This document shows positions 1-30,440 of a stretch of 30,440 nucleotides of DNA, piece after piece. The stretch spans positions 1 through 30,440 of the forward strand of contig LKNC01000001.1 in NCBI GenBank assembly GCA_001564255.1. The letters run 5' to 3'. Each line of letters starts with the position of its first letter. Within the stretch, counting starts at the first letter, position 1. The stretch comes from Natrialbaceae archaeon Tc-Br11_E2g1 (GTDB lineage Archaea; Halobacteriota; Halobacteria; Halobacteriales; Natrialbaceae). Below the pieces are notes generated by a model. The model was given only the letters and a program-made list of their open reading frames with translations, was not told where the DNA came from and searched no databases. Position numbers and translations under genes: made by a program.

Positions 1-1242
1 ACGGGCTGTACGGTCCACGTCGTCACCGACGCGACCGACGAGGAGGGCGCGGTCATCGAAGAGGAGGTAGACGCCGGCCCGATCGTCACCCAGGAGCCGA
101 TCCCGATCTACGAGGGCGACGATGAGGAGACGCTCAAAGACCGCGTGCTCTACCAGGGTGAGTTCCGTGCGTACCCACGAGCTGTCAAGTGGTTCGCAGA
201 GGGCACAGTCGAGGTCGACGAGGGGACTGGAAAAGTGACAGTCGAAGCCGACGTCGCCGACGAGGAAGGTGGCCTGCCCGCACGACGTGTGGTCTCGAGT
301 GACCGTCTCGATACGCTTCGCTACGGCGAGAATCCTCACCAGAACGCCGCCGTCTACGCAGACTACACCTGTGAGGAAGCGTCGGTCGTCCACGCCGACC
401 AGCTCAACGAGGGCGCGAAGGCGCTCTCTTACAACAACTACAACGACGCCGACGGCGCGCTCAACCTCATCAAGGAGTTCGACGAGCCCGCCGCCGCGGT
501 GATCAAACACACAAATCCCGCCGGCTGTGCGACCGCGGACACCCTCGCGGAAGCCTACGAGAAGGCCCTCTCGACGGACCCCATGAGCGCCTTCGGCGGC
601 ATCGTCTCGCTGAACCGCGAGTGTGACGCCGAGACGGCCGAAGCGATCACCGACTCGTTCAAGGAGGTCGTCGTCGCGCCGGGGTACACCCAGGAGGCAC
701 TCGAGGTCCTCTGTGAAAAGGACAACCTGCGCGTGCTCGACGTGGGTGAGTTGGGTGAGCGGACCGAACGCTTTACCGAGAAACCGATCGTCGGCGGCCG
801 ACTCGTCCAGGAACGCGACGACCAGTCGATCGACATGGAAGACCTCGAAGTTGTTACCGACCGCGAGCCCACTGAGGAACAACTCGAGACGATGGTCTTC
901 GCCTGGGGGACGCTCAAACACGTCAAATCCAACGGCATCCTCTTTGCCGACGGGACGGAGACCGTCGGCGTCGGCATGGGACAGGTCTCCCGCGTCGATG
1001 CCGTCAGGCTGGCAGCGATGAAAGCCGACGAACACGCCGAGGGCAAAGACGCCGAGGGTGCCGTGATGGCGTCGGACGCCTTCTTCCCGTTCCCGGACGG
1101 TATCGAGGAGGCTGCGAAGGCGGGTATCGAAGCCGTGGTCCAGCCCGGCGGCTCGGTCAACGACGACGACGTGATCGAGGCGGCGAACGAACACGACATC
1201 GCGATGGCCTTTACGGGCCAGCGGTCGTTCCGTCACGACTAG
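1..1242 (+). CDS. purNH: Fused GAR transformylase / AICAR transformylase (PurNH), 5' truncated by the window
   Basis: The reading frame is open from base 1, so the gene begins outside the window. The first ~60 residues match the C-terminal end of PurN-type glycinamide ribonucleotide formyltransferase (GCTVHVV, then EVDAGPIVTQ). From about nt 300 the protein is the AICAR transformylase half of PurH: LRYGENPHQ, LSYNNYNDADGAL, the catalytic Lys-His pair in IKHTNPAGCA (codons at 505 and 508), KSNGI, GVGMGQVSRVDAV and the terminal FTGQRSFRHD. Both halves use formyl-tetrahydrofolate, in steps 3 and 9 of purine synthesis. The IMP cyclohydrolase (MGS-like) domain of bacterial PurH is absent between the halves. 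This is the known haloarchaeal arrangement, where a separate PurO does that step, so it is not a deletion. The next gene starts 4 nt after the stop. Confidence 0.93.
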   Translation, partial: TGCTVHVVTDATDEEGAVIEEEVDAGPIVTQEPIPIYEGDDEETLKDRVLYQGEFRAYPRAVKWFAEGTVEVDEGTGKVTVEADVADEEGGLPARRVVSSDRLDTLRYGENPHQNAAVYADYTCEEASVVHADQLNEGAKALSYNNYNDADGALNLIKEFDEPAAAVIKHTNPAGCATADTLAEAYEKALSTDPMSAFGGIVSLNRECDAETAEAITDSFKEVVVAPGYTQEALEVLCEKDNLRVLDVGELGERTERFTEKPIVGGRLVQERDDQSIDMEDLEVVTDREPTEEQLETMVFAWGTLKHVKSNGILFADGTETVGVGMGQVSRVDAVRLAAMKADEHAEGKDAEGAVMASDAFFPFPDGIEEAAKAGIEAVVQPGGSVNDDDVIEAANEHDIAMAFTGQRSFRHD

Positions 1243-1246
1243 GCAC

Positions 1247-2317
1247 GTGATCGACGGGAACGGGACCGAGTTCGTCTTCGAACTCCGGGTCTGTCAGTGG
1301 GCCGAACGCGCCTGGCCCCCCGACGGCGACCTCGAGGGCCCGATCCTCGTCGCCCGGCAACTCGGGACGAACCGACGGCGCTGGGACACCATCGTCCTCG
1401 AGTGTGATCCGGAGGGACTCCGCCGACGGGCCAGGTTCGGCCTCGAGGCCCTCGACAGCGACCTCCTCGACGTGATCCCCCACGCACCCGCCGAGTGGAC
1501 CTACTACCGCGAGACGCTCCCCGACCCCGGCTACCCGTGGCGGTACGTCCGGGAGGCGATCCACGAGGCGAGCGATCGGGGGATCCTCGAGACCCGGAAA
1601 CGGGGTAATCGCATCGAGATCCGCCGCAAGTACGCCTACCCCGACTGGCTCCGCCGAATCGTCGCCATCGAGAACAAACCGGACCTCGAGGCGAGTGCCG
1701 CCCGCGTCCTCGGGGCACAACTCGAGTACGACGTCGCCTTGGGCCTCGCGGACGAGGTCTGGGTCGCGACGGAGCGGACGGGCGAGCGCGTCGAGCCGGC
1801 GCTTCTCGAGGACCTGCCCGTCGAGGCGGGGATCCTCGCCGTCGATCCCGTCGCCCTCGAGGCCGACGTGGCGTGGTATCCCCGATCGCTCGCGGTAGAC
1901 GGCCCGGGAACGAACATTGTAGAACGCCCCACAGGGGGCGAGAGGCGAGACGCCTCGGCGGCCAGGTTCGAGTACGTCGATCCCGGGGAGAAAGCCCGGA
2001 ACCGACTCGAGATCGCCGAGCGAGCCTACGAGCGTGGCTTTCGGTCGTTCCTCGAGACGATGCGTCCGGACTGTCGTCACTTCGAACTCCGCTCGGGTGG
2101 TGGCGGCGAGAACGGACTGGTCCCGTACTGTCAGAGCAAAGGGGAGTGTCAGACGGCAGCCGCGTGTTCGGGCTCCTGTCCGGAGTTCGAGCCCGAACCG
2201 CCCGCCTGGCGGACGAAGGGGTGGCCACTCGAGGGCGGACCCGGGAAGACGTGTCGGCGAGTGCTCGAGGCCCGGCGGCGACGACATCGTCCCGGACTGT
2301 ATTTCACTGGTGAGTGA
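1247..2317 (+). CDS. Haloarchaeal uncharacterised protein (DUF5787-like) with PD-(D/E)XK nuclease-like motif
   Basis: The protein has 356 aa with a GTG start 4 nt after purNH, so it is probably co-transcribed with it. I recall the family as DUF5787, from memory and unverified; no function is assigned to it. Seen directly: YPDW (P132, D133) followed by a hydrophobic stretch and E142-N-K144. This fits the PD-x(n)-E-x-K core of PD-(D/E)XK nucleases. It is followed by QLEY (158-161), reminiscent of the Q-x-x-x-Y motif of RecB/Cas4-type nucleases, and by LADEVWVAT. The C-terminal third is cysteine rich (C276, C295, C301, C307, C311, C336), which could bind zinc or an Fe-S cluster as in Cas4/AddB. 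The nuclease reading is my inference from motifs. The region near residues 90-130 looks like a winged-helix stretch. Confidence 0.8.
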   Translation: MIDGNGTEFVFELRVCQWAERAWPPDGDLEGPILVARQLGTNRRRWDTIVLECDPEGLRRRARFGLEALDSDLLDVIPHAPAEWTYYRETLPDPGYPWRYVREAIHEASDRGILETRKRGNRIEIRRKYAYPDWLRRIVAIENKPDLEASAARVLGAQLEYDVALGLADEVWVATERTGERVEPALLEDLPVEAGILAVDPVALEADVAWYPRSLAVDGPGTNIVERPTGGERRDASAARFEYVDPGEKARNRLEIAERAYERGFRSFLETMRPDCRHFELRSGGGGENGLVPYCQSKGECQTAAACSGSCPEFEPEPPAWRTKGWPLEGGPGKTCRRVLEARRRRHRPGLYFTGE

Positions 2318-2420
2318 CAGAGGGCCGCGGGGAACCGGACGGCGTCCGGTGACGAGTGGCCCGGACACATCGGTCCCAATACCGGCGGCGAAAACCCCCG
2401 CGAGTTGTCGCCCGTCGGTA

Positions 2421-2921
2421 TCAGTCCGTCGTCGAAACCTCGAGGTCGTCACTCGAGACGGCGAGCCGGAAGGTGGGAACGGTTCGGTACTCGACGTCGA
2501 CGACGTCCTTTCGGCGCAGGCTCTGGAGGCCCGACCGGACGTCGTCGGTCGAGGGATCGATATCGTACGCGTCCCGGAGGTCGTGGAGGACGGAGACCAC
2601 GCTTTGAGAGCGTTCGTCGGGTTCGGCGAGCACGTCGATGATCCGGGCCTGAAGCTCGGGCACTCGGACGCGAGAGGGCGGCCCCTCGTCTTCGGTGATC
2701 TCGACGCCGGGTTCGACGTCGACCAGTTCGGCCGCCTCGGCGGTCGCCCGGATCAGGCTGTTGTCATCGCGGAAGTAGTACTCCCCGAGTTCGTTCTCTA
2801 AGTACTGGTGGACCTCGCTACCGCTCTCTACCCCCCAGCGGTCCTGGAGTTCGGCGTTTTTCGTCGGCTGCAGTTCTACGACGTCGGCCAACCGTTCTTT
2901 CGCCTCCTCGGAGAGCGCCAT
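2421..2921 (-). CDS. Small haloarchaeal winged-helix-type protein (DUF5797-like)
   Basis: Acidic protein of 166 aa beginning MALSEEAKERL. The reading frame also allows an ATG three codons earlier (2930). I chose 2921 because a TATA-like AAAAATAC (2944-2951) is centred about 26 nt upstream of it, the usual distance for haloarchaeal leaderless transcripts. The N-terminal 50 residues (LADVVELQPTKNAELQDRW, then EVHQYLENEL) and the segment near 90-145 each look like helix-turn-helix/winged-helix units. The middle segment (ARIIDVLAEP, VVSVLHDLRDAY, VRSGLQSLRRKDVV) fits a DNA-binding fold. I recall this family as DUF5797, unverified. No target or function is known to me. It is convergent with the preceding gene, with ~100 nt between them. 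Confidence 0.8.
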   Translation of the reverse strand: MALSEEAKERLADVVELQPTKNAELQDRWGVESGSEVHQYLENELGEYYFRDDNSLIRATAEAAELVDVEPGVEITEDEGPPSRVRVPELQARIIDVLAEPDERSQSVVSVLHDLRDAYDIDPSTDDVRSGLQSLRRKDVVDVEYRTVPTFRLAVSSDDLEVSTTD

Positions 2922-2943
2922 CGTCGCCATCTACGCCCAACCC

Positions 2944-2951
2944 GTATTTTT
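2944..2951 (-). promoter_or_regulatory. TATA box for the 2421-2921 gene
   Basis: Minus-strand AAAAATAC is centred ~26 nt upstream of the ATG at 2921. It supports a leaderless transcript and the shorter start. Confidence 0.5.
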
Positions 2952-2986
2952 GCGTTGCGTCCTCTCTCGAAGTCGCGGCTTCGTCC

Positions 2987-3712
2987 TCAGTCAGCCATCG
3001 GCCCGTCGACAGCCACCTCGAGTGTGAACGCCCGGTCTTCGGGCGCGTCCGGGTCGAGGTATCCGATCGCGAACCCGGAGTAGGCCGTCCCGGCCTCGAG
3101 TTCGACGTCGAAACTGGCGACGGCCTCCTCCGTGCCGGCCGGCCGGACGTCGAGGGTGTACGCCCCGGCCGGCACCGCGACGTAGTCGGTCGCCTCCCCG
3201 AAGGCGACGTCCCCGAACAGCACCTCGCCGTCGGCTGCGACGTCGACCGCCGGCGCGTCGGGCGAGGCGTGGACGAGCCGGACCAGCGCCGACCCCGCGT
3301 CGACGAGCACGAGCGGTTCGAACGTCGACGCCTCGAGTTCGCCGATGGCGGCGATCGTGTAAAACGCCGATCCGACCGTGACCTCGTCCTCGAAGGCGAC
3401 CGTTTCGGGATCGCCGGCGGCGGTGATCGTCACGGTGTAGGTACCGGGGTCGATCTCGAGGTACGGCGTCACATCGCCGTAGCCGAGCTCCGAGATCACC
3501 AGGTCACCGTCGACGTAGACGTCGACCGCCGGCGCGTCGGGTGAGAAGTGGGCGGCCCGAACGGCGGCACCCGGTGGTTCCTCTTTCGGTTCGTCCTTTG
3601 GCTCTCGCTCGTCGTCGTCGTACTCCCCGTGAGCGAACACCGCACCACCCATCGCGGCGAGCCCACCAGCGCCTGCCAGTGCCTGGATCGTCCTTCGTCG
3701 TGATACCGTCAT
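2987..3712 (-). CDS. Secreted protein with two DUF4397 repeats
   Basis: 241 aa. The N-terminus carries a twin-arginine signal (SRRRTIQ followed by an Ala/Gly-rich hydrophobic stretch ending GGAVFA), so export of a folded protein by Tat is expected. A short charged linker follows (residues ~28-47, rich in D, E, K and P). Two DUF4397 units follow, at about 48-135 and 140-230. Each opens with the same signature: R-A-A-H-F-SPDAPAVDVY in the first and R-L-V-H-A-SPDAPAVDVA in the second. Each ends in a Tyr/Thr-rich beta hairpin. DUF4397 is a beta-sandwich domain of cell-surface proteins with no defined substrate. There is no lipobox and no C-terminal membrane anchor, so the protein should be released or loosely wall-associated. 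No clear TATA is placed at the canonical distance. Confidence 0.85.
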   Translation of the reverse strand: MTVSRRRTIQALAGAGGLAAMGGAVFAHGEYDDDEREPKDEPKEEPPGAAVRAAHFSPDAPAVDVYVDGDLVISELGYGDVTPYLEIDPGTYTVTITAAGDPETVAFEDEVTVGSAFYTIAAIGELEASTFEPLVLVDAGSALVRLVHASPDAPAVDVAADGEVLFGDVAFGEATDYVAVPAGAYTLDVRPAGTEEAVASFDVELEAGTAYSGFAIGYLDPDAPEDRAFTLEVAVDGPMAD

Positions 3713-3888
3713 GGTACGTCAGGGATGGGGAAGTCCCGGATCAAAAACCCGGTAGTCAGTGGATGAGACAGTCTCCGTGTTCTCAACACGTACTCACGGA
3801 CAGGGATCACGTACCCTCGGGAAACCATCACGTACGGAAAACGATCGGTTCCGTCGCGAACGTACCCGGCGGGCAGACGGCCAGGGGT

Positions 3889-4611
3889 CTAGGCGGTAAC
3901 GCCCAGGTACGTATCGAGTATCTCCTCGTCCGCCTCGAGTTCCGCCGAGGTCCCTTCCCAAACGATTTCGCCCTGGTTGATCACGTAGTTGCGGTCGGCG
4001 AGGGCGAGTCCGACGTGGACGTTCTGTTCGACGAGAAGTACTGTGATTCCGCGGTCGTTGAGTTCCTCGATGATGTCCATCACGTCCTGGACGATGTAGG
4101 GGGCGAGTCCCTCTGTGGGCTCATCGAGCAAGATGACGTCGGCACCGCCGACGAGCGCCCGGGCGATCGACAGCATCTGCTGTTCGCCGCCAGAGAGCGA
4201 CGACCCGTGGTTTTCGGTCCGGTCCTGGAGGTTCTCGAACATGCCGAGTGCCTCCTCGATCGACATCGCGTCGGCGTCGTCTCCACCGCCAATGTGAGCG
4301 ATCTCCAGGTTTTCCATGACGGTGAGCTCGGGGAAGATCCGGCGTTCCTCGGGGACGAACGAGATTCCACGCTGGACGGTCTCGGTGGCGTCGACCTCTG
4401 AGACGTCTTCGCCGCGATAGCCGACGGTGCCGGCGGTCGGCTGGATGATGCCCATAATCGTCCGCAGGGTGGTCGTCTTTCCGGCCCCGTTGCGGCCGAC
4501 CAGTGAGACGATTTCGCCCTCGTGGATCTCGAGTGACAGGTCGTGGAGGACCTTCGTCTCGCCGTATCCAGCGTTGACACCGTCGACGGTGAGGAGTGGG
4601 TCGGCGCTCAT
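3889..4611 (-). CDS. livF: ABC transporter ATP-binding protein, LivF type
   Basis: 240 aa cytoplasmic ATPase, normal length for LivF. Walker A is GRNGAGKTT, the signature is LSGGEQQ, and Walker B is VILLDEPTEGLAP, followed by the switch region LLVEQNV, whose EQN is characteristic of LivF. It pairs with LivG to power import through the fused permease of this operon. The start overlaps the livG stop by 4 nt (ATGA), so translation is probably coupled. It is the last gene of the minus-strand operon livJ-livHM-livG-livF. The substrate is most likely branched-chain amino acids, but the HAAT family also carries other amino acids, amides and aromatic acids, so this is family-level inference. Confidence 0.93.
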   Translation of the reverse strand: MSADPLLTVDGVNAGYGETKVLHDLSLEIHEGEIVSLVGRNGAGKTTTLRTIMGIIQPTAGTVGYRGEDVSEVDATETVQRGISFVPEERRIFPELTVMENLEIAHIGGGDDADAMSIEEALGMFENLQDRTENHGSSLSGGEQQMLSIARALVGGADVILLDEPTEGLAPYIVQDVMDIIEELNDRGITVLLVEQNVHVGLALADRNYVINQGEIVWEGTSAELEADEEILDTYLGVTA

Positions 4612-5408
4612 TCGACCATCCCCCCGAGGTAGGCGTCCTGGACCGCCTGGTTGTTCGCGACCTCCTCGGGCGTTCCCTCCGCGAGGATTTCGCCGCGGTT
4701 CAACACGGTAATGTTGTCGGAAAGTTCCATCACGAGTTCGATGTCGTGTTCGATAAGCATCAGTGTCTGATCGACCAACACGTCTTCGATCAGATCGATC
4801 GTTCCCTGTGTCTCTTCGACGCTCATTCCGGCCGTCGGCTCGTCGAACAACACGAGGTCGGGGTCGGTCGCCAGCACGACGCCGATCTCGAGACGCCGCC
4901 GGTCACCGTAGGCGAGCACGTCCGCTTCCTCCTCCGCGATGTCGTCGAGGCCGACGCGCTCGAGGATTCGGTCGGTTCGCTCGTTCATCCGCTCGTACTT
5001 GTCGGTGGTCTTGAACAACGACTCGACGATGTTGTACTCGTCTCGGTGGACCGACTGTGCGGCGAGGCGAACGTTCTCTCGAACTGAGAGGCCGCCGAAT
5101 ACGTTCGATATCTGGAACGAACGGCCGATGCCACGGCGGACACGCTGTTGGGGCGAGAGGCCGGTGATGTCCTCACCGTCGAAGTAGATCGTCCCGTCGG
5201 TGACGGGAAGCGCCCCGGAGATGAGGTTGAACAGCGTGGTCTTGCCCGCGCCGTTCGGCCCGATGATGCTCCGGAACTCCCCCCGTTCGATCTCGAGGTC
5301 GACGTGGTCGGTCGCGGTGAACTCGCCGAACTTCCTGACGAGACCGTCGGTCCGGAGGATCGTGTCACCGGCGGCGACCGGTTCGCGCTCTTGGGCTTCC
5401 ATAGACAT
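4608..5408 (-). CDS. livG: ABC transporter ATP-binding protein, LivG type
   Basis: 266 aa. Walker A is GPNGAGKTTLFNLISG and the LivG-type signature is LAYGDRRRLEI, in place of LSGGQ. Walker B is LVLFDEPTAGMS, followed by LIEHDIELVM, where the H-loop EHD is typical of LivG. Its start shares one base with the stop of the permease gene (TAATG) and its 3' end overlaps livF by 4 nt, so the three genes form a tightly coupled operon. The first ~14 residues are a short extension before the ABC domain. Confidence 0.93.
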   Translation of the reverse strand: MSMEAQEREPVAAGDTILRTDGLVRKFGEFTATDHVDLEIERGEFRSIIGPNGAGKTTLFNLISGALPVTDGTIYFDGEDITGLSPQQRVRRGIGRSFQISNVFGGLSVRENVRLAAQSVHRDEYNIVESLFKTTDKYERMNERTDRILERVGLDDIAEEEADVLAYGDRRRLEIGVVLATDPDLVLFDEPTAGMSVEETQGTIDLIEDVLVDQTLMLIEHDIELVMELSDNITVLNRGEILAEGTPEEVANNQAVQDAYLGGMVE

Positions 5409-7411
5409 TAGTCACCTCCCCCCGTGCTTGAATCCTCTGGGGCTGGTTCCGTCTGTGGGCCGGGGCCGGGGCCACCCGGAAGGTACGGTGCGAGCAGTTC
5501 GGGCACCGAGACCAGTCCCCTGGGCAGGAAGATCACGAACAGGACGAAGATCGACCCGAGCACGAGTCGCCAGCGGTCGGTGTAGCCGGTGAGGACGTGC
5601 TCTAAGCTGAAGAACGTGAACGAGCCGATGATCGGGCCGTAGAGCGTGCCCATGCCACCGAGGATGACCATCACGATGACCTCACCGGAGACCATCCACT
5701 CGGCGTTGTCGGGGAACACTCGTCCCGTAAACAGGGTGTAGAGTCCGCCCGACAGGCCGGCGAGTGCACCACTGATGACGAACGCCCGGCGCTTGTAGAC
5801 GACCGTGTCGTAGCCGAGGAACGTCGCTCGCTGTTCGTTCTCGCGGATGGACTTGAGCACGGAACCGAACGGCGACTGCAACATCCTACGGGTGAGCAGG
5901 AAGCCGACGACCAGCGCGGCCAGTGCGACGTAGTAGAACAGCAACTGGCCGGTGAGAACCGTCGTACCGACGAAGATACCGATCGAGTCGAGATCGACGC
6001 CGATCCCGGCGATCCCGTAGAATGGATCGAGTCCGAAGATCCCCTCCGAACCACCGGTGACCTCGCGCTCTTCACCGAATAGCTCGATCGTATCGAGGCG
6101 GTATATCGCGTTGTAGAACAGTTCGGCGAACGCGAGGGTGATCATCGCGAAGTAAACGCCGGCGACCCTGATCGAGAGGAAGCCAACGAACCATGCGATG
6201 GCCGCGGAGATCACGATCGCGAGCGCGACGGCGACGATCACGGACTGAGTCACGTCCTGGATGGTGATCGCGACCACGTACGCGCCGAGCCCGTAGAACA
6301 GCGCGTGACCGAGCGAGACCAGTCCGGTGTAGCCCATAATGAAGTCGAGACTGAGCGCGAACAGCCCCCAGATCAGGATTTCGATCATGAGCGTGACGAT
6401 GAACGTCGAGTACAGCGTCCCTGCACCTAACGGGACCAACGCGAGCAGGAGTATCATCGCGAGTCCCAAGCGGTTTCGCGTCTGTGGATCGAGGAACCCG
6501 CCACGGGACCCGGTGAGCAGATCCCCGCTCTCGTCTTCGGGCGCTTCGGTCCCGAACAGTCCCTGTGGGCGGATCAGGAGGATACCGATCATCAACAGGA
6601 AAATCACCATGCCCTCGAGAAACGGGAAGTACGGCCGCAGGATCGATTCCTGCAGGATGCCGACGAGCAGCCCGCCGGCGACCGCGCCCTTGAAGCTCCC
6701 CAGCCCGCCGAGGACGACGATGACGAACGCCGGGATGATGACGGACATCCCCATCTCGGGGTTGACCTGTCGGGTGCCGGCGAGGATAATGCCGGCGAAC
6801 GCCGCCAGCGCTGCACCCATACCGAACACGAGCGAGTAGTATCGGTCGATGTTGATCCCGAGGTTTCGGACCATCTGGCGATCCTGGGAACCGGCACGGA
6901 TGATGAGACCGTATCGCGTGTACTCGAGTGATGCCCAGACACCGAACGCCATCAGACTACCGGCGACGATGATGAATACGTTGTACACGCCCACGCCGAG
7001 TCCGAGCACGGAGACGGTGCCGCTGATGACGTCAGGTCGGGCCAGGCTCGAGGCACCGGGCCCCCATATCAGGTATATGAGGTCGTTTATCACCAGTACG
7101 AGTCCGAACGTCAACAGGATGTGATAGAGCGGGTTCCGCCCGTACAGCGGCTGGACGGTGTATCGTTCGATCGCCACACCGATGACGCCGACGATCAACG
7201 GTGCGACGATCAATGCGGCGAAAAACGCCGTCCCACCGAAGGGTGCGATCAGTGCCAGTGCGAAGTACGCACCGAGAGCGAACAGTTCACCGTGGGCGAA
7301 GTTGATGACGTGCATCACGCCGAAGATAACCGACAGTCCCGCGGCGAGCAATACGTATACGACGCCGAGCGTTAGCCCGTCCAATAGCTGTTGTATAACT
7401 CCAGCAACCAT
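5408..7411 (-). CDS. livHM: Fused LivH-LivM branched-chain amino acid-type permease
   Basis: 667 aa, about the sum of LivH (~290) and LivM (~320). Residues 1-~290 carry LivH hallmarks (VIFGVMHVINFAHGELFALG and a long run of membrane helices ending ILLIRPQGLFGTEAPE). Residues ~290-315 form a hydrophilic acidic linker. The remainder is LivM, with GYTGLVSLGHALFYGLGAYVV and a conserved cytoplasmic loop near RENEQRATFLGYD, followed by an acidic Gly/Pro-rich C-terminal tail. No stop, start or frame break separates the halves, so this is a genuine fusion and not a frameshift. Both half-permeases of the heterodimeric channel are therefore made in one chain. The stop overlaps the livG start. A 22-nt gap separates it from the upstream binding-protein gene. 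Confidence 0.92.
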   Translation of the reverse strand: MVAGVIQQLLDGLTLGVVYVLLAAGLSVIFGVMHVINFAHGELFALGAYFALALIAPFGGTAFFAALIVAPLIVGVIGVAIERYTVQPLYGRNPLYHILLTFGLVLVINDLIYLIWGPGASSLARPDVISGTVSVLGLGVGVYNVFIIVAGSLMAFGVWASLEYTRYGLIIRAGSQDRQMVRNLGINIDRYYSLVFGMGAALAAFAGIILAGTRQVNPEMGMSVIIPAFVIVVLGGLGSFKGAVAGGLLVGILQESILRPYFPFLEGMVIFLLMIGILLIRPQGLFGTEAPEDESGDLLTGSRGGFLDPQTRNRLGLAMILLLALVPLGAGTLYSTFIVTLMIEILIWGLFALSLDFIMGYTGLVSLGHALFYGLGAYVVAITIQDVTQSVIVAVALAIVISAAIAWFVGFLSIRVAGVYFAMITLAFAELFYNAIYRLDTIELFGEEREVTGGSEGIFGLDPFYGIAGIGVDLDSIGIFVGTTVLTGQLLFYYVALAALVVGFLLTRRMLQSPFGSVLKSIRENEQRATFLGYDTVVYKRRAFVISGALAGLSGGLYTLFTGRVFPDNAEWMVSGEVIVMVILGGMGTLYGPIIGSFTFFSLEHVLTGYTDRWRLVLGSIFVLFVIFLPRGLVSVPELLAPYLPGGPGPGPQTEPAPEDSSTGGGD

Positions 7412-7433
7412 ATTTTTGAGAGAGTGTTATCGA

Positions 7434-8708
7434 TTACCGATCGCAGCCGGTGTCCTCACAGTCCGGGATGGCCTCCTGCCCGTCGAGTTCCATGAGGTCG
7501 AAGGTGACTTCGGTGACGTCACCGCCGTCCTCGGGCTCGACGAGTTCACCCATCCAGACCGGATTCTCTGCCTGTCCGTCACACTCGCGAAAGCGGTTCG
7601 TCCCGAAGATCGTCTCGTGCTCGAGGTCGTTGAGCGTGTCCTTGACGACGTCCGGGTCCCGGGAACCGGCTTCCTGAATACCGGTTGCGACCATTCGGAT
7701 CGACTCGAAGCCGACCCGGGAGAAGTTGTCCGGCAGTTCGTCGTGCATGTCCTCGTAGGCGTCGACGAACTCCTGGTTGTCGCCGGTCTCGAGTTCGTGT
7801 GAGTACCGCACGCCGGTGTAGGTGCCGACGGCCTGGAGGCCAGCACCACCGCGAACGGGCGTGAACGAGCCCGTCGTCGTGACGATCGGGATGTCGTCTT
7901 GCAGGTCTCGTTCACCGGCCTGTTGCAGGAAGATCGCGAGGTCGGCACCCGTCATTCCGACGACGAGTGCGTCGGCGTCGTCGGCGTTGTTCTGAATCTG
8001 GGTGATGAACGCGTCGAAGTCGGTCGACCCCTCGTCTGAGGTAGTCTCGCCGACGTTCTCGTAGGAGTCACTGAGCGACTCCATCCGGGCTTCGAACTCG
8101 TCGCGAACCGACTCGCCGTAGACGTAGTCGGCGTAGTGGTAGAAGATCTGATCACCGAGCTCATCGTTGACCCACTGGGCCATCACTTCGGTCATCTGGG
8201 CGGTGTTCGTCTCGAACCGGAAGACGTACTCACTGCAGTTCGAGCCGGTGATCGAGATGTCGGCCGCCCCCGGCGTGTACACGACGCCGTTCGAATCGGC
8301 GACGTCAGCGACCGCTAGCGCCGCGGAACTGTTGATCGAGCCTGTGAGGAAGTCTGCCCCGTAGTCCTGGATCGCCTCCTCGGCCTCACGGGACGCCGCC
8401 GCCGCGCTCGTCTGGGTGTCGAACGTCTCGTACTCGAACTCGAAGTCGTACTCGTCGCTCTCGTTGACCCACTCGATGCCGACTTCGTTACCCTTGTGGC
8501 GTTCTTCACCGAGTTCGGCGAACTCCCCCGTGAACGGCTCGAGGATACCGAGCGTGACTGTATCGAAATCGTCCAGATCTTCGCCATTCCCGGCTTCACC
8601 TGGATCACCGACACAGCCAGCTAGGCCGGTTACGCCGGCTACGCTGCCTGCAGTCACTGCTTTGATAAACTGTCGTCTGCTCCCCTGGGTATTGCTATCC
8701 GGAGTCAC
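7434..8708 (-). CDS. livJ: ABC transporter substrate-binding lipoprotein, LivJ type
   Basis: 424 aa from the GTG at 8708 (MTPDSNTQGSRRQFIKAV). An in-frame GTG at 8744 would add 12 residues. I prefer 8708 because a TATA-like CTTTATCC (8731-8738) is centred ~26 nt upstream, but the AT-rich region holds other candidates. The signal is Tat type (SRRQFIK) with a lipobox (TGLAGC), so the protein is expected to be a lipid-anchored extracellular receptor. The mature part is a Peripla_BP_6 fold: VTLGILEPFTGEFAELGEE, EEAIQDYGADFLTGSINSS, HYADYVYGESVRDEF and DFDAFITQIQNNADDADALV. It is the first gene of the transporter operon. The ligand cannot be read from sequence. Confidence 0.9.
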   Translation of the reverse strand: MTPDSNTQGSRRQFIKAVTAGSVAGVTGLAGCVGDPGEAGNGEDLDDFDTVTLGILEPFTGEFAELGEERHKGNEVGIEWVNESDEYDFEFEYETFDTQTSAAAASREAEEAIQDYGADFLTGSINSSAALAVADVADSNGVVYTPGAADISITGSNCSEYVFRFETNTAQMTEVMAQWVNDELGDQIFYHYADYVYGESVRDEFEARMESLSDSYENVGETTSDEGSTDFDAFITQIQNNADDADALVVGMTGADLAIFLQQAGERDLQDDIPIVTTTGSFTPVRGGAGLQAVGTYTGVRYSHELETGDNQEFVDAYEDMHDELPDNFSRVGFESIRMVATGIQEAGSRDPDVVKDTLNDLEHETIFGTNRFRECDGQAENPVWMGELVEPEDGGDVTEVTFDLMELDGQEAIPDCEDTGCDR

Positions 8709-8730
8709 ACTCCCAACTATCTCCGATAAT

Positions 8731-8770
8731 GGATAAAGATTCACCCGTATTTATCCCGGTTTTATATTAT
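8731..8770 (-). promoter_or_regulatory. Promoter region of the liv operon
   Basis: On the minus strand there are three AT-rich TATA-like elements: ATAATATAAA (8761-8770), GATAAATAC (8746-8754) and CTTTATCC (8731-8738). The last is centred 26-27 nt before the GTG at 8708, and the first about 22 nt before the GTG at 8744. Which one is used decides the livJ start. Confidence 0.5.
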
Positions 8771-8811
8771 AGTGGGCGAACGATCGTTACATAGGGGCGA
8801 TGGACCTCTAC

Positions 8812-8863
8812 CGAGAAGTTACGGTGTCTCTATGCGTCGGGCGAGAAGTTACGATGTCTCTAT
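8812..8863 (+). repeat. Two tandem 22-bp imperfect repeats upstream of the liv operon
   Basis: Copies at 8812-8833 and 8842-8863 differ at one position (21/22) and are offset by exactly 30 bp, about three helical turns. Each copy contains a dyad GAGA-N10-TCTC. They lie ~70-120 bp upstream of livJ and just left of the IS element. They could be regulatory sites for the liv promoter or a duplication associated with the insertion; nothing in the sequence decides this. Confidence 0.7.
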
Positions 8864-8882
8864 CTTTAAACAGCGAGAGAAT

Positions 8883-8900
8883 CCCACCGTTTACGGTGGG
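8883..8900 (+). repeat. Left-end subterminal hairpin of the IS element
   Basis: CCCACCG-TTTA-CGGTGGG is a perfect 7-bp stem, extendable to 8 bp with a 2-nt loop. In IS200/IS605 elements such hairpins on the transposed strand are bound by TnpA. The central 10-mer CCGTTTACGG recurs in the right end (10720-10729). Confidence 0.75.
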
Positions 8901-9005
8901 CGTGAATCGCGTCGGTCGACTACACTAACCGCGAGTTAAAGCCCACTGAATACCCCACGACATAAGTTTTAATACAATTGGTCGACTTGTATACGATGAG
9001 GCCAA

Positions 9006-9398
9006 ATGAAGTACAACCTTCAAACCGGGTCGCACACGGTCTACGCGCTCCAATATCACTTTGTGACCGTCACGAAGTACCGTGCGACCATCCTCACCGA
9101 AGAAATCGCGGAACGTATCGGTGAGATTGCGAACGAACTCTCGGAGGATTTTGGGGTTGAGATTCAGAACGTGAATGGTGGGGCCGACCACGTCCACATC
9201 CTGTTCACCGCGAAACCGACCACCGACATGACGAAGTTCATCAACTCGCTGAAGGGCGTCACGTCGCGGAAGGTTCGCAGTGAGTATCCCGAAGTGAAAC
9301 AGACGCTCGAAGATTCGTTCTGGCAACCGGGGTACTTCCTCGCCAGCACCGGGCAAGTGAGCATCGACGTTCTCATGGACTACGTGGAGGATCAGTGA
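9006..9398 (+). CDS. tnpA: IS200/IS605-family transposase TnpA (Y1 HUH)
   Basis: 130 aa, normal family size. The metal-binding HUH motif is H62-V-H64 in GGADHVHILF. The nucleophile is Tyr126 in DVLMDYVEDQ near the C-terminus. Both are intact, so single-strand cleavage and strand transfer are expected to be possible. A TATA-like TTTTAATA (8967-8974) precedes it and would give a leader of a few bases. The stop and the tnpB start share one base (TGATG). Confidence 0.95.
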   Translation: MKYNLQTGSHTVYALQYHFVTVTKYRATILTEEIAERIGEIANELSEDFGVEIQNVNGGADHVHILFTAKPTTDMTKFINSLKGVTSRKVRSEYPEVKQTLEDSFWQPGYFLASTGQVSIDVLMDYVEDQ

Positions 9399-10627
9399 TG
9401 TCGTCCACGGCGACCAAGACACTCCAAGCGACCCTTGCCCCGCCGACCACGCACAAGGAGGAGAAGCTTCAGGACACGCTCGAAACGTACAGAAGCGCGT
9501 TGGACGACGCCTTCGAGAGTGGCGAGGACACGATGACTGGCGTCAGTGACGTTGTGACGCCCTACGACCTTCCGTATCAGGCGAAGGCTGCTCTCTGCAA
9601 CTACGTCCCGAAGCTCCGGAACACGTACAACGCTCGTGAAATCGACGACGAACACCCGCTCCGCCTAACGAACCAAGCTGCAAAGTTCGACCACTCGGGC
9701 GAACGTGAGCACGAGTTCACGTGGTGGGCACCGCGACCGGGACGCGGAACGAACTTCTGGATTCCACTCCGAATCAACCCGGAGCAAGAAGGACTTTGGC
9801 ACGATCTCCTCAACGAGGACGCGAAGGCCGGTCAGATTCGGCTTCAGCGCCACCGGGAGAACTGGGTACTTCACGTCACCGTCGAGTACCCGATTGAGGA
9901 ACCGACGACAGACGGTGACACCACACCAGTCGGGCTTGATATCGGTGAGACTGCGCTAATCACGGCCTGTGGCCTTAAGCACGGTACACCGACAAGACCC
10001 GTTCTCTGGAGTGGCAAGCGTGCGAAACACCTCCGAAAGGAAATGTCGACCACGCTTCAGCGACTACAGGAACGCGATGCTGAATGGCGCATCGACGAAC
10101 GGTTCGACTACTACCAGAACGCACTCACGGATATCCTCGAGAAGGCCAGCTGCGAGGTCGTCGAATACGCTGGTACCTTCGAGAACCCGGTGATCGTGAT
10201 GGAGGATCTGACGTACATCCGTGAGAACTTGGATTACGGCAAGTACATGAACCGGCGACTCCACGCATGGGCCTTTGCACGGCTTCAGGGTCGTGTTGAG
10301 GACAAAGCGAGAGATGCCGGTATCCCAGTCGAATACGTGAACCCAGCCTACACGTCCCAGACGTGCCACGAGTGCGGACACATCGGAAAGCGAAGTACGC
10401 AAGCAGAACTCCGGTGTACGAACGACGACTGTCACATCTCGACGTTTCAGGCGGACATCAGCGCAGCAGCAAGCATCGCTAAGCGGGTTGATCCGTGGGG
10501 AGAGAGCGTTCCTTGGAAACCGGGACGCAATGACTCGCCTCGGGATGGGAGCGGTTGTGACACCGCCACAAGACCACCCAAGCCGAGCGCACCTACGCAA
10601 ATGACGCTTGGAGCGTATGAGTCTTAA
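9398..10627 (+). CDS. tnpB: IS200/IS605-family RNA-guided nuclease TnpB
   Basis: 409 aa. The RuvC-like catalytic residues are all present: D181 in GLDIGETALI, E269 in IVMEDLTYIRE and D353 in QADISAAASIAKR. A four-Cys zinc ribbon lies between the last two (C323, C326, C340, C345). TnpB proteins are programmable nucleases guided by an RNA made from the element's right end; they cut the empty donor site and help keep the element. The usual D-x-N-A-A after the last Asp reads D-I-S-A-A here, a mild variation. The N-terminal half (WIPLRINPEQ, WVLHVTVEYPIEE) is the usual wedge/REC region. An in-frame GTG 3 nt earlier exists, but the ATG at 9398, coupled to the tnpA stop, is the natural start. Confidence 0.95.
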   Translation: MSSTATKTLQATLAPPTTHKEEKLQDTLETYRSALDDAFESGEDTMTGVSDVVTPYDLPYQAKAALCNYVPKLRNTYNAREIDDEHPLRLTNQAAKFDHSGEREHEFTWWAPRPGRGTNFWIPLRINPEQEGLWHDLLNEDAKAGQIRLQRHRENWVLHVTVEYPIEEPTTDGDTTPVGLDIGETALITACGLKHGTPTRPVLWSGKRAKHLRKEMSTTLQRLQERDAEWRIDERFDYYQNALTDILEKASCEVVEYAGTFENPVIVMEDLTYIRENLDYGKYMNRRLHAWAFARLQGRVEDKARDAGIPVEYVNPAYTSQTCHECGHIGKRSTQAELRCTNDDCHISTFQADISAAASIAKRVDPWGESVPWKPGRNDSPRDGSGCDTATRPPKPSAPTQMTLGAYES

Positions 10628-10639
10628 AACCTTACCAGC

Positions 10640-10764
10640 AAGCCCGGTATTCCTACTGCGTGGGAAGCCTCGCCGTCGTCGGGCTCTGCCCGACTGCCTG
10701 AGGGATCTTCGATCCCTCTCCGTTTACGGCGAGGAGGATGTCACGCGTCGGGACGGTTCGCCCG
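10640..10764 (+). ncRNA. Predicted TnpB guide RNA (omega/reRNA) scaffold and guide at the IS right end
   Basis: An outer 9-bp stem, CCTCGCCGT (10668-10676) with ACGGCGAGG (10726-10734), encloses two perfect hairpins. They are GTCGGGC/GCCCGAC with loop TCT (10678-10694) and GAGGGATC/GATCCCTC with loop TTC (10700-10718), giving a three-way junction. In TnpB systems the scaffold of the guide RNA is transcribed from the tnpB 3' end and right end, and the guide is the first ~16-20 nt beyond the element. Here that would start near 10745 (GCGTCGGGACGG). Comparable sense-overlapping transcripts of IS1341-type tnpB genes are known from Halobacterium. The 5' and 3' ends given are approximate. Confidence 0.65.
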
Positions 10765-10793
10765 CACGAGTAGACGGACAGCAGCCGGCGGTG

Positions 10794-11264
10794 TCATCCG
10801 TAATACTCGCGGAGTTTGACCAGGAACTTCATGTCACCCTCGAAGACGACGTCGTCGTCCTGATTGGTCATCGTGGTGTCGATCGTGACGAGGCCGGCGT
10901 CGTCCTTGCTCGAGATCTCGCGTTTCTCGGTGACCTCCATGTCGAGGCTGATCGTGTCGTCCATGTGGACGGGGTTGGGGATGTCCATGTAGTTCATCCC
11001 GAGGAACGCATAGACCGTGCGCTCGACGATCCCACAGCGGTAGACGAAGCCGGTCGCGAGGCTGAACGTCATCGGACCGTGGGCGACCCGTTCGCCGAAG
11101 TGCCCGTCCTCGGCGAACTCCTTGTTCGTGTGCAGCTCCGTCCAGTCACCCGTGAACGCAGAGTGCATGACGAAGTCGTATTCGGTGACTGTGCGGCCGA
11201 CGCTCTCGAAGGTCTGACCTACTTCGAAGTCCTCGAAGTAGTGTGGCTCGTAGCTGTATGCCAT
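10794..11264 (-). CDS. MaoC-like (R)-hydratase / hotdog-fold dehydratase
   Basis: 156 aa from the ATG at 11264 (MAYSYEPHYFEDFEVGQ). A much longer in-frame reading exists but its upstream part is arginine-rich and non-acidic. A TATA box centred 27 nt before 11264 fixes the start. The hotdog domain shows the MaoC opening FEDFEVGQTFESVGRTVTEYD and the active-site block FTGDWTELHTN, then FGERVAHGPMTFSLATG. The Asp and His of this block are the hydratase pair in the family. Such proteins hydrate trans-2-enoyl-CoA to (R)-3-hydroxyacyl-CoA or act in related acyl-CoA reactions. PaaZ also contains a MaoC-like half, but no aldehyde dehydrogenase half is present here. It is divergent from uspA with a compact shared promoter region. 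Confidence 0.88.
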   Translation of the reverse strand: MAYSYEPHYFEDFEVGQTFESVGRTVTEYDFVMHSAFTGDWTELHTNKEFAEDGHFGERVAHGPMTFSLATGFVYRCGIVERTVYAFLGMNYMDIPNPVHMDDTISLDMEVTEKREISSKDDAGLVTIDTTMTNQDDDVVFEGDMKFLVKLREYYG

Positions 11265-11287
11265 GTGAAATCTATTGTGAGAATCCG

Positions 11288-11295
11288 GATAAATA
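11288..11295 (-). promoter_or_regulatory. TATA box of the MaoC gene
   Basis: Minus-strand TATTTATC is centred 27 nt upstream of the ATG at 11264, consistent with a leaderless transcript. Confidence 0.65.
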
Positions 11296-11363
11296 CGTTT
11301 TCCTTCGTCCCCGGCCGCGTCCGCTCGACGCCGCCTCCCCCGACTCCGGGAATCATCCGAGGA

Positions 11364-11370
11364 GTTATAC
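11364..11370 (+). promoter_or_regulatory. TATA box of the uspA-like gene
   Basis: GTTATAC is centred 27 nt upstream of the ATG at 11394, consistent with a leaderless transcript and with this start. Confidence 0.6.
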
Positions 11371-11393
11371 AGAACGCACGCAAGGCTCGCGGT

Positions 11394-11789
11394 ATGTACC
11401 GGATACTGGTCGGCATCGACACCGACGTAGACCGTGCGATGGCACAGGCAGCGGCGATCCGAAAGCTCCCGGCCGCAAGCGAGGAGATAACGGCGATCCT
11501 GACCCACGTCTTCCAGGACAACCCCGAAGGGGCGTCGATCCAGCACCTCGATTCGGTCCGAGCGGTCACCGAGTCCCTCGAGGAAAGCGACGTCGACTAC
11601 GAACTCCGCGAGGCGAGTGGCGAACCGGCACGGGAACTGATCACGGCGGCGGAGGAACTCGAGGTCGACATGATCTATCTGTCAGGTCGTCAGCGGACGC
11701 CGACCGGGAAGGTAATCTTCGGGAGCGTCACCCAAGAGGTCATCCTCGGGACGGATCGGCCGGTGACCACGGTGAGCCCCGACCGGTAG
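11394..11789 (+). CDS. Universal stress protein (UspA family)
   Basis: 131 aa single-domain USP. It begins MYRILVGIDTDVDRA, the usual first strand with an Asp. The end carries the nucleotide-loop region SGRQRTPTGKVIFGSVTQEVI followed by the last strand PVTTVSP. The Gly-Ser of FGS is present, but the preceding G-x-x-G spacing is imperfect, so ATP binding is uncertain. The start is set by a TATA box 27 nt upstream; earlier in-frame codons lie in the divergent promoter region. Haloarchaea carry many USP paralogs with no assigned partner. Confidence 0.88.
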   Translation: MYRILVGIDTDVDRAMAQAAAIRKLPAASEEITAILTHVFQDNPEGASIQHLDSVRAVTESLEESDVDYELREASGEPARELITAAEELEVDMIYLSGRQRTPTGKVIFGSVTQEVILGTDRPVTTVSPDR

Positions 11790-11870
11790 TCGTCCGGCAC
11801 GTTTCGACTGTCGTCGCTCACGACGCCGCGAGCCATGCGACCCCAACGGGCCGGTTCACACCGACCCACA

Positions 11871-11877
11871 TATAAAT
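11871..11877 (+). promoter_or_regulatory. TATA box of the GNAT gene
   Basis: TATAAAT is centred 29 nt before the ATG at 11903 and only 11 nt before the in-frame ATG at 11885, which argues against the longer start. Confidence 0.6.
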
Positions 11878-11902
11878 TCCGTACATGAACGGCCAGCAGG
11901 CC

Positions 11903-12520
11903 ATGCAGCCGGGCCACCGACTCCCTTCCATGAACGCCTGCCCGGCCTGGAACCCCGCGACGTGCGATGGAACCGAAGGATGTCCGCCGCGGTGTCCCCG
12001 GTTCGTCGACCACCGTGGCGACCCGCTGCTCGTCGAGCCCTCGAGTCCGTGCCACGTCGACGCGATCGTCGCCATGTACGAGGACTACCCGGACGCCCAC
12101 CGATCGATGGGACTACCGCCCGTCCTGTCCGAACGGATCGTCGAGTGGGTCGAACACCTCCACGACGTCGGCGTGAACTTCCTCGCCCGCGACGGCGACC
12201 GCGTCGTCGGCCACGCGGCGTACGCCTCCACAGCGAGTGCCGAACCCGAGTTCGTCGTCTACGTCGATCCGGCGTATCACGGCAGGGGGATCGGGACCGA
12301 GCTCACCCGACACGCGATCGCGTACGCCGTCGAGGCGGGGCACGGGGCGTTGACCCTGGACGTCGACGCGGCGAACGAGCGGGCGATCCACGTCTACCGG
12401 AAGATGGGCTTTGAGACCGTCGAGTCGACCCACGCGGACCTCGAGATGCGACTCTCCCTCGAGGACCCCATCGCCGAACGGGTCCGGCTGCCGCCGGCAC
12501 AGCGGTCGGCACACGCCTAG
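11903..12520 (+). CDS. GNAT-family N-acetyltransferase with Cys-rich N-terminus
   Basis: 205 aa from ATG 11903. In-frame ATGs also occur at 11885 and 11930 (MNACPAW). The TATA box placement favours 11903, and 11930 would need a ~30-nt leader. A short Cys-rich N-terminal stretch (CPAWNPATCDG, then GCPPRCPRFVD, five Cys in ~25 residues) precedes the GNAT fold. The acetyl-CoA pyrophosphate loop is YHGRGIGTELTRHA, following EFVVYVDPAY. The last strand and helix are seen in LDVDAANERAIHVYRKMGF. The substrate is unknown. The Cys block could bind zinc and is not part of a standard GNAT domain. Confidence 0.85.
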   Translation: MQPGHRLPSMNACPAWNPATCDGTEGCPPRCPRFVDHRGDPLLVEPSSPCHVDAIVAMYEDYPDAHRSMGLPPVLSERIVEWVEHLHDVGVNFLARDGDRVVGHAAYASTASAEPEFVVYVDPAYHGRGIGTELTRHAIAYAVEAGHGALTLDVDAANERAIHVYRKMGFETVESTHADLEMRLSLEDPIAERVRLPPAQRSAHA

Positions 12521-12562
12521 ACTGGCGGGCAGGTCGAGGCCGTCTCTACCGTATTGCTCACG

Positions 12563-12570
12563 TTTTATTA
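12563..12570 (+). promoter_or_regulatory. TATA box of the EthD-like gene
   Basis: TTTTATTA is centred 29-30 nt upstream of the ATG at 12596. Confidence 0.55.
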
Positions 12571-12595
12571 GGTTCGTCTCACATTGTCAAGGCGC

Positions 12596-13321
12596 ATGTA
12601 CAAGCACGTAGCCTTGCTCGTCCGCAAGGACGGGTTGAGCCACGAGGAGTTTGTAGACCACTGGCAACACACCCACACCCCGATCGCAAAGGAGATCGAG
12701 GGCGTTTATCGCTATCAGCAGGTCCTGCCCGCAGACCCCGAGGCCGCCGAGTTCGACGGCATCGCCGAACTGTTCTTCGACGATCTCGAGGAACTGTACG
12801 ACGCACTCGGCAGCGAGGGCTCCCGGGACTACGACCCGGCCCGCGGGAAAGCAAAGGAGGCCCGCGAGGACGTCGACAACTTCCTCGCGATCGACGAACG
12901 TCCCCGCCTGATCGGCGAGGAAATCGTCGAGAAAGACGAGGTCGACGGCGACACCGACGGCCTGTACAAACACTCGGCCTTTCTCGTCCGCAAAGACGGC
13001 ATGAGCCACGAGGAGTTCCTCGATCACTGGGCGAACGAACACGTCCCGCTCGCCCGCGAGATCCCCGGCGTCGTCCGCTACGCCCGCGTCGTCCCCACCG
13101 AACCCGAACACGCCGAGTTCGACGGCATCGCGGAGCTCTACTTCGAGAGCCTCGACGCACTGCGTGCCGGACTGGGCCACGAGTCCTCCCGGGACTACGA
13201 CCCCGACCACCCCAAGGCGAAAGCGCCCCGCGAGGACGTCGAGAACTTCCTCGCGCTGGAAGACCGCCCACGCTTTGTCGGCCAAGAGCGGCTGGTGAGA
13301 GCCGACGATTTAGAGGAATGA
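12596..13321 (+). CDS. Tandem EthD-like (dimeric alpha+beta barrel) protein
   Basis: 241 aa made of two near-identical EthD-like units, at ~1-115 and ~122-235. The first opens MYKHVALLVRKDGLSHEEF and the second LYKHSAFLVRKDGMSHEEF. Each continues with D-H-W, a charged helix, Y/V-R-Y, AEFDGIAEL and SRDYDP. EthD-like domains normally dimerise to form a barrel; a covalent duplication would build the barrel within one chain. The role is unknown: family members include ether-degradation accessory proteins and small cyclases/oxidoreductases of aromatic metabolism. The start at 12596 is supported by a TATA box. The stop overlaps the next gene by 4 nt (ATGA), so the two are co-translated. Confidence 0.85.
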   Translation: MYKHVALLVRKDGLSHEEFVDHWQHTHTPIAKEIEGVYRYQQVLPADPEAAEFDGIAELFFDDLEELYDALGSEGSRDYDPARGKAKEAREDVDNFLAIDERPRLIGEEIVEKDEVDGDTDGLYKHSAFLVRKDGMSHEEFLDHWANEHVPLAREIPGVVRYARVVPTEPEHAEFDGIAELYFESLDALRAGLGHESSRDYDPDHPKAKAPREDVENFLALEDRPRFVGQERLVRADDLEE

Positions 13322-13908
13322 CCGACTACGAACCGCAGATCCGAGAGGCCTACCCCGAACTCGAGGCGATCGACGACGACGAACTCCGGGAGCAGGTCGT
13401 CGAGGCCTGGACCCTCGGCCTCGAACGCGGCGGCTGGGGGGACATCGCGGACATCCCCTACGCCTGGAACATCCACGAGGTCACGAACGTCGAACACGTC
13501 CGGGGCGTGACGAAGATCGCCCTCGAGTCAGCCGAGATCCAACGGGACTTTCACGGGGCCGACCCCGACGAGGACGTGATCGTCGCCGCCTGCTTGCTCC
13601 ACGACGTGGGCAAGTGCTACGAGTACGTCGACGTCGTCGACGCCGAGATCCTCGAGGGTACGGACAGAGAACGGTACGCCACCGAGGAGATTCCCCACTC
13701 GATTTCGGGCTACGCGCTGGCCCACGAGGTCGGCTGCCCCCTCGAGGTACAGCGGGCGATCCCGCACTTCCTCGGGGAGGTGCCGACACGGACGCTGGAG
13801 GCCGAACTCGTCAAGTCGGCGAACTCGGCCTCGTCGAACGCGATCACGCAGTCGGCGATGGGGATCACCCTCCAGGAGTGGGTCGCAGAGTACAGCCAGA
13901 CGCAGTAA
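13318..13908 (+). CDS. HD-domain metal-dependent phosphohydrolase-like protein
   Basis: 196 aa. The HD signature residues are H60 (EHVRGVTKIAL), H95-D96 (ACLLHDVGKC), then further His residues in PHSISGYALAHEVG and AIPHFLGE, and an acidic/Lys segment ELVKSANSASS near the end. This is the H..HD..D arrangement of metal-dependent phosphohydrolases and phosphodiesterases. The substrate is not recognisable. Its start lies inside the stop of the EthD-like gene, so the two probably work together. It converges on the MFS gene with only 12 nt between. Confidence 0.85.
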   Translation: MTDYEPQIREAYPELEAIDDDELREQVVEAWTLGLERGGWGDIADIPYAWNIHEVTNVEHVRGVTKIALESAEIQRDFHGADPDEDVIVAACLLHDVGKCYEYVDVVDAEILEGTDRERYATEEIPHSISGYALAHEVGCPLEVQRAIPHFLGEVPTRTLEAELVKSANSASSNAITQSAMGITLQEWVAEYSQTQ

Positions 13909-13920
13909 GAGCCCGTTGTT

Positions 13921-15210
13921 CTAGGCTTTCGGATACTTCCAGTACAGCCAGAGGCTACAGCACAGGGCGACCACACTCGAGGCCGTCGCGATACCGAAAG
14001 AGACCTGATAGCCCAGTTCCGTGTAGATCCGCGCGCCGGCGACCGTCTCGCCGGTCCAGTAGACGTCCAGAGCGTACCCCATCATCGTCGGGAACAGCGC
14101 GGCCCCGAGGAAGGCCGCACCGTTTACCGTCGAGGTGGAGACGCCGCTGGCACTGGTCGGGTGGCGTTCTTTGACCACGGCGTAGCTCAGGGTGAACGCG
14201 CCGAGTAGAAAGCCCATCGCGAAGTAGACGACGGCGACCACGGCCCGCGGTGGCTGGCCGACGACCGCGAGAACGCCGAAGCCGAGGACGTAGCCGACGC
14301 CACCGGCCACCACGAGAACCACCCGGCGCTCGAGGCGGTCGGAGAGCCAGCCGAAGGTGGGCGGGCCAAGCAGCAGGCCGAGACTGCCGAGTAAGGTGTA
14401 CCACGATGCCGCAGTAACCGAGACGCCGTAGGTCTGGACCACGTAGGGGACACCCCAGAGGCCGAGGAGGGTGATGAGGATACCCGTCGAACAGAAGAGC
14501 ATGAGACTCATCACCCACGTCTCGCGTTCGACGAGGACGAGTCGGAGGTTCTCGAGGACGTCCGCGACGGTCGAAGTCCCCTCGTCGGCGTCGCCGACGG
14601 CGTCGAAGCCGGCGTCTTCGGGTGTGTCGTCTGCGAGCACGTAGACGACGACGGCCAGCCCCAGTCCGAGCACACCGAGTCCGAGAGTGGTCTCGCGCCA
14701 GCCGAAGGTGGCGGCGGCGACGGCCAGGGGCGTCGTCGCCATGATCCCGCCCAGGCCCGCGACGGCGATGGTCAGGCCGTTCATCGTCGCGAACTCCCCG
14801 GGACGGAACCAGCTCGCACAGTACCGGAGGATCGAGATGAAGATCACCGCCCCGCCGAGGCCGACGAGCGCCCGGGAGAGGAAGGCGACGTGGTAGCTGT
14901 TCGAGAGGGCAAAGCCGACCGCCCCGGCGTTGAGCACGATCGCACCCACAGTCGCCGTCTTCTTCGGCCCGGCGCGGTCGGCGAGGATCCCCGCGGGAAG
15001 TTGCATGAGCGCGTAGACGTAGAAAAACGAGGCATGAAGGGTACCGAGGGCGGCCCCGCTCGTGTCGAACGCGACCATCAACCGGTCCGCCAGGACGGCA
15101 GAAGAGAGCCGATAGAGGTTCACGAGCAAGAACACTAACGCGAGGATCCCCCAGACGAGCCACCGACGATAGCGAAAGCGTGACCAGTATTTCACGTGGC
15201 GTGATACCAC
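13921..15210 (-). CDS. Major facilitator superfamily transporter
   Basis: 429 aa, about 12 hydrophobic segments, one MFS unit. The loop 2-3 signature is GILADRAGPKKTATVG and the matching loop in the second half is GWLSDRLERRVVLVV. An acidic central loop (DDTPEDAGFDAVGDADEG) separates the halves. Two GTG starts are possible (15210 and 15195); no TATA box decides. The topology resembles nitrate/oxalate/sugar-phosphate-type MFS antiporters, but the substrate cannot be inferred. It is not in an obvious operon with the acyl-CoA genes upstream. Confidence 0.88.
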   Translation of the reverse strand: MVSRHVKYWSRFRYRRWLVWGILALVFLLVNLYRLSSAVLADRLMVAFDTSGAALGTLHASFFYVYALMQLPAGILADRAGPKKTATVGAIVLNAGAVGFALSNSYHVAFLSRALVGLGGAVIFISILRYCASWFRPGEFATMNGLTIAVAGLGGIMATTPLAVAAATFGWRETTLGLGVLGLGLAVVVYVLADDTPEDAGFDAVGDADEGTSTVADVLENLRLVLVERETWVMSLMLFCSTGILITLLGLWGVPYVVQTYGVSVTAASWYTLLGSLGLLLGPPTFGWLSDRLERRVVLVVAGGVGYVLGFGVLAVVGQPPRAVVAVVYFAMGFLLGAFTLSYAVVKERHPTSASGVSTSTVNGAAFLGAALFPTMMGYALDVYWTGETVAGARIYTELGYQVSFGIATASSVVALCCSLWLYWKYPKA

Positions 15211-15276
15211 AGATCGAAGTGACGAAAGCGTTCGGTTTCCGGAACCCGGCTGCAGCGGTCGGCTACGGACGGCTGA

Positions 15277-16122
15277 TTACTTGCCCTGCCACTCGGGCTC
15301 GCGGTCCTCGAAGAAGGCGTCGATGCCCTCGTCTTTGTCCCCGGTGGCAAAGAGCTGGGCGAACAGTTCCGCCTCGTACTCGATGCCCTGCTCTAGGTCC
15401 ATCCGCGAACTCGCTTTCACGGCCTTCTTTGCGAACTCGAGGGCGACCGGACTCTTTTGTGCCATCGACTCGGCGAGACTGTAGACCTCCTCGTCGAGTT
15501 CGTCGGCGTCGGCACAGACGCCGTCGACGAGGCCGATCTCGTAGGCCTCATCGGCGTCGATGAGTTCACCGGAGAGGATCAGGCGCATGGCCTGACCCTC
15601 CCCGACGAGGCGAGCGAGACGCTGGGTGCCGCCGCCGCCGGGCATGATCCCGAGGTTGATCTCGGGCTGGCCGATCTTCGCACGCTCGTGGGCGATCCGA
15701 ACGTCACACGCCTGGGCGAGTTCACAGCCCCCACCCAACGCGTGGCCGTTGATCCGACCGATGACCGGCTGTGGGAGATCGTCGACGACCTCGTACACTC
15801 GTGGTCGTTTCGAGATCTCCCGTTGCTCTAGTGCCGTTCGCTCGCGGAACTCGCCGACGTCGGCCCCGGCGACGAACGCCTTGGCCTCGTCCTCGCCGGT
15901 GAGGACGACGACACGGACGTCGCTCTCCTCGATCGCTGCGGCGATTTCCTTCAGTTCGGCACGGACCTGCGCGTTCAGAGCGTTTCGTGCGTCGGGACGA
16001 TCGAGGGTGACCGTGGCGACGCCGGGAACGCGGTCGCCGACGGCGGCGTGGACGACCTCACAGTCGTCTGCGACCGCCTCTATCTCTTCGGCACCGTCGA
16101 CGGGGGAGTCGGGCAGGCTCAT
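15277..16122 (-). CDS. Enoyl-CoA hydratase/isomerase (crotonase family)
   Basis: 281 aa with a short acidic N-terminal extension (~28 residues) before the crotonase fold (ATVTLDRPDARNALN). The CoA oxyanion-hole region is AFVAGADVGEF. Both catalytic glutamates of true hydratases are present: E134 in GGCELAQACD and E154 in GQPEINLGIMPGGGGTQRL. It should hydrate trans-2-enoyl-CoA to (S)-3-hydroxyacyl-CoA, the PaaF/FadB-type step. It overlaps the upstream dehydrogenase gene by 4 nt, so the two consecutive beta-oxidation steps are encoded as a coupled pair. Confidence 0.93.
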   Translation of the reverse strand: MSLPDSPVDGAEEIEAVADDCEVVHAAVGDRVPGVATVTLDRPDARNALNAQVRAELKEIAAAIEESDVRVVVLTGEDEAKAFVAGADVGEFRERTALEQREISKRPRVYEVVDDLPQPVIGRINGHALGGGCELAQACDVRIAHERAKIGQPEINLGIMPGGGGTQRLARLVGEGQAMRLILSGELIDADEAYEIGLVDGVCADADELDEEVYSLAESMAQKSPVALEFAKKAVKASSRMDLEQGIEYEAELFAQLFATGDKDEGIDAFFEDREPEWQGK

Positions 16123-17000
16123 CGCTCGACCTCACCGCTGACGCCGACGATCTCGCCGTCCTCCCAGACGTAAAACCCTTCGCCGGTCTTCTTGCCGAGT
16201 TTGCCCGCACGGACCTTCCGTTTGAGGGTCTGTGGTGGTTTGAACCGCTCGCCGAGTTCCTCACGCAGGTACTCGAGGATGCCCAGGCGGACGTCTAAGC
16301 CGACGACGTCACCGAGTTCGATCGGGCCCATCGGGTGGTTGTAGCCGAGTTCCATCGCGGCGTCGATGTCACGCGGGTCGGCCACGCCCTCCTCGACCAT
16401 CCGCATCGCCTCGACACCGAGGGTGACGCCCAGCCGCGAGGAGGCGAAGCCGGGGGAGTCAGTGACCTCGACTGGGGTCTTGCCGATCTCCTCGACGTAC
16501 TCGTGGGCGGCCTCGAGGGTCGCCTCGTCGGTCTGTTCGGCGACGACGATCTCGACCAGGGGCATGATGTGGACGGGGTTGAAAAAGTGCAGTCCGATTA
16601 CGCGCCCGTCGTTTTCGGCAGCGCTTGCGATCTCGGTGACCGACAGCGAGGAGGTGTTCGTCGCGAGGATCGTCTCGTCGGCGGCGAGTTCCTCGACGTC
16701 TTCCATCGTGTTCGTCTTGAGGTCGATGTCCTCGGGGACGGCCTCGACGACCATGTCCGCACCGTCGACGGCCTCGGCGAGGTCCGTCGTCCCCGAGAGG
16801 CGCTCGAGTGCGGCGTCGGCTTCCTCGCGGGTGAGCTTCTCGCGTTCGATACCGCCCTCGAGGTTCGACTCGATCGACTCGAGGCCGTTCTCGACGTATT
16901 CGGTCTCGATATCCCGGACGATCACGTCGTGTCCGGCCATCGCGGTTACCTGTGCGATTCCGTGGCCCATAGTACCGGCTCCAAGTACTGCGACTCGCAT
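16119..17000 (-). CDS. 3-hydroxyacyl-CoA dehydrogenase (NAD-dependent)
   Basis: 293 aa, the size of single-function HBD/PaaH enzymes. The Rossmann loop GAGTMGHGIAQ is at residues 7-17, with the conserved NTSS block at 115-118. The catalytic His138 lies in GLHFFNPVHIMPLVE, paired with Glu150. The C-terminal dimerisation domain runs from ~185 (TDSPGFASSRL, then NHPMGPIELGDVVGLD). It oxidises (S)-3-hydroxyacyl-CoA to the 3-keto form, directly after the hydratase encoded downstream. It could serve fatty-acid or phenylacetate breakdown; the sequence does not discriminate. No convincing TATA was seen upstream. Confidence 0.93.
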   Translation of the reverse strand: MRVAVLGAGTMGHGIAQVTAMAGHDVIVRDIETEYVENGLESIESNLEGGIEREKLTREEADAALERLSGTTDLAEAVDGADMVVEAVPEDIDLKTNTMEDVEELAADETILATNTSSLSVTEIASAAENDGRVIGLHFFNPVHIMPLVEIVVAEQTDEATLEAAHEYVEEIGKTPVEVTDSPGFASSRLGVTLGVEAMRMVEEGVADPRDIDAAMELGYNHPMGPIELGDVVGLDVRLGILEYLREELGERFKPPQTLKRKVRAGKLGKKTGEGFYVWEDGEIVGVSGEVER

Positions 17001-17055
17001 ACTCGAGGAATATCGGGGGTGAGTGAAAGCCGTTTCCGTTTGGAGGAAACGAACG

Positions 17056-17403
17056 TTACAGAAGGAGTTCGGGTCCGAACTGGAGCGTCCAGAGGGCGAG
17101 CATGCCGACGATGATCGTCAGCAGGATGTCACCGCGCCACCAGGCGACGACGGCGGCGACCGCGCCGGCGAACAGTCGCTCGTCGAGGACCATCGCGGCG
17201 ACGTCCGGGCTGGGCGTCACCAGTTGGGGGGCGACGAGGGCCGCCAGTACAGCCGCGGGGACGAACTTGAGGAACAGTTTGACCCGTGCCGGGACCTGGT
17301 TGATCCGGCCGAACAGGTGGATAAACGAGAGCCGGATGAGATAGGTCGCGATACCGAGGGCGAGGATCACACCCCAGATCGCAAGCACTGTGTACTCACT
17401 CAT
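17056..17403 (-). CDS. azlD: AzlD-family small subunit of branched-chain amino acid exporter
   Basis: 115 aa, almost entirely membrane embedded (about four helices), typical of AzlD. Recognisable features are TYLIRLSFIHLFGR near the N-terminus, FLKFVPAAVLAALVAPQLV, and the terminal VGMLALW. It forms the exporter with AzlC; the start shares one base with the azlC stop (TGATG). Confidence 0.88.
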   Translation of the reverse strand: MSEYTVLAIWGVILALGIATYLIRLSFIHLFGRINQVPARVKLFLKFVPAAVLAALVAPQLVTPSPDVAAMVLDERLFAGAVAAVVAWWRGDILLTIIVGMLALWTLQFGPELLL

Positions 17404-18098
17404 CAGCCCATCACCTCCTCGCTCACGACGCCAGCGATGATTCCGATGGCCGCGGCGATCAGGAGATCGAGCCCCTGTGGGAGCCCGAACTCGGCGACGG
17501 CGAACGCTGCGGCGATCGCGAAGACGCCGCTCACGAGCGCGGTGACGACCTGTGGGGCGTCGTCGATCGCCGGCACCAGGATGGCCAGGAAGACCAGTGG
17601 CACCGCGAACATGAGGTTCAGTTCCTCTGGAATTCCGGCACCGAGCAGGTAGCCGATCGCCGTCGTGGCGACCCAGACGACCCAGATGCTCACGCCAAGA
17701 CCGAGGTAGTACATCCGCTTGTTACGGCTCTTGGCCTCGTTCGTGTACTCGGCGATCGACATCGCGTAGACGTGGTCGGTGAGGAAGTACGCGAGGTACG
17801 CGCGAGTCTGCTTTCCGTAGTCGGTGAAGTGTGGGGCGATCGACGCCGAGTACATGAGCATCCGCAGGTTGATCACGACACCGGTGAGAATCACGATCGC
17901 GAGTCCGGCGTTGGCGTCAATCAGTTCGACCGTCACGAGTTGTGCCGTGCCCGCGAAGATGACCGCGGACATCGCGACCGTCTGCAGTGTCGACAGTCCC
18001 GCGCCGTCGGCGGCGATCCCGAAGACGATGGCAAACGGGATCAGACCGAGCAAGATGCCGATCGAGTCACGGGCTCCGGCTTTGAAATCCCCGTTCAT
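17403..18098 (-). CDS. azlC: AzlC-family branched-chain amino acid exporter, large subunit
   Basis: 231 aa from the ATG at 18098 (MNGDFKAGARDSIGILLGL), matching the usual AzlC length. An open frame continues to a GTG at 18371, but that 91-residue extension is arginine-rich, low in acid and has no counterpart in the family, so I treat it as leader. The AzlC core shows PFAIVFGIAADGAGLS, FAGTAQLVTVELID and GVVINLRMLMYSASIAPHF, plus FLTDHVYAMSIAEY. With AzlD it exports branched-chain amino acids (and azaleucine in Bacillus). Lying opposite in purpose to the LivFGHMJ importer, it may balance the internal pool. Confidence 0.9.
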   Translation of the reverse strand: MNGDFKAGARDSIGILLGLIPFAIVFGIAADGAGLSTLQTVAMSAVIFAGTAQLVTVELIDANAGLAIVILTGVVINLRMLMYSASIAPHFTDYGKQTRAYLAYFLTDHVYAMSIAEYTNEAKSRNKRMYYLGLGVSIWVVWVATTAIGYLLGAGIPEELNLMFAVPLVFLAILVPAIDDAPQVVTALVSGVFAIAAAFAVAEFGLPQGLDLLIAAAIGIIAGVVSEEVMG

Positions 18099-18528
18099 GG
18101 TTCGACCGAGTGGGGAGTCGTGTCCCCGAATCGAGAAACTGGTTCGTTCGGACGTGATACAACCGGCCGGAGTGACGAGGGCGATCTCGTCGGTAGTGGA
18201 TGTGTTCCTGGCATACTCGGATCGGTACAGGTCGCGTCTGCGAGTGAAAGCCCGCCACACACCCCGATAGTCCCCCGACGCCGAGGGTGGGGAGGCCGTT
18301 CCGTCGTCACACGTCGGACGACCTCGAGTGTCAGGGGGCGTGCGGGACCATCCCGTAGTGGGGACTGTCACGCGCTGGGCGTTGCCTATTTACTCTCGCC
18401 ACGTCCCCGTGAAAACTGTATCGAATCATCATCGTGTTGGTATGTGGTGGCAACGGACATAGTAGTGGAGGCAGCCGACGCAGTCTCGAGCCGAAAGCTT
18501 AACCGCGAACCGTTCGACAATCCTGGTG
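18099..18528. other. 430-nt intergenic region between azlC and the thiolase gene
   Basis: No gene is supported here. On the minus strand a TATA-like GAGTAAATAG lies near 18387-18396 and a weaker TTGTATC near 18147-18153. Either could start the azlC transcript, giving a leader of ~270 nt or ~25 nt respectively. On the plus strand the thiolase TATA lies at 18497-18503. I see no hairpin strong enough to call a riboswitch. Confidence 0.5.
18497..18503 (+). promoter_or_regulatory. TATA-like element of the thiolase gene
   Basis: GCTTAAC is centred ~29 nt upstream of the ATG at 18529. This supports the ATG over the GTG three bases earlier. Confidence 0.45.
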
Positions 18529-19665
18529 ATGACCCAAGCGGAAGCTGTAATCGTCGACGCAGTACGTACTCCACAGGCCAGAAAAGACGGCGGACTCGCC
18601 GAGACCTATCCCGAGGACCTCGTCACCACCGTCCTCGAGGCGCTGGTCGAGCGCACGGGCGTCCCCGCAGAGGAGTGGGAGGACTTCCGGCTTGGCTGTG
18701 CGAACCAGGAGGACGAACAGGGACGGAATCTCGCCCGTCAGTCGCTTCTGGCCGGTGGCTTCCCCGAGACCGTCCCGGGCGCAACGACCACCAGACTCTG
18801 TGGGTCCTCGCTGACGACGCTCGTCGACGCCGTCCGTGCGGTGGAGACCGGCGACGGCGAGGTCTACCCTGTGGCAGGTGTCGAGCACATGAGCCGAATC
18901 CCCTTCTCGAGCTGGCTCCATCCCGGCATCGAGGAACGCTACGACGCCGACGACCTCCCGATGGGCGCGACCGCAGAACGCGTCGCCCGGACGTTCGACG
19001 TCGGTCGCGAGGAACAAGACGAGTTCTCGCTTCGCTCACACGAACGCGCCCTCGAGGCCTGGGAGGAGGGCCGATTCGACGACGAGGTCATCCCAGTTGA
19101 AACGGACGACGGCGTCGTCGACTTCGACGAGGGCCCGCGGCCCGACACCGACCTCGAGACCCTCGCCGGCCTCCCGACCGTGTTCGCCGACGACGACCGG
19201 GGAACGGTCACCCCCGGCAACGCCTCGCCACTGACCGACGGCGCGGCCGGCCTGCTCGTCACCAGCGCCGAGTACGCCGAGAAGCACGACCTCGAGGTCC
19301 TCGCACACGTGCGTTCTCGTGGCGTCGCCGGCGTCGACCCCACCATCATGGGGATCGGCCCGGTCCCCGCAACGCGAAAGGCACTCGAGGGCACCGACGT
19401 CACCGTCGACGATCTCGACCTCGTGGAACTGAACGAGGCCTTCGCTTCCCAGAGTCTCTACTGCAAGCGCGAACTCGGCATCGACGAGGAGAAGCTGAAC
19501 GTCAACGGCGGCGCGATCGCGCTCGGCCACCCGCTTGGCTGCTCGGGTGCGCGCATCGCGACGACCCTGCTGCACGAACTGGACCGCCGTGACGGCCGCT
19601 ACGGCCTCGCGACCATGTGTGTCGGCTTCGGGCAGGGCGTGGCGGTGCTGTTCGAACGACCCTGA
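18529..19665 (+). CDS. Acetyl-CoA C-acyltransferase (thiolase)
   Basis: 378 aa thiolase of the degradative/biosynthetic type. The nucleophile is Cys91 in [16 protein letters not shown]. The later active-site blocks are [23 protein letters not shown] (His) and [16 protein letters not shown] (second Cys), all intact. It should cleave 3-ketoacyl-CoA with CoA, the FadA/PaaJ-type step completing the hydratase-dehydrogenase pair encoded nearby, or run in reverse. The protein is slightly shorter than typical (~390) in the loop domain. It is monocistronic and convergent with the next operon. Confidence 0.92.
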
Positions 19666-19695
19666 AACCGGTATTCGGTTCGAAAAGACGACTTT
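19666..19695. terminator. Possible terminator between convergent genes
   Basis: Just after the thiolase stop, AACCG-N5-CGGTT forms a short hairpin (19666-19680), followed by CTTTT on the plus strand. On the minus strand a T-run (CTTTTC) also occurs. Archaeal termination relies mostly on oligo-T, so this is a weak candidate for either strand. Confidence 0.3.
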
Positions 19696-19702
19696 TGAAC
19701 GG

Positions 19703-21124
19703 TTACGCTTCGACGAGTCGCATCTTGAACCCGTAGCGGGTCACACCCTCCTGGGTGTAGATCCGGCGAATCGTCGCCTCGACGCGGTCGCCGACCTCGA
19801 CGCTCTCGTCTTCGCCCGTCAGGACCTGCGTCGGCGTCGAGACGGTTTCGTCGTCCTCGCCGCCGGGGCCGTCGAGGGCGACGACCGCACTGACGAACGC
19901 CCCCTCTCGCGCCTGCTGTTCGACGAACTCCGGGGGAGCACCGCCCTGACCGATAATCGTCGCCGCCTCGACGGTTCCCGTCCCGGGGAGGTCGACGTCC
20001 TCGAAGGAATCGAGCGCGCCACACTCCGTACAGGCGCCCTCCGGCGGGAACGCGAGCGCGCCACACTCCGTACAGCGGCCGGCGACGAGCCGGTGGCGCT
20101 GTGGGATGGTGCGCTTCCAGCTCGGGACGCTGACGTACGCGCCGCCACCCTCGGGCTCGCCGGGGGTGACGTCACCGCGGATGCGCATGTACTCGCCGTA
20201 GGAGAGTTCCGCCTCGCCCTCGAGGTCGGCCTCGACGGCCACGCCGCCCGCGTCGACCCGGAGGGCGGTCGCCCCGCCGCCGGAGCCGTAGCCGATCACG
20301 GCCAGATCGTCGTGACCGTCCTCGAGTGCGCTCGCGAGTCCGAGCAGGGTACTCGCCGTGGCGGTGTCGCCGAGGTCGTGAACCGTGGTGCCCGCCTGGA
20401 GCGCGCCGGAGTCGACGCCGAGTGCGCCCGCAGCGCGGTAGGGGAGCTTGCCGTTTGGCGACTGGAGACAGACCGCGTCGGCGAAAGCGAGGTCGCCCTC
20501 GAGGTCGTCCGCTGCGGCCGCGACGGTCTCGGTGAACGCGCTCCGGTCGTAGTCGGTGACGCCGAGTCCGGTGGTCTCCGCCGAGCCCCGCGGACGGAAC
20601 CGGATGCCGGGGAAGGGGCTGACGTGTTCGCCGCGGTCGGTGACCGCGCCGGGGCCATCGGGCGTGAGGACGAGGGCGGCCGCCCCCGCACCGCCCGCGT
20701 GTTCGACCTCGTCGTCGGGTGCGCCACGTGGGGCGTCGCTGGCAACGACGAGGGCCGTGCCGTCGGCCTCGAGGCCGGCCACCAGCGCGTCGACGCCGGC
20801 ACGGGTCGACCCCGAGAGCTGGCGGGTCTCTATGTCCTCGGAGAAGTCGAGAAAGCTCGCGAGCCGGGCGGTGACCGCTTCCTCCTCGTAGGGCGGGGTG
20901 GTCGTCCCGAGAGAGAGGTGGGTAACCTCTTCAGGAGCGACGTCGCCGGCCTCGAGGGCGCGGTCGGCGGCCTCGTAGGCCATCGTCAGGGTGTCCTCGT
21001 CGCCGGCGGGGACGGCGGTCTCCGTGATGCCCGCGCCGTGGAACTGCCCCCACGCGTCTTTGACTGCCTCGGCGGTGAGCCGGTATCGTGGCGCGTACGC
21101 GCCGACGCCTTCGATCCCCGTCAT
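19703..21124 (-). CDS. HMG-CoA synthase-like domain fused to DUF35 (zinc ribbon + OB fold)
   Basis: 473 aa. Residues 1-~295 have the HMG-CoA synthase/ketoacyl synthase III fold (GIEGVGAYAPRYRLT, LSLGTTTPPYEEEA, SPNGKLPYRAAGALG, VIGYGSGGGATALRV). Residues ~335-473 are a DUF35 unit: a zinc ribbon with C351, C354, C365 and C368, then an OB-fold. The position of the HMG-CoA synthase nucleophilic Cys (archaeal ACKAG) aligns with GSTRAG, so Thr107 replaces it. The catalytic His of HQPNGK aligns with a non-His. HMG-CoA synthesis by this protein is therefore doubtful. In archaea, thiolase, HMG-CoA synthase and DUF35 proteins form a channelling complex; here two of the parts are fused, with a thiolase immediately upstream (4-nt overlap). 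An acyl-CoA condensing scaffold is my inference. Confidence 0.85.
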   Translation of the reverse strand: MTGIEGVGAYAPRYRLTAEAVKDAWGQFHGAGITETAVPAGDEDTLTMAYEAADRALEAGDVAPEEVTHLSLGTTTPPYEEEAVTARLASFLDFSEDIETRQLSGSTRAGVDALVAGLEADGTALVVASDAPRGAPDDEVEHAGGAGAAALVLTPDGPGAVTDRGEHVSPFPGIRFRPRGSAETTGLGVTDYDRSAFTETVAAAADDLEGDLAFADAVCLQSPNGKLPYRAAGALGVDSGALQAGTTVHDLGDTATASTLLGLASALEDGHDDLAVIGYGSGGGATALRVDAGGVAVEADLEGEAELSYGEYMRIRGDVTPGEPEGGGAYVSVPSWKRTIPQRHRLVAGRCTECGALAFPPEGACTECGALDSFEDVDLPGTGTVEAATIIGQGGAPPEFVEQQAREGAFVSAVVALDGPGGEDDETVSTPTQVLTGEDESVEVGDRVEATIRRIYTQEGVTRYGFKMRLVEA

Positions 21125-22296
21125 CGTGCCACCCCCTCGTTCTCGAAGACGTGAACTGCCGTCGCGCCGCCGCTGCCGCCGACGTTGTGGGTGAGGCCGT
21201 ATTTCGGGGCCTCGAGCTGGCGGTCGCCCGCCTGCCCGGTGAGCTGGTCGAAAGCCTCGACGACCTGGCCGGTGCCGGTCGCACCGATGGGGTGGCCCTT
21301 CGATTTGAGCCCGCCGGAGGTGTTCACGGGGAGGTCGCCGTCGGGGTCGGTGACGCCCTCCCGGAGAAGCCGTGGGGCCTCGCCGGGGTCACAGAAGCCC
21401 AGATCCTCGTAGGCGATCAGCTCCGCGATGGCGAAACAGTCGTGGACCTCGGCGAAGTCCAGCCCGTCGGGGCCGATGCCGGCCCGGTCGTATGCCCGCC
21501 GGCCGGCCTCCTGGGAGGCCGAAATGCCCGTGTAGCTGTCCCGTTCTGCGAGGCCGACGCGCTCGCTCGCCGCACCCGACCCCGCGACGCGCACGCGTTC
21601 GTCGGTGTACTGATCGACGACGTCCCCACTCGCCAGCAGTACGGCGGCCGCGCCGTCGGAGGTCGGACAGCAGTGATAGAGATTGAGGGGGTCGGCAACC
21701 GCGGGAGCCGAGACCGCGTCCTCGAGAGAGCACTCGAAGCCGAGGTGTGCCTTGGGGTTTTTCGCGCCATTGGCGTGGTTCTTGACGGCCACCCGCGAGA
21801 GGTCCTCTTTCGTCGCGTCGTATTTCTCCATGTACGCACTCGCCATCTGCGCGTAGACCCCCGAGAAGGTGGTGCCCGTCAGGCGTTCCCACTCGGTTTC
21901 CCCGGAGACGCCCAGCCAGTATTTGGTAACGTCGCCGGACATGTCGGTCATGATCTCGAAGCCGCCCGCGAGGACGACGTCGGCCATCCCGCTTTTGATC
22001 GCCTGGACGCCCTGACGGACGGCAAAGCCACCCGCACCGCAGGCGTTCTCGATCCTCGAGCACGGCACGTTGTGGAGTCCGACGTGTTCGGTCACCGCCG
22101 GTGCCGACAGGCCGAGCTGGCGGCCGCCGACGCCGAGGTTGGCGACGACTGCCTCGTCTATTTCGTCCGTTTCGATTCCGTCTTCGACGCTGTCACGGGC
22201 AGCAGTGTACGCCTCCGCGAACAGGTCCCGGTAGCCACGGTCCGGGAACGAGCCGAAGGGAGTCTGTCCTGCGCCGATGACGTAGACATCCCGCAT
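21121..22296 (-). CDS. SCP2-type thiolase family protein
   Basis: 391 aa, archaeal thiolase of the SCP-x/acetoacetyl-CoA thiolase type. The nucleophile is Cys86 in RIENACGAGGFAVRQG. The later motifs are VHDCFAIAEL (in place of NEAF) and GGLKSKGHPIGATG (His). In the last block HNVGGSGG has no Cys, as usual in this subfamily. It encodes the upstream partner of the HMG-CoA-synthase-like/DUF35 fusion, with a 4-nt coupling overlap. A perfect TATATA centred 26-27 nt before the ATG indicates a leaderless operon. It may make or cleave a ketoacyl-CoA handed on to the fusion protein. Confidence 0.92.
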   Translation of the reverse strand: MRDVYVIGAGQTPFGSFPDRGYRDLFAEAYTAARDSVEDGIETDEIDEAVVANLGVGGRQLGLSAPAVTEHVGLHNVPCSRIENACGAGGFAVRQGVQAIKSGMADVVLAGGFEIMTDMSGDVTKYWLGVSGETEWERLTGTTFSGVYAQMASAYMEKYDATKEDLSRVAVKNHANGAKNPKAHLGFECSLEDAVSAPAVADPLNLYHCCPTSDGAAAVLLASGDVVDQYTDERVRVAGSGAASERVGLAERDSYTGISASQEAGRRAYDRAGIGPDGLDFAEVHDCFAIAELIAYEDLGFCDPGEAPRLLREGVTDPDGDLPVNTSGGLKSKGHPIGATGTGQVVEAFDQLTGQAGDRQLEAPKYGLTHNVGGSGGATAVHVFENEGVAR

Positions 22297-22319
22297 ATTC
22301 CGCTCTTGTCACGGGCTGG

Positions 22320-22325
22320 TATATA
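22320..22325 (-). promoter_or_regulatory. TATA box of the SCP2-thiolase operon
   Basis: TATATA is centred 26-27 nt upstream of the ATG at 22296. Confidence 0.7.
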
Positions 22326-22403
22326 GCTTCGGAACTCACGAACCACATCTGCTAGGGCTGACACGAGACGCACCAACTGTCCGCGACCTCGAATACCACA
22401 TGA

Positions 22404-22413
22404 TTTTTAGTAT
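22404..22413 (+). promoter_or_regulatory. TATA region of paaK
   Basis: TTTTTAGTAT is centred ~29 nt upstream of the paaK ATG at 22438. Confidence 0.55.
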
Positions 22414-22437
22414 GTCCCCGCAGAGACCTAGTCGAGG

Positions 22438-23724
22438 ATGGCCTACAAGGACATAGAGACAGCCTCACGTACAGAGATCCGTGAGCTGCAAAACGAACGG
22501 CTTCGTGAGACGGTACAGAACGCCTACGAGAACGTCGACTACTACCGCGAGCGACTCGACGAGCTCGGCGTCACCCCCGAGGACATCGAGACGGTCGACG
22601 ACATCACGGAACTACCGTTCACGACGAAAGAGGACTTCCGTGACGAGTATCCGGACGGCCTGTTCGCCGTCGACCGCGAGGAGATCCTGCGCCTTCACGC
22701 CTCCTCGGGCACCACGGGCAAGCCGAAGATCGTCTCCTACACGGAAAACGACCTCGAGGTCTGGAACGAGGTCGTCGCCCGGTGTCTCGACGCTGCAGGT
22801 ATCGGTCCGGAAGACACCGTCCAGAACGCCTACGGCTACGGCCTCTTTACCGGGGGTCTCGGTCTCCACTACGGTGTCGAAGAACTCGGTGCGACCGTGA
22901 TCCCGATCGGCGGCGGCCAGACCCAGCGTCAGGTCGAGATGCTCGAGGACCTAGAGAGCGACGTCATCTCGTGTACCCCCTCCTACGCGCTGTACCTCGC
23001 CGAGACGGCCCGGGAGATGGGCATCGACCTCAAGGACCTCCCGCTGCGGGCGGTCATCTTCGGTGCCGAGCCCTGCACCGAGCCGATGCGTGCGGAGATC
23101 GAACAGCGCCTCGGCGTGAAAGGCATCGACATCTACGGCCTCTCGGAGATCATCGGCCCGGGCGTCTCCATCGAGTGTGTCGAAGCACAGGACGGCCTGC
23201 ACATCCACGAGGACCGCTTCTATCCCGAGATCGTCGATCCCGAGACCGGCGAACCCCTGCCCGAAGGCGAGGAAGGTGAACTCGTCCTCACGACCCTCTC
23301 GAAAGAGGCTCTGCCCGTCTTGCGATACCGTACGGGTGACCTGACGACCCTCAACTACGAGAAGTGTGAGTGCGGTCGCACGACCGTCCGGATGGACAAC
23401 GTCACCGGCCGTGCGGACGACCTCGTCATCGTCCGCGGGGTCAACTTCTACCCCAGCGAGGTCGAGGACGTCGTCCTCGAGTTCGACGAGGTCGCCCCCC
23501 ACTACCGCATCGACCTCTACCGCGAGGGCAACCTCGACACCCTCGAGATCACGACCGAGGTGGTCGAGGAGTTCGACGGCGACCGTGAGGACCTGCGTAG
23601 TCGCATCCTCACCCGCCTCGAGAACGTGCTCTCGTTTACGCCCGACCAACTGGCCATCGAAGACCCCGGCGGCATCGAACGCACCGAGGTCGGAAAGGTA
23701 AAGCGCGTCTACGACCACCGCTAA
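22438..23724 (+). CDS. paaK: Phenylacetate-CoA ligase
   Basis: 428 aa, normal PaaK length. It converts phenylacetate, ATP and CoA to phenylacetyl-CoA. The adenylate-forming P-loop is SSGTTGKPK (residues 89-97). The A5 motif is IYGLSEIIGPG (233-237 YGLSE), followed by RYRTGDLTTL and the C-terminal hinge/AMP-ligase_C region DDLVIVRGVNFYPSEVED, which is characteristic of PaaK. A Cys pair (KCECGRTT) near 307-311 occurs in this subgroup. It is followed by a 281-nt non-coding stretch and then the first oxygenase operon on the same strand, so it is probably transcribed separately. The shared 32-bp element found before both paaA genes is not visible in front of it. Confidence 0.93.
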   Translation: MAYKDIETASRTEIRELQNERLRETVQNAYENVDYYRERLDELGVTPEDIETVDDITELPFTTKEDFRDEYPDGLFAVDREEILRLHASSGTTGKPKIVSYTENDLEVWNEVVARCLDAAGIGPEDTVQNAYGYGLFTGGLGLHYGVEELGATVIPIGGGQTQRQVEMLEDLESDVISCTPSYALYLAETAREMGIDLKDLPLRAVIFGAEPCTEPMRAEIEQRLGVKGIDIYGLSEIIGPGVSIECVEAQDGLHIHEDRFYPEIVDPETGEPLPEGEEGELVLTTLSKEALPVLRYRTGDLTTLNYEKCECGRTTVRMDNVTGRADDLVIVRGVNFYPSEVEDVVLEFDEVAPHYRIDLYREGNLDTLEITTEVVEEFDGDREDLRSRILTRLENVLSFTPDQLAIEDPGGIERTEVGKVKRVYDHR

Positions 23725-23743
23725 CCGCGTCCCCTCCGGACGA

Positions 23744-23748
23744 TTTTT
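23744..23748 (+). terminator. Possible oligo-T terminator after paaK
   Basis: A T5 run 20 nt after the paaK stop sits in the loop of a small inverted repeat, TCCGG (23735-23739) and CCGGA (23750-23754). Oligo-T tracts can suffice for archaeal termination; this is a weak call. Confidence 0.3.
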
Positions 23749-23841
23749 ACCGGATCGAACCGCCTCGAGTTCCGACTCCCTCCGTCGTGTCGCCGACCGA
23801 CTACGTCCGGGTCGTTGGGTCCTGTCATAATGGATTGTCTG

Positions 23842-23860
23842 TATAACAAAGTTAGTTATA
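23842..23860. repeat. AT-rich inverted repeat upstream of the first paa operon
   Basis: TATAAC-N7-GTTATA forms a 6-bp dyad in an unusually AT-rich island. Nested inside it is TAAC-AAA-GTTA (23844-23854). It lies ~150 nt before paaA and ~115 nt after paaK. It could be an operator or a promoter; no gene starts near it. Confidence 0.6.
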
Positions 23861-23935
23861 TAGTTGCTTCCACTACACCGGGGAAAGAACTTTGACGTAG
23901 AACGCGGCCTCGAGGGCTGTACCACCAGTATCGCG

Positions 23936-23967
23936 CCGGATGAACTTAAACCCCAATTATGTCGTGG
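23936..23967 (+). promoter_or_regulatory. paa element, copy 1 (upstream of paaA)
   Basis: This 32-bp stretch is identical at 25 positions, without gaps, to 28569-28600 upstream of the second paaA. The best conserved parts are CCGG at the left, ACTTAAA in the middle and TCGTGG at the right. It ends ~8 nt before the paaA TATA box, so a bound activator could contact the basal factors. Confidence 0.65.
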
Positions 23968-23974
23968 GTGGAAA

Positions 23975-23982
23975 CTATTATC
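23975..23982 (+). promoter_or_regulatory. TATA box of the first paaA operon
   Basis: CTATTATC is centred 27-28 nt upstream of the ATG at 24006. It is flanked by GGTGG (23967-23971) and CCACC (23984-23988), a dyad that could let a repressor cover the TATA box. Confidence 0.6.
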
Positions 23983-24005
23983 CCCACCGTAATATCCCTG
24001 AGTGT

Positions 24006-24923
24006 ATGAGTTCGACAACGATCAACCGTGACGGATTCCGGGACCGAATCGAACGTGGCGAACAGGTAGAACCGACCGAGAACCTTCCACGGGAGTACCG
24101 GGAGGCGGCCCAGCGGATGATCCAGTTCCACGCGAACAGCGAGATCGTCGGCACGCTGCCCGAACGCCGGTGGATCAAAAAGGCCCCCTCGCTGCGGCGA
24201 AAGCGCGCGATCAGCGCGAAAGTCCAGGACGAGGCCGGCCACGCACAGGTCCTCTACCGGGTCGCCGAGACCCTCGGTCTGAAGACCAGAGACGAGATGA
24301 TCGAGGACTTACTCGAGGGCGATGCCAAGTACGCGAACGTCTTCAACTACGAGGCGAAGACGTGGGCGGACGCGGGCTACATCGCCTGCTTTATCGACGG
24401 AGCCGCGATGTTCCGCCAGGGGTCGCTGACCGAGTCCAGCTACGCTCCCTACGCACGCGGGCTGCGCAAGATCTGTTACGAGGAGTCCTTCCACGTCAAA
24501 CACGGCGAGGACATCATCCGGTCGCTGGCGACGGGTTCGAAAAAGGAACAGGAGATGCTCCAGGACGCCGTCGACCGCTGGTGGGAGCCGACCCTGCAGT
24601 TTTTCGGCCCACGTGACGACGATTCGGTCCACCAGGACGAACTGATGGACTGGGGGCTGAAGGTGAAGACGAACGACGAACTCCGCCAGCAGTTCCTAGA
24701 GGAGTTTTACATCCCCAAACTCGAGCAGTACGGGGTCGAGATTCCCGACGACGACCTGTACTACGACGAGGAAGCCGGACGGTGGGAGTACAGCCCACTC
24801 GACTGGGACCGGTTCCTCGAGGTCTCCCGTGGGGGCGGCCCGATGAACGACGCACGGATGGACGAACGAACGAGGGCCTACGAGGACAACGTCTGGGTCC
24901 GCCGCGCTGCGGGGGTGAACTGA
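24006..24923 (+). CDS. paaA: 1,2-phenylacetyl-CoA epoxidase subunit A (catalytic)
   Basis: 305 aa from ATG 24006, set by a TATA box; an upstream in-frame ATG at 23940 falls within the promoter. It is the diiron oxygenase subunit that epoxidises the ring of phenylacetyl-CoA. Ferritin-like metal ligands are visible as E46 (HANSE), E76-x-x-H79 (VQDEAGH) and E160-x-x-H163 (YEESFH). The segment SEIVGTLPERRWIKKAPSLR follows the E. coli PaaA pattern closely, and later NDELRQQF and the terminal WVRRAA also match, so this copy looks like the canonical enzyme. It is first in the operon paaA-paaB-paaC-paaD-zinc ribbon, with one base between it and paaB. Confidence 0.94.
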   Translation: MSSTTINRDGFRDRIERGEQVEPTENLPREYREAAQRMIQFHANSEIVGTLPERRWIKKAPSLRRKRAISAKVQDEAGHAQVLYRVAETLGLKTRDEMIEDLLEGDAKYANVFNYEAKTWADAGYIACFIDGAAMFRQGSLTESSYAPYARGLRKICYEESFHVKHGEDIIRSLATGSKKEQEMLQDAVDRWWEPTLQFFGPRDDDSVHQDELMDWGLKVKTNDELRQQFLEEFYIPKLEQYGVEIPDDDLYYDEEAGRWEYSPLDWDRFLEVSRGGGPMNDARMDERTRAYEDNVWVRRAAGVN

Positions 24924-24924
24924 G

Positions 24925-25203
24925 ATGAGCGAAGCGACCGGCGGGGAGAACGTCTACCTCGTCTTCCGTCGTCAGGACGCCGCTGCGCCGCTTACCGAAG
25001 CCGGCAGCGTCGACGCAAAAAACGCCGAACTGGCGAAGATCTACGCACGCGAGAACTACGCTCGCCGCAAGCGAACCGAGGAACTCGTCGTCGTGCCGAA
25101 GACGGCGATGGAATCGCTCGGCGAGGTTCCCTACGGAGGGACCCTGGAGAAAGAGTACCGCGAAAACCGTGGCTACGAGAACGTGGAGGGATTCACCGCA
25201 TGA
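24925..25203 (+). CDS. paaB: 1,2-phenylacetyl-CoA epoxidase subunit B
   Basis: 92 aa, the usual small-subunit size. It matches PaaB in order: VYLVFRRQD, then a substituted spacer, VDAKNAELAKIYARENYARR and EELVVVPKTAM. PaaB bridges PaaAC heterodimers in the oxygenase complex. This copy is more divergent from bacterial PaaB than the second one in the window (it lacks the H-x-G-S-x-H-A and W-V-V-P spellings). Its stop overlaps the paaC start by 4 nt. Confidence 0.88.
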   Translation: MSEATGGENVYLVFRRQDAAAPLTEAGSVDAKNAELAKIYARENYARRKRTEELVVVPKTAMESLGEVPYGGTLEKEYRENRGYENVEGFTA

Positions 25204-25979
25204 CCGTCGACAACTTAGAGAACGCCGAGGAATCGTTCGTGAACGCACTCGAGGCCGAACTGCTCGCCGTGGCCGACGACGACCACGTGATGGGCAACCG
25301 GCTGTGTGACTGGACGGGCGTCGCGCCGACCGTCGAAGAGGACGTCGCGATCAGCAACGTCGCCCAGGACGAACTCGGCCACGCCGAGTTGTTCTACGAC
25401 CAGGTCGCCGAGATTCGCGAGGGGAGTTCCCAGGAACTCGCCTACGAGCGCTCGCCGGAGGAGTACCGCAACGCCCGCCTGCTCGAGGCCCCCTTCGAGG
25501 ACTGGGCGGACACCGTCGTCCGCCACTACTGTTATGACGTCGCCGACGCGGTCCGGCTGCGGGCGCTCGCCGACGGCGAGTACGAGCCGATCGAGGGCGT
25601 CGCCCAGAAGGTCCTCGACGAGGAGGCCTACCACACCGAACACGGCGAGGTGTGGATCGAGACGTTAGCCGCGGACGTCGAGGGGCGTGAACGGCTCGTC
25701 GCTGCACTCGAGGACGCCTGGGCGGACGCGCTGGCCTTCTTCGAGCCCGCCGGCGAGGTCGACCCCGCCGAGGCCGGCGTCTACGGCCGCCCACTCGACG
25801 CCCAGCGTGAGGCGTTCGTCGAACGGGCCGGCTCGACGTTCGAGTCCGTCGGCCTCTCCGTTCCCGACGTCGACCCCGCCGCGGAGACCGGCCGGGAGGG
25901 TGCACACAGCGACGACCTCGAGGAACTGCTCGCGGAAACGCGGGAGGTCTACGAGCAGGGGGTGGACGTGGGTGCCTGA
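25200..25979 (+). CDS. paaC: 1,2-phenylacetyl-CoA epoxidase subunit C
   Basis: 259 aa ferritin-like subunit. In the bacterial complex PaaC is the non-catalytic partner of PaaA and has lost its metal ligands. Here two E-x-x-H pairs are present, E58-x-x-H61 in AQDELGH and E142-x-x-H145 in DEEAYH, along with acidic residues near VEEDVAIS that could be further ligands. It may therefore still bind metal. DWADTVVRHYCYDVADAVRL is the typical PaaC central helix. The 3' end overlaps the paaD GTG start by 8 nt. Confidence 0.9.
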   Translation: MTVDNLENAEESFVNALEAELLAVADDDHVMGNRLCDWTGVAPTVEEDVAISNVAQDELGHAELFYDQVAEIREGSSQELAYERSPEEYRNARLLEAPFEDWADTVVRHYCYDVADAVRLRALADGEYEPIEGVAQKVLDEEAYHTEHGEVWIETLAADVEGRERLVAALEDAWADALAFFEPAGEVDPAEAGVYGRPLDAQREAFVERAGSTFESVGLSVPDVDPAAETGREGAHSDDLEELLAETREVYEQGVDVGA

Positions 25980-26418
25980 GCCGATCGACGTCACTGAGAT
26001 GCTCGCACGCAACGAGCCCGGCTTCGATCTCGCGGCCGGCGAGGAGTCGTTCCCCCCGGTCGAGGTCGACGGTGAACTCACCGAAGAGGACCTCTGGGCG
26101 GCCCTAGAGGACGTCGAGGACCCCGAACTGCCGGTCAGCCTCGTCGAACTCGGCCTGATCCAGGAGGTCCGTCTCGAGGACGGTCACGTGACGGTGACCT
26201 TTACGCTGACCTACACCGGCTGTCCGGCCAAAGAGATCATGGAGCGAATGATCGAACGGCGCGTCGAGACCGTTCCCGGGGTCGACTCCGTGACCGTCGA
26301 CCTGCGATACGACGACCCGTGGACGCCCGCGGACATGCACGAGTCCGCCCGAGAAAAACTCGGCGAGGCCGGGTTCGCGTGTCCACTCGCGGGCGGGGGT
26401 GTCTGCGATGACGAGTGA
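25972..26418 (+). CDS. paaD: PaaD, MIP18/DUF59 domain part (Fe-S assembly factor for the epoxidase)
   Basis: 148 aa from GTG 25972 (an in-frame ATG at 25999 is the alternative). The ~45-residue N-terminal lead is followed by the DUF59 domain: LWAALEDVEDPELPVSLVEL, LTYTGCPAKEIMERMI and VPGVDSVTVDL. The conserved Cys of YTGCPA is present. PaaD is needed for a working phenylacetyl-CoA oxygenase and belongs to the SufT/MIP18 family linked to Fe-S assembly. It ends GFACPLAGGGVCDDE and lacks the C-terminal zinc ribbon of bacterial PaaD, which is encoded by the next, overlapping gene. Confidence 0.9.
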   Translation: MPEPIDVTEMLARNEPGFDLAAGEESFPPVEVDGELTEEDLWAALEDVEDPELPVSLVELGLIQEVRLEDGHVTVTFTLTYTGCPAKEIMERMIERRVETVPGVDSVTVDLRYDDPWTPADMHESAREKLGEAGFACPLAGGGVCDDE

Positions 26419-26620
26419 AAGGGGCGCAGCCGGCCGGACCGGATCGGCCGTCGCGGAGAAGATGGACGAGAACGCGGGTCGACCCGTCGAGGACGGCGAG
26501 GTCGCCTGCCCGTACTGTGGGTCGACGGAAACCCGCGCGGAGAACGCCCGTGGCCCCTCGCTGTGTCGGACCATCTACTACTGTGAGAGCTGTGAGAACC
26601 CCTTCGAGCGATTCGGCTGA
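26408..26620 (+). CDS. Detached zinc-ribbon domain of PaaD
   Basis: 70 aa from ATG 26408, overlapping the paaD stop by 11 nt in another frame. A short disordered lead is followed by ACPYCGSTETRAEN, then SLCRTIYYCESCENPFERFG. This matches the C-terminal zinc ribbon of bacterial PaaD (CPxCGS...FGST-C-x-A-L-Y-R-C-x-x-C-x-E-P-F). The four likely zinc ligands sit in CPYC and CESC, with an extra Cys in SLC. The two parts of PaaD are therefore separate proteins here. Both frames read cleanly, so this is an encoded split, not an obvious sequencing frameshift. Confidence 0.85.
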   Translation: MTSERGAAGRTGSAVAEKMDENAGRPVEDGEVACPYCGSTETRAENARGPSLCRTIYYCESCENPFERFG

Positions 26621-26631
26621 CAACCAGAGAG

Positions 26632-27132
26632 ATGACGAACGAATACGACGACATCGGCGACTTCGACGGAACAGTACGCACGGCGACGGCCGAAGACGCA
26701 GCGCCGATCGAACGGTTGTGGGACGGCTTCGCGTCGATCCTCGCGGCGTACGACGACCGGTTCGAGCTCGAAGCGGACGGTAAAGAGCGCTGGCAGAGTT
26801 ACTTCACGAACAACCTGGTCGACTCCTCCCGTGGGGACGTACTCGTCGTCGAACGCGGGGGGGAGATCGTCGCCACCCTCGAAGTGCGGGTGGTCGGCGG
26901 CCACCCCGTGTTCAAGTTCGGCCAGCACGGCTACGCCTACGGCCACTACGTCGACGAGGCCCACCGCGGGGAGGGGATCGGGACGGCCTTGCTCGAGGCC
27001 GCAGAACGGTGGTTCGCCGAGAAGGGGCTCCCGTTCTGGCGCATCGACGTCCTCCACGGGGAGTCCGAAGCCGGCGTCTACGAGGAGTACGGCATGCGAC
27101 CGATGGAGACGGTCTACGAGAAGGAGCTATGA
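26632..27132 (+). CDS. GNAT-family N-acetyltransferase within the paa operon
   Basis: 166 aa. After an acidic lead come DGTVRTATAEDAAPIERLW, the central strands GDVLVVERGGEIVATLEV, and the acetyl-CoA loop HRGEGIGTALLEAAERWF, closing with RIDVLHGESEAGVYEEYG. The fold is clear and the substrate is not. It starts 11 nt after the zinc-ribbon gene and its stop overlaps the ferredoxin start (ATGA), so it appears co-transcribed with phenylacetate genes, although acetylation has no known role in that pathway. Confidence 0.85.
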   Translation: MTNEYDDIGDFDGTVRTATAEDAAPIERLWDGFASILAAYDDRFELEADGKERWQSYFTNNLVDSSRGDVLVVERGGEIVATLEVRVVGGHPVFKFGQHGYAYGHYVDEAHRGEGIGTALLEAAERWFAEKGLPFWRIDVLHGESEAGVYEEYGMRPMETVYEKEL

Positions 27133-27416
27133 CGGCCGGCGAGGAGACGTACACCGTCGAGTTCGTCAAAGAGGGCGTCGAGATCGAGTGCCCGGCGGAT
27201 ACGTACGTCCTCGAGGCGGCCGAGGACGCCGGGATCGACCTCCCCTACCAGTGTCTCCAGGGGGTCTGTGCCGCCTGTAGCGCGAAAGTCGAGGGCGAGG
27301 TCGATCGCAGCCAGGATCACATTCTAACCCAGTACGAGAAAGACAGGGGGTACGCGTTGCTCTGTGTGGCCTACCCCCGTTCGGACCTGAAAGTCCACTC
27401 GCGAGAAGAACCCTAA
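27129..27416 (+). CDS. Plant-type 2Fe-2S ferredoxin
   Basis: 95 aa. Cluster ligands are C42, C47, C50 and C79 (C-x4-C-x2-C-x28-C), in the beta-grasp context VLEAAEDAGIDLPYQC. Bacterial PaaE joins a flavin reductase to such a ferredoxin domain; here only the ferredoxin is encoded, so a separate reductase elsewhere would be needed. Its place at the end of the first paa operon suggests that it feeds electrons to the epoxidase. It overlaps the GNAT gene by 4 nt and converges on paaI. Confidence 0.9.
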   Translation: MTAGEETYTVEFVKEGVEIECPADTYVLEAAEDAGIDLPYQCLQGVCAACSAKVEGEVDRSQDHILTQYEKDRGYALLCVAYPRSDLKVHSREEP

Positions 27417-27444
27417 CACGAGTTCCTTTCTCCGTCCCCGACGG

Positions 27445-27840
27445 CTACCGGATGATGTAGACCCGCCCGCGGAACGTCGAGACCCGTTCGTCGTTTTCGT
27501 CGGTCACGACCACCTCGTATTCGGCGGTTCGACCGGCCAGATGGGTCTCCTCGGCGGTCGCGGTGAGCGTCGACCCGACGTCGACGGCGTCGAGATAGGA
27601 GATGTTCGTCTCGAGGGCGACCGCGGTGTCCCCGTGGGAGTTCGAGGCGGCGGCGAAGGCGGCGTCGGCGAGCGAGTAGACCGCGCCGCCGTGGGGGGTG
27701 CCATGGAAGTTCGTCAGCTCCTCGGTGACCTCGAGTCGCGTGCGTGCGTGGCCCGGTTCGAAGTCGACCAGTTCGATGCCAAGGGTCTCACAGTAGGGGT
27801 CGCTCTCGACGTGCTCTCTGTGCTCATCGGTGTCTGCCAT
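27445..27840 (-). CDS. paaI: Hotdog-fold acyl-CoA thioesterase, PaaI type
   Basis: 131 aa from ATG 27840, supported by a TATA box; the 20-residue upstream extension is unlikely. The PaaI active-site block is NFHGTPHGGAVYSLADAAFA, with N44, HGG at 50-52 and the catalytic Asp59. The rest is LETNISYLDAVDVGSTLTA and GRTAEYEVVVTDENDERV. PaaI hydrolyses hydroxyphenylacetyl-CoA and similar dead-end CoA esters, sparing CoA. It lies between the two oxygenase clusters, downstream of and in the same direction as the regulator. Confidence 0.88.
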   Translation of the reverse strand: MADTDEHREHVESDPYCETLGIELVDFEPGHARTRLEVTEELTNFHGTPHGGAVYSLADAAFAAASNSHGDTAVALETNISYLDAVDVGSTLTATAEETHLAGRTAEYEVVVTDENDERVSTFRGRVYIIR

Positions 27841-27863
27841 ATCGGTACACACTGCCACGGGAG

Positions 27864-27872
27864 AAAAAGTAT
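27864..27872 (-). promoter_or_regulatory. TATA box of paaI
   Basis: Minus-strand ATACTTTTT is centred 28 nt upstream of the ATG at 27840. Confidence 0.5.
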
Positions 27873-27909
27873 CTACTGGAAGCGGCGAAGGGGTTCTCAC
27901 CGGCCGTAC

Positions 27910-28548
27910 TCACGCGAACATCTGGTGGAAAAGCGACTCCTCGGCCCGACGCAACCGTTCTAAGAACGCCGACTTGCTGATCCCGAGGGCGTCGGCGACG
28001 TCTTCTGAGGAACACTCCCGCGGGATGGAGAAATAGCCCATCTCGAGGGCGGTGCGGATACACTCCTCTTGGGGTGGGGTGATGTCCCACTGCTGGCTCG
28101 GGGACTCCTCGGCATCCGACTGGAGGGGGTAGACCCGTTCGAGCCGGACGCCGACGGTGTCGCCTGCGGTTTCCATGACGTTTTTGAGGACGTCGCGGCC
28201 GACGACGGCCCCGAAGACCATCGACGCGCCGTTGCGATAGCGCAGCGTCTCGACGATGAGGCCACCGTTTATCAGGTCGTGGACAACACAGGGCTGTTTC
28301 GAGAGACACCGATACCGGTACCGGCCGTCGGTCTCCGAGACGTGGAGATACCGGATCCGGTCGTCGGCCTCGAGGACGTCGACGAGTCGGTCGTTTCGTG
28401 GCGAACTGAACTGCAAGAGCGCGTTGCCGTCCGCCCGGAGCTGGGGGGGCAGGGCGTGGACTTCGACGCTTACTTTCCGGGTCGCGTCGGCGAGTGGGGA
28501 GCCGTCGTCTTCGACTCTGAACTCGACGGCGAGACATTCATCTATCAT
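27910..28548 (-). CDS. Bacterio-opsin-activator-like transcription regulator (HTH-10)
   Basis: 212 aa from ATG 28548 (a GTG at 28563 would add five residues). The C-terminal ~55 residues are the HTH-10 domain: WDITPPQEECIRTALEMGYF, SSEDVADALGISKSAFLERL. The N-terminal ~150 residues are the Bat-type sensor half, with FSSPRNDRLVDVLEADDRIRYLHV and VCRLERVYPL-like spacing. Such regulators often control neighbouring genes. It is divergent from paaA2, and its own TATA-like TTTTAA (28579-28584) lies inside the 32-bp element shared by both paa operons, so it is the obvious candidate to bind that element and regulate itself. The ligand is unknown; an aryl-CoA is a reasonable guess. Confidence 0.88.
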   Translation of the reverse strand: MIDECLAVEFRVEDDGSPLADATRKVSVEVHALPPQLRADGNALLQFSSPRNDRLVDVLEADDRIRYLHVSETDGRYRYRCLSKQPCVVHDLINGGLIVETLRYRNGASMVFGAVVGRDVLKNVMETAGDTVGVRLERVYPLQSDAEESPSQQWDITPPQEECIRTALEMGYFSIPRECSSEDVADALGISKSAFLERLRRAEESLFHQMFA

Positions 28549-28568
28549 GGTATACGATTTCACTCACA

Positions 28569-28600
28569 CCGGCTGTACTTAAAACCCCCCTATATCGTGG
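28569..28600 (+). promoter_or_regulatory. paa element, copy 2 (between the HTH-10 regulator and paaA2)
   Basis: 25 of 32 positions match the copy at 23936-23967 without gaps. It sits ~12 nt upstream of the paaA2 TATA box and overlaps the likely TATA box of the divergent regulator gene (TTTTAA on the minus strand, 28579-28584). Confidence 0.65.
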
Positions 28601-28612
28601 CAAACCCCTATG

Positions 28613-28620
28613 CATTAAAA
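28613..28620 (+). promoter_or_regulatory. TATA box of the second paaA operon
   Basis: CATTAAAA is centred 25-26 nt upstream of the ATG at 28642. Confidence 0.55.
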
Positions 28621-28641
28621 CTACCTGTATTATAACGAACG

Positions 28642-29583
28642 ATGGAAATCGACACAGTCAAAGAACGCGCCGGTCCGCGGGAGTTCAGCGCTGCGGACGA
28701 GATGCCCCTGGAGTACCGAGAAGCCGCGACCCGAATGATCGAGTTCCACGCGAACAGCGAGATCATGGGGGCGTACCTGGAGCGGCCGTTCATCCGGGAA
28801 GCCCCGAGTATCGACCGCAAACTCGCCTACTCGGCGAAAGTCCAAGACGAGATCGGGCACGGCCAGTTGCTCTACCGTGCCGCCGAGTCGCTGGGCGTGA
28901 AAACCCGCGAGGAGATGCTCGATGACCTCGCAAACGGGAAAGGGAAGTTCCTCAACTGTTTCCACTACCCGATGAAAAGCTGGCCGGAGACGGCGATGAT
29001 CGCCTTCTTCGTCGACGGTGCCGCGATGCGCCGACAGGCGACCCTGCGTCGCACCAGCTGGGAACCGTACGCCCACGCGATGGACAAGGTCTGTTTCGAG
29101 GAAGGGTTCCACGTCAAACACGGCGAGAGCATCCTCGCCGAACTGATGACGGGATCGAAAAAAGAACAGGAGATGACCCAAGAGGTCTTCGAGATGTGGT
29201 GGCCCCGCATCATCCAGTTTTTCGGCCCGACCGACGACAAGAGCACCCACCACGACTTCTCGGCCGATGTCGGCCTGAAGACCCAGTCCAACGACGACCT
29301 CCGGAACCTGTTCTTGCGTGAGTACATCCCGAAAGCCGAGAAATACGGCCTCGAGATCCCGGACGAACCACGCATCCGCCAACGCGACGACGGGACCTAC
29401 GAGGTCGAAGAAGGCGATCTGGACTGGGACGAGTTCTTCACGATCGCGAAAAACGAGTACGAACCGGGTCTCGGCCAGATCAACGGCCGCAAGGAAGCCC
29501 AAAAGGCAGTCCAGTGGGTCCGTGACACCTTAGAGTGGGAGAACGTGCCCGAAGGAACTGCGAAACCACAGGCAGCCGACTAA
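28642..29583 (+). CDS. Second PaaA-like diiron oxygenase subunit
   Basis: 313 aa paralog of PaaA with intact ligand motifs: E40 (HANSE), E70-x-x-H73 (VQDEIGH) and E154-x-x-H157 (FEEGFH). It differs from canonical PaaA in the segment after the first ligand, SEIMGAYLERPFIREAPSID versus SEIVGTLPERRWIKKAPSLR, and at FHYPMKSWPETAMIAFFVDG and SWEPYAHAMDK. Its C-terminus is extended (GINGRKEAQ-like, ending in WVRDTLEWEN) and lacks the WVRRAA end. It probably oxidises a different acyl- or aryl-CoA. It heads the operon paaA2-paaB2-paaC2, under the same type of upstream element as the first operon. Confidence 0.9.
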   Translation: MEIDTVKERAGPREFSAADEMPLEYREAATRMIEFHANSEIMGAYLERPFIREAPSIDRKLAYSAKVQDEIGHGQLLYRAAESLGVKTREEMLDDLANGKGKFLNCFHYPMKSWPETAMIAFFVDGAAMRRQATLRRTSWEPYAHAMDKVCFEEGFHVKHGESILAELMTGSKKEQEMTQEVFEMWWPRIIQFFGPTDDKSTHHDFSADVGLKTQSNDDLRNLFLREYIPKAEKYGLEIPDEPRIRQRDDGTYEVEEGDLDWDEFFTIAKNEYEPGLGQINGRKEAQKAVQWVRDTLEWENVPEGTAKPQAAD

Positions 29584-29585
29584 CG

Positions 29586-29903
29586 ATGATCTGGGAAGTA
29601 TTCCGTCAGGAAGAGCAGGGTGACTATCACACCCACTGTGGCAACGTTCACGCGCCGGACCGCGAGATGGCAAAGCAGTTCGCCGCCATCCAACACGCCC
29701 GGCGCAAACCGACAAACAGCATCTGGGTCGTCCCCAAAGACGAGATCGGCGAACTCGACGCCGACGAGAACTCGTTTGGCGGCGTCACCGACAAGAGTTA
29801 CCGCTGGGCCCCGACCTACAAGTCCGACCTCGACCACGCGGCCGAAGTCATCGATTCGGAAGGCCAGCAGGCCGAAGCCGAGAAACAGCGAGGTGATGCC
29901 TGA
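29586..29903 (+). CDS. Second PaaB-like subunit
   Basis: 105 aa. It is closer to bacterial PaaB than the first copy: MIWEVFRQEEQGDYHTHCGN, VHAPDREMAKQFAAIQHARR, and SIWVVPKDEIGEL. A ~20-residue charged C-terminal tail (SEGQQAEAEKQRGDA) is extra. The ATG at 29586 follows the paaA2 stop by 2 nt; the longer in-frame reading would start inside paaA2. Its stop shares a base with the start of the next gene (TGATG). Confidence 0.88.
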   Translation: MIWEVFRQEEQGDYHTHCGNVHAPDREMAKQFAAIQHARRKPTNSIWVVPKDEIGELDADENSFGGVTDKSYRWAPTYKSDLDHAAEVIDSEGQQAEAEKQRGDA

Positions 29904-30440
29904 TGGCGGGCGAAATCGAGAGCGTCGACGAACTCGGCGACGACGAACAGGAAGCCCTAGAGACACTCCTCTTCCGGCTGGCCGACGACGAGTTCGTCTT
30001 CGCAGAACGGTACACCGAGTGGCAGGTCCGTGCCCCCACCCTCGAGTCGGACCTCGCGCTCTCGAACAACGCCCAGGACGAACTCGGCCACGCCCGGCTG
30101 TGGTACGACGTCTTAGGGGATTTCGGCCACGAGGAACACGAACTCGTCTACGAGCGCGAGCCCGGCAACTGGCGTCACAGCACCCTCGTCGAACAGGAGT
30201 TCCTCGAAGGCGACTGGGCCGACGCCATCCTGCGTCACTACCTCTACGACGTCGCCGAGGAGATCCGACTCGGGGCGCTCGAAGAGTCCAGTTACGCCAA
30301 GATCGCCGGCCGCGTCGACAAGATTCAAGACGAAGAGCGTTACCACCGCGAACACGCCGAGAGCTGGATGGAACGGCTGGCCGACGGCGAGGGCCTCGAA
30401 CAGCTCCACGAGGCCGTCGACCGCCTGTTCCCACACGCGA
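29903..30440 (+). CDS. Second PaaC-like subunit, 3' truncated by the window
   Basis: The ATG at 29903 overlaps the paaB2 stop and the frame stays open to the window edge (179 residues seen; about 80 more expected). It is PaaC-like: APTLESDLALSNNAQDELGH, LEGDWADAILRHYLYDVAEEI, and DEERYHREHAESWMERLADG. Like the first PaaC it keeps two E-x-x-H pairs (E60-x-x-H63 and E145-x-x-H148) that bacterial PaaC has lost. A paaD-like partner may follow outside the window. Confidence 0.9.
   Translation, partial: MAGEIESVDELGDDEQEALETLLFRLADDEFVFAERYTEWQVRAPTLESDLALSNNAQDELGHARLWYDVLGDFGHEEHELVYEREPGNWRHSTLVEQEFLEGDWADAILRHYLYDVAEEIRLGALEESSYAKIAGRVDKIQDEERYHREHAESWMERLADGEGLEQLHEAVDRLFPHA

Follow-up and report, generated by a model that had tools for sequence, protein, structure and literature searches.

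The window, by which we mean the whole 30,440-nt stretch of DNA that was analysed, carries two paa operons with a regulator gene between them. The canonical operon (operon 2; 28642..30440, plus strand, cut by the window end) opens with paaA2, which starts at ATG 28642 and matches the PaaA model TIGR02156 with 285 bits against a cut-off of 280, and continues with genes taken as paaB-like and paaC-like, the family scan of this operon covering paaA2. The second operon (operon 1; 24006..27416, plus strand) comprises paaA1 (start ATG 24006), paaB1, paaC1, a paaD-like gene, a short Cys-rich ORF, a GNAT gene and a 2Fe-2S ferredoxin gene; all but the short Cys-rich ORF were assigned by Pfam and NCBIfam matches. 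The regulator gene (27910..28548, minus strand) encodes an HTH-10 (Bat-type) protein, the proposed binder of the sites described below. The 212-residue product belongs to Pfam HTH_10, with 66.9 bits at residues 156-207 and a cut-off of 23.1, and its match to Pfam BAT (GAF and HTH_10 associated) is borderline (25.2 bits, cut-off 25.8, E 1.6e-5). At E<=0.001 these are its only Pfam matches, NCBIfam gives none, and neither collection places it in the PaaX or PaaR family. Its structural model (pLDDT 87.8, pTM 0.63) retrieved only YajQ (TMq 0.22) and Thermoplasma Ta1207 (TMq 0.45) in a fold search at E<=0.001, neither of them informative, and no sequence relative was found in the PDB at E<=0.01. 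Elsewhere in the window lie genes of a LIV-type ABC transporter. The substrate-binding protein (SBP; 7434..8708, minus strand) has a Tat-like start (TAT_signal_seq, 21.0 bits, cut-off 16.7) and a Peripla_BP_6 match of 208 bits, scored on the longer ORF 7434-8744. The fused permease and two ATPase genes (3889..7411, minus strand) match BPD_transp_2, and their Urt-/Liv-type NCBIfam matches are all below cut-offs. A Cys-rich GNAT acetyltransferase is encoded at 11930..12520 on the plus strand (Acetyltransf_1, 67.3 bits).

The promoters of the two paa operons share a repeat. The earlier note had reported an ungapped match of 25 of 32 positions between 23936-23967 and 28569-28600, and a recount confirms it. 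Of all ungapped 32-mer pairings of the two intergenic regions (281 and 92 nt) it is the closest, and none of 2000 first-order Markov shuffles reached 25, the best match in them being at most 23. A pattern made from both copies, with up to 3 mismatches allowed, occurs in the window only at these two places (0.00 expected). The same is true of the organism's own 2.16-Mb assembly, a MAG of 210 contigs and 68% completeness, in which absence elsewhere is weak evidence. The bounds first given to the repeat have to be moved, though. The left-hand CCGG-N-TG, previously counted as part of the element, is not conserved (0.08-0.32 bit at the tabulated positions -5 to -2 over 74 unique paaA2 sites), and the element as first bounded is rejected. 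To the right, the conserved unit does not stop at 32 bp and runs on through a BRE-like TCAA to a TATA-like box. The copies had further been said to end 8-12 nt before a TATA box; CTAT lies in register at an equal offset from the dyad in both (28608-28611 and 23975-23978), so that no difference in TATA spacing is required.

The conserved unit is 39 nt long and is made up of an AT tract, a 16-bp dyad, the BRE-like TCAA and the TATA-like box. The majority sequence of the dyad is CCCGTCTATAGACGGG. At its centre 0.634 of the pairs are complementary, the best value of all centres and followed by 0.48. The two halves also agree within single sequences beyond what reshuffled halves give (0/2000, and 5/2000 after thinning to 55), which is the dyad symmetry looked for in an archaeal activator site. 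Directly downstream, the BRE-like and TATA-like columns are conserved at orthologous promoters.

A search of the genome and its relatives finds the element at every canonical paaA promoter covered. It is present at 78/78 canonical paaA (paaA2) loci in 74 genomes of the family, 58-70 nt upstream of paaA, a register that was partly imposed by an anchor search allowing 50-100 nt before the start. At further loci the best-scoring position in 200 nt was accepted wherever it lay, and 108/108 fell at -58 to -70; many of these repeat family loci, and 62 unique sites are new. Of 125 family genomes, 74 have canonical paaA, and exactly these have the HTH-10 orthologue and the site. The orthologue at E<=1e-40 occurs in 74/74 genomes with paaA2 and in 0/51 without it. 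Model R1 has matches at E<0.006 in all 74, and since it was built from the paaA promoters of those very genomes, the real test is absence in the remaining 51, where no comparable site was found in any (best E 0.17, strict filters). In 5 genomes of one genus (g11) the HTH-10 gene lies far from paaA and the site is retained. Conservation and co-occurrence together rule out a chance similarity of promoters for paaA2. They also give good support to the upstream control site that had been proposed, and to the product of 27910-28548 as its candidate regulator.

The window was scanned with a matrix trained on 131 paaA2 sites from elsewhere, the window itself being left out. The four best positions are each followed by a start at a distance of 58-64 nt. 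Site 1, the predicted control element of the paaA2 operon (28576..28614, plus strand; dyad 28585-28600, TATA-like box 28608-28613), scores 38.0 bits and lies 64 nt upstream of ATG 28642. Site 3, predicted for the LIV-type transporter operon (8730..8768, minus strand; dyad 8744-8759), scores 32.3 bits at 58 nt upstream of GTG 8708; it was found in its own genome by R1 (E 0.032) and by R2, which had Site 3 in training. Site 4, proposed for the Cys-rich GNAT gene (11869..11907, plus strand; dyad 11878-11893), scores 10.7 bits at 59 nt upstream of ATG 11930, a level reached by 0/200 shuffled windows. Site 2, proposed for the paaA1 operon (23943..23981, plus strand; dyad 23952-23967, TATA-like box 23975-23980), scores 4.9 bits at 61 nt upstream of ATG 24006 and stays in the top four under all four matrix settings. 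Sites 2 and 4 are weak; genome-wide they are listed by neither R1 (E<=10) nor R2 (E<=2), even though both were in the training set of R2. No site precedes paaK (nothing above -2.3).

Transporter, USP and GNAT genes carry the site in other genera as well. With a matrix whose source was paaA promoters alone, SBP homologues with a site were found in 21 other genomes, in 15 of them exactly 58 nt from the start, together with a site at 11 GNAT homologues and at USP genes in five other genomes; three matrix matches precede no long gene. The USP gene of the window has no site in register, in spite of those five. Away from paaA, R2 has 26 matches at E<0.05 in 40 genomes, and 25 of them lie before SBP, USP or GNAT genes; R2 was trained partly on sites of these types.

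From these sequence comparisons, the element is likely to be where the HTH-10 protein binds and activates transcription, and we infer a small phenylacetate regulon that this protein would activate. Bound as a dimer to the 16-bp dyad, which directly adjoins the BRE-like TCAA and a TATA box that is poor in most cases, the protein would help TFB and TBP to assemble, and leaderless transcription would then begin close to the start codon. At promoters with a divergent regulator gene, paaA2 among them, the protein on the dyad would also reach over the upstream edge of the promoter from which it is itself expressed, and could control its own expression. The inducer may be phenylacetate or its CoA ester. 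Within the window the regulon would include the paaA2 operon, the LIV-type transporter, which may import the aromatic acid, and probably the GNAT acetyltransferase and the second paa operon.

The same element can be read as a repressor operator. In that case paaA would use the AT tract as its TATA box, its transcript would carry a leader of about 35 nt, and initiation would be blocked by HTH-10 on the dyad until phenylacetyl-CoA appears. PaaX and PaaR are bacterial repressors relieved in this way. The AT tract is nearly invariant across paaA promoters and makes a better TATA box than the CTAAGG present at many of them. As a point against activation, the CsmR paper speaks also of derepression in the deletion mutant (PMC13286277). 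Against repression, the BRE place left of the AT tract is the little-conserved stretch noted above, the TCAA-like and TATA-like columns are conserved rightward at the distance of a leaderless start, and many SBP promoters have TTTATA or TTTATG in the right-hand box; we therefore regard a repressor operator as unlikely. Far more improbable is that only core promoter parts are seen, namely the TATA box of the divergent HTH-10 gene and elements of the paaA promoter, with no regulator site. ACTTAAA (28577..28583, no strand assigned) does stand at the expected minus-strand TATA place of the HTH-10 gene, and the distance from the tract to the ATG of that gene is 24-44 nt in 63 of 80 named loci, being 24-27 nt in 39 of these. 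Nevertheless, an AT-rich tract is present in 17/17 of the remaining loci, which have no close divergent HTH-10 (TAAA in 15 of 17; the check for divergent genes covered HTH-10 alone), and at SBP, USP and GNAT promoters too. This rules out a plain TATA box of the divergent gene as the whole answer, and a conserved dyad with agreeing half-sites between two TATA-like boxes would be left unexplained. It is also rather improbable, a little more so than repression, that another DNA-binding protein reads the dyad. HTH-10 proteins are numerous, with 21-37 matches per genome in five genomes, yet this orthologue follows paaA2 genome for genome, in a co-occurrence analysis that covered HTH-10 alone among regulator families, and it is usually the divergent neighbour of paaA2.

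Even with activation by this HTH-10 protein as the preferred reading, the membership of operon 1 can be doubted. The earlier proposal of a small regulon joining both oxygenases holds and widens to the transporter and probably to GNAT, whereas its paaA1 link has become less sure. The score of Site 2 is reached somewhere by 8/200 shuffled windows, and by 6/300 shuffles of 811 nt of intergenic composition; in register, the site has no AA at its BRE. A close paaA1 orthologue (87%) exists in one other of 392 sampled genomes of the order, G085, and its promoter has no site (best -16.6). The copy at paaA1 may thus be due to chance or be a decayed leftover, with the regulon confined to paaA2, transporter, USP and GNAT, a possibility to be taken seriously but one we hold to be the less probable. 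Chance is made unlikely by the shuffles of the 32-mer match, in which identity with Site 1 at this level never arose, and the copy lies on the right strand and in register before the ATG. Both window copies moreover share TCGT at positions 18-21, which is found in 0/131 other paaA2 sites. In G085 a second HTH-10 gene, whose product has a BAT score of 38.3, stands beside the siteless paaA1, and this arrangement suggests rewiring. Upstream of paaA1 in the window, a search for a remnant of the second HTH-10 gave chance-level matches only, and within the incomplete assembly nothing matches it better than the first HTH-10, at 36%.

Bat of Halobacterium and NarO of Haloferax volcanii are HTH-10 proteins. 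The system of Bat and the upstream activator sequence of bop resembles the present case in a regulator that has a C-terminal helix-turn-helix and is encoded near its targets, and in elements upstream of promoters whose similarity has been reported (PMC2253796). Bat has GAF and PAS domains, whereas the protein here has 212 residues and the borderline BAT match. In H. volcanii, the 2026 report on CsmR describes a semi-palindrome TATCA(N4)TGATA upstream of BRE and TATA, from whose position positive control was inferred (PMC13286277). This geometry resembles that of the paaA site; the motif and the targets (motility, shape) are different, and a search of the paper's text for HTH-10 gave no match (PMC13286277). 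For denitrification in Haloferax mediterranei, the semi-palindrome CGAAYATDKTYG has been reported 66-79 nt before the ATG of the genes nirK, nor and nosZ; it plays a part in the expression of the latter two, and no NarO homologue was found in this species (PMC10062603). That site too is a semi-palindrome upstream of ATG, although its motif differs from ours.

PaaX and PaaR are the local regulators of bacterial paa genes, and the protein here is of another family. According to a survey from 2026 that covered 6,536 genomes, PaaY and local regulators are missing from most Halobacteria that have PAA genes, which its authors took to mean that regulation has diversified little or that these archaea rely on syntrophic associations (PMC13186573). 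The present data speak for a conserved local regulator that belongs to a different family, and its defined site and gene set make the question testable at the bench. No paper on this regulon appeared among the matches listed in our literature searches, most subscription papers being outside their scope. As judged by sequence, the site looks like a conserved switch, probably worked by HTH-10, before genes for phenylacetate breakdown and uptake in many salt-loving archaea. The finding links an otherwise unassigned LIV-type transporter, a USP and a GNAT enzyme with the use of phenylacetate, and it provides a small example on which rewiring after the gain of an operon can be studied. A bolder and more speculative picture, which we think has a minor chance of being right, is that the local PAA regulator which Halobacteria seemed to lack is one and the same HTH-10 protein throughout the group, that the element is composite with an upstream TATA-like tract taking part in activation, for example through a second TBP/TFB contact, and that in the lineage of the window the second paa operon gained the element and thereby passed from control by a paralogous HTH-10 of its own, which G085 still has beside it, to that of the master regulator. 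The upstream TATA-like tract is present even where no HTH-10 gene is near.

The stretches 23936–23967, before paaA1, and 28569–28600, before paaA2, are identical at 25 of 32 positions, the top ungapped 32-mer match between both intergenic regions; the highest match was 23 or lower in every one of 2000 shuffles, and the shared element claimed by the earlier note is thereby borne out. Neither the window nor its own assembly (a 68% complete MAG) contains a further occurrence of the two-copy pattern. At paaA orthologues of related haloarchaea, where the motif was also to be sought, conservation is extensive. Canonical PaaA (PaaA2, E<1e-140) was found in 74 of 125 same-family genomes, and promoter sequences were collected from each of their 78 PaaA2 loci (30 loci and 48 of 52 further regions, the 4 left out being PaaA1-like). 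An AT anchor was searched 50–100 nt before the start, followed by gapless stacking with the register of one locus (L076) corrected by hand, and a single element was located at −58 to −67 in 78/78 loci. MAFFT aligned 70 unique 39-mers without gaps. Conservation by column (74 unique sequences) peaks in the AT tract, at the CC, GG and central AT of the dyad and the AA that follows, and at the T of the TATA-like box. In a register-free test, a matrix from the family sites had its top position within 200 nt before paaA at −58 to −70 in 80/80 named loci and 28/28 order-sample loci, with an ATG present in each. Scores over these 108 loci, many of which repeat family loci in the matrix training (new unique sites, 62), had a minimum of 13.4 and a second lowest of 22.1. 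The named genera with the site include Natrialba, Haloarcula, Haladaptatus, Halorussus, Haloferax and Halogranum.

Self-complementarity of 132 unique sites peaks at a centre between positions 15 and 16 (0.634 vs 0.48 for the next). Reshuffled halves equaled the within-sequence agreement of the halves in 0/2000 trials, and in 5/2000 after thinning to 55 sequences, values that are inflated by kinship of the sequences. The column majorities of the dyad read CCCGTCTATAGACGGG, and example sites are AGTCTATAGACT (L230, Natrinema) and GTCTATAGAC (L248, Halorussus). Pairs 11/20 (0.69 vs 0.50 expected) and 14/17 (0.61 vs 0.52) account for the excess, while pair 12/19 lies under expectation (0.32 vs 0.36).

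The proposed regulator is the HTH-10 protein encoded at 27910–28548 on the minus strand. Its orthologue (E<=1e-40; weakest 5.5e-63) occurs in one copy in each of 74 genomes, exactly the PaaA2 set, and was not found at this threshold in the other 51 of the 125 family genomes. The genome-search model R1, from family paaA promoters, gave E<0.006 in the 74 genomes and nothing better than 0.17, under stricter filters, in the 51; since R1 was built from promoters of those 74, only the absence in the 51 is a test, and because of shared ancestry the co-occurrence does not amount to 74 independent events. In five genomes of genus g11 the regulator gene is distant from paaA and the site is kept. The AT tract lies 24–44 nt from the ATG of a divergent HTH-10 gene in 63/80 named loci (24–27 nt in 39 of them); the remaining 17, counted with only divergent HTH-10 genes considered, all have an AT-rich tract, with TAAA in 15. 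From the predicted order of strands and helices, we read residues 1–142 as two beta-alpha-beta units, followed by a C-terminal HTH. C5, C81 and C87 are invariant and C17 nearly so in an alignment of 53 orthologues, and these cysteines may possibly serve in metal, Fe-S or thiol sensing. In Haloferax alexandrinus, paaABCDHIJK are reported to go up together at 0.1 mM silver nitrate (PMC10694973); the paa cluster is therefore regulated, the agent not being indicated. Any tie between the silver response and these cysteines is speculative.

The dyad is directly followed by a BRE-like TCAA and then by a TATA-like box, spaced as expected for leaderless starts, and many promoters of LIV-type substrate-binding protein (SBP) genes have TTTATA or TTTATG in the TATA-like place. 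The haloarchaeal consensus is given as TTWT and CGAAA, and 72% of H. volcanii transcripts as leaderless, in PMC4983044. The position of the candidate site, upstream of BRE and TATA, speaks for activation. For CsmR, activation was likewise deduced from a place upstream of BRE/TATA, although the same paper also mentions derepression in the mutant (PMC13286277). PaaY and local regulators are described as absent from most Halobacteria (PMC13186573), and the main text of that paper, as partly available, makes no mention of a promoter, HTH or binding site. No description of the regulon was among the literature matches listed, from a search that left most subscription papers outside.

The earlier note had joined both oxygenases in a small regulon, of which the paaA2 part is upheld more firmly than the paaA1 part. 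With a window-free matrix, the top four window positions are 28576 (plus; score 38.0; 64 nt before the paaA2 start), 8768 (minus; 32.3; 58 nt before an SBP gene, GTG 8708), 11869 (plus; 10.7; 59 nt before a gene for a Cys-rich GNAT enzyme, ATG 11930) and 23943 (plus; just 4.9; 61 nt before paaA1), the fifth scoring −2.3. The same four lead under four matrix settings, with the GNAT and paaA1 sites swapping order. Among 200 second-order Markov windows (mean top score −4.4, maximum 9.8), 8 reach 4.9 and 0 reach 10.7; among 300 shuffled sequences with intergenic composition (811 nt, one strand), the counts are 6 and 0. In the own genome R1 found a second site at 8767–8738 minus (E 0.032), and neither R1 (E<=10) nor the later model R2 (E<=2), whose training held all four sites, listed the GNAT or paaA1 site beside those of paaA2 and the transporter.

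Elsewhere, a paaA-only matrix on 29 secondary-match loci and L145 (a locus of genome G085) yielded 43 positive-scoring rows whose start lies 45–95 nt downstream, and no such row in L194. The genes behind them are 21 SBP, 11 GNAT, 5 USP, 2 paaA2 and the second HTH-10 gene of G085, with 3 rows lacking a long gene. The site is exactly at −58 in 15/21 SBP rows, at −59 in 5/5 USP rows and at −60 before the second HTH-10 gene, a register partly imposed by taking the longest ORF in the range as the start. Among non-paaA matches of R2 (E<0.05, 40 genomes), 25/26 precede SBP, USP or GNAT genes, the exception being in G069. No in-register site precedes the window USP gene (11394–11789), whereas homologues in five other genomes have one.

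SBP and USP genes are divergent in G011, G015, G017, G082 and G084, with one site each; in the window they are separated by an IS200/605-type element (9006–10627; tnpA 9006–9398, tnpB 9395–10627). G070 and G069 carry a strong 36-bit site (L181 2035 minus, L182 2000 plus) roughly 3.4 kb downstream of paaA; the only reading frame that it precedes has 18 codons and encodes a similar peptide in the two genomes. The site in L288 and L289 scores lower (14.5 bits) and lacks an in-register start, and eight places in G055 share one weak R2 score (12.7 bits), probably as repeat copies. At about 1501–1523 of L035 and L037, CTTAAACGTCCC(C/T)GATATCGTGG resembles the element in layout and precedes the gene of a small protein that starts with a CPDC motif; near-copies occur in genera g4, g5 and g20.

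Besides the own genome, a close paaA1 orthologue (87%) was found only in G085 among 392 sampled order genomes, the next best being 53%. Gene order in G085 is otherwise similar to the window, with a second HTH-10 gene (L145 10722–11447; 36% identical) divergent from paaA1. A class site lies 60 nt upstream of this gene, so that a regulator cascade is possible from the sequence. The G085 paaA1 promoter has no class element (best score −16.6), and instead holds ACTTAAATCC, then a perfect dyad TGCTCTATAGAGCA at −62. In G122, of the same genus, operon 1 is absent from the paaK–paaA2 interval. Because the second HTH-10 gene is absent from the window, where the paaK–paaA1 gap is 281 nt, and window paaA1 has a class-like element, we read its promoter as possibly rewired from a cascade to direct control, a reading from two genomes, too few for proof. 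TCGT at positions 18–21 is common to the paaA1 and paaA2 sites of the window and occurs in 0/131 other sites. Part of the paaA1 site, the 12-mer TTATGTCGTGGG, is found again at 8954–8965 minus, just upstream of tnpA (0.00 expected from shuffles), with an AT tract at a different spacing.
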